Assembly (NCBI RefSeq): GCF_000005825.2
Contig: NC_013791.2
Coordinates: 930,001-994,000 of the forward strand
Reading direction: 5' to 3'
Source of the DNA: Alkalihalophilus pseudofirmus OF4
GTDB taxonomy: Bacteria; Bacillota; Bacilli; Bacillales; Bacillaceae_D
DNA length: 64,000 bases
The notes under the pieces were generated by a model. The model saw nothing but the letters and a program-made list of their open reading frames with translations. It did no database searches and had not been told where the DNA came from. Each line of letters starts with the position of its first letter. Position 1 is the first letter of the stretch. This document shows, piece after piece, positions 1 through 64,000 of this stretch. A program made the position numbers and the translations under genes.

Positions 1-43
1 GAGAAGTGACAATAATTTTGAATTGGATTAAACACAATAAAAA

Positions 44-67
44 AACGTAACCTTTAATGGTTACGTT
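44..67 (-). terminator. Rho-independent terminator of the two-component operon
   Basis: A perfect 9-bp inverted repeat (AACGTAACC / GGTTACGTT) with a 6-nt loop. On the minus strand it is followed by a run of T (the A run at 37-45). It lies just past the stop of the response regulator gene. Confidence 0.85.
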
Positions 68-86
68 AAATGTGAGATTAATTTGG

Positions 87-770
87 TTATTTTAGCTTGT
101 ATGAATATAACTTAGAGGGTCGCCCTTTTGTTGAATAGTTTAGATCTAACTTTATTTCATTATTTAGAGCAAGAAATTCTAAGTATTTTCGTATAGTAAT
201 TTTAGATATTTGAACATGCTTTTCTAATTCTTGTATTGTCAATGGACAAGGTGCTTCTTTTAATACTTTTCTTATAGTATTTAAAGTAATTGAATCAATC
301 CCTTTTGGCAACGGATTAAAAGTTAATTTCTTATTTTCTTCATTAATGTTTATTGAATCAATTATTGATTGATTCATAGGTTCTTTTGTATTGAACATAT
401 TGTAGCGTTTATAGTATGTTAGTAAAGATCTTTCAAAACGTTTAAAATCAAAAGGTTTGAGAATACAATCTACAACTCCTAACCGAAATATTTCTTCAAT
501 AATTTCTGGGCTGTCTGCAGCTGTTATCATAATTACATCAATTTTTTCGTTTTCTTTTCTTATTCTTCTTAATAATTCTAAACCATTCATCTTAGCCATA
601 TATACGTCAAGGAGAAGTAGTTCAATCTTTTTCATCCTAATTTTACTAAGTGCTTCTTCACCATTGGTGACTATATCTACCACAAAGAAAGAGTCTAGTT
701 TTTCTAGATAGCCTTGGTTAATACTAGCTACCATAGGGTCATCTTCAACAATAAGCGTTTTAATTTTCAA
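87..770 (-). CDS. response regulator, CitB/DcuR (CitT-like) family
   Basis: A 227-residue response regulator of the CitB/DcuR group that controls carboxylate uptake and metabolism. The N-terminal receiver domain (about 1-125) has the acidic pair near residues 10-11, the phospho-acceptor Asp at about 55 (LLLLDVYM), Thr 83 and Lys 105 (ILKPFD). The C-terminal part (about 160-225) is a helix-turn-helix region typical of this family. The start is TTG, preceded by a strong AGGGGGGA ribosome site. It lies 68 nt downstream of its histidine kinase gene on the same strand. Its likely target is the divergent tctBAC operon, by analogy with CitST and DctSR-type systems; the ligand cannot be read from sequence. 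Confidence 0.9.
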   Translation of the reverse strand: MKIKTLIVEDDPMVASINQGYLEKLDSFFVVDIVTNGEEALSKIRMKKIELLLLDVYMAKMNGLELLRRIRKENEKIDVIMITAADSPEIIEEIFRLGVVDCILKPFDFKRFERSLLTYYKRYNMFNTKEPMNQSIIDSININEENKKLTFNPLPKGIDSITLNTIRKVLKEAPCPLTIQELEKHVQISKITIRKYLEFLALNNEIKLDLNYSTKGRPSKLYSYKLK

Positions 771-838
771 TATAGTCCCCCCTAAAAAAGATTAAATACT
801 GAGTTAAAAATTTCTAAAGTTACACCTTATCATAAACA

Positions 839-2440
839 TTATTTTGGTATAGTTATAAAAAAAGAAGTCCCTTCCTCTAATACAGAATCAAATATTATAC
901 TGCCATTTAAAATGTGATTTATATGGTACTTAACTAAGTGCAAGCCAATTCCTCGTTCTTCACCCTTGGTAGAAAAACCTTTGATAAAGATGACGTCCTT
1001 TACCGAGGAGTTTATACCTGCTCCATTATCTTCCACAACTATTTTGATAGAATCTGGTGAATCAAGTATGGTGAGGTGAATCTCTCCGTTTTGAGTCTCC
1101 ACTAAAGCATCCATTGCATTTTGTAAAAGGTTACCTAATACTAATGCAATGCTATTAACGGGTATATTTTTGGGTAGAACCCCTAAATAGCTACCAGGAG
1201 TAAAGACAATATCGATATGTAGTTCTTCAGCTTGTTGAAATTTCCCTAATAATAATCCTGTAATCTTTGGTTCTTTAATTCTATCTTTAAAAAAGGTCAT
1301 AATTTCTTGCTGTTTATGTGTCGTCTGAGCAATGTAAGCGTGCACTTTATCATACTGTTTTAATTCAATTAAACCTGAAAGCGTTTGCAATTTATTCATA
1401 AACTCATGTGATTTTGCTCGTAGACCATCTATATATTGTTCCACACCAGTTAATTTATTTGCCATTTCTTGAACCTCAGTTATATCCCGAAATGTAACGA
1501 TCATTCCTAATTCTTTCTTGTTGTCTGATAAATAAGGATAATAATTTGCTAAAATAATTATATTGTTTACAAGTATCTCAATACTCTCTCCAGGACTAAT
1601 TTTGTTTATATAGGAAAAAATTGATTTAAAAACTGTAATTTCATCAACTTTTTTCCCTGCTAAGTATTTTTCAAGAGAGAGTAATTTTTGCGCTGACTTA
1701 TTAACGAGTATAATCCTCTGATCATTATCAATAGCTATGATTCCCTCACTCATCGACTCCAAAATAGCATCTTTCTCCCTAAATAAAGAGGCAATTTCAT
1801 TTGGTTCAAATCCATGTAAGACTTTTTTGATTCGTTTCGAGAGAATTATTGAAGCTAAAAAACCAATTAATAATGTCACAAGAATCCAAAAAAATAGAGA
1901 TTGTACATATTCTTTTGCAACGGCTGTTAAATTTGATTGGGAAATTCCAATTGAAATTACCCCTATTTGTTTATTCGTATTAGAATCGACAATCGGCACG
2001 AAAGTTCGTATTGTAGTACCTGATATACCTTTCGCTTTAGAAATATAAGTTTTACCATTTAAGGCTTCATTAATATCGTCACCTGTAATATGTTTACCAA
2101 TTAAATTGTTGTTAGGATGTGTGTATCTTAATCCTTCCTGATTAATTAATACCATGAAGATCTGATCACTTGTTGAAACCTCTTTTAAATAATTTTCATA
2201 TGAACTTTGAAGATTATTATTTTTTGGAGGTGCCTTAAGGGTCTCTTCTACAACGTCCATTTTTGAAAGGATTTGAGCTACCTTCAACGTATAATTACCA
2301 ACAGATTCTTCTACAGAATTATGCAAGATTGTATAGGTAGAAATACTTACAATTACAAGAGTTATAAAAGTAATAAGAGTTACGAAAAAAATTATCTTTG
2401 TTTGAAATGTAAGCCTGAATTTCTTATTAAATTTAAACAC
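839..2440 (-). CDS. sensor histidine kinase, CitS/DcuS family
   Basis: A 533-residue membrane sensor kinase. A transmembrane helix at about 12-35 and another near 175-200 bracket an extracytoplasmic PDC-type sensor domain of the kind that binds C4-dicarboxylates or citrate. A cytoplasmic PAS domain follows (about 220-325). The phospho-acceptor His lies in the motif KSHEFMNKLQTLSGL (about 348), typical of CitA/DcuS kinases. The ATPase has an N box (NLLQNAMDAL), a G1 box (DNGAGI) and a G2 box (GIGLHLVKYH). The start is taken as GTG at 2440, directly after an AAAGAGG element, which is close spacing, so the start is not secure. It partners the downstream response regulator. Confidence 0.9.
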   Translation of the reverse strand: MFKFNKKFRLTFQTKIIFFVTLITFITLVIVSISTYTILHNSVEESVGNYTLKVAQILSKMDVVEETLKAPPKNNNLQSSYENYLKEVSTSDQIFMVLINQEGLRYTHPNNNLIGKHITGDDINEALNGKTYISKAKGISGTTIRTFVPIVDSNTNKQIGVISIGISQSNLTAVAKEYVQSLFFWILVTLLIGFLASIILSKRIKKVLHGFEPNEIASLFREKDAILESMSEGIIAIDNDQRIILVNKSAQKLLSLEKYLAGKKVDEITVFKSIFSYINKISPGESIEILVNNIIILANYYPYLSDNKKELGMIVTFRDITEVQEMANKLTGVEQYIDGLRAKSHEFMNKLQTLSGLIELKQYDKVHAYIAQTTHKQQEIMTFFKDRIKEPKITGLLLGKFQQAEELHIDIVFTPGSYLGVLPKNIPVNSIALVLGNLLQNAMDALVETQNGEIHLTILDSPDSIKIVVEDNGAGINSSVKDVIFIKGFSTKGEERGIGLHLVKYHINHILNGSIIFDSVLEEGTSFFITIPK

Positions 2441-2598
2441 CCTCTTTCTTTTTGATGAGTAAATCCACTTTTTATAACTAAAATATATATTTTAAAAGTA
2501 TAATAAACAACTATTTTTTCTAAATTTTCTTATAATTTTAACTAGAGAGGGGGTAAAGTAAAGCTAATTACATTACATTTAGACGGAGGTGTGGTATC
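2441..2598. promoter_or_regulatory. divergent AT-rich promoter region, kinase / tctB
   Basis: A 158-bp, very AT-rich spacer between the kinase gene and tctB that must hold promoters in both directions and probably the response-regulator sites. I see TATAAT-like hexamers but no convincing -35/-10 pair or clear direct repeat, and no cre box. Confidence 0.4.
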
Positions 2599-3099
2599 AT
2601 GCCTAACATTATTTTTTCGTTATTAATAGTAGTTTTCTCTATGTTTTTTTTAATTCAGTCTTTAAAATTGCCAATTGGTACTAGTAGTAACATCGGTGCA
2701 GGTGCATGGCCTACCACTGTTTTATTGCTCTTAATGAGTTTGGGAATTATATTACTCGTCAAAAGTTCGAAAAAAATGAAAGCGCTTCAATATCGAGGAG
2801 AGGTGGAAACACAAGATCGGGGTGATGTAATAGAAATCAAGTTTCCTAGAATGCATCTAATAGTAACGCTTTTAATATTTAGTTACGTTTTATCGATAAA
2901 TATATTAGGCTTTTTAACTGCAACACCGTTTTTTATTTTTATATTAGCATTTTTACTTGGAATGAGTAATTGGATTAAATTAATAATTACAGCTTTAAGT
3001 AGTAGTTTTGTTATAGTTTATGTTTTTACAATTGTTTTAAATGTGCCTCTCCCTAGAGGGGTTGGAATTTTCAGGGCTTTTAGTCTATTAATTTATTGA
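2599..3099 (+). CDS. tctB: tripartite tricarboxylate transporter, small membrane subunit TctB
   Basis: A 166-residue integral membrane protein with about four hydrophobic segments (near 3-20, 35-55, 90-110 and 115-150). It fits the TctB family, the small and poorly conserved membrane subunit of tripartite tricarboxylate transporters. The N-terminal region with GAGAWPTTVLLLLMS is characteristic. It begins at an ATG 8 nt after GGAGGTG and is the first gene of the order tctB-tctA-tctC; in many Proteobacteria the order is C-B-A. Family assignment is supported mainly by the unmistakable TctA and TctC neighbours. Confidence 0.82.
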   Translation: MPNIIFSLLIVVFSMFFLIQSLKLPIGTSSNIGAGAWPTTVLLLLMSLGIILLVKSSKKMKALQYRGEVETQDRGDVIEIKFPRMHLIVTLLIFSYVLSINILGFLTATPFFIFILAFLLGMSNWIKLIITALSSSFVIVYVFTIVLNVPLPRGVGIFRAFSLLIY

Positions 3100-3127
3100 C
3101 TCTAGACTTATTGAGGGGGAGGTTAAA

Positions 3128-4630
3128 ATAACCAATCTACTAAATGGGTTTTTACAAGTATTAGACCCTATACACTTATTAATATTACTTCTAGCTGTAA
3201 CTATAGGTTTTTTAGGTGGGGCAATGCCAGGAATCAGTGGGGCTATGCTTGTAATTATATTGTTGCCGATTACTTATGGTATGGAAACTACCACAGCCTT
3301 TTTACTTTTGACAGGTATATATGCAGCAGCCGTTTTTTCTGGAATGATTAGCGCAATTTTATTCCGTACACCTGGTTCTCCTGAGGCAATAGCAACCATT
3401 TTCGATGGGTATCCTATGTCTAAAAATGGTGAACCTGGAAGGGCTCTAGGTATTGCTATTTTCAGTTCTGTAGCAGGAGGTTTAATAGGAGTAATCTTTT
3501 TAATCTTTTTGACCCCTTTATTAGCTGATTTTGCATTAAAATTTTCCTCCCCAGAATATTTTGCTTTAGCAGTATTAGGATTAACAGTTGTAGCATCACT
3601 TAGTGGAGGAGACTTACTAAGAGGCTTAATAGGCGTACTCATAGGGTTATTTATAGCGACAATTGGCATTGACGTGCTTTCTGGCAACACAAGATTCACA
3701 TTTGATTATCCTAATCTCATGTCAGGAGTTGGATTCGTACCTATTTTAATAGGACTCTTTGCCATCTCAGAAGTATTAAGAAGAACTAGAGAGGATCATA
3801 GAATAAAAAATAATGTACAAAAAGTAAAAACGAAAATCTTTGAAGCATTTATTTTAAAGAAAATAGCAGGAACAATAGCTCGTTCATCACTTTTAGGTGT
3901 TTTTGTAGGTGTTTTGCCAGGCGTTGGTGCAACAACGGCTGCACTACTAAGTTATAGCGAATCAGTTCGTTGGTCTAAGACCCCTGAAAAGTTTGGAACT
4001 GGTCACCCACATGGTATAGCAGCACCTGAATCAGCTAACAATGCTGCAGCAATGGGAGCTATGGTGCCACTATTATCTTTGGGCATCCCAGGAAGTGCAA
4101 CTACAGCCGTTATATTGGGAGCATTTATACTACATGGTTTACAACCAGGGCCAATGTTGTTTACTAATGAAATTAACTTAGTCTATACCATTTTTGCTGG
4201 ACTTATTATTGTAAACATATTGATCTTAGTATTTGCGAAGCCCTTTATAACAATGTTTTCTTATACTGTTAAAATATCTTACACGATTTTAGGACCAATT
4301 ATAATTATATTATGTATCATTGGGACATTTGCAGTGAGAAACTCAATGTTTGATGTTGGCATAATGTTGTTATTCGGCATAGTTGGATATTACCTAGAAA
4401 AGCTCAAGTTTCCGATTGCTACTATAATACTCGGGGTCGTATTGGGGCCTATGATAGAAGAAGAGTTCAGACGAACCTTACAAATTTCGGGCGGAGACTT
4501 TACAGTATTTTTCACAAGACCAATTAGTGCTACTCTGCTCAGTTTAGCATTTGTAGCGTTAGTGTTTCCTACAATTAAAAAATGGTTTATTAGTAATAAA
4601 AACAAAAATAAATCTAATATTAATTTTTAG
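3128..4630 (+). CDS. tctA: tripartite tricarboxylate transporter, large subunit TctA (apparent ATA start)
   Basis: The large permease subunit with about 12 membrane spans. Family hallmarks are the N-terminal MPGISGAM region, PGVGATTAALLSYSESVRW and the segment HGIAAPESANNAA. The first ATG in frame (3224) would remove the first 32 residues, which look genuine (LLNGFLQVLDPIHLLILLLA). Between the upstream in-frame stop at 3089 and 3224 there is no ATG, GTG or TTG in frame. The ribosome site GGGGGAGG (3115-3122) is followed 5 nt later by ATA (3128), giving a 500-residue protein, the normal family length. I therefore place the start at ATA; an ATG-to-ATA mutation or a base-call error is the alternative. 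Confidence 0.88.
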   Translation: MTNLLNGFLQVLDPIHLLILLLAVTIGFLGGAMPGISGAMLVIILLPITYGMETTTAFLLLTGIYAAAVFSGMISAILFRTPGSPEAIATIFDGYPMSKNGEPGRALGIAIFSSVAGGLIGVIFLIFLTPLLADFALKFSSPEYFALAVLGLTVVASLSGGDLLRGLIGVLIGLFIATIGIDVLSGNTRFTFDYPNLMSGVGFVPILIGLFAISEVLRRTREDHRIKNNVQKVKTKIFEAFILKKIAGTIARSSLLGVFVGVLPGVGATTAALLSYSESVRWSKTPEKFGTGHPHGIAAPESANNAAAMGAMVPLLSLGIPGSATTAVILGAFILHGLQPGPMLFTNEINLVYTIFAGLIIVNILILVFAKPFITMFSYTVKISYTILGPIIIILCIIGTFAVRNSMFDVGIMLLFGIVGYYLEKLKFPIATIILGVVLGPMIEEEFRRTLQISGGDFTVFFTRPISATLLSLAFVALVFPTIKKWFISNKNKNKSNINF

Positions 4631-4641
4631 GGGGAGATGCA

Positions 4642-5664
4642 ATGAATAAAAAATGGTTTATGCTAATTATTCTAGTTGTAGTAATGATGGCTGGTTGTAG
4701 TCAAGATGAAGAAGTGACTGGTGAGGCTGCAGAAACTGAAACAGAAGGGGTAATAAATTCAGATTCTAGCGAGACAGATTTCCCTACAAGATCTATAGAT
4801 ATTATTGCGGGGGGCGGACCTGGGGGAGGAACTGATACTTTTGCTCGTGCAGTTGCAAGAGAACTTTCGGATATATTGGATGTAAATGTAAATGTTGTGA
4901 ATCACCCTGGAGCAGCTGGAGCTATTGCAACACAAGAACTGATGAGCATGCCAGCCGATGGTTACACTGTTTTAGCTACCGTTTCGGATTTTCAGATTAA
5001 TATAGCTGCAAATCGAACAGAAAATTACCTTGAAGATGGGAAGGTTAGTTCATTAGCTAGATTTCATGATGATATGTACACTATTTTAGTTAAAGACGGA
5101 GAATTTGAAGATATTAATGCTTTTATTTCCAAAGCAACATCTAACCCTGGTAAAGTCACGATTGGTGGAACAGCGTCTTTAGGTATAGATGAATTGACAG
5201 TAAAAAGCTTTGAAAAAGAAGCGGGGATAAATTTGAATTATGTAGCTTTTGAGAATGCAGGACAAATGCATACTGCTCTTCTTGGTGGGCACGTTGATGC
5301 TTTATTAGAAGAACCAGGACCTGCTATTTCAATGATTGAGGACGGAAGTGCCAAAATGCTCTTGCTATTTGCAGAAGAGAGGTTAGAAGATTATTCGGAT
5401 ATTCCAACTACTGAAGAAATGGGATGGAACTTAACATCTGGGATGTCTAGAGGATTTGTTATGCGGTCTGAGGTATCTGACGGAATAAAAAATAAATTAG
5501 AAGAAGCTTTATTAGAAGCTCTTAATACCGAACGATATCAAGAGTTTGCTGAAAGTCAATTTTTACATTTGAAAGATGGCTGGTTGGGGTCGCAAGAATA
5601 TGAGACATTTTTAAACGATGAAGTTAATCATTATGAATCTATTTTCTTAGAGCTAGAGGAATAA
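4642..5664 (+). CDS. tctC: tripartite tricarboxylate transporter substrate-binding lipoprotein TctC (Bug family)
   Basis: A 340-residue extracytoplasmic solute receptor. The signal peptide ends in a lipobox (VVMMAGC, Cys about 19), so it should be a membrane-anchored lipoprotein. It is followed by an acidic linker rich in Glu, Thr and Ser. The Bug-type ligand loop GGGPGGGTDTFARAVA lies at about 57-72, and the second-lobe residues follow the usual order. It comes 12 nt after tctA with an AGGGGGA ribosome site. The family binds carboxylates, usually through one carboxyl group with ordered waters; the ligand here is unknown. The neighbouring dehydrogenase and enolase-superfamily enzyme suggest a hydroxy acid. 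Confidence 0.9.
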   Translation: MNKKWFMLIILVVVMMAGCSQDEEVTGEAAETETEGVINSDSSETDFPTRSIDIIAGGGPGGGTDTFARAVARELSDILDVNVNVVNHPGAAGAIATQELMSMPADGYTVLATVSDFQINIAANRTENYLEDGKVSSLARFHDDMYTILVKDGEFEDINAFISKATSNPGKVTIGGTASLGIDELTVKSFEKEAGINLNYVAFENAGQMHTALLGGHVDALLEEPGPAISMIEDGSAKMLLLFAEERLEDYSDIPTTEEMGWNLTSGMSRGFVMRSEVSDGIKNKLEEALLEALNTERYQEFAESQFLHLKDGWLGSQEYETFLNDEVNHYESIFLELEE

Positions 5665-5734
5665 TTAGTCGAAGTATTACCTCATACGTAATATATCATC
5701 TTGTACTAGGTAAAAGGATTGGAGGAGGTATGTA

Positions 5735-6655
5735 ATGTACAAGGTTTCAATAATTGGTGCAGCAGGAACACTAGGAGCTGCAATTGCCTATGATTTAGCA
5801 AGTAATATTGAAATTACTGAAATATGTTTATTAGATGTCAATGAAAAACTATTATTAAACCACTTATTGGACTTACAGAATGCTTTTCCTAATAAGGATA
5901 TATATTCTGGCTCATATGAGAATCTAAAAAATTCAGATGTAGTTGTTATTACGGCTGGTATACCAAATCGAAATGATGTTTCCTCACGTAATGAATTTCT
6001 AGAAGGAAATTTAAAGTTATTTAAAGAGTTTGGAAAGAAATTAAGTATCCACGCACCCGACTCAATAATAATAACGGCATCAAATCCAGTCGATATTTTA
6101 AACTATTACTTATATAAAGAATTTGGATTTAGTAGGCATAAGCTTATAGGATATACAATGAACGATAGTCTGAGGTTTGAATGGGCAATTAGAAAAGTAA
6201 TGAAATTAACTCCAACTGATTATGTTTTCAGTCCTGTTATTGGTGAACATGGTAGTAGTCAAGTACCTCTCTTTAGTCAAGTAGTTATCAATAAATTTTC
6301 TTCAACAGTTCCATATGATATTAAAGAAAAGATTCTTAATGAATTAAACGGATGGTTTCATAAATTTAACAAATTAAGTATTAATAGAACCACAGGGTGG
6401 ACAACAGCCAGAGGAATGGGTCAAGTAATAAACAAACTGTTATCTTTGCAATCTTCTACAATTATAGGGTCTGCTATTTTAAATGGGGAATATGGTGTAT
6501 CAAATGTAAGCTTAGGAGTACCCTTAACAATAAGTAATAAAGGCATACTTAGTATTGATGAGTGGGAGATATCTAAAGATGAAAGAGGGAAATTTGAAAA
6601 ATCTGCGAAGTTTGTTGACGATACGATAGAAGTATATCTCAATAGAGTGACTTAA
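5735..6655 (+). CDS. malate/L-lactate dehydrogenase-like 2-hydroxyacid dehydrogenase
   Basis: A 306-residue member of the LDH/MDH superfamily. The Rossmann motif GAAGTLGAAIA is at 8-18 and the Asp ending the second strand (CLLDV, about 34) indicates NAD rather than NADP. Catalytic residues are in place: a mobile-loop Arg (SSRNEFL), Asn in TASNPVD, the Asp-x-x-Arg pair in NDSLRF, and the catalytic His in GEHGSSQVP. The sequence around the loop and the pair differs from ordinary Mdh and Ldh, so the substrate may be another 2-hydroxy acid. It follows tctC by 70 nt and precedes an enolase-superfamily gene by 24 nt, so it probably oxidises something the transporter brings in. Confidence 0.8.
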   Translation: MYKVSIIGAAGTLGAAIAYDLASNIEITEICLLDVNEKLLLNHLLDLQNAFPNKDIYSGSYENLKNSDVVVITAGIPNRNDVSSRNEFLEGNLKLFKEFGKKLSIHAPDSIIITASNPVDILNYYLYKEFGFSRHKLIGYTMNDSLRFEWAIRKVMKLTPTDYVFSPVIGEHGSSQVPLFSQVVINKFSSTVPYDIKEKILNELNGWFHKFNKLSINRTTGWTTARGMGQVINKLLSLQSSTIIGSAILNGEYGVSNVSLGVPLTISNKGILSIDEWEISKDERGKFEKSAKFVDDTIEVYLNRVT

Positions 6656-6679
6656 ATTAAAAGGAGAGAGGGGAATTAT

Positions 6680-7801
6680 ATGAAAATAACAGATGTAGCT
6701 GTTGAACGTTATTTACAAATGGCTAATCCTGATATGGCACATGCAGAGGGGCATGAAATACTCATTATAAAAGTTCATACGGATACCGATATCACAGGAA
6801 TCAGCTTTATTGGCACGCCTGTTTTTTCTCACGGGGTAACTGGAGATATTGCTGCAACTTTGATTTCAAGGAACTTAAGAAACAACATTATTGGGGAAAA
6901 TCCTCTTTACACTGAACGAATATGGCAAAAATTATTTGAAGGACCTTGGAGAATAGGAATGAGGGGTATGATTAGGGATTGTATTGCAGCTATCGACTTT
7001 GCACTATGGGATATTAAGGGTAAAGCACAAAATTTACCAATATCTGATCTATTTGGCAATCATCGTGATCAAGTATTAACTTATGCAAATGTAGGTCATC
7101 AATTACCTCCTGAAAAATTAGGTGAGAAAGCCGTAGAATATGTTGAGAGGGGCCATACAGCAGTTAAAATTAGGGGGAGTAAAACCGCGGTCTCTATTAA
7201 AGAGTCTACAATGAGAGTTCAAGCGGTACGAGAAGCAATCGGGCCAGATATTAAACTCTTAGTGGATGTAAATGGTACATGGGATGCAGACACTGCTATT
7301 CAACAACTTAAAGCTTGGGAGCCTTATAACGTATATTGGTTGGAGGAACCAGTGGCACCTGAAGATATTCCTGGTTATATACGAGTCCGTGAACGAGCAG
7401 GTCATACTTATATTACAGGTGGTGAACAAAACGGAGGATTAAATGAATTTAGACAGCTAATAGACTCAAAAGCAGTAGATATTATACAGCCTAATGCGAG
7501 TGCGACTGGAGGAATTACTGAATGGTTAAAAATATATAATTATGCAACAGCATTGAATGTACCAGTCTCACCTTGGAATCTTCAACAAATTCATATCCCA
7601 TTAGCGGTAGGTTTATTTAATGTTAAATGGATAGAATACTTTACGCCAGATCGCACCTCCTTCCAGAATTCTTTATTAAAAGGTCCAATGTTTAAGGAAG
7701 TGAAGAGCGAAGAGGGTATTTTTCTGACAGCTTGTAATAAACCAGGTTTGGGCATTGAAATTGATGAAGATGTAGCAGAACGTACGCGAGTCTTAAAGTA
7801 A
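6680..7801 (+). CDS. enolase-superfamily enzyme (mandelate racemase / muconate lactonizing type)
   Basis: A 373-residue protein with an N-terminal capping domain (about 1-125) and a C-terminal barrel. Metal ligands appear as D196 (LLVDVNGTW), E222 (WLEEP) and E249 (TGGEQNGG). The general-base strand reads AVKIRGS (K163-x-R165) rather than the KxK of mandelate racemase. D267 sits in VDIIQPN, but where mandelate racemase has the dyad His the sequence reads VSPWNLQQ (W299), so the usual Asp-His base seems absent. A dehydratase or racemase acting on a sugar acid or hydroxy acid is likely; the exact reaction cannot be named. It is the last gene of the tct group and is closed by a strong terminator. 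Confidence 0.78.
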   Translation: MKITDVAVERYLQMANPDMAHAEGHEILIIKVHTDTDITGISFIGTPVFSHGVTGDIAATLISRNLRNNIIGENPLYTERIWQKLFEGPWRIGMRGMIRDCIAAIDFALWDIKGKAQNLPISDLFGNHRDQVLTYANVGHQLPPEKLGEKAVEYVERGHTAVKIRGSKTAVSIKESTMRVQAVREAIGPDIKLLVDVNGTWDADTAIQQLKAWEPYNVYWLEEPVAPEDIPGYIRVRERAGHTYITGGEQNGGLNEFRQLIDSKAVDIIQPNASATGGITEWLKIYNYATALNVPVSPWNLQQIHIPLAVGLFNVKWIEYFTPDRTSFQNSLLKGPMFKEVKSEEGIFLTACNKPGLGIEIDEDVAERTRVLK

Positions 7802-7817
7802 GCTTTTAATATGTGAA

Positions 7818-7857
7818 AAAGGAGTAGGGAAGAGTGAAAGCGCTTCCTTACTCCTTT
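7818..7857. terminator. bidirectional terminator between convergent genes
   Basis: A 15-bp stem with a single G-T pair (7818-7832 with 7843-7857). Convergent genes end on either side at 7801 and 7859. The 10-nt loop happens to include part of an AAGCGCTT string. Confidence 0.8.
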
Positions 7858-7858
7858 C

Positions 7859-8734
7859 CTATGAAAACAATTCTATAAACTTTCTCGCAGCCTTCGATAT
7901 ATAGCGGTCTTTCTGCCAAATTACACATGTTTGAGTAGTTGCTGAAAAATCATCAATTTTAATTGTGGCAAGATCTTTACTTGTAAAGTTAAACAATGCT
8001 GACTCAGGTAATAAAATAGCTCCTATACCAGCTTTAACAATTGAGAGTAATATTGTTGCGTCAGGAGATTCACAAATGTACTTAGGTTTAATTCCATGAC
8101 GCCTAAATTCATCTAATATAATTTCATAAATCCCAATTCCATTTACACGGTGCAGAGCAATGAGTGGATATTCTGAGATTTGGTTCATGGTGATAGAAGA
8201 TAAAGAAGAGACATCTGTCCAACTTTTAGGAACTATGAAGACAAAGGGGTCATTAGCTATTTCTATCATATTCACATTTTTATAATGCAAAGGCGATCGA
8301 ACGATAGCCAGCTCAATGTCTCTGCTTTCTACTAGTTCAGATAATTGGTGAGGGTCACCCCCTAAGATTTTTAATTTAACCTGCGGGTATAGCCTATGGA
8401 AGGTTTGAACTCTCTCGGGCAATTGATGGATGCACGTCATGACACATCCGAGAGATAATGTACCCCTCATTCCTTCGCCAGTCTCTCTAACTGCCCCTAG
8501 TGTTTCATCAAATGTGTTAAGAAGTTGAAGACCTTTTGAATAGAGAACTTCTCCAGCTTCAGTGACTTCTAGTTTTCGTCCATGACGAACCAAAAGTTTT
8601 GCACCAATTTCATGCTCCATTTTTTTAATTGATTGACTTAAAGGGGGCTGAGCCATATTTAATTTCTGAGCAGCCAGGGTAATTTGTCCCTCATCGACTA
8701 CCGTCACAAAGTATCGAAGTTGACGCATATCCAT
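7859..8734 (-). CDS. LysR-family transcriptional regulator
   Basis: A 291-residue LysR regulator. The winged helix-turn-helix at about 1-60 has the classic pattern (MRQLRYFVTVVDEGQ, then LAAQKLNMAQPPLSQSIKKM), followed by the linker helix and a two-lobed effector-binding domain from about 90. It belongs to the subgroup that includes CatR, BenM and other regulators of aromatic catabolism (PLSQ motif), but the effector cannot be inferred. It is divergent from the ThDP-enzyme operon and most likely controls it. A dyad in the shared promoter region (8793-8812) is a candidate binding site. Confidence 0.9.
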   Translation of the reverse strand: MDMRQLRYFVTVVDEGQITLAAQKLNMAQPPLSQSIKKMEHEIGAKLLVRHGRKLEVTEAGEVLYSKGLQLLNTFDETLGAVRETGEGMRGTLSLGCVMTCIHQLPERVQTFHRLYPQVKLKILGGDPHQLSELVESRDIELAIVRSPLHYKNVNMIEIANDPFVFIVPKSWTDVSSLSSITMNQISEYPLIALHRVNGIGIYEIILDEFRRHGIKPKYICESPDATILLSIVKAGIGAILLPESALFNFTSKDLATIKIDDFSATTQTCVIWQKDRYISKAARKFIELFS

Positions 8735-8792
8735 TACTTTTCACTCCTATCTATATGAAAAAAGTATATAATCAAGACTTTTTTTATATTAT

Positions 8793-8812
8793 TCATATAA
8801 TTTACCATATGA
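8793..8812. promoter_or_regulatory. candidate LysR-type binding dyad
   Basis: TCATAT and ATATGA form a perfect 6-bp dyad separated by 8 bp, with the interrupted symmetry usual for LysR sites. It lies in the 163-bp divergent spacer between the LysR gene and the ThDP-enzyme gene. Assignment is by position and symmetry only. Confidence 0.45.
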
Positions 8813-8865
8813 TAAGATGTAAAAGAAGTATAATTTAAAATATTCAGTTATTTAAACAAAAATAA

Positions 8866-8879
8866 TGTAAGCGCTTCAA
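8866..8879 (+). promoter_or_regulatory. cre-like catabolite-repression site before the ThDP-enzyme operon
   Basis: TGTAAGCGCTTCAA matches the CcpA consensus TGWAANCGNTNWCA at 12 of 14 positions, including the central CG. It lies 19 nt before the start codon, so a CcpA complex here would act as a roadblock or repress the promoter upstream. Confidence 0.6.
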
Positions 8880-8897
8880 ATAAAAGGGGGACTGAGA

Positions 8898-10655
8898 ATG
8901 AAGCTTCAGAATACTAATAAAAATATCTCGGTTGAAAAGCGGGTTTATACAACAGCAGATCAAATGCTAGAAGCGTTCCAAGAGATGGGGGTATCCTATA
9001 TTTTTGCGAATCTAGGTAGTGATCACCCTGCACTTATTGAGAGTTTTGCTAGATTCCAACAAGAAGGCAGGGAAATGCCAGAGGTCCTTATTTGCCAGCA
9101 TGAAATGGTCGCCTTGAGCGCTGCTCATGGTTATGCTCAATTAACTGGTGAACCTCAAGTTGTCTTAATTCATGTGGACTGCGGGACACAGAACTTAGGA
9201 GGGGCTGTTCATAATGCAGCCAGAGGACGAATTCCAGTATTGATTTTTGCAGGGACTTCCCCAGCTACGCAAGAAGGGGAACTGATGGGGAGCAGGAATG
9301 AGTATATTCATTGGATACAAGATGTTTCAGATCAACGTGGAATTGTAAGAGAGTACACGAAATATACAAATGAAATAAGAACAGGGAAAAATGTAAAGCA
9401 ATTACTTCAACGATCAATGCAGCTTGCAACTAGTGATCCAAAAGGTCCTGTATATCTAATGGCAGCAAGAGAAGTTCTTGAAGAAAAGGTAGAGGAAGTA
9501 ACACTTGATTTAAGTAAGTGGGGAGCATTGTCACCTAGTGCAATTCCCCCAAACAGAATTGCAGAGATTGGCAGTGAGTTACTCCAAGCAGAAAATCCGC
9601 TCATTGTCACAACATACTTAGGTAGGAACCATGAAAGTGTGGAAGAGCTAATAAAGCTTGCTGAAAGATTAGCCATACCTGTCCTAGAATCTGCACCAAG
9701 TTATATGAATTTTCCATCTGAACATCCGCTTCATGTAGGGTATGTTTGGAATGAACCTGTTCAAGACGAGCAATTGGCTAATGCTGACCTTATACTAGTT
9801 CTTGATAGTGATGTTCCATGGATTCCATTAAATAATAAGCCTCAAGAGAATTGTAAAATATACTATGTCGATGTTGACCCACTAAAAGAAAAAACACCGT
9901 TATGGTATATTCCATCAGAAAGTTACTTCAAAGCTGATACTCATATTGTTCTACAGCAAATAAATGAATTCCTTACTCATCAAACAATTAATGAAAAGCT
10001 CGTCACAAGTCGATACAATAAAGTTTCAGACTATCACTCAAAGCAGCGGATAGACTGGGCAGCATTAGAGGCACCAACAACTGAAGGGTCTATTACCCCC
10101 GAATTCTTAACAACTTGTATTAGAGAGGTAGTTGATAGTGAAACCATCATAATGAGTGAAACAATAACAAACTTCTCCACGGTTAATAAACATCTGCCTA
10201 GGGAGAAACCAGGCACATACTTCAGTATGGGGGCAAGTTCACTCGGATGGAATGGGGGGGCTTCAATCGGTGCCAAGTTAGCATCACCTGATAAACTCGT
10301 TGTCAGCTTAAGCGGGGATGGATGCTACATATTCAGTAATCCAACTCCTGTACATTGGATGTCACGTAAATACAATGTTCCATTTTTAACGGTTATTTAT
10401 AATAACGAACAATGGAATGCACCAAAATTTTCGGCCCTTGGTGTTCATCCAAATGGTGTTGCAAATGAGATAGGGGAATTTTGGACGAAGTTTGGCCCAT
10501 CTTCAGATCTCGCAAAAGTAGCCGAAGCTGCTGGCGGGGCCTATGCAGTAACTATTACAAGTCCAGATATTTTAAAACAAGAGCTTAAAAAAGCAATAGA
10601 AGTTGTTAAGGGAGGGCGTTCGGCAGTCATCGATGTTCGTGTAACTGGCAGGTAA
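8898..10655 (+). CDS. ThDP-dependent enzyme, benzoylformate decarboxylase / acetolactate synthase-like
   Basis: A 585-residue thiamine-diphosphate enzyme with three domains: Pyr (about 15-190), central (about 215-360) and PP (about 400-585). The catalytic Glu that activates the cofactor is E69, in CQHEMVALSAAHGYA. The ThDP/Mg motif starts with SGDGCYIFS (about 471) and ends at the YNN of VIYNNEQW (about 501). Overall it resembles benzoylformate decarboxylase and related 2-oxoacid decarboxylases more than acetolactate synthase, and no regulatory subunit is nearby. With the aldehyde dehydrogenase downstream, decarboxylation of an aromatic 2-oxoacid to an aldehyde is the likely role (inference). 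It is the first gene of a LysR-linked operon. Confidence 0.8.
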   Translation: MKLQNTNKNISVEKRVYTTADQMLEAFQEMGVSYIFANLGSDHPALIESFARFQQEGREMPEVLICQHEMVALSAAHGYAQLTGEPQVVLIHVDCGTQNLGGAVHNAARGRIPVLIFAGTSPATQEGELMGSRNEYIHWIQDVSDQRGIVREYTKYTNEIRTGKNVKQLLQRSMQLATSDPKGPVYLMAAREVLEEKVEEVTLDLSKWGALSPSAIPPNRIAEIGSELLQAENPLIVTTYLGRNHESVEELIKLAERLAIPVLESAPSYMNFPSEHPLHVGYVWNEPVQDEQLANADLILVLDSDVPWIPLNNKPQENCKIYYVDVDPLKEKTPLWYIPSESYFKADTHIVLQQINEFLTHQTINEKLVTSRYNKVSDYHSKQRIDWAALEAPTTEGSITPEFLTTCIREVVDSETIIMSETITNFSTVNKHLPREKPGTYFSMGASSLGWNGGASIGAKLASPDKLVVSLSGDGCYIFSNPTPVHWMSRKYNVPFLTVIYNNEQWNAPKFSALGVHPNGVANEIGEFWTKFGPSSDLAKVAEAAGGAYAVTITSPDILKQELKKAIEVVKGGRSAVIDVRVTGR

Positions 10656-10738
10656 AAGTGCTATACCTTTTAGTCATTTCTAGTTGACTATGTAAAAAAT
10701 AGAAGTGGAATTTAATCATATTAAAGGGGTGAATGTTT

Positions 10739-11830
10739 ATGAAGAAAGAGAAATGGAAGCGTTTACTAGGGTTCGGTGTGGTAAGTGTGGCTCTAAGTGC
10801 ACTTGTAGCTTGTGGAGGAAGCGAATCAACGGGAGGTTCTCCTACAGCAGAAGCGGAAGAAGATACACCTGCTCCATCTGGGGCAGTAGTAGATCTATCA
10901 ATCTCCTCTTTTATGCCTGGTCCCCATCCACAGCATACTGACTTATTTGAACCATTCATTGAGCAGGTGGAAGAGGTAACAGAAGGACGTGTTACGGGTA
11001 CGATGTATCCGGCTAATGCACTTGGTGAATCGAATGCCCAATATGATTTAGTTGTGAATGGTGTTGCTGATATGTCTATGGCTCTTCACGGATATACACC
11101 AGGCAGATTCCCATTAACAGGGGTAACAGAGCTGCCTTTTATGGGTGGGAACGCAGTGGAATCAACGGAGATTTTCTGGAACTTGCATGAACAGTTCCCT
11201 GAAATTGCTGAAGAACATGAAGGAACGAAGGTTGCATGGTTATTTAAAAATGATCCAGCTCAACTTTTAACTGTCGATAAACCTATCCAATCACCTGAAG
11301 ATTTAAATGGCTTAAGGATTAGAACGCCGTCACCTGCAGCTAACGGCATTCTAGAAGCATACGGGGCGATACCTGTATCAATGCCAATGGGTGATGTTTA
11401 TGAAGCAATGCAAAGAGGGGTTGTTGATGGTGCACTAGCTCCAGCCTCAGTTATTACGAACTTTCAGCTAGCTGATGTGACAGGCTATATCACAAAAGGT
11501 GACTTCTATACGAGCAGCTTATTTGTAGTAATAAATCCAAATACTTGGTCTCAAATCGCTGAAGAGGATCAAGTGGCTATTGAAGAATTAATGGGTGAAG
11601 CAATGGCTCTTAAAGCCGGAGAAATTTATGATGAGGACGGCGAAGGTGGTTGGAACGCTGCAAGAGAAGGCGGTATTGAAATCTATGAAATTTCTGATGA
11701 AGAGCTTGATGCTTGGAAAGCACCACTTGAACACTTGAATGAAGAGTGGGTTGAAGAAATGGAAGCACAAGGATTACCTGGCCAAGCAATTTTTGATGAG
11801 GCTATTAGACTGCGTGATCAAGGAGAGTAA
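10739..11830 (+). CDS. dctP: TRAP transporter substrate-binding lipoprotein DctP (copy 1)
   Basis: Solute receptor of a TRAP transporter, about 363 residues. I choose the second ATG (10739), which has AAAGGGGTG at 7-nt spacing; the ATG at 10733 is too close. The signal peptide ends in lipobox LVAC, followed by a low-complexity Gly/Ser/Glu/Pro linker. The DctP domain includes FIEQVEEVTEGRV near the start and the signature IRTPSPAANGILEAYGAIPV, with the family Arg (RIRTP) that salt-bridges a substrate carboxylate. It forms an operon with dctQ and dctM. Substrate is probably an aromatic or aryl hydroxy acid, judging from neighbours. Confidence 0.88.
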   Translation: MKKEKWKRLLGFGVVSVALSALVACGGSESTGGSPTAEAEEDTPAPSGAVVDLSISSFMPGPHPQHTDLFEPFIEQVEEVTEGRVTGTMYPANALGESNAQYDLVVNGVADMSMALHGYTPGRFPLTGVTELPFMGGNAVESTEIFWNLHEQFPEIAEEHEGTKVAWLFKNDPAQLLTVDKPIQSPEDLNGLRIRTPSPAANGILEAYGAIPVSMPMGDVYEAMQRGVVDGALAPASVITNFQLADVTGYITKGDFYTSSLFVVINPNTWSQIAEEDQVAIEELMGEAMALKAGEIYDEDGEGGWNAAREGGIEIYEISDEELDAWKAPLEHLNEEWVEEMEAQGLPGQAIFDEAIRLRDQGE

Positions 11831-11836
11831 TGACTT

Positions 11837-12337
11837 ATGACAAAGTTGATACATTCGTTTGAGATGGTGGTTAGTTTTCTAAACAATATATCAGCCAAAA
11901 TATCAGCTGCCCTCCTTTTTTTAATGATGATATTAACCTTTAGTGATGTAACAGGACGCTTTTTATGGCGTCCTGTTACAGGCACTTATGAGCTAACTTA
12001 CTTATGGTTAGCCTTAATTGTCTTTCTGAGCTTAGGGTATACTCAGCAGAAAAAAGGACACATCTCAGTTGGCGTGCTGATTGATAAATTACCAGTCCGC
12101 GGTCAAGCGGTTGTTGATATTATTACGTATTTAATTATGTTGTCTATTCTTGGGTTGATGTCTAGACAAACATTTCTCTATGCTCAGCAAATTTCAAATA
12201 ATGTAACCGGGGACCTTAGACTTCCGGTATATATGTTTGTCATTGTATGCGCTGTTGGAATTTTACTTTATGCATTAACAGTAATTTTAGATTTATTGAA
12301 AGCGCTCCGGAAGGTGGTGAATCCAAATGAGTCCTGA
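11837..12337 (+). CDS. dctQ: TRAP transporter small membrane subunit DctQ (copy 1)
   Basis: A 166-residue protein with four predicted membrane helices (about 18-38, 52-72, 92-112 and 133-153). It has the DctQ core TFSDVTGRFLWRPVTGTYEL and the loop YTQQKKGHISVGVL. It starts 6 nt after dctP and overlaps dctM by 11 nt, which indicates translational coupling. Confidence 0.88.
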   Translation: MTKLIHSFEMVVSFLNNISAKISAALLFLMMILTFSDVTGRFLWRPVTGTYELTYLWLALIVFLSLGYTQQKKGHISVGVLIDKLPVRGQAVVDIITYLIMLSILGLMSRQTFLYAQQISNNVTGDLRLPVYMFVIVCAVGILLYALTVILDLLKALRKVVNPNES

Positions 12338-13634
12338 ATTGATAGGAGTCATAGGGATTGTTACTCTATTTATTTTAATTTTACTACGAGTACAAGTGGG
12401 CATTGCTCTGTTACTCGTTGGTTTTACCGGATACCTTACATTATCTGGATCAAATGTCGCTCTAGCACAGCTTGGGATGAGTGCCTTTGGGACAGCCAGT
12501 AAATATAGTTTAAGTGTAATGCCGATGTTTATTTTAATGGGTATGTTTTTATCCTATAGTGGCTTAGCGAAAGATTTATTTAAAGCGGTTGATCACTGGG
12601 TAGGGCATGTCCGAGGCGGTCTTGGAATGGCTACAATCGGAGCTGCAGCAATTTTTTCATCGATTTCTGGTTCTGCAAATGCGACGACTGCGACACTTGC
12701 TAAGGTCGCGATTCCAGAGATGAAGGATTACAACTATAAGCCTAGTTTATCCTCAGCTTGTGTAGCAGCAGGCGGGACTCTCGGCGTTTTAATTCCTCCT
12801 AGTGTCATTCTCATTTTATATGGGGTGCTGACAATGGAGCCTGTAGGCGCACTTTTAATAGCTGGTATTGTGCCAGGTATTTTACTGACATTTTTATTTA
12901 TGTTGACAGTTTATATTAGGGTAAAGCGTGACCCATCACTTGCTCCAAACGTTCAGACACCTTCAACATTTAAAGCAAGAATGGGTTCATTCGGAAAAAT
13001 TTGGCCGTTTGTTTTAATATTTATGCTTAGTATTGGCGGGATCTATTTCGGCTTCTTTACACCAACAGAAGCTGGAGGGGTAGGAGCATTAGGAGCATTA
13101 TTGTTTTCTGTGTTAACGAAACGCTTAGGTTGGAAAGGATTTTTTGATTCTTTAGAAGAAACCATTCGTTTAACATCAATGATTTTTATTATTTTGATTG
13201 GAGCTACTTTATTTGGGCAATTTTTAGCAATGAGTAGAGTACCAACCGCAGTGACATCGATGGTAATTGGTTTAGATGTGTCACCATTTGTAATCATTGC
13301 CATCATCTTATTAATCTATTTCTTACTAGGCCTTTTCCTAGAAGGGATAGCTATTCTCGTATTAACGTTGCCAATCGTGTATCCTTTGGTTATTCAATTA
13401 GGATTTGATGGAATTTGGTTTGGGATTATTATGGTTATGGTATTTAATATGGGAGTTGTCACTCCGCCACTTGGTATTAGTGTATACGTAATTAACGGGG
13501 TCGCTAAAGATATTCCAATTCAAACTATTTTTAGAGGCGTTACACCAATGTTAATCGCAATGATGATCTTTACTATCATTTTAGTAATCTTCCCGGAAAT
13601 TGTTATGACTTTACCAAACCTAATGCGAGGTTAG
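12327..13634 (+). CDS. dctM: TRAP transporter large membrane subunit DctM (copy 1)
   Basis: A 435-residue DctM permease with 11-12 membrane spans, the sodium-coupled translocating subunit. Family motifs include MPMFILMGMFLSYSG, SISGSANATTATLAKV and AAGGTLGVLIPPSVILILYG. It is very similar in length and sequence to the second DctM of this window (31934-33238), so the two TRAP systems are paralogous. Confidence 0.92.
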   Translation: MSPELIGVIGIVTLFILILLRVQVGIALLLVGFTGYLTLSGSNVALAQLGMSAFGTASKYSLSVMPMFILMGMFLSYSGLAKDLFKAVDHWVGHVRGGLGMATIGAAAIFSSISGSANATTATLAKVAIPEMKDYNYKPSLSSACVAAGGTLGVLIPPSVILILYGVLTMEPVGALLIAGIVPGILLTFLFMLTVYIRVKRDPSLAPNVQTPSTFKARMGSFGKIWPFVLIFMLSIGGIYFGFFTPTEAGGVGALGALLFSVLTKRLGWKGFFDSLEETIRLTSMIFIILIGATLFGQFLAMSRVPTAVTSMVIGLDVSPFVIIAIILLIYFLLGLFLEGIAILVLTLPIVYPLVIQLGFDGIWFGIIMVMVFNMGVVTPPLGISVYVINGVAKDIPIQTIFRGVTPMLIAMMIFTIILVIFPEIVMTLPNLMRG

Positions 13635-13658
13635 ATTAATCGAAGTGAGGAGATAAAG

Positions 13659-14147
13659 TTGTCGTATGAAGAGAAATTGAACCAATTAAAGATAAACCTT
13701 CCAACCGCATTTACACCAAAAGGTGTATCACTATTGTCCGTAAAGCAAGCAGGGAATATTCTCTACACGTCTGGACATGATTGCAGAGTGGGAGATGAAT
13801 TACTTTACCAGGGGAAAGTTGGAACTGATTTAACGATAGAAGAGGGAAGGGAAGCTGCAAAGCAAACGGTAATTAACTGTCTCGGTTCGATAAAAAGTCA
13901 TTTAGGGAGCTTAAACCATGTAGTACAAATTATAAAAATGACAGGGTATATTAATTGTCAGTCTGATTTTGACCAACTTCCTCATATTCTAGATAGTGCA
14001 TCAGATGTTTTAATAAGTATCTTTGGAGTAGAGAGAGGCGGGCATGCAAGATCTGCTATCGGTGTTGAATCCTTGCCCTATCGTATTCCTCTTGAAATAG
14101 AGCTTGTTGTTGAAGTGAAAGCTAGAGGGGGAAAATCGTTCAATTAA
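13659..14147 (+). CDS. RidA/YjgF-family protein
   Basis: A 162-residue protein of the RidA/YjgF/UK114 family, longer at the N-terminus than classical 125-residue RidA and closer to the family members that read GNILYTSGHD. It starts at TTG, 5-6 nt after GTGAGGAG. The Arg that binds the carboxylate in RidA is plausibly one of the residues in ARSAIGVESLP. RidA proteins hydrolyse enamine/imine intermediates, and aromatic catabolic operons often hold a RidA-like hydrolase or deaminase; the exact activity here is unknown. It is in an operon with the TRAP genes. Confidence 0.8.
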   Translation: MSYEEKLNQLKINLPTAFTPKGVSLLSVKQAGNILYTSGHDCRVGDELLYQGKVGTDLTIEEGREAAKQTVINCLGSIKSHLGSLNHVVQIIKMTGYINCQSDFDQLPHILDSASDVLISIFGVERGGHARSAIGVESLPYRIPLEIELVVEVKARGGKSFN

Positions 14148-14240
14148 GCTTAATTTTAAGTTTTTTTATTTTTGTTTTAATTTTGTTGCACCTACAAGAA
14201 CGCATCTATTTTATTTGCAACTTAAATATTTTATAGTATA

Positions 14241-14254
14241 TGTAAGCGTTTACT
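14241..14254 (+). promoter_or_regulatory. cre site before the aldehyde dehydrogenase gene
   Basis: TGTAAGCGTTTACT matches TGWAANCGNTNWCA at 13 of 14 positions. It lies in the 165-bp spacer between the RidA and aldehyde dehydrogenase genes, implying a separate, CcpA-repressed promoter here. Confidence 0.72.
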
Positions 14255-14312
14255 AAGTGATTGTTTAGGTGAGGGTAGTATTTTAGTAAAGAGATGAAAG
14301 GGTGACTTGTCT

Positions 14313-15773
14313 GTGGAGAATTTCGAAAATTACGACAAAAGCTTTATCGATGGAAAATGGGTAGCAGGATCTAGCAAACGAACGTATAAAATCTCCAATC
14401 CATATGATCAATCTCTTATTGCTACAATGACTTTAGCAACAAAAGAGCAAGTTTCGGAAGCCTTTGTTGCAGCTAAAGAAGCTCAAAAAGTATGGGCAAA
14501 AAGTACAGTTGAAGAGAGAAGAGACGTCTTAAGTAAAGCTGCTCAATATCTGAAGGACAATCGTGAAGAAATCGTTAGTATCCTAGGTCGTGAAACAGGG
14601 GGCACTGTATTAAAATCAAATGTGGAATTACATCTGACGCTTGAATTTTTAGAGGAATCCATTAAATATGCAGATGAAGTATTCACTAAAAAGGAAGTGC
14701 CTGGACATGTTGAAGGCAAATTAAATCAGATACACCGAGTGCCTTTAGGCGTTATTACATCTATTTCTCCATTTAATTTCCCAATGAACCTTTCTATGAG
14801 GACCATTGCACCTGCTATTGCTTTGGGGAATGCAGTGGTGCATAAACCAGACATTCAAGTTGGGTTAAGCGGAGGAACCATAATTGCTAAAGCCTTTGAA
14901 CATGCTGGACTTCCAAAAGGTGTGCTCAATGTGATTATGACTGATTTAGAGGAGATTGGCGATGATCTATTAACAAACCCACATTCGCAGTTAATCAGCT
15001 TTACTGGCTCAACAGCAGTAGGTCGTAAGATTGGAGAGATAGCAGGCCGTAACTTAAAACGTGTGGCTCTTGAACTTGGTGGTAATAGTCCATTTATAGT
15101 CCTGTCTGATGCGGATGTCGACCGTGCAGTAGATGCGGCTGTTTTTGGGAAGTTCATTCATCAAGGACAAATTTGCATGATTATTAACCGTATCATTGTC
15201 CATGAAGATAAACATGATGAATTTGTGAGTAAATTTGTTGATAAGGTTAAATCCCTTCCATACGGGGATACAAGCAATCCAAAAACGGTTATTGGACCTC
15301 TTATTAATAAAACTCAAATGGATAAAGCTATTCGTTATATTGAGGAGGCTAAAGCGGAAGGTGCTACCGTTGCCCTTGAGGGTGAACGGGTAGGTAATAT
15401 TTTGACACCATTTGTATTTACGAATGTTGATAATTCGAGCAAACTTGCCCAAAGCGAGTTGTTTGCTCCAATTGCTTCTATTATTAAAGCGTCAAGTGAT
15501 GAAGAGGCAATTGAAATTGCCAATGATACAGAAATGGGGCTCAGCTCAGCTATCTTTACTAGCGACCTTGTGAGAGGAGAAGAGTTGGCTCTTCAAGTCG
15601 AGGCAGGAATGACTCATATTAACGATCAGACTGTAAATGATGCACCTCATATCCCATTTGGTGGAAACAAAGCAAGTGGTTTAGGCCGCTTTGGTAACCC
15701 GTGGGTGGTGGAAGAGTTTACGGTGACAAAATGGGTTTCAGTTCAAACGCAATATCGTGAATTTGCGTTCTAG
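14313..15773 (+). CDS. NAD(P)-dependent aldehyde dehydrogenase, benzaldehyde/vanillin dehydrogenase-like
   Basis: An aldehyde dehydrogenase of about 486 residues. GTG at 14313 is preferred over TTG at 14307 because AAGGGTGA is 7 nt from GTG but only 1 nt from TTG. Catalytic residues are visible: the general-base Glu in ALELGGNSP (about 252) and the nucleophilic Cys in GQICMIINR (about 287), plus NAD-binding SFTGSTAVGRKIG. The SPFNFPMNLSMRTIAPAIA stretch and overall pattern resemble benzaldehyde, vanillin and salicylaldehyde dehydrogenases (XylC, Vdh, YfmT). It would oxidise the aldehyde made by the upstream ThDP enzyme to an aromatic acid such as 4-hydroxybenzoate (inference). Confidence 0.88.
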   Translation: MENFENYDKSFIDGKWVAGSSKRTYKISNPYDQSLIATMTLATKEQVSEAFVAAKEAQKVWAKSTVEERRDVLSKAAQYLKDNREEIVSILGRETGGTVLKSNVELHLTLEFLEESIKYADEVFTKKEVPGHVEGKLNQIHRVPLGVITSISPFNFPMNLSMRTIAPAIALGNAVVHKPDIQVGLSGGTIIAKAFEHAGLPKGVLNVIMTDLEEIGDDLLTNPHSQLISFTGSTAVGRKIGEIAGRNLKRVALELGGNSPFIVLSDADVDRAVDAAVFGKFIHQGQICMIINRIIVHEDKHDEFVSKFVDKVKSLPYGDTSNPKTVIGPLINKTQMDKAIRYIEEAKAEGATVALEGERVGNILTPFVFTNVDNSSKLAQSELFAPIASIIKASSDEEAIEIANDTEMGLSSAIFTSDLVRGEELALQVEAGMTHINDQTVNDAPHIPFGGNKASGLGRFGNPWVVEEFTVTKWVSVQTQYREFAF

Positions 15774-15795
15774 GCAAAATAATTCATAAAAGAGG

Positions 15796-15834
15796 TGCAC
15801 TTCAAAGGGTTTAACCTGTGAAGTGCATTTTTTT
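15796..15834 (+). terminator. terminator between aldehyde dehydrogenase and Rieske genes
   Basis: TGCACTTCA and TGAAGTGCA form a perfect 9-bp stem with a 14-nt loop followed by seven T. It ends only 15 nt before the Rieske alpha-subunit start, so those genes rely on read-through, or this is a conditional attenuator. Confidence 0.8.
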
Positions 15835-15849
15835 GAAGGAGGACATTTA

Positions 15850-17202
15850 ATGATTAAACGGGAAATTGACTCAAAACTAGTTCAGCAATTAAAAGATAAA
15901 ATGAAAGAAGGACTATTGCCGCAATGGGTTATTACAGACCCAGATATTTATGAACTTGAGCGAGAGAGAATATTCGGAAAAACTTGGCAGTTTCTATGTC
16001 ATGAAACTGAGTTAAAAGAGGCGGGATCTTTTGTAACGAGGTGGATGGTTAACGATCCTGTATTAATTGTAAAAGATCGAAAAGAGAAGATCAAAGCTTA
16101 CCTAAATTCATGTACTCACCGTGGAACGCAACTATGTACAGCTGATCGCGGAAAGAAAAAAACGTTTACCTGTCCTTACCATGGATGGAGTTACAATTTA
16201 GATGGAGAATTGGTTGGTATCGTTGCAGGGAATAAAGTATACGGTGAAGAGATGTGTAAAGATGAGTGGGGACTCCGTGAGATTCCACAAGTAGCAAGTT
16301 ACCGCGGTATGGTATTTGGATGTTTAGATCCACATGCTGAGCCACTAGAGGATTATTTAGGGGATATGAAATGGTATTTTGATTTAATGCTCGGAAGAAG
16401 TGATGATGGGATGGAAGTTATTGGGCTGCCTCAAAGGTGGATAGCAAAAGCAAACTGGAAATCAACTGCCGAAAACTTTGCTGCAGATCCATACCATGTT
16501 CAAACCACCCATAGATCAACGGTAGAAATGGGAATAAGCCCTGAAGATCCGTTATACGCTGGATATGGTCATCAAGTTGTAATGGATAATGCACATGGTA
16601 TTAATGTCATCACTTCAAAAACGGGCCGGTCTAGGGCAAAGTATCAAGGGATGCCTGAATCGATGTGGCCGATGTTTGAGAGGAATTTATCATCAGAACA
16701 AAGAGATATACTAGAGCGGGTTACAGTTTTTGTCGGTGGGGTTTACCCTAATCTTTCCTTCGTCAGCCCTATTCATGGAACAGAGGGGTATTTGCATAAT
16801 TATCTTAATTTCAGAGTGTGGAGACCGCTTGGGCCAGATAAAGTCGAAGTATGGTGCTGGTTCTTGATTGATAAAAATGCTCCCAAAGAATACAAGGATA
16901 ATGCTTATAAAGGCTATCTAGGGTCATTTGGACCAACAGGAACACTCGAGCAAGACGATACAGAGACTTGGGCTAGGATTGTTGAAGTCAGCGGGGCAAC
17001 GATGATGCGCAACAAAGAATTAAATTATAATAATGTTAGTAATTATTTAATGGGCTTTTCTAATGTAGAAGTTGATCATACCTTTACAGGTCCTGGGGTT
17101 GCTTACCCGACGACATATTGTGATGCCCTATCTAGAAGAATGCATGAACATTGGCTCGATTTACTGACTAAGCCAAGTCGTGTAGAGGAGGCAAGTCGAT
17201 GA
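15850..17202 (+). CDS. Rieske aromatic ring-hydroxylating oxygenase, alpha subunit
   Basis: A 450-residue catalytic subunit of a two-component-type ring-hydroxylating dioxygenase. The start at 15850 follows GAAGGAGGA; an earlier in-frame start at 15823 lies inside the terminator hairpin. The Rieske [2Fe-2S] ligands are C-x-H in SCTHRGTQL (about 88, 90) and C-x2-H in CPYHGWSY (about 108, 111). The mononuclear iron site has the pattern FAADPYHVQTTH (His about 216 and 221, bridging Asp about 213) and a later Asp. Such enzymes add O2 to benzoate-, naphthalene- or phenylpropionate-like rings. No ferredoxin or reductase gene is adjacent, so electrons must come from elsewhere. Substrate unassigned. 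Confidence 0.9.
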   Translation: MIKREIDSKLVQQLKDKMKEGLLPQWVITDPDIYELERERIFGKTWQFLCHETELKEAGSFVTRWMVNDPVLIVKDRKEKIKAYLNSCTHRGTQLCTADRGKKKTFTCPYHGWSYNLDGELVGIVAGNKVYGEEMCKDEWGLREIPQVASYRGMVFGCLDPHAEPLEDYLGDMKWYFDLMLGRSDDGMEVIGLPQRWIAKANWKSTAENFAADPYHVQTTHRSTVEMGISPEDPLYAGYGHQVVMDNAHGINVITSKTGRSRAKYQGMPESMWPMFERNLSSEQRDILERVTVFVGGVYPNLSFVSPIHGTEGYLHNYLNFRVWRPLGPDKVEVWCWFLIDKNAPKEYKDNAYKGYLGSFGPTGTLEQDDTETWARIVEVSGATMMRNKELNYNNVSNYLMGFSNVEVDHTFTGPGVAYPTTYCDALSRRMHEHWLDLLTKPSRVEEASR

Positions 17203-17723
17203 GTATTAAAAAGCATTCAGAAGTGCCATTAGATATCAAAGATCAAATTATAAGTCTCCTATACCAAGAAGCGCATTACTTAGATAACCGTATGTACAAA
17301 GAGTGGATTGAACTCTTAGCAGAAGATGTGACTTATAAAATGCCGTTAAGAGAAACAGTTGAAGGGGTAAACATAAATAATATATCATCTGATTCTGCTT
17401 ATTTTGAGGAGACTAAAGCCTCTTTGCGAACACGTGTAAATCGTTTATATACTAAATCTGCCTGGGTAGAAAATCCAGCTACAAGGCAGCGGCATTTTAT
17501 TTCCAATGTAGTTATACATCAAGGTGAAAAAAAGGGTGAGTATAACGTCCGCAGCTATTTCCTTTTTAAAAGAAGCAGGGGATCAACAACAGATATTGAA
17601 GAAATGTTCGGTGAGAGGCATGATGTAATCACTAAAATGGAAGGTGAATGGAGAATCATTTCTAGAACGATTATTCCTGATCAAACAGTCATGACAACTA
17701 TGAATATGAGCATGTTTCTATAA
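17199..17723 (+). CDS. aromatic ring-hydroxylating dioxygenase, beta subunit
   Basis: A 174-residue small subunit (SnoaL/NTF2-like fold) of the oxygenase. Typical features are the N-terminal helix with LLYQEAHYLDNRMYKEWIEL, the ARQRH-like segment NPATRQRHFISNV and the C-terminal strand RIISRTIIPDQ. It overlaps the alpha-subunit stop by 4 nt (ATGA), so the two are made together as an alpha3beta3 complex, as in the family. It is the last gene before a strong terminator. Confidence 0.9.
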   Translation: MSIKKHSEVPLDIKDQIISLLYQEAHYLDNRMYKEWIELLAEDVTYKMPLRETVEGVNINNISSDSAYFEETKASLRTRVNRLYTKSAWVENPATRQRHFISNVVIHQGEKKGEYNVRSYFLFKRSRGSTTDIEEMFGERHDVITKMEGEWRIISRTIIPDQTVMTTMNMSMFL

Positions 17724-17724
17724 A

Positions 17725-17761
17725 AAAGATCCTGAATGAAATAAATTCATTCAGGATCTTT
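17725..17761. terminator. bidirectional terminator
   Basis: A perfect 16-bp inverted repeat (17725-17740 with 17746-17761), 5-nt loop, A-run before and T-rich after. It separates the Rieske beta gene from the convergent MFS gene. Confidence 0.9.
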
Positions 17762-17768
17762 CCTCTCT

Positions 17769-18974
17769 CTAGGCTCTCATTTGCTCTGAAGCGTGCTGGA
17801 ATACAAATTGATTTCGACCTGCAAATAAACCAAAACTCATCATTGCAACAGAGAGCATAATAAAAAGTAAGATAGCTGGAGAAGGAGTAAGAAATAGATC
17901 TAGTAATAATCCCATGCCAATCGGTCCTAAAGCAGCTAGTAAATACCCGGCAGATTGAGCCATTCCAGATAAACTAGCAGCATCATATGCGCTCTCAGAT
18001 CTTAGGCCGAATAAGGTTAAGGCAAGACTTATACCGGCCCCTTGAGCTATCCCTATGAGTACAATAGAAAGACTAAGAAGCCCGATCCCACCACCAATAT
18101 AGAGCCCGATGAACCCTGATACATAGAGGAGAGCAATACCTACAACCAACCCTCGTTGGTCTCTAAAGCGACCGGCATAGATTGGGACTAGTAAAGTTGC
18201 AGGCAGTCCTGCTAACTGCGTTAGTGTTAGCATCCAGCCGGCAGTTGTTACTTCAACTCCTTGACTGATTAATATATCTGGTACCCAAGCAATAATACAA
18301 TAGAAAATACATGATTGAAATCCCATAAAAAATGTGACCTGCCAAGCTAGTTTTGAAGACCAGATTGAGCGTTTGCTATAAGGCACTGGCTTCGCTTTAT
18401 TTTGAGTTCGAAGCTGTGGGAGCCAAAATAGTAACGCTAGCCCTGACAAGACAGCCCACACACTTAACGACTTTTCCCATCCCAGATTTAATCCATAAGC
18501 TAGCGGGATACTTAAGCCTGAAGCAAGAGCAGCTAGTGTACCCATAGAAGTTGTGTAAAGACCTGTCATTAAGCCAAATTTAGATGGAAACTTATCTTTT
18601 ACTATGGCTGGGATTAACACATTGCAAATAGCAATACCTAATCCTAATAATGCTGTACCAATAAATAAAGTAGCTACCATTCCTGTAGAACGTACCAATA
18701 TACCTATCGTCAGAATAAATAAAGCAATGAAGACCGTGCGCTCATTCCCGATTTTTAAACCGATTCTAGGTGCAATTGTTGAGAAGATTGCAAAAGCAAG
18801 TAAAGGCAGAGTAGTAATTATTCCTATTGAGCTGTTAGTCAAATTCGTGGCAATTCGAATATCACCAATTAAAGGACCGACAGCTGTAATAGATGAACGG
18901 AGGTTAAACGCAACTAAAACAATTCCAATTAAAAAAAGGATTGTTTTAAAGGAAAGGGGAGATTTTTTACTCAT
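17769..18974 (-). CDS. MFS transporter, CynX/NimT family
   Basis: A 401-residue major-facilitator protein with 12 predicted membrane helices. The N-terminus (NLRSSITAVGPLIGDI) is the signature of the CynX/NimT group (cyanate permease, 2-nitroimidazole transporter, YycB). It starts at ATG after CTGGAG. It sits 26 nt downstream of an IclR gene on the same strand and next to aromatic catabolism genes, so import or export of an aromatic acid is possible, but the family is functionally diverse. Confidence 0.85.
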   Translation of the reverse strand: MSKKSPLSFKTILFLIGIVLVAFNLRSSITAVGPLIGDIRIATNLTNSSIGIITTLPLLAFAIFSTIAPRIGLKIGNERTVFIALFILTIGILVRSTGMVATLFIGTALLGLGIAICNVLIPAIVKDKFPSKFGLMTGLYTTSMGTLAALASGLSIPLAYGLNLGWEKSLSVWAVLSGLALLFWLPQLRTQNKAKPVPYSKRSIWSSKLAWQVTFFMGFQSCIFYCIIAWVPDILISQGVEVTTAGWMLTLTQLAGLPATLLVPIYAGRFRDQRGLVVGIALLYVSGFIGLYIGGGIGLLSLSIVLIGIAQGAGISLALTLFGLRSESAYDAASLSGMAQSAGYLLAALGPIGMGLLLDLFLTPSPAILLFIMLSVAMMSFGLFAGRNQFVFQHASEQMRA

Positions 18975-18999
18975 AGATACTCCAGTCTAAGCATGTTAT

Positions 19000-19782
19000 T
19001 TATGCTTTAGTTTTATTGAAAGAAAGATTTTCTATAGTGCTGGCTGCTCTCTTTACCAATGTACATAGGGAGTCCAATTTTAATTGAGTTATTCTTGAAG
19101 TAGGACCGGCAATACTTACTGAAGCATTTACGATTCCTTGCCCGCTTTTTATAGGTGCTGCAATCGAAGTTACGCCTTTATGCATTTCTTCATGACTGAC
19201 TGCATATCCTTGTTTTTTTATAGTAGATAATTGTTGCTTAAGGATCTTGGGATTTGTAATCGTATATTCTGTATAGCGTGTGAGGTCTTGGTTAACGATG
19301 CAATCTATTTTAGCTTTACTTTGAAACGCAAGAATTACCTGTCCAGAACTTGTGCAATGGATGGGGTTTTGTCTGCCTGCATGAGAAAGCAGATGAACGG
19401 GGTGCTCTGAGTCAATTTTATATAGGTAAACGACCTTATTACCTTTTAATATGGCGATATGGGCAGTTTCTCCAGTAGTTTCTGTTAAGTTCTCTAATAT
19501 AGGGACGGCTGTCTGGTAGAGTTTATATTTAGCTAGAAAGAGGTTGCCCATTGATAGAATAGATGAAGCTGGTCTGAAACATTTTGATATAGGATCTTTA
19601 ACTAAGAAGCCATTATTCATTAGAGTATGAACTAGTCTGTGGGCAGTACTTGTCGCTACGTTTAATCTTTCAGCAATCTCTGATAAGTTAAGTTCTGGTT
19701 CATCTAAACTAAATAAATTCAATAAACGTAAAGCGTTTCTAAACGATGAATAAGAATGATTATTTAAAGCCTTATATCTCAT
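19000..19782 (-). CDS. IclR-family transcriptional regulator (paralog 1)
   Basis: An IclR regulator, about 260 residues. The start is taken at 19782 because AGGGGGAGG lies 4 nt before that ATG; a further in-frame ATG at 19800 overlaps the preceding gene. The winged helix is at about 15-75 (NLSEIAERLNVATSTAHRLV) and the GAF-like effector domain at 80-255, with SCHEEM-like region AVSHEEMHKGVTSIAAP. It lies directly downstream of a second IclR gene and upstream of the CynX-like gene. Likely controls aromatic uptake or catabolism; effector unknown. Confidence 0.88.
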   Translation of the reverse strand: MRYKALNNHSYSSFRNALRLLNLFSLDEPELNLSEIAERLNVATSTAHRLVHTLMNNGFLVKDPISKCFRPASSILSMGNLFLAKYKLYQTAVPILENLTETTGETAHIAILKGNKVVYLYKIDSEHPVHLLSHAGRQNPIHCTSSGQVILAFQSKAKIDCIVNQDLTRYTEYTITNPKILKQQLSTIKKQGYAVSHEEMHKGVTSIAAPIKSGQGIVNASVSIAGPTSRITQLKLDSLCTLVKRAASTIENLSFNKTKA

Positions 19783-19796
19783 ATTCCTCCCCCTAC

Positions 19797-20561
19797 TCAT
19801 GAAAAAGTTAGAAAACCTAATTTATCAGAAATTTCATTACTTGCTAGACTAACTTCTCTAATGTAATCGTCAAACTTAATTTGTTTCATCCGATAGAGTG
19901 GGCCTACAATACTCACAGCTGCAATTACTTCTCCAGTAAAATCTCTGACAGGGGCTGCTATACTCACCACTTCATCGAACATTTCATTTACACAAATCGC
20001 GTATCCTTGTTTTTTTATCTCTTTAAGCTGATTTAGTAAAATTTGTTTGTCTGTTACGCTCTTTGGACCGCATTTTACGAGTTCGTAATGGAGGATTTTA
20101 TTAAGCACTTGATCATTTTGATAAGCAAGAATGACTTTCCCAGAACTAGTACAGGTTGCTGGGTTTGTTTTTCCAATAGAAGATAAGAGTTCAATAGGCT
20201 GGCTACATTCAACCTTATGTAAATAAGTGATGTTTGAGTCTTCTAAAATTGAAATATGGGCAGTTTCGTTTACTTTTGCTGCTAAAGTTTCAAGTGCTGG
20301 TTTAGCTTCACTATAAATATCAGAATGGGATGTAATAACTCCGCTCAAACAAAGAACAGAGACTCCTAATTGATATTTCTTACCGTTTTTTTCTAAAAAA
20401 CCTTCCTCTACCAACTCACTTACAAGACGGCTAACGGTACTTTTACTCAAGGACAATTCTTCTGATATTTCTGTTACTCCCCAAGTGGACTTTTCAGTTG
20501 AAAATAGATGCAAAATCATAAGACCGTTATGAACAGATTGCAGAGACTTTTTTGTTTTCAT
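19797..20561 (-). CDS. IclR-family transcriptional regulator (paralog 2)
   Basis: A 254-residue IclR regulator. Helix-turn-helix at about 15-70 (GVTEISEELSLSKSTVSRLV), then the effector domain ending VVSIAAPVRDFTGEVIAAVS. It is divergent from pobA across a 135-bp spacer that holds a cre box, so it is the prime candidate regulator of pobA; IclR-type PobR proteins are known for such genes. It is followed by the next IclR gene with a 14-nt gap. It resembles the IclR protein at 22886-23668 more than the one at 19000. Confidence 0.9.
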   Translation of the reverse strand: MKTKKSLQSVHNGLMILHLFSTEKSTWGVTEISEELSLSKSTVSRLVSELVEEGFLEKNGKKYQLGVSVLCLSGVITSHSDIYSEAKPALETLAAKVNETAHISILEDSNITYLHKVECSQPIELLSSIGKTNPATCTSSGKVILAYQNDQVLNKILHYELVKCGPKSVTDKQILLNQLKEIKKQGYAICVNEMFDEVVSIAAPVRDFTGEVIAAVSIVGPLYRMKQIKFDDYIREVSLASNEISDKLGFLTFS

Positions 20562-20596
20562 GAAAAATCACCCTAATGTATGATGTTTTATTATTT

Positions 20597-20613
20597 GTTT
20601 CACATAAAAGAAA
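20597..20613. promoter_or_regulatory. degenerate IclR-type half-palindrome before pobA
   Basis: GTTT-N9-GAAA has the same arm spacing as the GTTC-N9-GAAC palindromes found elsewhere in this window. It lies midway between the divergent IclR gene and pobA. The arms are weaker, so this is only a candidate. Confidence 0.35.
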
Positions 20614-20662
20614 AAACACATTTTTTTCTGAACATTCTTATAATAACATTTTAATTAAGAAA

Positions 20663-20676
20663 AGTAAGCGTTTACA
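20663..20676 (+). promoter_or_regulatory. cre site before pobA
   Basis: AGTAAGCGTTTACA matches TGWAANCGNTNWCA at 13 of 14 positions. A TATAAT hexamer lies upstream (20639-20644), so CcpA bound here would sit just downstream of the transcription start and block elongation. Confidence 0.75.
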
Positions 20677-20681
20677 AATAA

Positions 20682-21896
<1,215 letters not shown>

Positions 21897-21904
21897 GCAT
21901 AAAA

Positions 21905-21928
21905 AAGGCTACCGTACTTGGTAGCCTT
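21905..21928. terminator. bidirectional terminator after pobA
   Basis: AAGGCTACC / GGTAGCCTT, a perfect 9-bp stem with a 6-nt loop, preceded by an A run. It lies between the ends of pobA and the convergent praH-like gene. Confidence 0.8.
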
Positions 21929-21933
21929 CATTC

Positions 21934-22869
21934 TTATTTAAGGAGGGATTCACCTCCCTTAGCAAATGCTCTTTCAGGAGGCCATGCACTTAAGTCGAAA
22001 GGGTAATCGGATCCTGGAACAATACGGTCTTCGCCAACCATTTTTGCTAGATATTCAAGCGCCGTAGGGTTCCAAAGCACACTATCATACCAAAAGTCTT
22101 TTAAGTATTCAGTTGGTTTTTTCTTAAGTACATTTGAAACAAGAGGCCACTGTTCATACCCTTTATCAAGACGTCCGATTTGATAAGGGAGCAGGCCGCC
22201 TCCATGTGCTAGGAGAATTTTAACTTGGTCATATTGATCAAGAATACCACTTAATAAAAGGTCAGTTGCAGCGATCGTTGTTTCCCAAGGAACACCGATT
22301 AAATTAGGCATCATTCGCTGCTTCAAGCGTGGATCTTCACAGAGTAGTGGGTGAATAAATAGAATGGCTTTTTGATAATTGGCCTCTTCAAAAAAAGGAG
22401 CAAAGCTTGGATCAGACAATAATTTACCGTCCAATCCTGGACCAATAATAGCCCCTTTCAAACCTGAATTCATAGCTTCACGTAAGTTCTGTGCAGCTAG
22501 TCCAGGATGATTAAGAGAAACGGTAGCTAAGCCAGAGAGACCTTCAGGACTGGATTTACACCATTTTGCCAGAGAATAATTGTAAACGGTTGCAAGTTCA
22601 CTCGTCAACTCTGCCGAGAAGTCGTACAAAAACAGTTGAGGTATAGGAGACACAACTGCATGAGTAACACCAATCTTTTCTTTTTCTGCAAGGTAGAGGT
22701 CAGCATCAACAAATTCCCTTTTTAATTCGAAGGCCCATTTATCATTAATTGATAAAAACGCTTCTTTTTCAGGGTTCTTCCTAAGCCATTGAGCATTAAC
22801 AGTTTTCTGATTGTCTGTTATCCAAGTTAATACATCTTCAGGTATGAAATGAGTGTGAAAATCATGCAT
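21934..22869 (-). CDS. praH: amidohydrolase-family decarboxylase, PraH-like (5-carboxy-2-hydroxymuconate-6-semialdehyde decarboxylase)
   Basis: A 311-residue metal-dependent decarboxylase of the ACMSD family. Metal ligands are visible as His-x-His at residues 5 and 7 (HDFHTHF), His in LFIHPL, His in LLAHGGGLLPYQIGRLD and Asp in VPGSDYPFDL. In the protocatechuate 2,3-cleavage pathway, PraH removes the ring carboxyl from 5-carboxy-2-hydroxymuconate-6-semialdehyde to give 2-hydroxymuconate-6-semialdehyde, and no other decarboxylase of this class is present, so this is the natural candidate. Here it is transcribed opposite to the rest of the pathway, 16 nt downstream of the IclR regulator gene. 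Confidence 0.82.
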   Translation of the reverse strand: MHDFHTHFIPEDVLTWITDNQKTVNAQWLRKNPEKEAFLSINDKWAFELKREFVDADLYLAEKEKIGVTHAVVSPIPQLFLYDFSAELTSELATVYNYSLAKWCKSSPEGLSGLATVSLNHPGLAAQNLREAMNSGLKGAIIGPGLDGKLLSDPSFAPFFEEANYQKAILFIHPLLCEDPRLKQRMMPNLIGVPWETTIAATDLLLSGILDQYDQVKILLAHGGGLLPYQIGRLDKGYEQWPLVSNVLKKKPTEYLKDFWYDSVLWNPTALEYLAKMVGEDRIVPGSDYPFDLSAWPPERAFAKGGESLLK

Positions 22870-22885
22870 ACAATCAACTCCTTAA

Positions 22886-23668
22886 TTAGTAGTATCCTCG
22901 GTAACCTAACCTTGCCGATATTTGTTTGCCAGCGTCAATTACTTTTTTTATATGGGAAGGGATTGTGTGCTGATTTAAGCGCTGAATAGGGCCGACTATA
23001 TTAACAGAAGCAATAACATTTCCAGTGTAATCGCGTACTGGCGATGCAATAGAGACAACCCCTTCAAAAATCTCTTCACTGCTCACTGCATAGCCTGATT
23101 GACGGATTTCATCAAGTGTTTCTTTTAATTTCTGAGGATCCGTTATTGTGTACTCAGTAAAAGGCTCTAAACCGTTTTCAATTATTTTATCTACAAAATG
23201 GACATCATTGTAGGCTAACAAAATCTTTCCAGAGCTTGTCGCATAAGAGGGATTTCGTTTTCCGATATGTGTGAAAGCCCGAACATGATGTTTACTCTCT
23301 ACTTTATGTAGATAAATAACATCTAAGCCATCAAGGATCGAAAGGTGAGATGTTTCACCGGTTTTTTCTACAAGATCATTCAGAACTGGCATAGCCTCTT
23401 TATGAATTTCAAAATTAGATGTACACACACTTGCTAGAGAAAGGATTGATAATCCTAAACGATAGCGTTGATTTTCAGGATTCTTCTCCACAAACCCTTC
23501 ACTAGCTAAAGTAGACATAAGGCGGCTGACTGTACTTTTACCAAGTTCTAGGTCTTTTGCTAGATCGGTAATTTTGAGTTCGGGTTCATCCATAGAAAAT
23601 CTTCGTAAAATTCGTAAGGCATTTTTTACCGAGGATAATGTGTAGTCTTTTTTAGCGGTATTTGACAT
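22886..23668 (-). CDS. IclR-family regulator of the pra genes, PraR-like (paralog 3)
   Basis: A 260-residue IclR regulator with the helix-turn-helix at about 20-75 (KITDLAKDLELGKSTVSRLM) and an effector domain ending VVSIASPVRDYTGNVIASVN. It is divergent from praB, and a praR gene of the IclR family represses the pra operon in Paenibacillus JJ-1b, so this is the likely PraR. Two GTTC-N9-GAAC palindromes flank the intergenic region, one next to its own ribosome site. It is probably cotranscribed with the praH-like gene. Confidence 0.9.
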   Translation of the reverse strand: MSNTAKKDYTLSSVKNALRILRRFSMDEPELKITDLAKDLELGKSTVSRLMSTLASEGFVEKNPENQRYRLGLSILSLASVCTSNFEIHKEAMPVLNDLVEKTGETSHLSILDGLDVIYLHKVESKHHVRAFTHIGKRNPSYATSSGKILLAYNDVHFVDKIIENGLEPFTEYTITDPQKLKETLDEIRQSGYAVSSEEIFEGVVSIASPVRDYTGNVIASVNIVGPIQRLNQHTIPSHIKKVIDAGKQISARLGYRGYY

Positions 23669-23680
23669 AAAAACCTCCTT

Positions 23681-23699
23681 TGTTCTTCATATAGGAACA
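23681..23699. promoter_or_regulatory. IclR-type operator palindrome 1 (praR side)
   Basis: TGTTC-N9-GAACA is a perfect 5-bp dyad starting 12 nt upstream of the IclR start codon. It fits autoregulation. Confidence 0.65.
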
Positions 23700-23785
23700 T
23701 AGTTCTTTTATAAAATGTAAATTCACTATATCATAACGTTTAATAAAATTGAATAATCAAAAAATTAAATAAAAAAATTTAATAT

Positions 23786-23804
23786 TGTTCCATATGAAAG
23801 AACT
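23786..23804. promoter_or_regulatory. IclR-type operator palindrome 2 (praB side)
   Basis: TGTTC-N9-GAACT, with a 4-bp perfect core GTTC/GAAC and the same 9-bp spacing as palindrome 1. It lies 76 nt before praB. Confidence 0.65.
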
Positions 23805-23879
23805 ATGATGTTTTATAAGGTACAAAAACTGAGTATGCTTAAAATATAAAACGATCTTAATTTACTGGAGGAATATATT

Positions 23880-25343
23880 ATGAAAACAGTTACTACTGCT
23901 ACTGGTATTGATTGCAAGCACTTTATCAATGGTCGCTACATGGATTCGATTAATAACAAAACATTTTCAAATACAAACCCTGCGACTGAGGATGTATTAG
24001 GTACAGTTGCTGAAGGTGGAAAAGAAGAAATTAACCTTGCCGTCACATCAGCAAGAAGAGCGCTGAATGGACGTTGGAAAACGATGCCTCTGACTGAACG
24101 TTCTCAAATTTTACGCAAAGTAGGGGATCTGATCTTAGAAAGAAAAGATGAACTTGCACGTCTAGAATCATTAGATACAGGAAAGCCCATTTGGTTATCA
24201 AGCTCAATAGATATTCCTCGTGCAGCTTATAATTTTCATTTCTTTGCAGATTACATGACGACAATGGGGACAGAAGCATATCAGCATGATGACCTTGCTA
24301 TTAACTATTCTGTTCGTAAGCCAGTTGGAGTTGTAGGGCTGATCAATCCATGGAATCTTCCTTTATTATTATTAACTTGGAAACTTGCACCATGTCTTGC
24401 TGCAGGAAATACAGCGGTAATGAAGCCAGCTGAGTGGACACCTATGACGGCTACGATTCTAGCGGAAATTTGTAAAGAGGCAGGAGTTCCAGACGGTGTG
24501 GTGAATGTAGTACATGGATTTGGACCGGATTCCGCAGGTGCTGCACTAACTGAACATCCTGATGTAGATGCAATTACATTTACTGGTGAAACGTCCACTG
24601 GAACAGCAATTATGAAAGCGGCTGCCAATTCTCTTAAGAAGCTTTCATATGAACTTGGCGGGAAAAATCCCAATATAATTTTTGCAGATTCAGATCTAGA
24701 TGAAGTGTTAGAAACAACAATTAAATCTAGCTTTATTAATCAAGGTCAAGTGTGTTTATGTGGATCAAGAATTTATGTGGAAAGACCGGCTTACGATGAA
24801 TTTGTAGAGAAATTTGTGGCAAAAACGAAGGAATTGGTAATCGGTGATCCTTTTGATGAAAAAACAAAAGTGGGTGCAATGATCGGAAAAGAACATTATG
24901 AACGTGTTCTTAGCTATTTAGATCTTGCCCGTGAAGAAGGCGGAAAAATAGAAATTGGTGGAGGAAGACCTGAAGGATTTGATAAAGGGTATTTCATTCA
25001 ACCAACGATCATCACAGGTCTTGACCGTAATACTAGGTGTGTACGGGAAGAAATCTTTGGTCCTGTTGTAACAGTTATCCCATTTGATCTTGAAGATGAA
25101 GTTGTTGCACAAGTGAATGAATCTCATTACGGATTAAGTGCTTCCATTTGGACGAATGACTTGCGACGGGCTCACAGAGTAGCAAATGAAATTGAGGCGG
25201 GTATTATTTGGGTTAATACATGGTTTTTAAGAGACTTGCGTACACCATTTGGCGGAATGAAGCAAAGTGGGATCGGCCGTGAAGGCGGCATGCATAGTTT
25301 TGAGTTTTACAGTGAATTAAAAAATATATGTATCAAACTTTAA
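23880..25343 (+). CDS. praB: 2-hydroxymuconate-6-semialdehyde dehydrogenase
   Basis: A 487-residue aldehyde dehydrogenase converting 2-hydroxymuconate semialdehyde to 2-hydroxymuconate with NAD. Catalytic Glu lies in SYELGGKNPNI and nucleophilic Cys in INQGQVCLCGSR (about 290). The NAD site includes ITFTGETSTGTAIM. The Arg-rich LRDLRTPFGGMKQSG near the end and IWVNTWFLRDL are typical of the HMSDH clade (DmpC, XylG, PraB). It leads the seven-gene operon and has a good ribosome site (GGAGG). Identity as HMSDH is backed by all the following genes of the meta pathway. Confidence 0.92.
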   Translation: MKTVTTATGIDCKHFINGRYMDSINNKTFSNTNPATEDVLGTVAEGGKEEINLAVTSARRALNGRWKTMPLTERSQILRKVGDLILERKDELARLESLDTGKPIWLSSSIDIPRAAYNFHFFADYMTTMGTEAYQHDDLAINYSVRKPVGVVGLINPWNLPLLLLTWKLAPCLAAGNTAVMKPAEWTPMTATILAEICKEAGVPDGVVNVVHGFGPDSAGAALTEHPDVDAITFTGETSTGTAIMKAAANSLKKLSYELGGKNPNIIFADSDLDEVLETTIKSSFINQGQVCLCGSRIYVERPAYDEFVEKFVAKTKELVIGDPFDEKTKVGAMIGKEHYERVLSYLDLAREEGGKIEIGGGRPEGFDKGYFIQPTIITGLDRNTRCVREEIFGPVVTVIPFDLEDEVVAQVNESHYGLSASIWTNDLRRAHRVANEIEAGIIWVNTWFLRDLRTPFGGMKQSGIGREGGMHSFEFYSELKNICIKL

Positions 25344-25355
25344 GGAGGCTTCTTG

Positions 25356-26135
25356 ATGAGTTCAACAGTCGAATATGCTAACCAATTGCTTCAAGCTGAG
25401 AAAAATAGAGCAGGGATTGCTGCCTTAACCGAGCAGAACCCATCATTTTCAACAGAAGATGCTTATGCTGTTCAATTAGAGATTATCAAACAAAAAACAG
25501 AAAATGGGCAGACGATTGTTGGTAAAAAAATTGGCCTGACATCAGTGGCGATGCAAAAGCTATTAGGGGTAGATGAGCCTGATTACGGCCATCTCTTAAA
25601 TGAGATGGTTGTAGAGAATGGGGGCGAGCTTTCATTTGGGAAAGTAATGCAGCCAAAAGTTGAGGGTGAAATTGCTTTTATTTTAAAAGAAGACCTTAAA
25701 GGACCTAACGTCACTGCTCTTGATGTAGTTCTAGCTACTGATTATGTACTCCCCGCCTTAGAAATTGTTGATAGCAGAGTGAAAGATTGGAAGATTAAAT
25801 TACAAGATACAATTGCGGATAATGCCTCATGCGGACAATACGTTTTAGGCGGTAAACCAGTTACTCTCGATCAAGTAGACCTTTCACAGCTTGGTATGGT
25901 GTTAATGAAAAATGGTGAAATCGTTAATACGGGAGTAGGAGCTGCTGTCATGGGTCATCCGGCAAATTGTGTAGCTTGGCTGGCGAATAAATTAAGTGAA
26001 TATGATATTTCTTTAAAAGCTGGAGAAGTGATTTTATCTGGAGCATTATCCGCAGCTGTAAATGCGGAACCAGGAGATACTTTTACAGCTAAATTAGCCC
26101 ATTTAGGTGAAGTTTCAATAAGCTTCTCTTCCTAA
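25356..26135 (+). CDS. praE: 2-oxopent-4-enoate (2-hydroxypenta-2,4-dienoate) hydratase
   Basis: A 259-residue member of the MhpD/DmpE hydratase family (FAA-hydrolase fold). I chose the ATG at 25356, 8 nt after AAGGAGG. It is told apart from its decarboxylase paralog downstream by GKKIGLTSVAMQKLLGVDEP, the QPKVEGEIAFIL segment and VDSRVKDWKIKLQDTIADNASC, which match MhpD. Acidic metal ligands lie in VEGEIAF and the LEIVDSR stretch. It adds water to 2-hydroxypenta-2,4-dienoate to make 4-hydroxy-2-oxovalerate. Confidence 0.9.
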   Translation: MSSTVEYANQLLQAEKNRAGIAALTEQNPSFSTEDAYAVQLEIIKQKTENGQTIVGKKIGLTSVAMQKLLGVDEPDYGHLLNEMVVENGGELSFGKVMQPKVEGEIAFILKEDLKGPNVTALDVVLATDYVLPALEIVDSRVKDWKIKLQDTIADNASCGQYVLGGKPVTLDQVDLSQLGMVLMKNGEIVNTGVGAAVMGHPANCVAWLANKLSEYDISLKAGEVILSGALSAAVNAEPGDTFTAKLAHLGEVSISFSS

Positions 26136-26156
26136 TTAACAGTAAAGGAGATTCAT

Positions 26157-27047
26157 ATGAGTAAAATAAATGTAGCGATTATAGGGACCGGTAATATAGG
26201 AACAGATTTAATGTTGAAATTAGAACGCTCAGACACATTAGAATTAAAAGCATTGATTGGAATTGATCCTGAATCAGATGGTGTTTTTCGTGCGATTGAA
26301 CGCGGTTACCAAACCTTTACGCACGGTTTAGAAGATTTCTTGCAATCTAATGGGGAGATGGCTGATATCTTTTTTGATGCGACATCAGCCAAAGCTCACG
26401 TTCGACATGCCAAATTATTAAAAGAAGCAGGCAAACAAGTACTAGACTTAACACCGGCTGCACGCGGGCCATTTGTTGTTCCCCCAGTTAATTTAGATTC
26501 AAATTTAGATGTGCCGAATATTAATCTAATTACATGCGGAGGTCAGGCAACAATTCCGATGGTTCATGCTGTAAATCGAATCTCGCCAGTTGAGTATGCT
26601 GAAATTGTAGCTACGATCTCTAGTAAAAGTGCGGGGCCGGGAACAAGAGCTAACATTGATGAATTTACCCAAACGACTAAGCGAGGGATTGAAGAAATTG
26701 GAGGGGCTAAACAAGGGAAGGCTATTATTATTTTAAATCCAGCAGAGCCTCCGATTTTAATGAGAGATACGGTATATGCGGTTGTTGAAGAAGGCAAGCT
26801 CAATAAAGAGAAAATAAAGGAATCTGTTAATCAAATGGTTACAAGTGTCCAATCATATGTGCCAGGTTACCGTTTGAGGTCTGAGCCGATATTTGAGGGA
26901 AATCGAGTAACAATCTTTTTAGAGGTAGAAGGAGCAGGTGATTATTTACCTGAATACTCTGGGAACTTAGATATTATGACTGCAGCAGCTGTAAAAGTGG
27001 CTGAAGAACTTGCTTTGAATAAACTTAATAATTCCGCTGTTCTATAA
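26157..27047 (+). CDS. mhpF: acetaldehyde dehydrogenase (acylating)
   Basis: A 296-residue CoA-acylating acetaldehyde dehydrogenase (MhpF/DmpF family). NAD-binding motif [13 protein letters not shown] at the N-terminus, catalytic Cys in [13 protein letters not shown] (about 127) and [15 protein letters not shown] are diagnostic. It forms a channelling complex with the aldolase encoded next, turning acetaldehyde into acetyl-CoA. In the praEGF naming it corresponds to one of praF or praG. Confidence 0.95.
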
Positions 27048-27119
27048 AATGATCCTTGGTACTGTAATCTATTAAATCGTCTTATGAAAGAACTCTTATT
27101 ATAGAAGGGAAAGGGTAAG

Positions 27120-28145
27120 ATGGCAAAGAATCGAGATCTCTATATAACAGAAGTTGCCTTGCGTGATGGAAGCCATGCGATCGGTCACCAATATACGGTT
27201 GAACAAGTAATGAGTGTAGCGCGTTCACTCGATCAAGCAGGGGTTCCATATATTGAAGTGGCACACGGAGACGGCTTAGGCGGTTCTTCTGAGCAATACG
27301 GACGCTCTAGAACAAATGAAATGAGTTTAATTGAAGCTGCTGCTTCAGTTTGTACTGATACTAAAATAGCCGTTTTATTAATACCAGGAATCGGTACAAA
27401 AAATGAATTAAAAGAAGCAGCTGAGCTTGGTGCAAAAATGGCGCGGGTTGCAACACATGTCACAGAAGCAGATGTTTCTCCTCAACATATTCAACTGGCA
27501 AAAGAATTAGGCTTGGAGACTGTTGGCTTTTTAATGATGTCACATATGGCGCCTGTTAACAAATTAGTTGAGCAAGCAAAACTAATGGAAAGCTATGGCG
27601 CTGATACGGTGTATGTGGTTGATTCAGCTGGTGCCTTTTTACCAAACGAGGTTCGTGAACGTATTAAAGCTCTTAGACAAAGTCTTTCTATTAATATTGG
27701 CTTTCATGCCCATAATAATTTGTCGCTTGCTATGGCTAATACGCTAGTAGCAATTGAAGAAGGGGCCACACGAATTGATGGTAGTGTGAGATGTTTAGGC
27801 GCTGGTGCTGGTAATACGCAAACTGAAGTGTTGGTGGCTATACTCGATCGCATGGGAATAAATACTGGTATTGATTTATATGAGATGATGGATTTAGCAG
27901 AAAATATTGTAGCCCCAATCTTGCCAAAGCCCCAAGAAATTACTAGAGACAGTCTAGTGATGGGGTATGCAGGGGTCTATTCTAGCTTTTTATTACACGC
28001 CCAAAGAGCAGCTAAGCATTTTCACCTTGATGCTCGTGATATTTTAATTGAACTCGGGAAAAGAAAAGTCGTTGGCGGTCAAGAGGATATGATTTTAGAT
28101 GTAGCAGCAGAAATTGCTAATAAACAAAAAAGCCTTAAGGTTTGA
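27120..28145 (+). CDS. mhpE: 4-hydroxy-2-oxovalerate aldolase
   Basis: A 341-residue class II pyruvate aldolase (DmpG/MhpE, HMGL-like barrel). The N-terminal metal-site motif is VALRDGSHAIGHQYT, with the metal-ligand pair in GFHAHNNLSLA; the C-terminal DmpG communication domain starts about residue 270. It splits 4-hydroxy-2-oxovalerate into pyruvate and acetaldehyde. The 72-nt gap before it is the largest inside the operon and includes a TTATGAAAGAACTCTT element that resembles one arm of the IclR palindromes. Confidence 0.95.
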   Translation: MAKNRDLYITEVALRDGSHAIGHQYTVEQVMSVARSLDQAGVPYIEVAHGDGLGGSSEQYGRSRTNEMSLIEAAASVCTDTKIAVLLIPGIGTKNELKEAAELGAKMARVATHVTEADVSPQHIQLAKELGLETVGFLMMSHMAPVNKLVEQAKLMESYGADTVYVVDSAGAFLPNEVRERIKALRQSLSINIGFHAHNNLSLAMANTLVAIEEGATRIDGSVRCLGAGAGNTQTEVLVAILDRMGINTGIDLYEMMDLAENIVAPILPKPQEITRDSLVMGYAGVYSSFLLHAQRAAKHFHLDARDILIELGKRKVVGGQEDMILDVAAEIANKQKSLKV

Positions 28146-28157
28146 TAGGGGGAGCAT

Positions 28158-28946
28158 ATGAGCACGATTTCGAATAAAGAGATAGCCAGGTTTTTATTAG
28201 ATGCTGAATTAGAGAGAAAAGATGTTGTCAGAATTACGTCTGATAAAGTCCCTAACCTTAATGTAGAAGATGCTTATTTAATTCAAGAAGAACTAGTGAA
28301 GCTAAAGTTAAAGGAAGGTCACTCTATCGTTGGTCCTAAAATGGGATTAACTAGTCTGGCTAAGATGAAGCAAATGAATGTAGAAGAGCCTATTTACGGT
28401 TATATCTTTGATAATATGGTTGTTCCAGATGGTGGCACGATATCTCTTTCTGACTTTATTCATCCCAAAGTAGAGGCTGAAGTTGCTTTTATTTTAGGAA
28501 AAGATATTGAAGGGCCATCTATATCGGGTGCACAAGTATTAGCTGCAACAGAGTATGTTTGCCCAGCGCTTGAAATTATTGATAGTCGTTATGAGAACTT
28601 TAACTTTACTCTGCCTGATGTTATTGCCGACAATGCTTCTTCTTCAAAGGTTGTTTTTGGAAATACGGTTCGTAAACCAGAAGAGCTTGATCTTGAACTT
28701 ATCGGGACAGTTTTATCTATCAATGGTGAGATCAAAGATTTAGGAGCGGGGGCTGCTGTATTAGGTCATCCAGCTAATTCAGTTGCGATGCTTGCAAACA
28801 TGCTTCACCGTAAAGGGGAAAAGCTAACGGCTGGTCAAGTGATTTTAACAGGCGGAATCACGGGGGCGGTTCACCTTTCATATGGCGATTACGTATCAGC
28901 TAAACTTGATGGCCTAGGTGAAGTCCATTTTTCGGTAGGAGAATAA
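28158..28946 (+). CDS. praD: 4-oxalocrotonate decarboxylase
   Basis: A 262-residue paralog of the hydratase, but of the XylI/DmpH decarboxylase type: GPKMGLTSLAKMKQMNVEEP, IYGYIFDNMVVPDGG and EIIDSRYENFNFTLPDVIAD match that clade. It decarboxylates 2-oxo-3-hexenedioate to 2-hydroxypenta-2,4-dienoate, in a complex with the hydratase in known systems. It follows the aldolase gene by 12 nt with a GGGGGAG ribosome site. Confidence 0.92.
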   Translation: MSTISNKEIARFLLDAELERKDVVRITSDKVPNLNVEDAYLIQEELVKLKLKEGHSIVGPKMGLTSLAKMKQMNVEEPIYGYIFDNMVVPDGGTISLSDFIHPKVEAEVAFILGKDIEGPSISGAQVLAATEYVCPALEIIDSRYENFNFTLPDVIADNASSSKVVFGNTVRKPEELDLELIGTVLSINGEIKDLGAGAAVLGHPANSVAMLANMLHRKGEKLTAGQVILTGGITGAVHLSYGDYVSAKLDGLGEVHFSVGE

Positions 28947-28965
28947 GTTAATAAAGGAGCCATTT

Positions 28966-29163
28966 ATGCCAATTATAAATGTAAATATGATGGAAGGTAG
29001 ACCTAAGGAAAAAGTAGAACAAGTTATAGCGGATGTCACGGAGACGGTCGCGAATACTCTTGAAGTGCCAAAAGAAACAGTTAGAGTACTAGTTACAGAG
29101 ATCCCTAAATCTCACTGGGGTATTGCTGGAGAATCAGCTGAAAAGAGAAATGCCGCTAGATAG
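28966..29163 (+). CDS. praC: 4-oxalocrotonate tautomerase
   Basis: A 65-residue tautomerase. After Met removal the catalytic Pro-1 is exposed (MPIINVNMMEG), and the Arg of KETVRVLVTEIPKSHWGIAG is in the family position. It isomerises 2-hydroxymuconate to 2-oxo-3-hexenedioate. Ribosome site AAGGAG, 20 nt after praD. Confidence 0.93.
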   Translation: MPIINVNMMEGRPKEKVEQVIADVTETVANTLEVPKETVRVLVTEIPKSHWGIAGESAEKRNAAR

Positions 29164-29200
29164 TGGTCAACTACTGAATTAGTGAAAAGGAGGTATTCGG

Positions 29201-30025
29201 ATGACGATAGAGTTAGGTGTTTTAGCTGCTCATGTTCCTAGTATTTGTCATAGAGAAAATGTACCTGAGTTCCAATGGGATATTGTAAAGAAATTAGACG
29301 ATATTTCGGGTCAGATTAAAGAGCTGAAGCCTGATGCTGTTGTAATTGTTTCCTGTCATTGGCAGTCTACGTTTCATCACTATGTGGATGTATCACCACA
29401 ACATCAAGGCATCCTGACCGCTTTTGAATGCCCTGATATTATTTCTGATGTGGCCTATGAATATCCAGGGGATCAAGAACTTGGTGAAGCCTTAGTCTTA
29501 GCTGGAAAACAAGCTCGTCTTCCAGTTATTGCGGTTAACGATCCTACATATGTGTGGGATTATGGTACAGTAGTACCGCTCCGATATCTCGTACCTAATA
29601 GAGATATTCCTGTAGTGAACTTATCGATAACAATGGCTGCAGGTCTCGATGAAACCTATAAATGGGGCGAAGTAATAGGAGAGACATTAAATCAATCGGA
29701 TAAACGCTATGTGTTTGTGTTTAGTGGAGCTCTTGCTCATAACTTGGTACGAGGACGTCATCATATGCCTACTGTATCTGAGCAGGCTCTAGATAAGCAG
29801 TTTATCGACTATGTGATGAATCGAGATATGGACCTTGCAAAAGAAATGCTCCCTCAGTATGCGAAAGTTGCAGGAGTTGAGGGAGGGGGACGTCATTTAG
29901 CAATGATGCTAGGGGCGTTAAAAGGTAAGTTCAAGCCAGCTTTTTTAAGTTATGCTCAGTCATCGGGAAGCGGGAATGCCGTTATGACTTTTAAAAATGA
30001 GGAAAAATTACAAGGAAGTATATAA
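29201..30025 (+). CDS. praA: protocatechuate 2,3-dioxygenase, type III extradiol (LigB superfamily)
   Basis: A 274-residue class III extradiol dioxygenase. Candidate Fe(II) ligands and acid-base residues are His in LAAHVPSICHREN (about 11) and in VIVSCHWQSTFHHY (about 53), plus His in SGALAHNLVRGRHH and the conserved acidic residues of the fold. No LigA-like alpha subunit is encoded, in keeping with single-subunit PraA. It opens the protocatechuate ring between C2 and C3. Its position at the end of the operon, after decarboxylase and tautomerase genes, and pobA nearby support protocatechuate as substrate. Confidence 0.85.
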   Translation: MTIELGVLAAHVPSICHRENVPEFQWDIVKKLDDISGQIKELKPDAVVIVSCHWQSTFHHYVDVSPQHQGILTAFECPDIISDVAYEYPGDQELGEALVLAGKQARLPVIAVNDPTYVWDYGTVVPLRYLVPNRDIPVVNLSITMAAGLDETYKWGEVIGETLNQSDKRYVFVFSGALAHNLVRGRHHMPTVSEQALDKQFIDYVMNRDMDLAKEMLPQYAKVAGVEGGGRHLAMMLGALKGKFKPAFLSYAQSSGSGNAVMTFKNEEKLQGSI

Positions 30026-30039
30026 TCATTTGTATTTTA

Positions 30040-30073
30040 AAAACGATTGCGCCATCGCAGCAGTCGTTTTTTT
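30040..30073 (+). terminator. terminator of the pra operon
   Basis: AAAACGATTGC / GCAGTCGTTTT, an 11-bp stem with one G-T pair followed by a T run. Confidence 0.85.
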
Positions 30074-30119
30074 GTCTGTAAAAAACACATTTTTCAGATT
30101 TATTAGATTTCTTTGATAA

Positions 30120-30138
30120 CGTTCTCTATAGAGGAACG
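30120..30138. promoter_or_regulatory. IclR-type operator palindrome 3 (second TRAP operon)
   Basis: CGTTC-N9-GAACG, a perfect 5-bp dyad, with the same 9-bp spacing as the two palindromes beside praR and praB. It lies about 170 bp before dctP copy 2. Confidence 0.65.
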
Positions 30139-30209
30139 AAGGGATTGTATTAACAACAAAGCTAAATTAGTATAAATGTACTAATAAAGAAGTTGTCTTC
30201 CAGGTAATA

Positions 30210-30223
30210 TGAAAGCGGATTCA
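30210..30223 (+). promoter_or_regulatory. cre site before the second TRAP operon
   Basis: TGAAAGCGGATTCA matches TGWAANCGNTNWCA at 13 of 14 positions (A at position 10). It lies in the 280-bp leader of dctP copy 2. Confidence 0.65.
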
Positions 30224-30305
30224 TTTCTGTTCGTCAAATCAACCTTGCTTCTCACAAGTTAATGGAGGGGCAGGCTGAAATAAAAAAATATTAAGGGGTG
30301 TCAGG

Positions 30306-31421
30306 ATGGTGAAAGTGAAATCAATTTCAATTGGTAAGTGTTTTATCACATTGCTTCTAGTCACATTTATGCTCATGGTTGTTGGGTGCTCAAATGAAAC
30401 GGTCACTAATGAGGTTGAAGCAGACACAGGTGCAGAAGTAGAAGAAACAGATGGAGAAGCGGCCCCTTCTGCTGGTAATTCAGTAGAACTGCGCATTTCA
30501 CACTTTGTTTCTCCGCAGCACGGTCAACATACAAAAGTATTTGAACCATTTAGCGAAGAAGTCGCTGAGTTAACAGAGGGGCGTGTTACAGCTTCCATTT
30601 ATCCAGGTGCGGCTTTAGGAGCACCAACTGCTCAATATGATATGGCGACTACAGGAGTTGCAGATATTACGTATGCTATTCAAGGTTATACACCAGGGAA
30701 GTTCCCACTTAGTTCAGTGGTTGAGTTGCCATTTGTTGCTGAGAATGCTGAAAAAGCTACAAGTATTCTCTGGGATCTTTATAACGAGTTTCCTGAGATT
30801 CAAGAAGAATATAAAGAAAATAAAGTACTGTGGTTGTTTGGAATTGATAACGATCAGATCTTAACGACCAATAAAGAAATTAAGACTGTTGAAGACTTAC
30901 GCGGCCTGAAAATATCAACACCATCTCCTGCATCGAATGCAGTGGTTGAGGCTTGGGGAGCTATTCCGGTGTTTATGCCAATGAATGAAGTATATGAAGC
31001 TATGCAAAGAGGAATTGTTGACGGTCGTCTTGGACCATATTCTGCAGTAGCAAATTTTAAATTGAATGAAGTAACCGGATATATTACAGAAGGTGACTTT
31101 TATACAACAAACTTTGCTATTACGATGAATAAGCAGGCTTGGGAAAGTTTATCTGAAGCTGATCAAGAGGCGATTAACGGTTTACTGGATAAATACAGAG
31201 ACTTAGCAGCAGCAGTATATTCAGAGGATGCTGAACTAGGAAAGAAAGCAGCACTTGATTCCGGAGTTGAAGTTACAGAATTAAGTGAAGATGTGAAAGC
31301 AGAATTTAAAGAAGCTCTCGATCCAATTCATGAAGCGTGGGTTCAAGAAATGGATGGCGATGGGCTTCCTGGTTTACAAGTGTATGAAGAAGCTATGCGT
31401 TTAAGTGATCAATACGAATAG
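30306..31421 (+). CDS. dctP: TRAP transporter substrate-binding lipoprotein DctP (copy 2)
   Basis: A 371-residue TRAP receptor with signal peptide and lipobox MVVGC (Cys about 28), then a linker rich in Glu, Thr and Ala. The DctP signature region is LKISTPSPASNAVVEAWGAI; note that the residue before STP is Ile-Ser rather than the Arg-containing IRTP of copy 1, so the carboxylate-binding Arg may be displaced and the ligand may differ. It lies between the pra operon and the lactate operon. An IclR-type palindrome and a cre box precede it, which suggests it takes up 4-hydroxybenzoate, protocatechuate or a precursor (inference). Confidence 0.88.
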   Translation: MVKVKSISIGKCFITLLLVTFMLMVVGCSNETVTNEVEADTGAEVEETDGEAAPSAGNSVELRISHFVSPQHGQHTKVFEPFSEEVAELTEGRVTASIYPGAALGAPTAQYDMATTGVADITYAIQGYTPGKFPLSSVVELPFVAENAEKATSILWDLYNEFPEIQEEYKENKVLWLFGIDNDQILTTNKEIKTVEDLRGLKISTPSPASNAVVEAWGAIPVFMPMNEVYEAMQRGIVDGRLGPYSAVANFKLNEVTGYITEGDFYTTNFAITMNKQAWESLSEADQEAINGLLDKYRDLAAAVYSEDAELGKKAALDSGVEVTELSEDVKAEFKEALDPIHEAWVQEMDGDGLPGLQVYEEAMRLSDQYE

Positions 31422-31434
31422 AGGAGGACTTAAA

Positions 31435-31941
31435 TTGTTTAGCAAGGTCATTCATGGTTTAGAAAGAGTCGTACATCCTCTAAATGCAATTGCTCATCGT
31501 GTTGCCATGTTGGTCCTTTTTCTTATGATGCTGATTACCTTTATAGACGTATCGGGGCGAATGTTCTCAAAGCCCCTTTACGGTGCTTTTGAGTTAACTG
31601 GCTTTGGTTTGGCTTTATTGATCTTCTATAGTCTTGGTTATACCCAATTAAAAAAAGGCCATATAACTGTAAGCTTTTTAGTAGATAAATGGCCTAAAAG
31701 AGCCCAGGCAGCGGCCGACATCATTACTCATTTAATATTTTTAACACTAGTAAGTGTGACTACATGGCAAGTCGTACAACAAGCTGTAAGATTATTTAAT
31801 GGAAATGATAAGACAGCCGACTTAGGAATCCCCATTTATATCATTGCTACGATGGCCAGTATCGGTCTCTTCTTTTTTGCCTTGGCCTTACTATTAGAGC
31901 TGTTAAAATCAGTGAACGAGGCGGTGAAAAGACATGAGTAA
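31435..31941 (+). CDS. dctQ: TRAP transporter small membrane subunit DctQ (copy 2)
   Basis: A 168-residue, four-helix DctQ protein. The start is taken as TTG at 31435, 6 nt after AGAGGAGG; an ATG at 31405 lies inside dctP. Core motif TFIDVSGRMFSKPLYGAFEL and loop YTQLKKGHITVSFLVDKWP match copy 1. It overlaps dctM by 8 nt. Confidence 0.87.
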   Translation: MFSKVIHGLERVVHPLNAIAHRVAMLVLFLMMLITFIDVSGRMFSKPLYGAFELTGFGLALLIFYSLGYTQLKKGHITVSFLVDKWPKRAQAAADIITHLIFLTLVSVTTWQVVQQAVRLFNGNDKTADLGIPIYIIATMASIGLFFFALALLLELLKSVNEAVKRHE

Positions 31942-33238
31942 TGAGATCGTTGGAGTAATTGGAATAGGGATCTTATTAGTTCTAATCTTGCTTCGTGCAC
32001 CTGTCGGCTTATCATTATTATTAATTGGTTTTACTGGATATTCCTATTTAACAAGGTGGGATGTCGGTCTAGCTCAGCTGGGAATGCAAACCTTTAATGT
32101 AGCAAGTTCTTATGTGTTAAGTGTCATGCCCTTATTTATTTTAATGGGAATGATCTTATCCTATAGCGGTTTAGGAAAAGATTTATTTGACGGGGTTGAT
32201 CGATGGTTCGGTCATGTTCGGGGCGGTCTTGCTATGGCTACGATAGGGGCCAGTGCCATCTTTTCTGCTATTTCTGGTTCTGCAAATGCAACAACCGCAA
32301 CGGTGGCTAGAGTTACTTTACCTGAGATGAAGCGTTATGGTTATAACCCGGGTCTTGCTGCCTCCAGTGTAGCAGCAGGAGGAACATTAGGGATATTAAT
32401 ACCACCAAGTGTGGCACTCATTTTATATGGCGTTCTAACAATGGAGCCAATTGGTCCATTATTAATTGCCGGCCTGGTTCCTGGGATTCTTTGTATGATT
32501 GTTTTTATTTTAACAATTTATTTTCAAGTACGTAAGAATCCATTACTTGCCCCAAGGTCTTTAGCAAAGGCTTCTATGAGAGATCAGCTTAAATCACTCA
32601 TACCTATATGGCCGTTTTTTTTGATTTTCTTCATTAGCGTTGGGGGAATTTACTTTGGTATATTTACTCCGACAGAAGCGGCTGGTGTAGGTGCATTTTC
32701 AGCCTTTATATACACAGTTTTAACTAAAAGGTTGAACTGGAAAAAAATGAAAGAGGCATTTGATGAGAGTGCTAGACTGACCGCAATGATTTTTATTATT
32801 TTAATTGGAGCAAGTTTGTTTGGTAGCTTCTTAGCAATTACGAAAATTCCATCGACTCTCTCATCCCTAGTGGCAGGATTAGATGTTTCACCCTATGTAG
32901 TGTTGGCTATGATTCTAGGTCTCTATTTAATACTAGGCTTGTTTTTGGAAGGGATTGCTATTCAAGTCTTAACTCTGCCGATTGTTTATCCTCTAATTAT
33001 TAGCCTAGGGTTTGATGGTGTTTGGTTTGCTGTAATGATGGTAATGATGATCAATATTGGCTTGTTAACACCTCCTTTGGGTGTCCTTTGCTACATTATT
33101 CATGGAATAGATAAGACAATTCCACTCGAACAAATTTTTAAAAGTGTCATTCCTATGTTAATATCTATGATCCTAATAACAATTCTCTTTATTATCTTCC
33201 CGCAAATTATTACCTTCCTTCCTAATTTAATGCAATGA
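31934..33238 (+). CDS. dctM: TRAP transporter large membrane subunit DctM (copy 2)
   Basis: A 434-residue DctM permease with the same motifs as copy 1 (MPLFILMGMILSYSG, ISGSANATTATVARV, AAGGTLGILIPPSV). Strong similarity over the whole length to the protein at 12327-13634 shows the two TRAP systems arose by duplication or have a recent common origin. Closed by a strong terminator. Confidence 0.92.
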   Translation: MSNEIVGVIGIGILLVLILLRAPVGLSLLLIGFTGYSYLTRWDVGLAQLGMQTFNVASSYVLSVMPLFILMGMILSYSGLGKDLFDGVDRWFGHVRGGLAMATIGASAIFSAISGSANATTATVARVTLPEMKRYGYNPGLAASSVAAGGTLGILIPPSVALILYGVLTMEPIGPLLIAGLVPGILCMIVFILTIYFQVRKNPLLAPRSLAKASMRDQLKSLIPIWPFFLIFFISVGGIYFGIFTPTEAAGVGAFSAFIYTVLTKRLNWKKMKEAFDESARLTAMIFIILIGASLFGSFLAITKIPSTLSSLVAGLDVSPYVVLAMILGLYLILGLFLEGIAIQVLTLPIVYPLIISLGFDGVWFAVMMVMMINIGLLTPPLGVLCYIIHGIDKTIPLEQIFKSVIPMLISMILITILFIIFPQIITFLPNLMQ

Positions 33239-33241
33239 AGA

Positions 33242-33273
33242 AAAACGAAAGAATTCCTCTCTTCTTTCGTTTT
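33242..33273 (+). terminator. terminator of the second TRAP operon
   Basis: AAAACGAAAGAA / TTCTTTCGTTTT, a perfect 12-bp stem with an 8-nt loop and a T run. Confidence 0.9.
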
Positions 33274-33359
33274 TTATTTTTCATGCAAGCGCCAGGAAGG
33301 ACGGAAACGCTTAAATCGACCACCTAAATAATTCCAAAAAATAAATTCCCCAACAACTA

Positions 33360-33388
33360 TTGAAAATTCTTAACATTTCAGCTATATT
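33360..33388 (+). promoter_or_regulatory. sigma-A promoter of the lactate operon
   Basis: TTGAAA (33360-33365), 17-bp spacer, TATATT (33383-33388). The expected start point is near 33395. Confidence 0.7.
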
Positions 33389-33401
33389 GAAAGCACTTAC
33401 A
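33388..33401 (+). promoter_or_regulatory. cre-like site at the lactate promoter
   Basis: TGAAAGCACTTACA matches TGWAANCGNTNWCA at 13 of 14 positions; the mismatch is the G of the central CG. It overlaps the -10 end and the start point. Confidence 0.55.
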
Positions 33402-33406
33402 TATAA

Positions 33407-33421
33407 GGTCATCAGATGACC
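33407..33421. promoter_or_regulatory. LutR-type operator
   Basis: GGTCATC-A-GATGACC, a perfect 7-bp dyad with a 1-bp centre. It contains TCATC-N1-GATGA, the consensus I recall for Bacillus LutR. It lies just downstream of the predicted start point, ideal for repression of the permease-lutABC genes by the LutR encoded at 38207. Confidence 0.75.
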
Positions 33422-33457
33422 GTATGATCAATTTGTGGTATAAAGGGAGGGGCATGA

Positions 33458-35242
33458 ATGAGTTTAGGGATTTTATCGTTATTTGCATTAATACCAATAC
33501 TGACGGTTTTTTTGTTTCTTGTTATTTTTAGGTGGCCGGCTAAGCATGCTATGCCAATAGCTTTTGTGGTTACCGTACTAATGGCGTTATTTGTTTGGGA
33601 AGTGCCGGCTGCACAAATTGCAGCAGCCAGTACAAAAGGTGTGGTGACGGCACTTGAGGTGCTATTTATCGTCTTTGGTGCCGTACTCATGCTGAATACC
33701 CTTAAAGAAAGTGGAGCGATTCAAACGATTCGTCAAGGGTTTATTGATATCTCCCCCGACCGGCGGGTGCAGGCCATTATTATTTGCTGGTTGTTTGGAT
33801 CCTTTATTGAAGGCGCTTCCGGCTGGGGGACACCGGCTGCCGTACTAGCACCTTTGCTAGTTGCAATTGGCTTTCCGGCAATGGCAGCCGTCATGGTAGC
33901 CTTGATTATTCAATCTACTCCGGTATCTTACGGGGCTGTTGGAACACCAATCTTAATAGGTGTGCAGTCTGGGTTAACCGGGTCAGATAATGTAGTTCAG
34001 GCTGCAGCAAGTCTTGGTATGAGTTTTGAAGAGTATATTCGAATGATTGGCGGTCAAGTAGCTATATTTCATGGGATTGTAGGGCTGTTTATTCCATTAA
34101 TTATGGTCACGATGCTGACGTTATTCTTTGGACCTAAAAAGTCGCTGAAGGCAGGTATGGAAGTATGGAAATTTGCTCTATTTGCAGGCCTTGCTTTTAC
34201 CATTCCATATGCACTAGTTGCTAATTTTCTTGGACCTGAATTTCCATCATTATTCGGGGGGTTAATTGGTCTTGCGATTGTTGTACCAGCTGCAAAAAAG
34301 GGTTGGTTTATACCTAAAACTAAATGGGATTTTGAACATTCATCTAAATGGGATCCGGAATGGACAGGAACACTGTCAGCTACAACTTTATCAAAAACGA
34401 CCATTAGTCCGTTAAAGGCATGGCTGCCGTATATTTTAATGGGAGTGTTACTCGTCATTACGCGATTAAATGTCCTTCCGTTTGGCGATTGGCTGAAGCT
34501 TGCCAAAATTCATATTGAATCGGTATTTGGAACACAGATTGCTATTGAGAGTACGCCGTTTTTCTTGCCAGGTTTTATTATGGTATTGATGTCCCTATTA
34601 GGCTATATCTTATACAGCATGAATCAGACAACGTATGGAACGGCAGTGAAAAATTCAACAAAAATGATTATTGGAGCAGCGCCGGCCTTGCTGTTTGCTG
34701 TGCCAATGGTGCAAGTATTTATTAATTCCGGAGTTAACACAACTGGGTATACGAGTATGCCGCTAGTATTAGCTGAGGGTGTCTCGGCATTAATGGGACA
34801 AAATTGGCCGCTTGTTGCACCAGCCGTTGGGGCATTAGGAGCATTTGTGGCAGGAAGCAACACGATTAGTAATATGATGTTTGCGATGTTTCAGTTCGGT
34901 ACAGCTGAAAATGTTGGCATTAATCCGGCAACAATTGTCGCTCTACAAGCCGTTGGCGGAGCGGCAGGAAATATGATTTGTGTTCATAATGTAGTTGCAG
35001 CATCAGCTACAGCAGGTCTTGTCGGGCGAGAAGGAACGCTTATACGAAAAATGTTAATACCTACCTTCTATTATGTCTTCTTTGCAGGCGCTGTTGGGTA
35101 TATAGCTATAAATGGTATTGGCTTAAATATCGGAACATTCATGGCAGCAGTCGTTGTTATCACGATCGTATCCATCATTATAAAAGAGAATCGTAAGGAA
35201 AAGACAACAGAAGATCACAGGCAGCAAAAGTTCGGAGGTTGA
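33458..35242 (+). CDS. L-lactate permease, LldP/LctP family
   Basis: A 594-residue lactate/glycolate permease with about 13-14 membrane spans. Family hallmarks include [21 protein letters not shown] (written here in part), [19 protein letters not shown] and [20 protein letters not shown]. It starts at ATG 12 nt after AAGGGAGGG. It is immediately followed by lutABC, with its stop near the lutA ribosome site, so uptake and oxidation of lactate form one operon. In B. subtilis lutP lies beside lutABC too. Confidence 0.93.
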
Positions 35243-35247
35243 TTTAT

Positions 35248-35982
35248 ATGAAAGTTTCATTATTTATTACCTGTTTGGCCGATGTATTTTATCCAGGAGT
35301 GGGGAAAGACACGGTTGAAGTATTAGAGAGATTAGGATGCGAAGTGGATTTTCCAGAAAAGCAGACTTGTTGCGGGCAGCCGGCATTTAACAGCGGCTAT
35401 CATAAAGACACAAAGAAAGTGGCTAAGCATATGATTGAGACATTTGCTCATTCTGATTATGTAGTGATGCCCTCAGGTTCATGTGCATCGATGATTTATG
35501 AATACCATGATTTATTAAAAGATGAGCCAGAATGGCAGGTGCGAGCAGAGGATTTGGCGAAAAAAACCTACGAGTTTACGCAATTTCTTGTTCATGTGCT
35601 TAAAGTTGAAAAGGTGAATGCCAGCTTACATGCGAATGCAACCTATCATACATCTTGTCACATGACACGCCTGCTTGGGGAGAAAGAAGCTCCTTTTAAA
35701 CTCCTTGATCAAGTAGAAGGCTTGAATCTGCAGACCTTGCCTAACCGCGAGGCATGCTGCGGGTTTGGGGGAACATTTGCAGTGAAGATGTCACCTATAT
35801 CTGAACAAATGGTCGATGAAAAGGTTCGTCATATTGAAGAAACGAAGGCGGAGTTATTAATTGGGGCAGATTGCGGGTGCTTGATGAATATTGGCGGACG
35901 GATAGAGCGCAATGGAAAGCCGGTCAAAGTGATGCATATTGCACAAGTATTAAACAGCCAAGAATCTGTGAAGAAAGGGTGA
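35248..35982 (+). CDS. lutA: lactate utilization protein LutA (iron-sulfur oxidoreductase subunit)
   Basis: A 244-residue CCG-domain protein. The ATG at 35248 with GGAGG 10 nt upstream is chosen; an in-frame TTG at 35239 touches the ribosome site. Two cysteine-rich CCG motifs are present: [12 protein letters not shown] and [13 protein letters not shown], which bind a noncubane iron-sulfur cluster in the family. With LutB and LutC it oxidises L-lactate to pyruvate. Confidence 0.93.
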
Positions 35983-35989
35983 ATAGTTC

Positions 35990-37450
35990 ATGGCAGTAAA
36001 AATAGGCGACCCCAATTTTAATACACGAGTAGAAAAAGGGTTAAAAAATACATTTATGCGACAAGCTGTTACATCCGCTCAAGAACGGCTGAAAATGGCA
36101 AAGTCGAAAGCAGAAGATGAGCTCAAAAATTGGCAGGAGTGGCGTAATTTAGCTGAAGAGATTCGCACGCATACGTTAGAAAATATTGATTATTACTTGC
36201 ATCAACTAAGTGAAAACGTAAGCAATAATGGTGGATATGTTTTCTTTGCGGAAACGGCAGAAGAAGCAAATGCTTATATTAAAGAAGTGGCTCAAAAGAA
36301 AAACGCAAAAAAAGTCATAAAATCTAAATCTATGGTGACAGAAGAGATTAGTATGAATGAAGCGCTTGAGAGTGTTGGGTGTGAAGTGATTGAATCTGAT
36401 CTTGGAGAATATATTCTCCAAATTGATGATCATGACCCCCCGTCTCATATCGTCGCGCCGGCTCTTCATAAAAACAGGGAACAAATACGAGAAACCTTTC
36501 AAGAGAAGAAAGGCTACACCAACACGTCTAAACCGGAAGAGCTGACGTTATTTGCAAGAGAGCAGCTGCGCAAAGAGTTCCTTGAAGCTGACATAGGGGT
36601 AACTGGCTGTAATTTTGCGGTCGCAGAATCAGGAAGTATTTCACTTGTCACAAATGAAGGAAACGCAAGGCTTGCCACAACTCTTCCTAAAACGCAGATC
36701 ACAGTTATGGGGATGGAACGTGTCGTACCTACTTGGGAAGAGCTTGATATTTTAGTCAGCATGCTTTGCAGGAGTGCAGTTGGTCAAAAACTGACAAGTT
36801 ACATTACTGGGCTGACAGGTGCAAAAGCAGAAGGGGACCTAGATGGACCGGAAGAATTTCATCTTGTTATTGTTGATAATGGACGTTCTAATATTCTAGG
36901 AACAGAATTCCAATCAGCTCTGAACTGTATTCGTTGTGCAGCTTGTATTAATGTTTGTCCGGTGTATCGTCATGTAGGAGGCCATTCATATGGCTCGATT
37001 TATCCAGGCCCGATTGGTGCAGTGCTGACGCCATTATTAGAGGGCTATGATGATCATAAAGAGCTTCCATATGCTTCTAGTTTATGTGCAGCCTGTACGG
37101 ATGCTTGCCCAGTAAAGATTCCTCTTCATGAACTGCTCGTTAAGCATAGAAGAAATATTGCGGAAGAGAAACGTACGACCCTTTCTGAAACGTTGGCTAT
37201 GAAGGGATTTGGAATGGTTGCAAGCTCGCCATCTCTCTTTAATATGAGTACAAGAACGGCTCCAATGATGCTCTCACCATTTACGAAGGATGGAAAAGTT
37301 TCAAATGGTCCAGGCCCGTTAAAATCATGGACTGATATTCGTGATTTTCCTGAAAGTAAAAAAGAGAGATTCAGAGATTGGTTTAAAAAACGTGAAGGCC
37401 AAAAGGGAGGGACACATCATGATTCAACATCGCGAAACATTTCTCAATAA
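35990..37450 (+). CDS. lutB: lactate utilization iron-sulfur protein LutB
   Basis: A 486-residue subunit with an N-terminal DUF162/LutB domain and, from about 300, two [4Fe-4S] ferredoxin-type motifs: [15 protein letters not shown] and [13 protein letters not shown]. The N-terminal domain has the family stretch [20 protein letters not shown]. It starts 8 nt after lutA and its end overlaps the lutC start by 32 nt. Confidence 0.94.
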
Positions 37451-38114
37451 CGTAGCCAAGAAGCTCGGACGTGCGAGAAAGACAACAGGAGTTACCCGCC
37501 CGGATTATCGTCATAAGCCTCAGTTAGAGGTGATGAAAGATTTCACTCAAGATGAGCTTGTTTCTGTCCTTAAAACACAATGTCTTGCTATTCATACAGA
37601 TGTCAAGGAAACGAAGCGAGAAACTCTTGTAAGTGCTATTGACGAAGTACTTGATGAGTACCAAGCCGAGTCTGTGATCACGTGGGCTGATTCAAGATTT
37701 AAGGAATACGGCCTTAATTCTTTCCAGGAAAGAGATACCGTGGATGTATGGGAGGCAGATGAAAACAGCAAATCTGTTGAAATAGCGGAACGTGCTGATG
37801 TCGGAATTACCTTTGCTGATTACACCTTAGCTGAATCAGGTACCGTTGTGTTGTTAAGTGATAAAGGTAAAGGGCGCTCTGTCAGCTTGCTGCCGACTTA
37901 CTATATCGCAATTATACCTAAGAGTACTCTTGTTCCTCGTATGACACAGGCAACTAGTGCAATCCATGAAATGGCTAAGAAGAGTGGAAGCCGCATTCCT
38001 TCTTGCATCAATTTCATATCAGGACCTAGTAATAGTGCGGATATTGAGATGAATTTAGTCGTCGGTGTACATGGGCCTGTCCGTGCCTGCTATATCATTG
38101 TAGACGATATGTAA
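37419..38114 (+). CDS. lutC: lactate utilization protein LutC
   Basis: A 231-residue DUF162 protein. The start is the ATG at 37419 after AAAAGGGAGGG, inside the end of lutB; an earlier in-frame start at 37341 has no ribosome site. The motif [23 protein letters not shown] is shown only in part here ([15 protein letters not shown]). Partner of LutA and LutB in lactate oxidation. Confidence 0.93.
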
Positions 38115-38118
38115 GGAT

Positions 38119-38146
38119 AAGCCAGCCATGATTTAATGGCTGGCTT
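38119..38146 (+). terminator. hairpin after lutC
   Basis: AAGCCAGCCAT / ATGGCTGGCTT, a perfect 11-bp stem with a 6-nt loop but no T run, so termination may be partial. Confidence 0.6.
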
Positions 38147-38166
38147 ATGTTGATGGAAGAGGTCTA

Positions 38167-38175
38167 TGCTATAAT
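38167..38175 (+). promoter_or_regulatory. extended -10 promoter of lutR
   Basis: TGCTATAAT (TG-N-TATAAT) forms an extended -10; the -35 is weak (TTGATG at 38150, short spacer). The transcript would start near 38182, before the chosen lutR start. Confidence 0.55.
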
Positions 38176-38206
38176 AAGAGCAATTGAATTGAACGAGGTG
38201 CAAGAA

Positions 38207-38920
38207 ATGGCATTTAAACATGTACAAACAAAAAAGGTATCTGAAGTGATTAGAGAGCAGCTCGAGGAAATGATCCGGACGGGTGAGGTGCAGCCTGGTG
38301 AGAAGCTGGATTCTGTTGAAAAGCTGGCTAAAGAATTTAATGTAAGCCGTTCGGCTGTCAGAGAAGCACTTAGTGCCCTAAGAGCTGTTGGGTTAATTAC
38401 GATTCGTCAAGGAGAAGGAACCTTTGTAAATAAATATGATTTTTCTAATATGATTGCACCAGTAGCTGAAAGAAGAATTATTTCTAAACCAGAAATGCTG
38501 GAATTGTTTCAAGTGAGAAAAATAATTGAAGTCGGGGCGGCAAGCTTAGCAGCTGAGAATCGAAAAGATAAAGATGTTGAAGCAATGAGAGAGGCTTTAA
38601 AAGAGATGGAAGCCGCTTCAGGAGATGAAGATCTGGGGGAGAAGGCCGATGTGAAATTCCATCTAGCTTTAGCTAACGCCACTGGAAACAATATTTTGAA
38701 AGATATGATGCAGCAGCTTTCAGATACTTTAGGGAGGACCATGTTTGAGAGCAGAAGAATTGCATTATTTTCGGATCAGCAAACATTTGACCGCCTTCAA
38801 GTGGAGCATGAGAAGATTTTAGAGGCGATAGAAAAGAAAGATTCAAATGGAGCTAACCAAGCGATGCTTGAACATTTAATAAATGTAGAGAATACATTAA
38901 CAGCCTATCATGATAAATAA
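38207..38920 (+). CDS. lutR: GntR/FadR-family repressor LutR
   Basis: A 237-residue regulator of the FadR subfamily. The ATG at 38207 has GAGGTG 8 nt upstream; an ATG at 38147 is rejected because it precedes the promoter. Winged helix at about 8-72 (LAKEFNVSRSAVREALSALR), then an all-helical FCD effector domain with metal/ligand residues such as the Asp and His of KADVKFHLALA. Position right after lutC and the TCATC-N1-GATGA operator before the permease gene identify it as LutR, which senses lactate. Confidence 0.88.
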   Translation: MAFKHVQTKKVSEVIREQLEEMIRTGEVQPGEKLDSVEKLAKEFNVSRSAVREALSALRAVGLITIRQGEGTFVNKYDFSNMIAPVAERRIISKPEMLELFQVRKIIEVGAASLAAENRKDKDVEAMREALKEMEAASGDEDLGEKADVKFHLALANATGNNILKDMMQQLSDTLGRTMFESRRIALFSDQQTFDRLQVEHEKILEAIEKKDSNGANQAMLEHLINVENTLTAYHDK

Positions 38921-38926
38921 GAAAGC

Positions 38927-38964
38927 AAGCAGCACTCATCCCCTTAGATGAGTGCTGCTTTTCT
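38927..38964 (+). terminator. terminator of lutR
   Basis: AAGCAGCACTCAT / ATGAGTGCTGCTT, a perfect 13-bp stem followed by TTTTCT. Confidence 0.9.
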
Positions 38965-39027
38965 AGTTTAATGATGGGTTTTTAAAGTAATATAAGAAGT
39001 AAGGTCATCAAAATGGGAGGCTGAACG

Positions 39028-39723
39028 ATGTTATCAAAATCTCAAAAATCCCTTGTGAAAATGAAATGGGAGAATGTTCTGTTTGCGCATTGGGCATATG
39101 ATCCACATGTTATACAAGAAAAGCTGCCTAAGGGGATGAAAGTTGATACTTACAAAGGGAAAGCTTATATTGGAGTGGTTTCTTTTCTGATGAATGAGAT
39201 TCACCCTACAATCTTCCCTGAAAAAGTTAGTTTCTCTATGCCGGAAATTAATGTCCGTACTTATGTAGAGGTAGATGGGAAAAAGGGAGTTCTTTTTTTG
39301 AGCTTAGATACAGATAGTAAAATAAGTGTGCTTGGAGCAAATGCTTTTTTTGATATGCCCTATTTTCACTCGGATATTACAATGAAAAGAGAAGGCGATC
39401 TTACTTATTTTGAAAGTATAAGAAAGGCAAATCAAGCGGTATTTAAAGGAGAGTATTCCTCCAAAAGCGACGTTTTCGCTGCGCGTGAAGAATCTCTAGA
39501 ATATTGGCTGACTGAGCGTTATCGGTTATATTCAACAGCAAAAAATGGAGACATTCAATACGGTGATATTAAACATGAACAATGGCCCCTGCAGCAAGCA
39601 GGAGTCAACATTAAAGAGAATTCCTTGATCTTGGCCGCCGGGCTGCCTTCTCAAAAAGGAGAACCTCATCTGCTTTATAGTCCAGGTGTGACAGTTGATA
39701 TTGGGATGATTCAAAAATATTAA
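39028..39723 (+). CDS. DUF2071 (YqjF-like) protein
   Basis: A 231-residue cytosolic protein of the DUF2071/YqjF family, related in fold to acetoacetate decarboxylase-like proteins. Features include KMKWENVLFAHWAYDP near the N-terminus and VRTYVEVDGKKGVLFLSLD. No function is established for the family. It follows the lutR terminator and stands alone, with its own terminator downstream. Confidence 0.82.
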   Translation: MLSKSQKSLVKMKWENVLFAHWAYDPHVIQEKLPKGMKVDTYKGKAYIGVVSFLMNEIHPTIFPEKVSFSMPEINVRTYVEVDGKKGVLFLSLDTDSKISVLGANAFFDMPYFHSDITMKREGDLTYFESIRKANQAVFKGEYSSKSDVFAAREESLEYWLTERYRLYSTAKNGDIQYGDIKHEQWPLQQAGVNIKENSLILAAGLPSQKGEPHLLYSPGVTVDIGMIQKY

Positions 39724-39753
39724 AGAATCGCAGACATTTGCTCTGCGGTTCTT
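39723..39753 (+). terminator. terminator after the DUF2071 gene
   Basis: AAGAATCGCAGA / TCTGCGGTTCTT, a 12-bp stem with one G-T pair. Confidence 0.75.
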
Positions 39754-39842
39754 TATATTCTTAAAGAAAAATTACTTATCACCTGCCACGCTCGAATATC
39801 AGTTATAATATGGAAAGTGAATAAATAAGCAGGTGATTGTGT

Positions 39843-40028
39843 TTGAAAACAAAATTAACTATATTTCTTAGTATTCTCGTAATTTATAATGGAATCAGGT
39901 ATTTGGTTTATATTATTAATGGGTCAACACATACATACGATTATGTGATGTTTAGCATTAATGTTCTAGCATTAGTTTTTGTGATTTATTCAATATTAAA
40001 TGATAGGAAGAAAAGAAATAACAGCTGA
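39843..40028 (+). CDS. small membrane protein, unknown
   Basis: A 61-residue protein with two hydrophobic stretches (about 4-22 and 33-52) and a basic C-terminus (NDRKKRNNS). I choose TTG at 39843, 6 nt after AGGTGA; a TTG at 39837 is too close. I do not recognise the family. It is followed 11 nt later by a second small membrane protein, so the two form a small operon. Confidence 0.6.
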   Translation: MKTKLTIFLSILVIYNGIRYLVYIINGSTHTYDYVMFSINVLALVFVIYSILNDRKKRNNS

Positions 40029-40039
40029 GGTGATTCAAA

Positions 40040-40219
40040 GTGGATGAATTTGCAGGGGCTGCGTTATTTATTATGTTCCCGCTCCTTCTTTTCTTGGCAA
40101 TCATCCTAACTTTAAGATGGCTTGTCGGAGAAAAATGGAATGAAAAAGAAAGAGAACAAAAACGATTAAAAGAACAGTTGGATCGAATAGAGAAGAAGAT
40201 TGACCAACTTCTAAAATAA
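40040..40219 (+). CDS. small membrane protein with charged coiled tail
   Basis: A 59-residue protein starting at GTG, 7 nt after GAGGTGA. A single hydrophobic helix (about 8-26, LFIMFPLLLFLAIILTL) is followed by a strongly charged, probably coiled-coil tail (KEREQKRLKEQLDRIEKKI). No family recognised. The organisation resembles the many one-span accessory proteins of Bacilli. Real coding is suggested by the ribosome site and by tandem placement with the gene before. Confidence 0.65.
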   Translation: MDEFAGAALFIMFPLLLFLAIILTLRWLVGEKWNEKEREQKRLKEQLDRIEKKIDQLLK

Positions 40220-40261
40220 AGAGAAATTTAGAAGAGAGGGCATTCAAGTAGGGGGAGTGGA

Positions 40262-41533
40262 ATGACAAAGAAAAAAGGGATCCATTACAGCTGGATTGTA
40301 CTGTTTGTTACATTTATTGCCCTGTTATTTGTTCAAGGAGTACGACTATCGTTTGGCGCCTTTATTGAGCCTTGGGAAGAGAGTTTTGAAGCCAGCCGTG
40401 CCCAAATTACGTCCGTGTCCCTTGTAAGCTATCTTGTATTTGCAGTCTTGCAGCCATTTATCGGGAGGCTTATTGACCGTATTGGAGTAAAGAGGGTTGT
40501 TATTTGGAGTATAGTCGTGGTTGGAGCAGCAATGATCCTAACGGCTTTTGCAACAAAACCTTGGCAGATTGTTCTGTTGTACGGAATCATGGCCTCTATC
40601 GGATTTGGAGGAATGTCTAATGTAGTTGGTACGCTTGTTGTTGCGAAATGGTTTACGGTGAAAAAAGGGTTTGCGATGGGAATCATGTCAGCAGGTACGG
40701 CAACAGGACAGTTTAGTGTCGTTCCTTTGTCTATTCTCATGATCGAAGCGATAGGCTGGAAGTTGACGGTTATGATTTTAGGAATGATTGTTCTCATTGT
40801 TCTCCTTCCAATCATCTTACTCTTATTTAAAGCCTCACCTAAAGAGAAGGGAATCGAACCTTATGGTGGAGCACTTCCTGAGACTGCCCCTGTATCTCCT
40901 GGGGGAAACAGTTTAACATCAAAACCAAAAGGTTCGTTCTTTTTACAGAGGCCATTTCTATTTTTATTTTTCTCTTTTTTTATTTGCGGCTTTACAACAG
41001 TGGGTTTAATAGATACCCATCTTGTGCCGTTTGCGCAGTATTGCGGATTTACAGCTGCCACAGCAGGGGCAGCTGTTAGTACACTGGCTCTCTTCAATTT
41101 TTCCGGAACGATTGTCTCTGGGTATCTATCAGATAAATGGGACAGCAGGTGGATGCTTGGAGGACTTTATGGGCTGCGAGGGTTAACCATTATTATTTTG
41201 CTCGTCATCGTTCATGAACAACGTTTTTTCACCTTTTTCTTAGGGCAAACGGAACTTCTGTTTATATTTGCTATTTCATTTGGCATCGTTGATTTTGCCA
41301 CCGTAGCTCCTACGATGAAGTTGGCTTCAGAGTATGCCGGTAAAACGATTATTGGACTTATGATCGGACTTCTATTTTTTGGCCATCAAATAGGAGCAGC
41401 TCTTGGTTCTTTTATTCCAGGAGTATTATTTGATCAATCAGGAAGCTATGATATCACGTTTGTGACAGCGATCATTCTTTGTCTTGCCGCTTCCATTATG
41501 TGCTTTATGCTTCCGCGTCCAAAACAAGTGTAG
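40262..41533 (+). CDS. MFS transporter, monocarboxylate/oxalate-formate type
   Basis: A 423-residue major-facilitator protein with 12 membrane helices. The N-terminal SWIVLFVTFIALLFVQGVRL and the motif A-like loop GRLIDRIGVKRV place it in the OFA/MCT-like group (as in YbfB and related Bacillus proteins). The GIMSAGTATGQFSVVPLSI stretch agrees. Substrate unknown; a carboxylate is plausible. Confidence 0.85.
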   Translation: MTKKKGIHYSWIVLFVTFIALLFVQGVRLSFGAFIEPWEESFEASRAQITSVSLVSYLVFAVLQPFIGRLIDRIGVKRVVIWSIVVVGAAMILTAFATKPWQIVLLYGIMASIGFGGMSNVVGTLVVAKWFTVKKGFAMGIMSAGTATGQFSVVPLSILMIEAIGWKLTVMILGMIVLIVLLPIILLLFKASPKEKGIEPYGGALPETAPVSPGGNSLTSKPKGSFFLQRPFLFLFFSFFICGFTTVGLIDTHLVPFAQYCGFTAATAGAAVSTLALFNFSGTIVSGYLSDKWDSRWMLGGLYGLRGLTIIILLVIVHEQRFFTFFLGQTELLFIFAISFGIVDFATVAPTMKLASEYAGKTIIGLMIGLLFFGHQIGAALGSFIPGVLFDQSGSYDITFVTAIILCLAASIMCFMLPRPKQV

Positions 41534-41546
41534 GAGGTTGAAATAT

Positions 41547-41744
41547 ATGAATAAAAACATCAAAGTAGGGCTACTGCTTATAACGCTCACGTTCTTTGTT
41601 GGAATCCTTCTAGCAGGATCACTTTCTTACTTTAATAGTAAAGAAATTCAGGCAGCTACGGAACAATGCTTCACACACGGCGGCACGCCCTTAGTTGAAA
41701 TTGATACATTTGTGCTTGGTTATTCATTTTCATGTGAGAAATAA
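41547..41744 (+). CDS. small exported or membrane-anchored protein
   Basis: A 65-residue protein with an N-terminal hydrophobic segment (about 6-27) and two Cys residues in its outer part (EQCFTHGG and YSFSCEK), which could form a disulfide. The start is the ATG at 41547 after TAGGAGG. It follows the MFS gene by 13 nt. Similar short Bacillus proteins of unknown function with a two-Cys tail exist, but I cannot name it. Confidence 0.65.
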   Translation: MNKNIKVGLLLITLTFFVGILLAGSLSYFNSKEIQAATEQCFTHGGTPLVEIDTFVLGYSFSCEK

Positions 41745-41748
41745 ATTG

Positions 41749-41782
41749 AAAGAGACGCCCTGTCAGGTGCGTCTCTTTTTGT
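41749..41782 (+). terminator. terminator
   Basis: AAAGAGACGC / GCGTCTCTTT, a perfect 10-bp stem followed by T residues, between convergent genes. Confidence 0.85.
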
Positions 41783-41786
41783 CTTT

Positions 41787-42851
41787 TTATTCTACTTTTA
41801 TAGTAACTTGATCAACGGCATTATACCCATAGCCTTTCCGGTTCCAAAAAGGGGTTTCAGGTTGTGTACGCTTATTCGAATCAGTTGCACGGCTCATAAT
41901 GGTATACTCTTTCTTAGCTGTAAAAGGATAAGTGAGAGACCATTGAGACAGGCTGAACTCCTGACCGTTATCTACAGAAGCAGGCATCCAGCTCTCTCCC
42001 CCGTCCACACTGATTTCCACTTTCTTGATTACTCCATCCCCTGTCCAGGCGACCCCTCTGATCGTATGTTTCCCGGTATCTACTATGTCTCTATCTAAAG
42101 GATATTGAATCGTTGAATTAACATTGATGGTTGTGACTGGAAAAGCGTCTTCATCATTGTCTTGGTTTGGATAATACATATAATCGATTGTCTGGAAAGG
42201 TCCTGCAAAAGATGCTGATATGACCGTTATTTGTTTTACCCATTTTACAGAAGCCATTGCATACCAGCCAGGTACAACTAAGCGGATAGGATAGCCGTGT
42301 TTAAAAGGAAGAGGCTGATCATTGTATGAATAAGCGATTAATGTATCAGGATGCAGCGCCTTCTTTAATGGCAGGCTTCGCATGTATGCATACACATTAT
42401 CTAAATCTGAACGATATCCATCATCATAACCCTCTATGACTACTTCTTGAGAATCAGAATCTATGTTTGCTTTTTCTAATAAAGTTTTAAGGGGGACACC
42501 TTTAAAGCGACCAACACTCATCGCTCCTTTTTCCCACTGTTCTCCAAATACTTTAGGCCTGAATAAGCTTCTCTTATTTCCTGCGCATTCCATAACGACT
42601 TCCACTGTTTTTGAGGGAAGGGCGAGCAGCTCTTCAATGGAGAAAGCGATAGGTTTTTTTACAGAGTCATTTACGGAAAGCCAGAAGTTAGCATAGTTAA
42701 AAGGTGGGTAAGAAAAATGGTTACGTTTATAAAAAAGGGAGGCTGGTGTCTGTTTATTGAAAAGAAAATGTATGGGTGATTCTTGATTTTCAGGGTACAG
42801 CTTTTTCGTTGTTAGTGATGGTTTGGCGATGGGGTCGTTCTCATTTGTCAT
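41787..42851 (-). CDS. sulfite oxidase-family molybdopterin oxidoreductase
   Basis: A 354-residue protein with a molybdopterin-binding domain (about 60-230) and a C-terminal Mo-cofactor dimerisation domain (about 240-354, IgG-like, with WTGDGVIKKVEISVDGG). The Mo-ligating Cys lies in VVMECAGNKRSLF (about 93), and the pterin site includes KHGYPIRLVVPGWYAMASVKWV in part (GYPIRLVVPGWYAMASV). No signal peptide or heme domain is present, unlike animal sulfite oxidase, and it is close to the YedY/plant-type group. The physiological substrate is not known. Monocistronic, convergent to the small-protein gene. Confidence 0.87.
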   Translation of the reverse strand: MTNENDPIAKPSLTTKKLYPENQESPIHFLFNKQTPASLFYKRNHFSYPPFNYANFWLSVNDSVKKPIAFSIEELLALPSKTVEVVMECAGNKRSLFRPKVFGEQWEKGAMSVGRFKGVPLKTLLEKANIDSDSQEVVIEGYDDGYRSDLDNVYAYMRSLPLKKALHPDTLIAYSYNDQPLPFKHGYPIRLVVPGWYAMASVKWVKQITVISASFAGPFQTIDYMYYPNQDNDEDAFPVTTINVNSTIQYPLDRDIVDTGKHTIRGVAWTGDGVIKKVEISVDGGESWMPASVDNGQEFSLSQWSLTYPFTAKKEYTIMSRATDSNKRTQPETPFWNRKGYGYNAVDQVTIKVE

Positions 42852-43112
42852 ATATTCATCCCCTCCTCATAAGTGTTATGTACATCATATGGATGAAGGT
42901 CATTAAATATTCATTTATCCTGAATATGAAAGTAGGTCATTTTACTAAAAGGAGCTTACACGAGTTGATTATTCATGCCTGTGGATGCATATTCATTCAG
43001 TACGAAAGTACCCTTTTTCTAAAATTAAGAAGCATACATTTCGAATTTCGGAAGGTTCTGCTATATTTGAAACCATAAATCTATAATTGTTTGGGAGAGG
43101 AAGGGCGATTCT
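42852..43112. other. divergent intergenic region
   Basis: A 261-bp spacer between the molybdopterin enzyme gene and the M14 peptidase gene. It must carry the promoters of both. I see no clear hairpin, repeat or credible open frame with a ribosome site. Confidence 0.5.
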
Positions 43113-45839
43113 ATGAAACTAAGAAAGATAATGATCAGCTGGCTAGCAATTGTTATGGTGCTGTCAGTTGCTTATCCTGCTTCATTACCAGCCGCAGAAC
43201 AGAGCACGGTAGAGGTTGATCATGTAATTGAATTAGATGTAAGTCAATCACTTTTTTCACTAACAGAAACGCGTACAACAGAAGTCCGGGCGACATTTAA
43301 TGAAGAGGTAGATCCTGAGCAAATTGACGTACAGTTTGGCGGGAAGGATTTATCAGAGTGGCGTAAATGGACAGGTTCGTCGAATTATGATGGTGATCCA
43401 TTTATTAATGTAATAGAAGGACCTGCTGTAGTAGAAGGTACAAATGAAGTGACGGCAACGATTGAATTTGGACTGCCTTTTAATCGTACAGATCTTTCTA
43501 ACCGGACGATTCGAGTCCAATATCAAGATTTAATTGGAGAGTATGAACTATCACTAGTGAATCATGCAACAGGCGAGAAGGCTGCTACCGCTGTCGGGCT
43601 GAATGTATATGATGAATTCTTATTTTATGATGAATTAAAGCCTGCAATTGATCAAGTGTTTGAGGAAGCAAAGGCTGATACAGATAATACTCGCTATTTG
43701 GATTACCAAAAGGTAGGGGAGTCGGCTGAAGGTCGCGATATTCATTTTGTTGTGTTAGCAAGAGATGAAGCTGCAGTTGATACATACTTAAATGAAACGC
43801 TGCCACAAGCATTAGAAGATCCTGCGAGCTTAATAGAAAAGCTTGAAAATGGAACAATGGGAGACTATCAGCTTCCGATTTGGTTTAATAATATTCACCC
43901 TGATGAAGTAGAAGGGGTCGATGCACAAGTTGAACTATTGAAGAAGTTTGCACTAGAAGAGGAAGTGACATTTACGAATACAGATGAGGATGGAAACGAA
44001 GAGCCTGTTTTATTAAATATGGATGAGGTACTTAATGATGTAATCTTCTTATATATGTTCACAAGCAACCCAGACGGCCGTGTGGCTAATACGCGTGCAA
44101 ACGCTGAAGGGTTTGACTTGAACAGAGATAATGCGTATCAAACACAAGTAGAAACCCAGCAGGTAAATGAATTGATCTCAACATGGACGCCGCTGTCCTT
44201 TGTTGATATGCATGGCTATGTAAATGGCTTTTTAATTGAGCCAGGTACACCGCCGCATAATCCTAACTTTGAATATGATTTATTAATTCATAATATGATG
44301 GACCAAGCACATGCAATGGGTCGTGCGGGTGTTGGGAATTCAAATTTGACAGATTACTTCATTGCCCAGCTTGAATGGGAAGACGGCTGGGATGATATGA
44401 CCCCTGCCTACACTGCGATCTATGCTATGCTTCATGGCTCGCTTGGCCACACAATTGAAGTGCCGACATTAAGCCAGGATTCATTGCATGCTATGGTCGG
44501 TGTTGGACTTGGTTCCACATACTTTGTGACAGAGAATAAGGACGAGCTTTTTAAACAGCAGCTTGAAATCTTTAAACGAGGAGTTAACGGTGAAGATAAT
44601 CGAGCTGTGGATGAGTATTTTGTTAATGCAGACGGGGAAGAAATAGGACGCGTCCGCCATGGGCATGACAGCTTCTTCCCGGATTATTATGTAATTCCGA
44701 CAGATAAGGAGCACCAGAAAAACGTATTAGAAGCACATAAAATGGCTGAATACTTGCTTCGTAATGGTGTGAAAGTAGAAGAAACAACACGCCCTGTGCA
44801 TCTACAAGGCGAAACGTTTCCTAAAGGAACATTTGTTATCCCAATGAACCAAGCTAAAAGAGGACTCGCAAATGCAGTACTTTATCAAGGAGATAATGTC
44901 TCGGACTGGAATGCGATGTATGATCCGGTAGTCGTAAACTTTCCTGCCCTTCGAGGATTCGACCAGCTTGAGGTAAGAGAAGAAGGCGTGTTCAAGGGAG
45001 TTACTCAAGAAATGGCTGAAGTCAATTTGCCAACTGGTGAATTGAGGGGTAATGCACCTAAGCAAGTGGTTAGATCAACTTCAAATGATACGGTAAAACT
45101 TATTAATGCCCTCCTAAATGAAGGGAAAAAGGTTGAAGTGGCAGTTGAGAGTAAAGGAAATATTTCTCGCGGTGATTACATTATTTCTACTCAGGATCTA
45201 CGAAGCTATGAATCTACCTTCTATTTTGAAGCTCACCCAACTGGTAACGGTAAGGGAGTAGAGACAGAGCAGGTTGTGCAGCCAAAGGTTGCAGCTACAG
45301 GTTCAAGCCAGTTGAATTTCTCGTTAAGAAAATTAGGATTTACATTAGTAAACACTGAGGATGCAGACGTCATTGTTAGTGATGCTCGTAATTTTAATGC
45401 TCAACAGGCTGAAGGAAAAGCCTTCATCGGGATTGGTGGCAGTGCATTAAGGTCTGTATATGATAGTGAAGTGTTAGAAGGATTCAAATACGAGCAGACA
45501 AGAGGTACTCATGAAGGGCTTGTCAAAGCAAACGTGAATCCGCATAAGTTGACTGCAGGATATAAGGCCAATGAACTTCTTTATGTAACGACAGGGTCAT
45601 ATATAACCGAAGTTCCTGAAAGTGCAGAAGTGCTGCTAACTTTCAGTGACGCTGAAGATTTCTATGTGTCAGGTTGGTGGCCTGGACATGCGGGAGCAAA
45701 AGGACAAACAATGGCCTTTACCTCAGAGGTTAATGGAACCACTTATACATTATTTGCAAATGACCTGGCGTTCAGAGCACATACTGAACACAGTTACCGA
45801 CTATTAGCGAATAGTATTTTTAATGCATCATCTAATTAA
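43113..45839 (+). CDS. secreted M14-family zinc carboxypeptidase-like protein
   Basis: A 908-residue exported protein. The signal peptide (about 1-27) ends PASLPAAEQ. A beta-rich region (about 28-170) precedes the M14 domain (about 185-480). Zinc ligands are H-x-x-E in NNIHPDEVEG (about 262-265) and His in VDMHGYVNGF; the substrate-binding Arg region is NTRANAEGFDLNRDN and the catalytic Glu lies in HTIEVPTLSQ. The C-terminal 400 residues include a glutamine-amidotransferase-like fold often attached to this family. Probably degrades peptides outside the cell. It is about twice the length of a simple carboxypeptidase. Confidence 0.85.
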   Translation: MKLRKIMISWLAIVMVLSVAYPASLPAAEQSTVEVDHVIELDVSQSLFSLTETRTTEVRATFNEEVDPEQIDVQFGGKDLSEWRKWTGSSNYDGDPFINVIEGPAVVEGTNEVTATIEFGLPFNRTDLSNRTIRVQYQDLIGEYELSLVNHATGEKAATAVGLNVYDEFLFYDELKPAIDQVFEEAKADTDNTRYLDYQKVGESAEGRDIHFVVLARDEAAVDTYLNETLPQALEDPASLIEKLENGTMGDYQLPIWFNNIHPDEVEGVDAQVELLKKFALEEEVTFTNTDEDGNEEPVLLNMDEVLNDVIFLYMFTSNPDGRVANTRANAEGFDLNRDNAYQTQVETQQVNELISTWTPLSFVDMHGYVNGFLIEPGTPPHNPNFEYDLLIHNMMDQAHAMGRAGVGNSNLTDYFIAQLEWEDGWDDMTPAYTAIYAMLHGSLGHTIEVPTLSQDSLHAMVGVGLGSTYFVTENKDELFKQQLEIFKRGVNGEDNRAVDEYFVNADGEEIGRVRHGHDSFFPDYYVIPTDKEHQKNVLEAHKMAEYLLRNGVKVEETTRPVHLQGETFPKGTFVIPMNQAKRGLANAVLYQGDNVSDWNAMYDPVVVNFPALRGFDQLEVREEGVFKGVTQEMAEVNLPTGELRGNAPKQVVRSTSNDTVKLINALLNEGKKVEVAVESKGNISRGDYIISTQDLRSYESTFYFEAHPTGNGKGVETEQVVQPKVAATGSSQLNFSLRKLGFTLVNTEDADVIVSDARNFNAQQAEGKAFIGIGGSALRSVYDSEVLEGFKYEQTRGTHEGLVKANVNPHKLTAGYKANELLYVTTGSYITEVPESAEVLLTFSDAEDFYVSGWWPGHAGAKGQTMAFTSEVNGTTYTLFANDLAFRAHTEHSYRLLANSIFNASSN

Positions 45840-45844
45840 CATCA

Positions 45845-45883
45845 AAAACTCACTGGAATGAACATCTCCAGTGAGTTTTTTTG
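45845..45883 (+). terminator. terminator of the M14 peptidase gene
   Basis: AAAACTCACTGGA / TCCAGTGAGTTTT, a perfect 13-bp stem with a 9-nt loop followed by T residues. Confidence 0.92.
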
Positions 45884-45920
45884 CAAAAAAAACAAGCAGG
45901 GAATCATCTCTACTTGTCAT

Positions 45921-46181
45921 TTATTTATATTCTTCTACGTACCAATGATGGCTTGGTTCTGTGTTGGAATTAAGTTTCTGGGCAAAAAGCTCTGCTTCTG
46001 TGACATCTTTGAAAATCTTTTCTTTGGTGCTGCTAGAATCTTTTAAAGCTTCTAACTTATTTTCTGTACCTATACCTGTACCTCTTACTAGCTTGAACAA
46101 GTGATCAACTCCTCTCACTAATTCAGCTGTTTTTATAAGCTGTACAATGATTGTCGCATACATTCCAACAAGATGATACAT
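45921..46181 (-). CDS. hypothetical protein
   Basis: An 86-residue open frame, mostly polar, with a hydrophobic N-terminal stretch and a tail NTEPSHHWYVEEYK. No clear ribosome site precedes the first ATG (46181); the second Met (MYATIIV) has only a weak TTGGA. It lies 37 nt after the signal peptidase gene on the same strand. Amino acid composition looks protein-like (EAELFAQKLNSN), but expression is uncertain. Confidence 0.45.
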   Translation of the reverse strand: MYHLVGMYATIIVQLIKTAELVRGVDHLFKLVRGTGIGTENKLEALKDSSSTKEKIFKDVTEAELFAQKLNSNTEPSHHWYVEEYK

Positions 46182-46218
46182 TTATTGCTAAAAAGTTTCG
46201 GATCCTGTCTGAAAAGGG

Positions 46219-46839
46219 TTAAAACGTCCCTAAACGGTCGAAAGGGTAGAATCTTGCTATGACTTTTCCCGTAACATGATCAATTGGAACAGGACCAATT
46301 TCCCGGCTGTCAGTACTTCTGTTTCGATTATCTCCCATTACAAAGACATGATCGTCAGGAACAATCACCTCACTAAAATCATGATAAATCGATTCATAAA
46401 TATACTCTTCTTCTAGACGAACCCCATTTTTATATACAAAGCCGCCTTCTATGGCAATGCGATCACCAGGTTCGCCAATGACCCGTTTCACCCAATTATG
46501 GCGAGAATCTACTTGTCGATCTATAAAAGCGGCAAGCATTGGACTTTCTGCAAATGAATCCATTAATGTTCGCTCGTCATCGATCCGGCTGTCTACAATT
46601 ACAATTTCTCCTGCTTTAGGAGACTTTCCGAGAAGGTAAGGAGTCTTAAAAGCAAAAACCCGGTCACCAGCTTTTTGCTGATCATAATGATCCAAGCCTT
46701 CTAATGTAGGTTCCATCGAGCTCCCATCTACTGTAAAGGGCTGGATAACAAAAACACTAAGAGCAACAGCTAAGACTAGGGCAAGCACAATGGCTTTTGT
46801 CCAGCTCATTATTTCATAAATGAATTTTTTTACAAACAT
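46219..46839 (-). CDS. type I signal peptidase (SipS/LepB family)
   Basis: A 206-residue signal peptidase I of the Gram-positive type. One N-terminal membrane helix (about 13-32), catalytic Ser at 41 in DGSSMEPTL, catalytic Lys at 118 in NWVKRVIGEPGDRI, and box D/E residues MGDNRNRSTDSREIGPV. It cleaves signal peptides of exported proteins at the outer membrane face. An insertion near residues 82-112 makes it slightly longer than SipS. Monocistronic or with the small gene that follows. Confidence 0.93.
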   Translation of the reverse strand: MFVKKFIYEIMSWTKAIVLALVLAVALSVFVIQPFTVDGSSMEPTLEGLDHYDQQKAGDRVFAFKTPYLLGKSPKAGEIVIVDSRIDDERTLMDSFAESPMLAAFIDRQVDSRHNWVKRVIGEPGDRIAIEGGFVYKNGVRLEEEYIYESIYHDFSEVIVPDDHVFVMGDNRNRSTDSREIGPVPIDHVTGKVIARFYPFDRLGTF

Positions 46840-46940
46840 TCGATATCAACATCCTTTAATAAATGTTCTCTCTCTATTGTAATCGAACGACTATATTTTG
46901 TCAGTTTAATTGTGATAAGGTTATCAATGGAGGGGTAGTA

Positions 46941-47111
46941 ATGAATCGTAACTATATTTCAATTTTATTTTTTTTAGCAGCCTTTACAGCAGTAGTAATG
47001 GCTGGCACAACTGCTGTTGCAGGCGATTTAAGTTTAGTGGCGTTGACGGTGATTGCCTCAATCTCTGCAGTGATTGGTGGAATCATTGGTTATTATTTAT
47101 TTATAAAGTAG
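46941..47111 (+). CDS. small membrane protein, YlaF/DUF5325-like
   Basis: A 56-residue protein of two membrane helices (about 5-23 and 30-54) starting at an ATG 5 nt after GGAGGGG. An ORF extending further upstream has no ribosome site. The pattern resembles DUF5325-type Bacillus proteins but is too short for a firm call. Confidence 0.65.
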   Translation: MNRNYISILFFLAAFTAVVMAGTTAVAGDLSLVALTVIASISAVIGGIIGYYLFIK

Positions 47112-47131
47112 GGCATTTAGGAGGAACTTAA

Positions 47132-47389
47132 ATGGAATTACTTTTGACATTATTCGTTATAAGCGGAATTATATATTCTGTTTTCTATATACAGAAGAAG
47201 AGAAGAGAGCATCACATTACAGGCTGGAAATCACTCATCACCTCTGTCTGTTTTATCATTATTGCTTTAATTAATGCAGGAGCGAATCTATTTGGCATGC
47301 TGGGACTGATCAGCTGGGGATTAACTATCTTCCTCTTGTTAATGGGAGCGTATTTTACAAAGTATCTGCCAGCACCTCAAGAAAGGTGA
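47132..47389 (+). CDS. small membrane protein, unknown
   Basis: An 85-residue protein with three hydrophobic segments (about 2-18, 32-50 and 57-75), and a basic stretch QKKRREHH between the first two. Ribosome site TTAGGAGGA 8 nt before the ATG; 20 nt after the previous small gene, so likely one transcript. Family not recognised. Confidence 0.65.
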   Translation: MELLLTLFVISGIIYSVFYIQKKRREHHITGWKSLITSVCFIIIALINAGANLFGMLGLISWGLTIFLLLMGAYFTKYLPAPQER

Positions 47390-47443
47390 AGGAACAATGA
47401 GGAAGAAAAATATGATTTCTAGATCTACTAGAGTATCATGAGT

Positions 47444-47479
47444 AAAAAAACAGTGCCTGTTAAAAGACACTGTTTTTTT
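47444..47479. terminator. bidirectional terminator
   Basis: AAAAAAACAGTG / CACTGTTTTTTT, a 12-bp stem between the convergent small-protein and diguanylate cyclase genes. Confidence 0.85.
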
Positions 47480-49022
47480 ATGCTGTCTTATATTGATTAC
47501 GTCCTTGATCTTTAGCCTTATACAAGGCTGCATCTACTAGGTTAAGAAATTGATCAATCTCTCCTTCATATGAATCACAGTAAAAACCGATTCCTGCAGA
47601 AAAGGTAATTACTCTGCCAGCAGGTGAAATGGTATCTTGCAAGAAATCTTTTAAACGCTTTGCTACATCTATGGCATCTTGTGTTCCGGTTTCAGGGAGG
47701 ATGATCATAAATTCTTCCCCGCCAAATCTCCCGCAGACGTCTTTCTCTCTAGTAATTCTTTGCATTGCTTCTGCAAAAAAGACAAGGGTTTCATCTCCTG
47801 TTTTGTGGCCAAGTGTATCATTGACTGTTTTAAAGTGATCAATATCAATTAAAATAATTGAAAAATGCATTTGTTCTTGTAAAGCCTGAAGGGTCTTAAT
47901 AAGAGCCCGACGATTTGCAAGACCGGTAAGCGGGTCTGTTAATGCTTCTTTTGTGGCAGATTGGAGTTGAGACTCCTGGTTTTGAATATAGGCTTTAAAT
48001 GTGTGATTTAGCCGTTCGGCTTCAAAATACCAGGTTGGAATTTTTGTTTCATTTACTGTATTGTTATTCTCTTTTAACTCAAAGGTTTGCATAGCTAACT
48101 GCTGGAGCGGATAAGCAATTCGATTGGCAAACATACGAGCGAGAAGGAAAGTGAGTAGAACAAATGGAATAGAATAGAACATCATTTTCTTAATTGTTCC
48201 TAACACTGGTTCCATAATAACCTCATATGGAGTTTGTGATACGATCCCCCAATTACTAGAAGGGATATGTGTATAACCGGCTAACATATCAATTTCTTTA
48301 GTATTTGTGACTTTCATCGCACCGCTTTCACCATTCATAAGCTTTTTAACCACCGGGTTTTCACTAACGACTTCTCCAATCCTATTGCGATCTGCGTGAT
48401 AAATAATAGAACCATGCTGATCGACAACATAAACATAGGATCCATCCTGTGAAAAGTGTTCACCAAGAACTGTTTCAATGATGTTGTGATCTTGTAAGTA
48501 AATCACCCCAGCAAGCAGCCCATAATAATTGCCTTCGTGATCTTGAAGCGGGCTTGAAATAAGTAGAATTTTTTGCCCAACAACCCCGTCATATAAATCT
48601 GAAATAAGTGTTTCTTTTTTTTGGAGTGCTTCTGTAATTCCAATAGAGTGAACATGAAAACCTATAACATCTAATGCAGGAGCGGACGTCAAAATTTTAG
48701 CTTCCTCATTAATAACAGCTATGGAATTAAAATAATTGCTGCTTCTTAAATAGTGATAAAGGGCTGTTGTTAAGCCTTCTTCATCATTAAGTAAGGGCAC
48801 CATATCGATCGCTCTCAGTGATAAACTCTCCTTCATTGATTCAAAAGATTGATCTGTGATTTGAGCAAGTTTTTCAGAGTAAACTCTATTAATTTCCATT
48901 GTATGATTTATTGCATTCTCTTTGGTTACAATGTAACTTACCAACAATGTGCTGCTAAGTAGCCCGAACATAGTTAAACATAACAATGTCAGAATCCAAA
49001 ATCGTAAACTTTTTTTTAACAT
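47478..49022 (-). CDS. membrane diguanylate cyclase (dCache-GGDEF)
   Basis: A 514-residue sensor protein. A membrane helix at about 10-30, a long extracytoplasmic dCache-type sensor (about 35-270), a second helix (about 275-300) and a HAMP-like linker precede a GGDEF domain (about 350-510). The active site reads GRFGGEEF (about 430-437), a functional variant of GGDEF, after DIDHFKTVNDTLGHKTGD. It would make cyclic di-GMP from two GTP. No EAL domain is present, and no RxxD inhibitory motif is obvious four to five residues before GGEEF. Monocistronic. Confidence 0.9.
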   Translation of the reverse strand: MLKKSLRFWILTLLCLTMFGLLSSTLLVSYIVTKENAINHTMEINRVYSEKLAQITDQSFESMKESLSLRAIDMVPLLNDEEGLTTALYHYLRSSNYFNSIAVINEEAKILTSAPALDVIGFHVHSIGITEALQKKETLISDLYDGVVGQKILLISSPLQDHEGNYYGLLAGVIYLQDHNIIETVLGEHFSQDGSYVYVVDQHGSIIYHADRNRIGEVVSENPVVKKLMNGESGAMKVTNTKEIDMLAGYTHIPSSNWGIVSQTPYEVIMEPVLGTIKKMMFYSIPFVLLTFLLARMFANRIAYPLQQLAMQTFELKENNNTVNETKIPTWYFEAERLNHTFKAYIQNQESQLQSATKEALTDPLTGLANRRALIKTLQALQEQMHFSIILIDIDHFKTVNDTLGHKTGDETLVFFAEAMQRITREKDVCGRFGGEEFMIILPETGTQDAIDVAKRLKDFLQDTISPAGRVITFSAGIGFYCDSYEGEIDQFLNLVDAALYKAKDQGRNQYKTA

Positions 49023-49174
49023 AAATGCCTCTCAACTATAAATATAGGTTCTCATAAAAATGGTGATTTTCGTCTTGTGTCTTGTTACCTATAACGTATC
49101 ATGATTCTGACTTTATTCCTACCATAAAATTGAAGGTTTTAGGAAAATGAAAATAAGGGCTGATTAAGAAAGAT

Positions 49175-49530
49175 ATGAGGGAAGGTGCGAACAGGTTAAC
49201 GTCGGCAGAACTGGCTTCTTTATGGGCACAATATATAAGTGATAGTGCAAGCAGGTGTATGCTGCTTTACTTTATGGAAGTAGTAGAAGACAAGGAAATT
49301 AAGAATGATGTTTTATGTATCAAGCCTAAATTCTTTAGGGATTGAGTTTTACGGAACTGCGGTTTCACAAAGTCCAAGAATGGATTTAGGAGCAATGTAT
49401 AACAAAGTGCTTATGGATGTACAGTTATATGCAGAAGACGGGGCAAATTTAATGATTAAAAAAATGGTTAGAGCAGCCTCCTCTAGCATTTGATCGGAAA
49501 GACCTAGCAGATGAGAACAAACGATCCTAG
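49175..49530 (+). pseudogene. DUF3231 gene remnant (internal deletion plus frameshift)
   Basis: Three in-order segments look like a DUF3231 protein. The first, from the ATG at 49175, reads LTSAELASLWAQYISDS and YFMEVVEDKEIK (normal N-terminus). Near 49305 the frame changes and the text jumps to the family C-terminal region (MMFYVSSLNSLGIEFYGTA, MYNKVLMDVQLYAEDGANLM). After an A7 run (49455-49461) it changes frame again to WLEQPPLAFDRKDLADE, ending at the TAG at 49528. A normal protein is over 300 residues, so about 200 codons are missing. DUF3231 proteins are common in Bacilli and of unknown function. Confidence 0.8.
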
Positions 49531-49547
49531 TAATGAGAACATCTGTT

Positions 49548-49556
49548 TGGTATAAT
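49548..49556 (+). promoter_or_regulatory. extended -10 promoter of the toxin mRNA
   Basis: TGGTATAAT (TG-N-TATAAT). No strong -35 lies at 17 bp. The transcript would start near 49563 and carry a 56-nt leader. Confidence 0.6.
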
Positions 49557-49618
49557 AAGGTTAGCAACTGCTAGCAAGGTAGCGGCTGAACTCCCGTAGA
49601 GAGGGGGTGAGGCTTATT

Positions 49619-49726
49619 TTGACGATCTATGAGGCGTTAAGTTTACTGGCCCAATTCTCAAGCATCTTACTTGCTGTGTTAGCACTTACGGTCAGTATCA
49701 TTGTGAGTCAGCACAAAAAGAAATAG
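49619..49726 (+). CDS. putative holin-like type I toxin
   Basis: A 35-residue hydrophobic peptide, start TTG, with SD GGGGGTGAGG 6 nt upstream. The sequence begins MTIYEALSLLAQFSSILLAV and ends SQHKKK: a short N-terminus, one membrane helix and a basic tail. This is the pattern of the putative holin-like toxin family (TxpA/BsrG-type, MTVYEAL...). Promoter, leader and a downstream hairpin are all present, and an antisense RNA overlaps its 3' part, so it is likely the toxin of a type I toxin-antitoxin pair. An in-frame GTG at 49607 is a less likely start. Confidence 0.8.
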   Translation: MTIYEALSLLAQFSSILLAVLALTVSIIVSQHKKK

Positions 49727-49864
49727 CTACCCTGCCGCCAAGTAAGGTGAGCTATTTCAAAACAGCAATATCCAATTGGTCAGCTGCGTATTGCAGCAAG
49801 CAGTTGCTAGGACTGAGTGCATTTGCACTCGGTCTTATTTAGGTTGGTTTGTTTTTTCATTTCT
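49715..49864 (-). ncRNA. putative type I antitoxin antisense RNA
   Basis: On the minus strand a good sigma-A promoter (TTGCTT, 18 bp, TATAAT; plus positions 49900-49895 and 49876-49871) would start a transcript near 49864. It would end at a terminator whose arms are GAAATAGCT (49720-49728) and AGCTATTTC (49750-49758), followed by five T (plus A run 49715-49719). The RNA of about 150 nt would be complementary to the last codons and 3' UTR of the toxin mRNA, the layout of RatA-TxpA. Confidence 0.72.
49809..49840 (+). terminator. terminator of the toxin mRNA
   Basis: A 12-13 bp stem (49809-49821 with 49824-49836, two G-T pairs) followed by TTATTT. It lies inside the region covered by the antisense RNA. 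Confidence 0.7.
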
Positions 49865-49870
49865 ATTCCT

Positions 49871-49900
49871 ATTATACATGAGGGACAAGGGGTTAAGCAA
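49871..49900 (-). promoter_or_regulatory. promoter of the antisense RNA
   Basis: Minus strand TTGCTT (49900-49895), 18-bp spacer, TATAAT (49876-49871). Confidence 0.7.
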
Positions 49901-50115
49901 AGGGAAATGCAGAATGAAAATAAGTGAATTTATATGAATAATAATGTGGTCAAACATTACAAAGTATGGGTCTTTTTTATTCTAGGATAATTAGCGATAC
50001 GAAATAAATTGGTCCTAGTACCTATGAAGTTTAAGGTATATATTCCCTTATATAATAGTCTGAAATATTGTATGATTCAGAATGTAAACTATTACTATAA
50101 TGGAGGGAACTGTAA
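49901..50115. other. leader of the M28 peptidase gene
   Basis: An AT-rich stretch with several TATAAT-like elements and no open frame. The gene's ribosome site ATGGAGGG is at its end. No hairpin of note seen. Confidence 0.5.
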
Positions 50116-51507
50116 ATGAAAAAGGCTTTAGTATCTATTGCTTTAGTAACTTCTCTAACATTAAGCTCTGTCGGTGTACAAGCTTTTGCACAGCCTTCTG
50201 CAACGAGCCAATCAGGCATTCATAATGTACTTGATAACCGTGTGATTAACCAAATTAATGTAGATAATATCTATAATAACATCGATTACCTACAGCAAAC
50301 ACCACGTGTAGCTGCCTCAGAAGAAGAATATCAAGCAGTGCTTTATATTAAGGAGCAATTTGAATCATATGGGTATGAAGCAGAAATTCAGCCTTTTGAA
50401 TTTTTTGGATTTACAGCCCCTCATACTGTAGAGTTGTCAGTAGGTGGGACAAGCTTAACTCCTAATTCATTTACTTATACAGCGAGCGGAGAGGTAACTG
50501 CTGATCTTGTCGATGCGGGGTTAGGGCGTGAGAGTGATTTAGCAGGGGTAGAACTTGATGGAAAGATCGCTTTAATTCAACGTGGTGAAATCAGCTTTGG
50601 AGATAAAGTGCTGAATGCAGCAAGAGCAGGAGCTCGTGGGGTCATCATTTATAATAATGCACCTGGTACCTTAAATGGTACACTTGGCGGTGCGAATGAT
50701 GAATTTGTTCCTGCCGTCTCTATTTCACAAGCAGAAGGACAAGCATTAGCTTCTCAATTAGAAGAAGGAGAGTCTCTTACAGCTTCTCTAACAGTTTTAG
50801 GAGCAGAGTCTGGGCTGCGTACTTCTCATAACGTCATTGCATCTAAGAAACCAACCAATAAAAACAAAGATAATGGTAATGTGATTGTGCTCAGCTCCCA
50901 TCATGACTCCGTACCAGGAGCACCTGGAGCAAATGATAATGCATCAGGAACAGCCATGGTGTTAGAGTTAGCGAGAGCCATGAAGAACCTGCCGACGGAT
51001 ACCGAAATCCGCTTTACGACATTTGGCGCTGAAGAGCTTGGTTTAATTGGCTCTAGACACTATGTAAATACGTTGTCAGATTCAGAGCTTAATAGAATTG
51101 TGGCAAACTTTAACTTAGACATGGTAGGAAGCCGCGATGCGGGTGACCTAGTGATGAGAACGGTCAATGGCCAGCCGAATCTTGTAACTGAACTAGCACA
51201 AGCATCCAGCTACCGCTTAAATGGTGCACCAACTCCATTTAACCAAGGCGGAAGCAGTGACCATGTTCCATTTGGAGAAAAAGGCATTCCTGCAGCATTA
51301 TTCATCCACAGTCCGCTTGAGCCATGGTACCACACACCAGAGGATACGATTGATAAAATCAGTAAAGAGAAACTTCAGGATGTGGCTCAGATTGTCAGCA
51401 CTGCCATTTACGACTATGCAAGCTTTGATAATATGGGACCTAAGCCGAAAAAAGCGAAGCCTAAATCAGTCGATGCTCAAATGTACTTTGAAGAAGACGT
51501 CCAATAA
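50116..51507 (+). CDS. secreted M28-family aminopeptidase with PA domain (YwaD-like)
   Basis: A 463-residue exported metallopeptidase. Signal peptide about 1-26, cleaved near AFA/QP. A PA insert lies at about 120-235, followed by the M28 domain. Dizinc ligands and catalytic residues: His in SSHHDSVPG, Asp in GANDNASG, Glu-Glu in GAEELGLIGS, Asp in NLDMVGS and His in EPWYHTPEDT. This is the plan of B. subtilis YwaD, a secreted aminopeptidase. A Lys/Pro-rich tail (PKPKKAKPKSVD) follows the catalytic domain and may contact the wall. Single gene with a strong terminator. Confidence 0.92.
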   Translation: MKKALVSIALVTSLTLSSVGVQAFAQPSATSQSGIHNVLDNRVINQINVDNIYNNIDYLQQTPRVAASEEEYQAVLYIKEQFESYGYEAEIQPFEFFGFTAPHTVELSVGGTSLTPNSFTYTASGEVTADLVDAGLGRESDLAGVELDGKIALIQRGEISFGDKVLNAARAGARGVIIYNNAPGTLNGTLGGANDEFVPAVSISQAEGQALASQLEEGESLTASLTVLGAESGLRTSHNVIASKKPTNKNKDNGNVIVLSSHHDSVPGAPGANDNASGTAMVLELARAMKNLPTDTEIRFTTFGAEELGLIGSRHYVNTLSDSELNRIVANFNLDMVGSRDAGDLVMRTVNGQPNLVTELAQASSYRLNGAPTPFNQGGSSDHVPFGEKGIPAALFIHSPLEPWYHTPEDTIDKISKEKLQDVAQIVSTAIYDYASFDNMGPKPKKAKPKSVDAQMYFEEDVQ

Positions 51508-51513
51508 GCAGAG

Positions 51514-51543
51514 AAACCAGCCCGTTGCGGCTGGTTTTTTGGT
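51514..51543 (+). terminator. terminator of the M28 peptidase gene
   Basis: AAACCAGCC / GGCTGGTTT, a perfect 9-bp stem with a 6-nt loop and a T run. Confidence 0.9.
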
Positions 51544-51643
51544 GCTTATAGACTATGGGTTATATTACCAGAGATGGCGGTGTTAAGTGAAAGAGTAGGA
51601 GATGTTATTGATGTAAAGGTAGGATAAGGGTGACTGAATAAGG

Positions 51644-51724
51644 ATTATAGGGGGAAATGCATGGCTTTTATTCTTAATAGTGATCATTATTATTGGCTTG
51701 TTTCTTGAAGCTTTGGGGTATTAA
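51644..51724 (+). pseudogene. possible C-terminal remnant of the small membrane protein family
   Basis: A frame with no start reads AWLLFLIVIIIIGLFLEALGY and then stops. It resembles the last helix and end of the protein at 57101 (ILVGLLLDSLGF). It lies just before the LXG locus, where decayed copies are expected. Such hydrophobic similarity could be chance. The rest of the 487-bp spacer 51508-51994 holds only the M28 terminator and AT-rich sequence. Confidence 0.3.
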
Positions 51725-51994
51725 ATACTAACGATTTTTATATTTTTCTATTTCCTTTCATTCCATTGTGTCTGCTCTCTTAATCTATGTGCTTAATGGT
51801 ATTTGGTAAAAAAGACCTTGAATTAGCGCTGTTTCACTATAATTAAACGGTAAAAAAGTCATTTATAAATAGATTAATTGAGCTTTTCTTTATAATAATA
51901 GCACCTTAAGTATGGTTTTCATTTCCAATTGCTTCTTTTAAAATGATAAATGTACTTATAAATGTCAGTTTATGTAGGTTTGGAGGGTGTTTAT

Positions 51995-52273
51995 ATGAGT
52001 GAAGAAATTAGCTTGAAACCAACTCGAGTGAGAAATAAGATGGATCGATTGTCATCTCATTTAGATAGTGTAACTCCAGAGTATGCAGTCACGTTTGATG
52101 GGCGTTCTGAACTAGATACGATTAAGGAAGCAGAAAAAAATATGAAAGCGATGGAATCACTACTTCAATCCTATAAGGCCCTGTTGCAAAAAAATGTGGA
52201 GCAAGTTTATCGTGTTGTGGATCAGTATGAAGAAGCAGACCAACAGGTTTCACATCAAATTAAAGGAGGGTAA
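51995..52273 (+). CDS. WXG100-like helical partner of an LXG effector (YwqI/DUF5344-type)
   Basis: A 92-residue, all-helical polar protein (MSEEISLKPTRVRNKMDRLS..., DQYEEADQQVSHQI). The start is ATG at 51995 after GGAGGGTG; an upstream ATG at 51962 lacks a ribosome site. Length, helical heptads and position 3 nt before an LXG gene match the YwqI/SACOL2603-type small proteins of type VII secretion loci, which pair with the LXG N-terminus and help present it to the secretion machine. No WXG motif is visible. Confidence 0.75.
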   Translation: MSEEISLKPTRVRNKMDRLSSHLDSVTPEYAVTFDGRSELDTIKEAEKNMKAMESLLQSYKALLQKNVEQVYRVVDQYEEADQQVSHQIKGG

Positions 52274-52276
52274 AAG

Positions 52277-53611
52277 GTGAAAATATTAGATGCAGCTTCC
52301 ATGATTGAAAATGTAGAATCACTACTTCAAGAAGTTAAGAGACAGCAGGATCAATTATCTCCAGTAGAAAGCTGGCTGCACAATGAAGCCGCTCTTTTGG
52401 GTGTGGAATCAAGATTCAATGGGCGTACTGCGATTCGGATCATCAATTATTTCACTTACTGCCATGGCCCTTTTGTAAAACTCCTTCGCACGATTCTGTC
52501 AGAATTTGAAGCATCTCTCGAAGATACCTTAAATCAATTAAATGCGTATTTTAATCAAAATGAGTACATTCGCGAAGACTTTTTACAAGATGAAGTCAAT
52601 GGAAAAATAGAAGAATTAAAATCAACTATGACAACACTAGGTGAAGAAGTGAACAGTATTATTGCAATGTACAAAGATGTGGTATATTTGCCCGAATTCA
52701 ATTATAATCGCGTCATGGACGGGTTAGCTACATTGAAATCAAAATCTAAAGAAACTGATGAAAAAATGTATCAGTACGACTATGAACAGATTCCTAGTAT
52801 GGAATTTGTCGGGCAGGATATACAGCTTCTACAAAACTATGTATCAAGTTTAGAAGAAATGTTTGTCAGCCAATCCATATCAATTGAGCAGTTTAACCAT
52901 AATATGATTAAGGATAATGAAGAATTCAGAGCAGTTAAGAGCACACAGAATGTTAGGGAAGCGGATAAATTGTTTGAGGTTACTTCAAGTACTTCTACCT
53001 TTTATGGATATACCGAATCAATAGCTCCAAATCTGCTTGCTGCTACAGCCTATGCTACGGGCAGTTACACAGGTAATATTAATAATGGTTTAGACTCTAA
53101 AAAATCATATCAACAAAATAACTTAAATGATAACAAGAAAGCTTCCTCAAAAGATGTAATAGCTAATAATATGTCAAAAAATACGAGTAGTTCAGTAAGT
53201 AAATTAGGTCACCTTTCCAAAAAAATAATTGAAAATAAATATGTCCGAAATGGAGCTAGCCCGATTGGTTGGGCCCTTACTACAGTTGCTAACTTTAAAG
53301 AATTTACTGCGAGTGAAAATAGAGAAAAAACAAAAGACCAAAAGTCTGTAAGATTTTTAGCAGGTATAGCAGTTGAAGGTGGGGGAGGGGCTTTAGGAGC
53401 TGCTGGGGGAGCTAAGGCAGGAGTAGTTATTGGCACAATTATAGCACCGGGAATAGGTACTGTAATAGGCGGCGCTGCTGGAGCTGTGCTTGGAGGTGTA
53501 GCTGGAGTGAATTTGGGAGGGAAGTTTTCAAAAAGCACAAAAGATTTAGCTGAAAAAAGTTACAACAAGCTTAAGGATTTATCAAGATCGATCAACAGTT
53601 GGTTTAAATAG
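52277..53611 (+). CDS. LXG-domain type VII secretion effector with glycine-zipper C-terminus
   Basis: A 444-residue protein, start GTG after AAAGGAGGG. The N-terminal LXG domain (about 1-230) is long and helical (MKILDAASMIENVESLLQ, VESWLHNEAALLGVES). A variable linker rich in Asn, Ser and Lys (about 255-320) leads to a C-terminal domain with a glycine zipper (about 370-425, with AGVVIGTIIAPGIGTVIGGA and AGAVLGGVAGVNLGG). Membrane-inserting glycine zippers are found in pore-forming LXG toxins such as TelE of Streptococcus gallolyticus. No nuclease or NADase motif is seen. The family of small membrane proteins downstream is the natural source of immunity (inference). Secretion core genes are not in the window. 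Confidence 0.85.
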   Translation: MKILDAASMIENVESLLQEVKRQQDQLSPVESWLHNEAALLGVESRFNGRTAIRIINYFTYCHGPFVKLLRTILSEFEASLEDTLNQLNAYFNQNEYIREDFLQDEVNGKIEELKSTMTTLGEEVNSIIAMYKDVVYLPEFNYNRVMDGLATLKSKSKETDEKMYQYDYEQIPSMEFVGQDIQLLQNYVSSLEEMFVSQSISIEQFNHNMIKDNEEFRAVKSTQNVREADKLFEVTSSTSTFYGYTESIAPNLLAATAYATGSYTGNINNGLDSKKSYQQNNLNDNKKASSKDVIANNMSKNTSSSVSKLGHLSKKIIENKYVRNGASPIGWALTTVANFKEFTASENREKTKDQKSVRFLAGIAVEGGGGALGAAGGAKAGVVIGTIIAPGIGTVIGGAAGAVLGGVAGVNLGGKFSKSTKDLAEKSYNKLKDLSRSINSWFK

Positions 53612-53630
53612 TATAAGAGGAGAATTATAA

Positions 53631-53960
53631 GTGACAATAATAGATATTTTATATATATTGCTTATTTTTTTTATAGGTGTTCAATTAACAATGAGCCTTG
53701 TTACAGCAATAATTGGTAATACAGGTATGCGTATGATGGAATTTTCGTATATTAAAGGTGCAAAAAAAATTGGGGATAAAATACTTAATTTATCCTTCTA
53801 TGCTTTGTATGGACTTCCCCATTTTTTTTATAATTTTTTTATGAAGAGATTTTCATATGTAGTTGCTAGAATATTATATGTTTTTTATGTGATAGGCTTA
53901 ATAATATCTATCATAATTTTTCTATTAATTTCAAGTTTTATAACAGAAGTGTTGATGTGA
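53631..53960 (+). CDS. small membrane protein family, copy A (candidate immunity protein)
   Basis: A 109-residue protein, GTG start after GAGGAGA, 19 nt behind the LXG gene. Hydrophobic segments at about 5-25 and 80-105. It carries the family core seen in all four copies: Tyr-x-x-Tyr-Gly-x-Pro-x-x-Phe-Tyr-x-x-Phe-Met (here YALYGLPHFFYNFFM), then an aromatic-rich stretch and Ala-Arg (VVARIL). Position right after the glycine-zipper toxin makes it the best candidate for cognate immunity. Confidence 0.75.
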   Translation: MTIIDILYILLIFFIGVQLTMSLVTAIIGNTGMRMMEFSYIKGAKKIGDKILNLSFYALYGLPHFFYNFFMKRFSYVVARILYVFYVIGLIISIIIFLLISSFITEVLM

Positions 53961-54036
53961 TTGGAGTGCCTATGACTACAGTAAGGATACCAAATACATT
54001 TAAGTAAACCTTTAAACATAATAATAGAGGTTAATA

Positions 54037-54192
54037 TGGAAGCGTGCTTATATATTATCGATAATTATAATACTATTAATGTTTGTGCAAATTACTTCAG
54101 GGTTGTTAACAGCAACACTTGGGAAAGATTTTGTCTCTTTTACAAAACGATCCTATACCAAGCGTCCAACTTCCCCATTTGATAAGATCTAA
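54037..54192 (+). pseudogene. decayed copy of the small membrane protein family
   Basis: In one frame the text reads IIILLMFVQITSGLLTATLG then KDFVSFTKRSYTKRPTSPFDKI and a stop. This aligns with the N-terminal half of copy B (QMSVSILTAIFGDQAVSF, TYTKNAESGFDRF). The likely start ATG (54036) is in another frame, and the conserved YGxP core is missing, so the gene is frameshifted and truncated. Confidence 0.7.
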
Positions 54193-54291
54193 AATGTTGC
54201 TTGAAAGTATACTAGGAATGTCTTAATTATTCATTTGTCTAATCACTATTTTGCATAGTGTTTCAACCACCATCTGTATAATGCATTTATA

Positions 54292-54642
54292 ATGGAGCTG
54301 ATTATTTTTCTCTTATTCATTGTATACCTAGCATTTGTATCTATTTTAACTGTGCAGATGTCCGTAAGTATTTTAACAGCAATTTTTGGTGATCAAGCTG
54401 TTTCATTCATGGAACATACTTATACAAAAAATGCAGAGTCAGGATTTGATCGATTCTTAAATATTGTGTTTTACCTTTTATATGGATTTCCACACCATTT
54501 TTATAAAAAGTTTATGATCAAATACCCTCGTATAAAGGCTCGAATTATTTATTTTATTTGGATGCTTGGATTTGTATTTTTTGTTTTTATTCTGGGGGTT
54601 TCTGTCACTTTAATGGTTGAACCGTACACATATTATTTATAA
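54292..54642 (+). CDS. small membrane protein family, copy B
   Basis: A 116-residue protein with membrane segments at about 3-30 and 88-110. Family core YLLYGFPHHFYKKFMIKYPR, then IKARIIYFIWMLGF. No convincing ribosome site precedes the ATG at 54292, so it may be weakly expressed or decaying. Confidence 0.65.
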   Translation: MELIIFLLFIVYLAFVSILTVQMSVSILTAIFGDQAVSFMEHTYTKNAESGFDRFLNIVFYLLYGFPHHFYKKFMIKYPRIKARIIYFIWMLGFVFFVFILGVSVTLMVEPYTYYL

Positions 54643-54740
54643 TTGTTGGTAGTTAGGAAATTCATTCTAGAACTAATTTGATGAATTCATTAAATTATTA
54701 AAGTGATATTGTGCTATGACAAAAACTCAGGGGGCGAGAG

Positions 54741-55313
54741 ATGCTATTTAATTCGAATCGAGACTTTACAATGAACTCAATCTTTACAGCTCTCCTTCTT
54801 TTTATGTTCTCCTTCCTTTATTATATGATTCGTTTTGTTGAATTTACGCCTATAATCTTTATGGCTTTTATAGTTTATTTGGTAGGTATGGTTTTAGGCA
54901 TTCATTTAATCTTTCGGATAAGATATTGGCTGCATGATGAGCATCTTACTTCTCAGATGGGGAGTTTTTTTACTACATGGCATTATGAAGAAATGACAGC
55001 TATAGATTATTCTAAGGGACTAACGAAGAAAGATTGCGATAATTATCTAGGGTCAACAGCTGCTTTGAAAATCCAATTCAAATCAGACAAAAAGAAGAGT
55101 ATTCGTATTTCACCTGAACGAGAAGAAGAGTTTATTCAAGAACTGTTCAAGCGAGCTCCACACTTATCATATTGCTCCATAGAAGAATATCGTGCCTTGC
55201 AAGTGAGAAAAGAAGAAGTGGCCCAGCAAGAGGTTATTGTTGTTCCTCATTTGGGGGACGCGGTAAAAGCACAAAATGTAGGGAGTTCTTCTAGTAAGTG
55301 GTTGAAGCTGTGA
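54741..55313 (+). CDS. membrane protein with PH-like domain, cassette 1
   Basis: A 190-residue protein: two membrane helices at about 15-55, then a cytosolic beta-rich domain of bacterial PH type (about 60-135). Its last third (SYCSIEEYRALQVRKEEVAQ and a tail GSSSSKWLKL) is almost identical to that of the protein at 56530, while the N-terminal halves differ. Ribosome site AGGGGGCGAG. Its role is unknown; the location suggests a part in the LXG locus. Confidence 0.65.
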   Translation: MLFNSNRDFTMNSIFTALLLFMFSFLYYMIRFVEFTPIIFMAFIVYLVGMVLGIHLIFRIRYWLHDEHLTSQMGSFFTTWHYEEMTAIDYSKGLTKKDCDNYLGSTAALKIQFKSDKKKSIRISPEREEEFIQELFKRAPHLSYCSIEEYRALQVRKEEVAQQEVIVVPHLGDAVKAQNVGSSSSKWLKL

Positions 55314-55342
55314 GAATAGTTGGTAATCTGGGAGAAACTTAA

Positions 55343-55684
55343 ATGATATTAGTAGTTAACAGTATATTTTTAATTATAGGTATTTTGTTGACTTTCCAAT
55401 TAGTAATGACTTTTGTCGCGAATTTGGTTGGTCACTCTGCTATCTCCTTTATGAAGTTAACATATGTCTGTAACCCTCAAACGATTCATGACCGGCTTAT
55501 CAATAGATTGTTCTATGCAATTTATGGAATCCCTCTCTATTTTTATACAAGATTTATGGTGAGATATACATATTTGAAAGCAAGATTATTGTTCTTTATC
55601 TGGTCGATTGCTTTCTTCTTCGTAAGCTTTATATTTATAGCAATGTACGGTATTTTCATCGAGTGGTTTGAAAGGGTTTTATAA
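55343..55684 (+). CDS. small membrane protein family, copy C, cassette 1
   Basis: A 113-residue protein, membrane segments near 3-28 and 82-108. Core YAIYGIPLYFYTRFMVRYTY and LKARLLFFIWSIAF. Ribosome site GGGAGAA. Second gene of the repeating three-gene cassette. Confidence 0.7.
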   Translation: MILVVNSIFLIIGILLTFQLVMTFVANLVGHSAISFMKLTYVCNPQTIHDRLINRLFYAIYGIPLYFYTRFMVRYTYLKARLLFFIWSIAFFFVSFIFIAMYGIFIEWFERVL

Positions 55685-55724
55685 TAAATGTAAATCAATG
55701 ATTGATATGAGAGGTGATTAGAAG

Positions 55725-56519
55725 ATGCAGTCAGTATTAAAGTGTACTACAGAAGAATTGGTCGTTCTAGTAGATTTATGCGGGTACCCTTCTGTTGCTA
55801 AAGGAATTGGTGAATCTTCATTAGGGGAAAAATCAGAGGATGCTTGGGAAGCCGTGTTTGAAGGGGCGGTTCATCAATTAATGCTAAAAGGGGTATGGGA
55901 CGTTCAAAAAGCAAGTAATAATGAGGTGCCTTTAAATGAGGAGCTTCAATTATTTATTAAGCACTTTGTACAATCTCCGAAAATTATTCGAACTATTAAT
56001 GTCACAGCTAATGAATCTCTCCTCTTTCATCAACTCCCTAATGAGAAGTGGCTCATGCATCATGTCACCGCAGATATTATCCATGAATTTTTCTTTATAG
56101 AAGAGCATGAAATTTCAGAGCATGTCCTGCACTTCAATCAGTACATGGATATGAAAGGCGAGAATCATCAAGCCTTTACATTAACGGATCATCAATTTGA
56201 TTTATTAAGTAAGGAAGAAAACGTTCCTAAACTGAAAAGTCTTTTGAACATGCCGGATGATCAACTGACTGCTTTTGACGAACTTATTTCCTCTATTAAT
56301 AGCAACAATTGGACCCTGCACAATATAAGTCTAATAAAAGTCGATCTGGAAAATGAGCAAAATACAATAACAGAAGTTCTATTTCACATACCTTCGACTA
56401 GTGGAGTATGGATGTTGGAATATGATGAGCATCTTAATGTTCATGTTACTAATGTATATGCAAAGCAATTTCAAGAGAAAATACATTCTACGTTCTTAAA
56501 GCCAGCAGAGCAAGAGTAG
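55725..56519 (+). CDS. EspG-like soluble protein, cassette 1
   Basis: A 264-residue soluble protein with no signal peptide or membrane segment. It begins CTTEELVVLVDLCGYPSVAK and has the motifs SPKIIRTINVTANESLLFHQL and ATFTLTDHQFDLL-like (QAFTLTDHQFDLL). Paralog of the protein at 57484. Length and place are like type VII secretion accessory or adaptor proteins (EspG-like; EsaE-type chaperones), but similarity to any named family cannot be checked here. GTAGGAGG follows at its end for the next cassette. Confidence 0.6.
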   Translation: MQSVLKCTTEELVVLVDLCGYPSVAKGIGESSLGEKSEDAWEAVFEGAVHQLMLKGVWDVQKASNNEVPLNEELQLFIKHFVQSPKIIRTINVTANESLLFHQLPNEKWLMHHVTADIIHEFFFIEEHEISEHVLHFNQYMDMKGENHQAFTLTDHQFDLLSKEENVPKLKSLLNMPDDQLTAFDELISSINSNNWTLHNISLIKVDLENEQNTITEVLFHIPSTSGVWMLEYDEHLNVHVTNVYAKQFQEKIHSTFLKPAEQE

Positions 56520-56529
56520 GAGGATTCTT

Positions 56530-57099
56530 ATGGCTTTTAAAGGAAGACGGGATCTGCCCATGCTGTCTATTAATATAGCAACTGTTATTGGTCTTATCGT
56601 AATGTTCTTTGTAATGTATGGCTGGAGAGATGCTTCATTATTAATCCCACCTTTATTAACCGGATATGCGTTATTAGTGCTGTGGATTATTACGTTGTTT
56701 CTTCGTTTACTATTTGTAGTAGAAGACGAGTATTTAGAAGTACAAATAGGGTTGCAGACATATACGTTTGATTATAAAAATATGAAAAGCATTCAAGAGA
56801 CAAAGGGGTTATATCGTGTCCCTCATTACAATTTCATGTATGCTTTTAGTGGCTTTATGGTTGATTTTCATGACAGATCGATGAATATTCGTGTTTCTCC
56901 TGAAAACGAAAGAGAATTTATAACAGAGTTGTTCAAGAAGGCACCTCACTTATCTTATTGCTCGATAGAAGAGTATCGCTCCTTACAAAGAAGAAAAGAG
57001 GAAGTAGCTCAACAAGAGGTGATTAGTGTCTCTCATCTAGGCAACACAGTAAAAGGGGATGAAGTAGGTAGCTCATCAAGCAAGTGGGTGAAGTTGTAA
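56530..57099 (+). CDS. membrane protein with PH-like domain, cassette 2
   Basis: A 189-residue paralog of the protein at 54741: two helices at about 15-62, PH-like region (RVSPENEREFITELF) and the same C-terminal block (SYCSIEEYRSLQRRKEEVAQ, tail GSSSSKWVKL). Ribosome site TAGGAGG. Near-identical C-termini beside diverged N-termini point to duplication with later conversion. Confidence 0.65.
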   Translation: MAFKGRRDLPMLSINIATVIGLIVMFFVMYGWRDASLLIPPLLTGYALLVLWIITLFLRLLFVVEDEYLEVQIGLQTYTFDYKNMKSIQETKGLYRVPHYNFMYAFSGFMVDFHDRSMNIRVSPENEREFITELFKKAPHLSYCSIEEYRSLQRRKEEVAQQEVISVSHLGNTVKGDEVGSSSSKWVKL

Positions 57100-57100
57100 A

Positions 57101-57433
57101 ATGTTGATTATCTATTTTTTGGGAATTGCTCTCGTCTCGTTAATTGCGTTAAATATATTAAGTGCGTTGATGCCAGCGATTTTTGGTAATCACTTTATCT
57201 CGTTTTTTGGGAGGGCATATACGAAGAGTCCTGAAACTACCTTTGATAAAGGATTAAATATCGTTTTCTATCTCATGCACGGTATTCCTTATTTCTTCTA
57301 TATACATTTCATGAAGAAATATTCTTATTGGAGGGCAAGGTTAGTTTTTGGTGCATGGACTATTGGATTTATTCTAATATGCATCATTATATTAATTTTA
57401 GTTGGTTTATTACTTGATTCACTTGGCTTCTAG
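57101..57433 (+). CDS. small membrane protein family, copy D, cassette 2
   Basis: A 110-residue protein starting 1 nt after the previous stop (TAA-A-ATG), so translation is coupled. Core YLMHGIPYFFYIHFMKKYSY (His replaces the first Tyr) then RARLVFGAWTIGF. Membrane segments near 3-25 and 83-107. Confidence 0.7.
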   Translation: MLIIYFLGIALVSLIALNILSALMPAIFGNHFISFFGRAYTKSPETTFDKGLNIVFYLMHGIPYFFYIHFMKKYSYWRARLVFGAWTIGFILICIIILILVGLLLDSLGF

Positions 57434-57483
57434 AGGATAGACTCATATGTTAATTTCACCAAACACTAATAGGGGGTGAACCA

Positions 57484-58266
57484 ATGAACATTGAAACATT
57501 ATCTTCAAAAGAGTTAATCGTGCTAATTTCTCTATGCGGTTATGAAGACAAAGCGAAGGAAATTGGAGACAGTATGTTTCCTAATCGCACAGAGTTTTTT
57601 TGGAGAGATTATTCTGAGAAAGCATTAGAGCTTTTACTTGAAAAAGAATGGATTGATGAGGAACATATTGTATCCGGATGGCTGCAGGATTTTATCCATG
57701 AATATATTCAAGCTCGGTCTATCATTCGAGCAATTAATCGGGATAAAAATGAAACGCTTATTTTTCGTCGATTAAAAAATGGGACGTGGCTGCGAGAGGA
57801 TATCTTCATGAAAGATGAAGATCATAAAATGACCGTTCTTCCTCACGCTGATCTTAATAAGGAGATAGCTAGCTTTTACCGCTATTCTAATATAAGAGGG
57901 GCTGCTAATGTCTCATTTACTCTGACTGATGATCAGTTTGCCGAAATGAGCAAGAAAAGCGGGGGACGAAAAATTCGCAGAGCGGCTGATTTTGCTCCTC
58001 AGGAAAGAGAAGCATTTGACCAGTTTATTCGAAGTTTAGATAAGAGAGACAGGCTGCTTGATAGTATAAGTTTTCTCACTGTGGATGAGGAGTACCAGGA
58101 TACCCATTTAAATAAAGTGATCTTTCATTTGCCAGCTGAGGAAGGGGTATGGGTGATAACATATTCTAATGCTAGTAAAGTAGAATTCAACTTGCTGAGT
58201 CTTGAAGGTTGGTTGCACACTCTTGAGATTGAAAACCAAATAGAATGGAGGGAAGACGATGTTTGA
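57484..58266 (+). CDS. EspG-like soluble protein, cassette 2
   Basis: A 260-residue paralog of the protein at 55725: LSSKELIVLISLCGYEDKAK, RSIIRAINRDKNETLIFRRL and VSFTLTDDQFAEMS are shared blocks. Ribosome site AGGGGGTGAA. It overlaps the next gene by 8 nt. Function unknown; probably an adaptor or partner in the LXG system (inference). Confidence 0.6.
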   Translation: MNIETLSSKELIVLISLCGYEDKAKEIGDSMFPNRTEFFWRDYSEKALELLLEKEWIDEEHIVSGWLQDFIHEYIQARSIIRAINRDKNETLIFRRLKNGTWLREDIFMKDEDHKMTVLPHADLNKEIASFYRYSNIRGAANVSFTLTDDQFAEMSKKSGGRKIRRAADFAPQEREAFDQFIRSLDKRDRLLDSISFLTVDEEYQDTHLNKVIFHLPAEEGVWVITYSNASKVEFNLLSLEGWLHTLEIENQIEWREDDV

Positions 58267-58645
58267 AACAGAAGCGACGGTTAGACAAAGTATAGCGATA
58301 TTATCAAATGATATAAGCCAGATTCAAGAACAATTACTACGATTGAATGAAGCAAGGGCCAAGCTAGAAAGTCAAGAAGCAGAAATGACAGCATTCCAAG
58401 GTCAATTCCTGCTGCCTGAGCTTAATTCAAACACCTGGGCTGGAAAGTATGCTGCAGAGTTTGAAACGATTCGCACGAGTAAGGTATATGAACAATATAA
58501 TGATCTTACTTCCTCCTCGTTTTCTACCTATTATCGTCAAATTGAAATGGCTCAGAACTTTCTATCTGTACAATTAGAGTCGAAAACGCAGCAGCTTCAA
58601 AATCGGAGAAATCAACTAGAACAACTACAAAAACAAGAAGCGTAA
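58259..58645 (+). CDS. YwqH/DUF5082-type helical protein (LXG-associated)
   Basis: A 128-residue coiled-coil protein with a W-x-G motif (NTWAGKYAAEF, about 60), between two long helical halves. This is the pattern of YwqH/DUF5082 proteins that lie in LXG loci, normally upstream of the toxin gene. Here it ends the cluster, 4.6 kb after the LXG gene. Strong terminator follows. Confidence 0.75.
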   Translation: MFETEATVRQSIAILSNDISQIQEQLLRLNEARAKLESQEAEMTAFQGQFLLPELNSNTWAGKYAAEFETIRTSKVYEQYNDLTSSSFSTYYRQIEMAQNFLSVQLESKTQQLQNRRNQLEQLQKQEA

Positions 58646-58679
58646 ACAACCTGTTCCAAGTGGGAGCAGGTTGTTTTTT
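58645..58679. terminator. bidirectional terminator ending the LXG locus
   Basis: AACAACCTGTTCC / GGAGCAGGTTGTT, a 13-bp stem with one G-T pair and a T run, between convergent genes. Confidence 0.88.
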
Positions 58680-58680
58680 G

Positions 58681-59397
58681 TCAGGTTCTTGTCGCGACAA
58701 TCGTAAATTTGTATTCATCACTTTTAAAATATAATTCACTGTACTCAAACACAGTATCATCTTTTAAGGTCGATGAAAGTTGTACTTTGATAATAGGAAT
58801 GTTGCAGTCAAGATGCAGCAGTTCTCTTATTTCATCAGGAGGCATGTAAGGAAGGACTTCTTGAAAGCTTTCCTTAATTTTAAATTGTTTTGTCTGTTCA
58901 ATATAGTGATATTTAGAACCTTGCATGACTTCAAGGGACAAGTCCGGAAATAGTTTTATCGGCATATAGGTGTCTTCAATGACAAGAGGTTTGTCTTCAA
59001 TCATACGTAAACGCCGCACATAAACAACTTGTTCACCCTCCTGGATCCCAAGCCGGCTTCGTATCTCATCTGGCGGGTCGATTAATTGAAACGTAAGAAT
59101 TTTGTTAGCTGCTTGCTTTTCTAATGCATTCATCTCCTCTGTGAAACTTTTAAGGGAATAAATATTATGTTCAATTTTATTTTCTTTTACATAGGTTCCG
59201 CTGCCTTGAATTTTATAAAGCAGACCTTCATTCACTAAGAGGTTGATAGCTTGGCGAATTGTCACGCGGCTTGCTTGGAACATCTCTACTAGCTTGGCTT
59301 CAGTTGGAATCGTTTCTCCTTCCAGCCAAGCTTTTTTATGGATTTTTTCTTTCATCTGTTTAGCAATCTGTCTATATAAAGGGGATGATGTTTTCAC
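58681..59397 (-). CDS. GntR-family regulator, HutC/UTRA type
   Basis: A 238-residue regulator starting at GTG. Winged helix at about 8-72 (LVEMFQASRVTIRQAINLLV and IQGSGTYV) and a UTRA effector domain (about 90-235). It is divergent from the 6-phospho-alpha-glucosidase and PTS genes, so the effector is likely a phosphorylated disaccharide, as in TreR-type regulators. In B. subtilis the equivalent glv operon uses an RpiR-type activator (GlvR), so the regulator differs. Confidence 0.88.
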   Translation of the reverse strand: MKTSSPLYRQIAKQMKEKIHKKAWLEGETIPTEAKLVEMFQASRVTIRQAINLLVNEGLLYKIQGSGTYVKENKIEHNIYSLKSFTEEMNALEKQAANKILTFQLIDPPDEIRSRLGIQEGEQVVYVRRLRMIEDKPLVIEDTYMPIKLFPDLSLEVMQGSKYHYIEQTKQFKIKESFQEVLPYMPPDEIRELLHLDCNIPIIKVQLSSTLKDDTVFEYSELYFKSDEYKFTIVATRT

Positions 59398-59471
59398 TAT
59401 TACACGTCCTATCCTATGAGCTCATAATTTTATCATACTCTACGAAATATCTTCCATCAAATGAAATTGAA

Positions 59472-59485
59472 TGTTGACGCTTTCA
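59472..59485 (+). promoter_or_regulatory. weak cre-like site overlapping the -35 of the malA promoter
   Basis: TGTTGACGCTTTCA matches TGWAANCGNTNWCA at 12 of 14 positions and covers the TTGACG -35. Confidence 0.45.
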
Positions 59486-59502
59486 TTAATTTGTATTATA
59501 TT
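59474..59502 (+). promoter_or_regulatory. sigma-A promoter of the malA-PTS operon
   Basis: TTGACG (59474-59479), 17 bp, TATATT (59497-59502). Confidence 0.75.
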
Positions 59503-59530
59503 TGTTCTAAGTTAATTATAATACAAATTA
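59487..59530. promoter_or_regulatory. operator: perfect 14-bp inverted repeat
   Basis: TAATTTGTATTATA (59487-59500) and TATAATACAAATTA (59517-59530), exact complements separated by 16 bp. The first arm covers the -10 region. An additional AAATACAAATATA follows at 59531. TTTGTATT half-sites fit GntR/HutC-type operators. Confidence 0.7.
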
Positions 59531-59562
59531 AATACAAATATACAAGTGATGGAGGAATCAAC

Positions 59563-60903
59563 ATGAAAAAACAACGTTTATTAGTAATTGGCGGAGGAAG
59601 TACATACACACTTGGAATGGTCATGAGCTTAATAGAAGAAAAAAAGAATTTCCCTTTAAAATCAATTACCTTTTATGATACAAATGCAGAACGACAAGAG
59701 AGTATAGCAAAAGCCACGGAAGTCATTTTACGAGAGAAATATCCAGAGCTTGAGGAGTTTAACTATACAACAAATAAAGCCGAAGCTTATCAAAATGTAG
59801 ATTTTGCTTTTGTTCAGATTCGCACAGGCGGTCTAGAGATGCGTGAGAAAGATGAGCAGATCCCATTGAAATACGGAGCTGTAGGACAAGAAACATGTGG
59901 CCCTGGCGGTATGGCTTACGGACTTCGTTCCATTGGAGATATGATTGAGATAATAAACGAATTAAGGCAGTATTCACCAGATGCATGGATCCTAAATTAT
60001 ACAAATCCAGCTGCCATTGTAGCAGAGGCTCTGCGCCGAGAATTTCCAAATGATCATAAGATCTTAAATATTTGTGATATGCCGGCGGCAATTATGGTAA
60101 GTTATGCGAAGATCTTAGGAAAAGAAATTTGGGATCTAGTGCCTGAATATTTCGGATTGAATCATTTTGGCTGGTTCACAAATATTTATGATAAAGATGG
60201 TCAATCAGTGATGGAAGATATTAAATCAGCAATTTTAAATGACGGTTTCTTACCAGAGGATTCAGAGATTGTGAACGATCCTTCATGGATTAAAACGTTC
60301 AAACAAGTTGAAACAATGCTTCGTGATTTCCCTGATTACCTGCCAAATACGTATTTACAATATTATCTATACCCATCTCAAATGGTAGAAAAAGAGGATC
60401 AAAATAATACCCGTGCTAGACAAGTAATCAATGGTCGTGAAAAGCGAGTTATTACACAATGTGAAACGATTATTCGTGAACAATCTACTGAGAATGCGCA
60501 TCTAGAGGTTGATATTCATGGCTGTTATATGATTCGCGTGGCTGCGTCCCTGGCGTATAATCGCCATGATACGTTTATTGTGATTGTCGAGAACAACGGA
60601 ATTATTTCAAATCTACAAGACGATGCTATGGTGGAAGTGCCTGCTGCATTGACATCTCAAGGGCCAAAGCCATTTGCAGTCGGTGAAATTCCTACCTTCC
60701 AAAAAGGATTAATTGAGGGTCAGTTAGCTTATGAAAAATTAGTGGTCGATGGCTGGTATGAAAAAGACTACAATAAACTTCTTCAAGCCCTGACCTTGAA
60801 CCGTACAGTAGTTGATGCGCCTCGCGCTCGTCAGATTTTAGATGAACTTATTATTTCTAATCAAAGATATTGGCCGGCATTTAAAACAAAACAATTAGTC
60901 TAG
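59563..60903 (+). CDS. 6-phospho-alpha-glucosidase, GH4
   Basis: A 446-residue NAD- and Mn-dependent glycosidase of family GH4, close to B. subtilis GlvA/MalA (VGQETCGPGGMAYGLRSIG, ILNYTNPAAIVAEALRREF, KILNICDMPAAI, YFGLNHFGW, DLPNTYLQYYLYP-like DYLPNTYLQYYLYPSQ). The start is ATG at 59563 after ATGGAGGA; the long frame upstream is not coding. The Cys of NICDMP and the His of LNHFGW are metal ligands. It hydrolyses 6-phospho-alpha-glucosides such as maltose 6-phosphate. Confidence 0.92.
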   Translation: MKKQRLLVIGGGSTYTLGMVMSLIEEKKNFPLKSITFYDTNAERQESIAKATEVILREKYPELEEFNYTTNKAEAYQNVDFAFVQIRTGGLEMREKDEQIPLKYGAVGQETCGPGGMAYGLRSIGDMIEIINELRQYSPDAWILNYTNPAAIVAEALRREFPNDHKILNICDMPAAIMVSYAKILGKEIWDLVPEYFGLNHFGWFTNIYDKDGQSVMEDIKSAILNDGFLPEDSEIVNDPSWIKTFKQVETMLRDFPDYLPNTYLQYYLYPSQMVEKEDQNNTRARQVINGREKRVITQCETIIREQSTENAHLEVDIHGCYMIRVAASLAYNRHDTFIVIVENNGIISNLQDDAMVEVPAALTSQGPKPFAVGEIPTFQKGLIEGQLAYEKLVVDGWYEKDYNKLLQALTLNRTVVDAPRARQILDELIISNQRYWPAFKTKQLV

Positions 60904-60921
60904 TAAAACACCTTTAGTTGT

Positions 60922-60947
60922 GGTTGGCAGGGTCGCTCTTGCCAACC
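60922..60947 (+). other. intercistronic hairpin
   Basis: GGTTGGCA / TGCCAACC, a perfect 8-bp stem with a 10-nt loop between malA and the PTS gene. No T run, so it may stabilise mRNA or tune relative expression. Confidence 0.45.
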
Positions 60948-60976
60948 GCTCTTAGATGAAGTGGAGGTAGAAGGAG

Positions 60977-62527
60977 ATGAAACTATTTTCATTTGCAAAC
61001 TTACAGAAGTTTGGTAAATCACTCATGGTTCCTGTAGCACTTCTTCCTGCAGCGGGAATCCTGCTTGGAATTGGCGCTGCGATGAATGGACCTTTAGCTG
61101 ATTATTTAACCGTTTTGCAAACAGAATCAATGCAAGCGGTAAGTTCAGGGATGCAATCGATTGGGTTAAGTATCTTTCACAACTTACCCATCATTTTTGC
61201 GGTAGGTGTTGCGATAGGTCTAACAGGCGGATCGGGTATTGCAGCCCTTGCAGCACTGCTAGGGTACATAATAATGAATACAACGATATCTTTAGCACTT
61301 GGAATTACACCTGAGATGACGGAAGCTCAGGGTGAATACGGAATGGCTTTAGGAATACCGACACTTGAGACAGGGGTGCTAGGCGGAATTCTTGTAGGGA
61401 TGCTTGCTGTTTTTGTCTATAACCGCTTTCGAAGATTCCAACCTCCCGAAGTATTAGGGTTCTTTGCAGGAGATCGTTCAGTAGGGATAGTAATGGTTTT
61501 TGCATCGATTTTCTTAGCTCTTATAATGATGGTTATTTGGCCGCCTATCCAAGTGGGGATTAATGCGGTCGCAAATGTAATCGCTTCCGATACGACAAAT
61601 CCATTATATGTAGGATTGTATGGATTTCTAGAACGAGTCTTAATTCCCACTGGACTGCATCATATCTGGTATGCGCCTTTCCTATGGACACAGCTTGGAG
61701 GAACAGCTGAAGTAGCAGGTCAAATGGTGTCAGGAGATCAATATATTTTCTTATCACAAATTGCTGCGGGAGAAGAAGTAACAGCCGGTCGCTTTATGGC
61801 TGGTAAATTTCCAATTATAATGTTTGGTCTATTAGGTGCAGCTCTTGCTATGTACCGACAAGCTGATAAAAAGAACCAGCCTGTGATTAAAGGGATGCTG
61901 ATTGCAGCAGCGGGGACTGCCTTTTTAACAGGGATTACAGAACCGATTGAATTTACTTTCTTATTCGTTGCTCCGCTCTTATTTGTTGTACATGCTCTCT
62001 TTACAGGTATTAGTTTTACGATTGCCTATATGTTAAATGTTCAATTAGGTTGGGCTGGCGGCTCAGGGTTTATAGATTATGTGTTAGTGAACGTCTTGCC
62101 AGGTACGCCTAATTGGTGGATGAATTTGATTCTCGGTGCTTTTTTCTTCGTTCTGTATTATGCAACATTTACATTCGCCATTAAAAAGTGGGACCTTGCC
62201 ACTCCAGGTAGAGCGGGTCAAGAGGCAAAGTTATATACACGTAAAGATTTTAATGAGAAAAATGTGAAAGCTGCATCCTCTTATCAAGAGAAAGCCTTTC
62301 AAATATTAGAAGCTTTTGGGGGAAAAGAAAATATTGAATACGTTGATGCGTGTTTTACAAGGCTGCGTGTAACAGTTATTGATCCAAAAAAGATTGACGA
62401 AGGTCAATTGAAAGCGTTAGGGGCTGCTGGGGTGATGAAGTACGATAAAAACATTCAAGCAGTATTTGGCGGTAAATCTGATTTATATAAAAATGAAATC
62501 AATGATTTATTAGAAAAAAGTGCATAA
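60977..62527 (+). CDS. PTS alpha-glucoside/maltose permease, EIICB
   Basis: A 516-residue phosphotransferase permease of the glucose superfamily. EIIC (about 1-400) has 10 or so membrane spans, with ALLPAAGILLGIGAAMNGP at the start and GITEPIEFTFLFVAPLL in the core. EIIB (about 435-516) has the phospho-Cys in DACFTRLRVTV (about 457). No EIIA domain is fused, so EIIA is supplied by another protein. It takes up maltose or a similar alpha-glucoside as the 6-phosphate for the enzyme upstream (GlvC/MalP type). Confidence 0.9.
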   Translation: MKLFSFANLQKFGKSLMVPVALLPAAGILLGIGAAMNGPLADYLTVLQTESMQAVSSGMQSIGLSIFHNLPIIFAVGVAIGLTGGSGIAALAALLGYIIMNTTISLALGITPEMTEAQGEYGMALGIPTLETGVLGGILVGMLAVFVYNRFRRFQPPEVLGFFAGDRSVGIVMVFASIFLALIMMVIWPPIQVGINAVANVIASDTTNPLYVGLYGFLERVLIPTGLHHIWYAPFLWTQLGGTAEVAGQMVSGDQYIFLSQIAAGEEVTAGRFMAGKFPIIMFGLLGAALAMYRQADKKNQPVIKGMLIAAAGTAFLTGITEPIEFTFLFVAPLLFVVHALFTGISFTIAYMLNVQLGWAGGSGFIDYVLVNVLPGTPNWWMNLILGAFFFVLYYATFTFAIKKWDLATPGRAGQEAKLYTRKDFNEKNVKAASSYQEKAFQILEAFGGKENIEYVDACFTRLRVTVIDPKKIDEGQLKALGAAGVMKYDKNIQAVFGGKSDLYKNEINDLLEKSA

Positions 62528-62543
62528 CTTGATCAGTTCATTT

Positions 62544-62579
62544 AAGCCAAGCTCTCATACTATGAGTGCTTGGCTTTTT
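62544..62579 (+). terminator. terminator of the malA-PTS operon
   Basis: AAGCCAAGC / GCTTGGCTT with an inner CTCAT/ATGAG extension; followed by a T run. Confidence 0.85.
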
Positions 62580-62674
62580 ATGTGTAAGTGTCAATTCTTC
62601 AGCCAATCTAACAAAATAATTCCAAGAGTTTGGGTTAGGCTAACTATGAAGAACTGGATGAGGTGGTGAAACGC

Positions 62675-64000
62675 ATGCTTTATCATTTGAAGCGAAAGTT
62701 TATAAAGCACTCAAGATCAACTGAAGCAGCTGACATCACTACTTCTCCATTAAGTGATGAATTAACACAAAACATAGAGATGATTAAAGAATTATATTCA
62801 GCCTCTATTAACAAAGACTTTGTCGTTCGGGATATACATATAAAAGGGATGGATTCGAGAGCTGCACTCTTTTTTTATGCAACCGCTGTAGATCTAGATA
62901 AAGTCGAACAATCGATTATCTCTCCTCTACTAACTGAGGATGGGAAAGATATTAGAGATATTGTTTTCATTGAACATATTAGTGACGTAAATGATCTGTT
63001 GGATGTGAGCAATTATATTCATCAAGGGTATGTGATTTTCATAATAGAAGGAAGTTCAAACGGGCTGGCATTTAATGTTGCCAGCTATGAGCACCGCGGA
63101 ATTGAGAAAGCTGAGAATGAAGTGCTTGTTAAAGGGCCAAAAGAAGCATTTACAGAATCAGCTTCTGTAAATTTATCGCTTCTAAGAAAGAGGATATCTA
63201 ATCCACATTTTATCGCTGAAGGTATGAGTGTAGGGGTTAGAAGCAAGAGTGAGGCCACGATTTTGTATTTGAATGATCTGGTAGATGAGAACGTGTTAAA
63301 TGAAGTGAAAAAACGTATTGAACGAATTGAGGTAGACAGTGTCAGGAGCATCGAAATGCTTGAGCAATTTATTGAGGAGCGAACCTATTCATTACTCCCG
63401 AGTGTTTTATATACTGAAAGACCTGATCGAACAGCAGCTTACATTGATGATGGCTATATCGCAATCATTATGGAAAACTCTCCTGCAGCGCTCATTCTTC
63501 CAGTTACCTTTTGGTCTTTCTTTCACTCACCAGAAGATCATTATTCAAGGCTGCTCTATGGTAATTTCTCAAGGTTGATTCGCTTGCTTGCGGTTTTTAT
63601 TACTTTATTTATCTCATCTTTTTACATTGCAGTGACGAATTTTCATGAGGAAATGATACCTATTGATTTACTTTTAGCTATAGCAGGAGCAAGAGAGCAG
63701 CTTCCTTTTCCGCTTGTATTTGAAATCGTCATGATGGAGTTCGCATTTGAATTAATACGTGAAGCAGGATTAAGGATTCCAAGCCCTCTTGGACCAACAA
63801 TAGGGATCGTCGGTGCTCTCATATTAGGACAGGCAGCAGTTGAGGCAAATGTAATAAGTCCGATTGTTGTCATTGTGGTAGCACTCTCGGGTTTATCGTC
63901 TTTCGCTATTGCGGATGTAAGTTTAAATTACACGATTCGTATGATCAGATTTGTCTTTATTTTTGCGGCTGCGACCTATGGCATTTTCGGAATAATAGGA
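62675..64000 (+). CDS. spore germination protein, GerA family (partial, runs off the window)
   Basis: A frame open from the ATG at 62675 (ribosome site GAGGTGGTG) to the window edge, 442 codons. The soluble N-terminal domain includes NGLAFNVASYEHRGIEK, the GerA signature GPKEAFTESASVNLSLLRKR, and NPHFIAE. The last third holds membrane helices (PAALILPVTFWSFFHSPEDH... and PSPLGPTIGIVGALILGQAA). This is the A subunit of a GerA-type germinant receptor in the inner membrane of spores. Its presence shows the host makes endospores. The B and C subunit genes should follow outside the window. Confidence 0.92.
   Translation, partial: MLYHLKRKFIKHSRSTEAADITTSPLSDELTQNIEMIKELYSASINKDFVVRDIHIKGMDSRAALFFYATAVDLDKVEQSIISPLLTEDGKDIRDIVFIEHISDVNDLLDVSNYIHQGYVIFIIEGSSNGLAFNVASYEHRGIEKAENEVLVKGPKEAFTESASVNLSLLRKRISNPHFIAEGMSVGVRSKSEATILYLNDLVDENVLNEVKKRIERIEVDSVRSIEMLEQFIEERTYSLLPSVLYTERPDRTAAYIDDGYIAIIMENSPAALILPVTFWSFFHSPEDHYSRLLYGNFSRLIRLLAVFITLFISSFYIAVTNFHEEMIPIDLLLAIAGAREQLPFPLVFEIVMMEFAFELIREAGLRIPSPLGPTIGIVGALILGQAAVEANVISPIVVIVVALSGLSSFAIADVSLNYTIRMIRFVFIFAAATYGIFGIIG

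Follow-up and report, generated by a model that had tools for sequence, protein, structure and literature searches.

We propose that three palindromes beside the protocatechuate genes of Alkalihalophilus pseudofirmus OF4 are, with good probability, the first halves of 37-bp operators for a regulator of the IclR family, most likely PraR, and that they join the control of the praB-A operon to that of a neighboring TRAP transporter operon. The palindromes lie in a 64,000-nt stretch of the genome, here called the window (positions 930,001 to 994,000 of NC_013791.2). A PraR regulon linking protocatechuate breakdown to a TRAP transporter had been put forward in a sequence-only reading of this DNA; conservation of the sites in the pra loci of relatives now supports it, with PraR as the predicted binder. 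The sites, their architecture, their conservation and a fixed spacing to the -10 hexamer are established directly, and the features concerned are collected in Table 1.

Direct reading and a pattern search located the three copies of GTTC-N9-GAAC, with the flanking bases originally reported, as GTTCTTCATATAGGAAC (23682-23698), GTTCCATATGAAAGAAC (23787-23803) and GTTCTCTATAGAGGAAC (30121-30137); the palindrome on the pobA side, GTTTCACATAAAAGAAA, occupies 20597-20613. The exact pattern occurs 4 times in the window against 0.75 expected, a count reached by 2 of 100 shuffles, and at the genome density 3 bare matches within 6.5 kb have P of about 4e-5, for a stretch picked post hoc. The fourth exact match, at position 380 and absent from the earlier list, is unrelated (operator matrix score -39.7). 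Genome-wide, the bare pattern shows no enrichment, with 41 places in 4.25 Mb against 63 for the reversed control, and its exact letters are present in 7 of 76 operator hits of relatives. We therefore rejected the bare pattern as a signal: the shared sites are real and form part of a conserved operator, but the exact letters are not diagnostic, and the proposed whole-genome search with them does not mark the regulon.

The conserved element emerged de novo from relatives. GTTgCaTATAgaaGAAC was recovered in 24 of 25 praR-divergent regions (L102 being weak among the 24), and at a width of 21 the motif scored 293.5, against 72.2-80.1 in 6 shuffled controls (120 seeds for the real set, 60 for the controls). 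These 25, out of 34 praR regions, are those in which praA, praB or praH diverges from praR within 400 bp, and the window was excluded. According to the 37-bp matrix (built from 36 of 56 palindromes, excluding scores below 17, L102 and reverse readings of the second palindrome) and alignment A1, GTTgCaTATAgaaGAAC forms the leading half of an operator, 37 bp long, of two 17-bp palindromes whose centers are 20 bp apart. The usual first palindrome in relatives is like GTT(G/T/C)C-N7-(A/G)(G/C)AAC, with the second 20 bp on. GTTgCaTATAgaaGAAC has the 17-bp length, GTT and AAC ends and W3 center of the IclR group 1 GTT-11-AAC type, and the 20-bp distance falls within the 18-22 nt of tandem IclR operators, the second palindromes of S3 and S5 being weak (3.6 and 1.7 bits, respectively). 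An extra box with group 2 spacing is seen in S1 (GGAAC-ATA-GTTC) and not generally at the other sites, and as a general rule the three-box reading gave way to that of tandem palindromes.

Table 1. Predicted operators and associated features (window coordinates; matrix scores are given for the relatives-only matrix and for the matrix without the own family in training).
Feature	Coordinates	Strand	Sequence, score or basis
S5, before aldehyde dehydrogenase/Rieske operon	14185..14221	+	GTTGCACCTACAAGAAC gca TCTATTTTATTTGCAAC; 15.7, 17.3
Aldehyde dehydrogenase + Rieske dioxygenase alpha and beta subunits	14307..17723	+	behind S5
IclR_a, PraR paralogue (43%)	19000..19800	-	STAHRL replaces STVSRL
IclR_b, PraR paralogue (45%)	19797..20561	-	divergent from pobA
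S4, between IclR_b and pobA/praI	20597..20633	+	GTTTCACATAAAAGAAA aaa CACATTTTTTTCTGAAC; 17.3, 19.4
pobA/praI, 4-hydroxybenzoate 3-monooxygenase	20697..21896	+	TIGR02360 538.7 bits (cut-off 538.7)
praH, amidohydrolase-type decarboxylase candidate	21934..22869	-	PF04909; named by position
praR, IclR-family regulator, 260 aa	22886..23668	-	PF01614, PF09339
S1, at praR start	23682..23718	+	GTTCTTCATATAGGAAC ata GTTCTTTTATAAAATGT; 28.3, 19.4
S2, before praB	23787..23823	+	GTTCCATATGAAAGAAC tat GATGTTTTATAAGGTAC; 37.5, 31.3
-10 hexamer TATGCT of praB	23834..23839	+	10 nt after S2; region conserved in A2
praB-E-G-F-D-C-A operon	23880..30025	+	domains, order
Terminator-like hairpin with T tract after praA	30039..30071	+	fold -15.6 kcal/mol
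S3, before second TRAP operon	30121..30157	+	GTTCTCTATAGAGGAAC gaa GGGATTGTATTAACAAC; 20.3, 15.5
dctP2-dctQ2-dctM2 TRAP transporter	30306..33238	+	profiles; dctQ2 by position

With the relatives-only matrix, the five best places in the window score 15.7 to 37.5, and the next non-overlapping one scores -0.7. Synthetic order-2 Markov sequence, 4.25 Mb in all, reaches 12.6 at most. When the own family is left out of the training, the same five sites remain on top (15.5-31.3; next place 2.1), against 13.8 for the best of 20 synthetic windows and 9.1 for the highest-scoring of 281,756 coding positions in relatives; S3, at 15.5, stands only 1.7 above the best synthetic window. Model R1, built from 58 of 76 hits (score of at least 24), ranks S2 first in the own genome (28.2 bits, E 1e-5), then S1 (21.5 bits) and S3 (17.2 bits, E 0.03), with 150 of 3154 first-look candidates scored; S4 reaches 13.5 bits (E 0.47), and S5 is weak at 7.3 bits. 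The second palindrome of S2 is identical in L089. S1 is kept at the same place in L087 and L089-L092, as is S4 before praI, and S4 also accompanies IclR_a/IclR_b in L123-L126 and L128. S5, a fifth site that had been overlooked, has counterparts before ALDH1 in L124 (GTTGCATCTATCAGAAC, score 14.5) and, at lower strength, in L126 (8.7).

Conservation near the pra genes of relatives, which the sequence-only reading had suggested checking, is evident from the 24 of 25 regions, the relatives-only matrix and the R1 hits in praA-bearing genomes. At E 0.05, R1 found a hit in 15 of 16 praA-bearing genomes and in 2 of 16 without praA; 13 of the praA-bearing genomes with hits had supplied training sites, and of the three outside training, G402 has 7 hits, G387 has 1 away from the pra locus, and G106 has none. 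Since 150 of the 1,082 to 5,005 first-look candidates were scored per genome, weak sites can be missed. The other R1 places in the own genome (764373, 3406383, 2762554, 3734513, 291436 and 916012) were rejected: their best matrix scores over the fetched loci are -7.8 to 12.7, and none clearly exceeds the 12.6 reached by synthetic sequence. The loci analyzed come from 35 of the 55 relative genomes that carry praA: all 15 of those in the order search, 7 of 8 in the family search and 13 of 32 in the class search. Among the loci, a 37-bp hit of at least 13 was absent in L037, L088, L102 and L105; L106 had none in its motif-finding region and one of 16.5 inside the longest-frame call of praR. Separately, a scan of genome contigs with PraR found only two distant alphaproteobacterial loci, L016 and L017, which were set aside.

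By domains and order, genes A-I and R of a protocatechuate 2,3-cleavage (pra) cluster are found together in the window. The operon encodes, in order, a dehydrogenase, hydratase, acylating aldehyde dehydrogenase, aldolase, decarboxylase, tautomerase and LigB-type dioxygenase. Within it, only praG and praF reach curated equivalog cut-offs, as praI also does; praB, praD and praE fall short of theirs; the naming of praA relies on synteny and its LigB domain (HpaD model 119.8, cut-off 315.95). The praB-A order is conserved in many relatives, praH adjoins praR in many loci, and praR copies 81-85% identical adjoin praB in five own-family loci. Both PraR domains exceed the Pfam cut-offs (PF01614, 174.8 bits against 24; PF09339, 50.5 against 22), and so do dctP2 (NF037995, 117.1 bits against 50) and dctM2 (TIGR00786, 327.9 against 268.45) those of their models. 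The hairpin after praA suggests a separate promoter for the TRAP operon; a terminator scan matches there at 30047-30060, in a scan whose total is no higher than chance (4 vs 4.3).

A -10 hexamer at offset 10 accompanies 25 of the 28 operators of pra operons, all 7 of those before praI and 13 of 27 others (2 of 81 hits, lying inside genes, were excluded). Because the -10 starts 10 nt past the operator, the -35 falls inside the second palindrome, where it is poor (TTGTAT or TTTTAT). In the 12 loci with two same-strand hits of at least 13, window included and five of them its close kin, the S1-S2 center distances are 105, 94, 94, 84, 105, 104, 105, 105, 104, 115, 115 and 111 bp, all but the last within about 0.1 turn of whole 10.5-bp turns. 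Opposite-strand pairs are 159 bp (L046) and 161 bp (L047) apart, and weaker pairs are out of phase (100-101 bp in L040, L042 and L045; 110 bp, on opposite strands, in L037 and L039). Looping between S1 and S2 is therefore only a suggestion, since some pairs are out of phase and five loci are close kin.

We suggest the following scheme, in which the binder (PraR), the activation, the ligand and aromatic-acid import by TRAP2 are inferred. The four half-sites of each operator would fit a pair of dimers or a tetramer, and the second palindrome would span the -35 position of a sigma-A promoter, with the -10 starting 10 nt beyond the operator. PraR would respond to a ligand, probably protocatechuate or a pathway intermediate. 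At S2 it would help RNA polymerase to start the praB-A operon, and at S3 it would likewise help to start the TRAP operon, whose transporter may import an aromatic acid of the pathway; S1 would most likely serve autoregulation. S4 and S5 would bring pobA and the aldehyde dehydrogenase/Rieske operon into the circuit, with IclR_b probably reading S4. As the breakdown genes and the neighboring uptake system share the operator, regulators of one family probably turn on together the uptake system and the digestion of a lignin-type aromatic acid.

The readers of the sites could also be, wholly or partly, the neighboring paralogues IclR_b and IclR_a, giving two or three overlapping regulons; we regard this as possible, though on the doubtful side. 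IclR_b and PraR have the recognition-helix region KSTVSRL, with its STVSRL, in common, and in G411 an ALDH-DctPQM2 operon adjoins a further IclR gene. The sequence-only reading described a weaker site before pobA; it is in fact a full conserved operator, but it is of a GAAA-ended subtype and adjoins IclR_b in the 5 family loci carrying IclR_a/IclR_b, so IclR_b is at least as likely as PraR to be its reader. The sixth family locus, L127, has neither IclR_a/IclR_b genes nor an operator site. On the other hand, most order and class loci with praR-praB operators have no close IclR_a/IclR_b copy within the fetched stretch (up to about 20 kb), and S1-S3 bear the GAAC end typical of the praR-praB class.

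Should PraR bind, it might act by repression alone, keeping RNA polymerase off the -35 until ligand releases it, with no need for activation. In favor are the overlap between operator and -35 position and the location of S1 at the praR start, which would suit autorepression; the IclR family comprises repressors, activators and dual regulators, as the accessible part of PMC8222616 states. Against this, a poor -35 combined with a -10 at one exact distance suits polymerase contact, and PcaU and PobR are named activators in titles within that paper's reference list; we consider plain repression rather doubtful. That the three palindromes are chance matches, or unrelated to aromatic metabolism, is very improbable: the bare pattern's lack of genome-wide enrichment would agree with it, but conservation in relatives, the ranks given by matrix and model, and the scarcity of hits in genomes without praA oppose it, and for S1 and S2 conservation argues against chance.

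The link from breakdown to transport through shared sites, as first claimed, is supported, with the difference that in relatives the operator precedes transporters of other types and clades. Across lineages, the genes behind it include two TRAP DctPQM lineages, a long, probably fused DctM permease, MatC/CitMHS carriers, TctCA, a LivK-type ABC binding protein and MFS. Eight DctPs of relatives, all of one clade, lie behind operators that score 8.4 to 29.8, with a ninth 35 bp after praA; the window's DctP2 falls outside this clade, whose support is modest (83/88). In G411, the 78% orthologue of DctP2 is encoded in an ALDH-DctPQM operon whose neighbor specifies a different IclR protein (41% identical to PraR). 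No operator was seen before the window's own dctP1 or, in relatives, before TRAP operons linked to pra (L046, L047 and L048), unrelated DctP genes (L091 and L098) and DctM-like genes (L088 and L089), and some strong hits precede genes without an evident aromatic role (L095, L147 and L167). We tentatively raise the possibility that the 37-bp operator with its fixed -10 is a portable control unit, the pra enzymes remaining constant while the transporter behind it is swapped between unrelated families by lineage.

These features recall published systems. In the available portions of Suvorova and Gelfand (2021; PMC8222616), the 17-bp GTT-11-AAC type of IclR operator is over-represented among Firmicutes, sites in tandem at a distance of 18-22 nt are reported, and DctPQM is among the transporters of IclR regulogs. 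Our operator resembles that type in its 17-bp palindrome, GTT and AAC ends, A/T center and tandem spacing of about 20 nt, but it differs from the GTTYCRYW3RYGRAAC given there in having mostly G at position 4 and mostly A at position 12; those portions mention neither a fixed-distance -10 nor a pra regulon. The Paenibacillus sp. JJ-1b pra cluster (PMC12455638) has the same pathway genes and a regulator named PraR, in the order praRABEGFDCHI as opposed to praR<>praBEGFDCA here; the accessible text describes neither an operator nor a TRAP operon. PcaU and PobR of Acinetobacter baylyi, from what is accessible of PMC8222616, are likewise IclR-family regulators of 4-hydroxybenzoate/protocatechuate genes with multi-box operators, but the PcaU operator, TTTGTTCGATWATCGMACAMA, differs in its letters, and PraR falls below the curated cut-off of the PcaR/PcaU/PobR model TIGR02431 (183.8 bits against 284.75). 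TarPQM of Rhodopseudomonas palustris, as presented in the available part of PMC3610893, is a TRAP system for lignin-derived aromatic acids encoded beside catabolic genes, as TRAP2 adjoins pra, in another organism and for another pathway.

With this analysis, protocatechuate 2,3-cleavage in Bacillus-like bacteria, a pathway that has received little study, gains a precise and testable predicted operator, which also offers a way to locate uptake systems of lignin-derived acids. If the control unit is indeed portable, operators could locate aromatic-acid importers that are beyond the reach of sequence similarity. If the regulon reading is true, the partners that the operator predicts for this single pathway include transporters from several unrelated families, and it would offer a ready promoter-operator part for engineering aromatic catabolism.

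Our comparison with relatives points to an extended operator whose predicted reader is PraR, an IclR-family regulator. Relatives of praA were found in 15/396 other genomes in the order search, 8/40 in the family and 32/397 in the class, and 35 praA loci were fetched. With the window left out, a motif search returned GTTgCaTATAgaaGAAC in 24 of 25 praR-divergent regions (one of the 24 weak), which bears out the conservation near pra genes on which the sequence-only reading depended; the motif score at width 21 was 293.5, against 72.2–80.1 in six shuffled controls. When the sites were extended, a second palindrome emerged, always 20 bp from the first: GTTgCaTATAnAaGAAC nnn GnTgTTnTATanganAc. In the available part of an IclR survey (PMC8222616), one operator type, over-represented in Firmicutes, is a 17-bp GTT-11-AAC palindrome, and sites in tandem are spaced 18–22 nt apart. 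Compared with that part, the pra operator is alike in its 17-bp GTT-11-AAC form and tandem spacing but deviates at positions 4 and 12; it therefore belongs to a known kind of operator.

A 37-bp matrix built from relatives only places five sites at the top of the window (table); the next non-overlapping place scores -0.7, and 12.6 is the maximum reached in 4.25 Mb of synthetic sequence. When our strain's own family was also left out of training, the same five led with 15.5 to 31.3 (S3 lowest), the next window place reaching 2.1 and the best of 20 synthetic windows 13.8. R1, a sequence model trained on strong operator matches from relatives, was run over the whole own genome with the best 150 of 3154 first-look candidates scored, and its three highest places were S2, S1 and S3, in that order, with a partial match at 764373 ranking fourth and S4 fifth. 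S5 is weak in R1 (7.3 bits), but in locus L124 the same gene is also preceded by such a site (14.5), and in L126 by a weaker one (8.7).

Predicted operators in the window, with score in the relatives-only matrix, predicted -10 hexamer at offset 10 and catabolite-responsive-element-like (CRE-like) sequence downstream
Site	Position	Gene	Score	Predicted -10	CRE-like
S1	23682	praR start	28.3		
S2	23787	praB	37.5	TATGCT	
S3	30121	TRAP2 (dctP2-dctQ2-dctM2)	20.3	TAGTAT	30209-30223
S4	20597	pobA	17.3	TAACAT	20663-20677
S5	14185	ALDH1	15.7	TATAGT	14240-14254

The three GTTC-N9-GAAC palindromes first noticed were all found, by direct reading and pattern search, at S1, S2 and S3, placed as described, with S1 about 14 bp upstream of the start of praR and the other two in front of praB and dctP2, respectively; a fourth, absent from that reading, lies at 380. 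The bare string means little alone, since the genome has 41 occurrences vs 63 for the pattern read backwards.

The operator appears to be tied to praA. A leave-locus-out scan of the 35 loci gave 76 matches of at least 13, spread over 31 loci, 58 of them close to a gene labelled pra or praR; no match of that strength was obtained in L037, L088, L102 or L105. Among 32 whole genomes, R1 matched at E 0.05 in 15/16 with praA vs 2/16 without. Because 13 of the 16 praA genomes had contributed training sites, the contrast with praA-lacking genomes, which include one of the window's own species, is the informative part. In the two praA-lacking genomes with an R1 match, that match is partial (19.3 and 16.9 bits), and the best matrix scores at their loci were only 0.9 and 7.0. 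The three praA genomes that supplied no training sites gave seven R1 matches (G402), one away from the pra locus (G387) and none at E 0.05 (G106). Of additional note, G134 carries a praR-praB-E-G-F-D-C cluster with its own operator (38.8) on a separate contig (L138/L178), apart from its praA, praH and another praR in L039.

The operator–promoter layout is unusually rigid. A TAxxxT hexamer matching TATAAT at four or more positions stands at offset 10 downstream of 25/28 pra-operon, 7/7 praI, 13/27 other and 7/17 praR-start sites, which are related by descent and hence not independent events; other offsets have 0 to 5 hexamers each among the 28 pra-operon sites. Assuming a 17-nt spacer, the -35 falls inside the second palindrome and is poor, reading TTGTAT or TTTTAT. 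This geometry would fit an activator sitting at the -35, and repression at an operator covering the -35 is possible. The pobA start is uncertain because a perfect TATAAT is also present there at offset 5. At S1, TATCAT at offset 10 points towards praB and a -10-like TATAGT towards praR, which makes the role of S1 less clear, with autoregulation as the simplest reading. S5, S4 and S3 are followed, 18 to 51 nt downstream, by sequences resembling WTGNAANCGNWNNCW, which we take to be the catabolite-responsive-element motif. The window has 7 matches to it vs 1.2 expected, two being one place on both strands, and a similar AGCGTTT string lies beside praI in L087 and L089-L092. These positions suggest that CcpA may control the same promoters as S3–S5.

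Genes for protocatechuate 2,3-cleavage (praI/pobA, praH, praR and praB-E-G-F-D-C-A) lie together in the window, with the dctP2Q2M2 operon behind them; praI/pobA, a 4-hydroxybenzoate 3-monooxygenase, scores exactly at the curated cut-off, and praB, praD, praE, praH and praA are named by domain and gene order rather than curated cut-offs. PraR is one of three IclR-family genes in the locus, the others, IclR_b (45% to PraR) and IclR_a (43%), adjoining pobA; the genome has one further PraR relative (30% identity, search at E 1e-15). In same-species G400 and two genus members (G117, G329), searches for praA at E 1e-20, for DctP2 at E 1e-60 and with R1 at E 0.05 all gave no match, so the pra locus (19000-30025) looks accessory or strain-specific. 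Genes for a TPP-dependent decarboxylase-like protein, DctP1Q1M1, YjgF and an aldehyde dehydrogenase are grouped at 8898-15773, perhaps an aryl-glyoxylate route into 4-hydroxybenzoate; L127 has a similar TPP-DctPQM-ALDH-praI order. TctB, TctA and TctC lie with malate/lactate dehydrogenase-like and mandelate racemase-type genes at 2599-7801, and genes for a lactate permease and for Lut-type lactate oxidation stand immediately 3' of the TRAP operon (33458-38114).

TRAP2 is probably a separate transcription unit, since a terminator-like hairpin separates praA from S3. Ten relatives' DctPs tied to pra form one clade (support 83/88, modest), and for eight of them (L037, L039, L041, L124, L126, L164, L171, L173) the operator lies upstream, scoring below 13 in L037 and L041, where the first palindrome is intact. 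The clade DctP of L035 lies 35 bp behind praA; no operator was found before that of L048, nor before the DctPs of L046 and L047, both outside the clade. DctP2 itself falls outside this operator-linked clade, nearest to the window's own DctP1, and its 78% orthologue in G411 belongs to an ALDH-DctPQM operon that follows a site scoring 21.5 and lies beside another IclR protein. In other loci, the transporter genes behind the operator encode long DctM proteins, probably fused TRAP permeases (L042, tested by Pfam; L045, by similarity), MatC/CitMHS carriers (L040, and L042 through L175), TctC-TctA (L092), LivK-type binding proteins (L043, L044) and, in L099, an MFS protein. Enzyme genes behind the operator encode a LigXa/VanA-like Rieske protein (L040, L042 tested), 2-oxoacid ferredoxin oxidoreductases (L156, L145, L169), a catechol 2,3-dioxygenase-like protein (L157) and, in L160 and L161, an AMP-binding ligase. 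For some matches the gene that follows has no evident link to aromatic metabolism, for example in L095 (threonine dehydratase-like), L147 (AP-endonuclease-type TIM barrel) and L167 (pyridine nucleotide oxidoreductase).

In the parts of the literature available, PraR is the name given to the regulator of pra genes in Paenibacillus (PMC12455638), TRAP transporters for aromatic acids are already known (PMC3610893), and deletions of TRAP candidates caused no protocatechuate uptake defect (PMC13253662); our search found nothing on a PraR operator or a PraR–TRAP link. The proposal of a PraR regulon joining aromatic breakdown to a transporter loses the bare GTTC-N9-GAAC string as its signal and holds in a corrected form stronger than first noted, in which conserved 37-bp operators, with S3 as the candidate before TRAP2, would form a candidate PraR regulon of a known kind. 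Behind this operator, transporter families appear to be exchanged between relatives.
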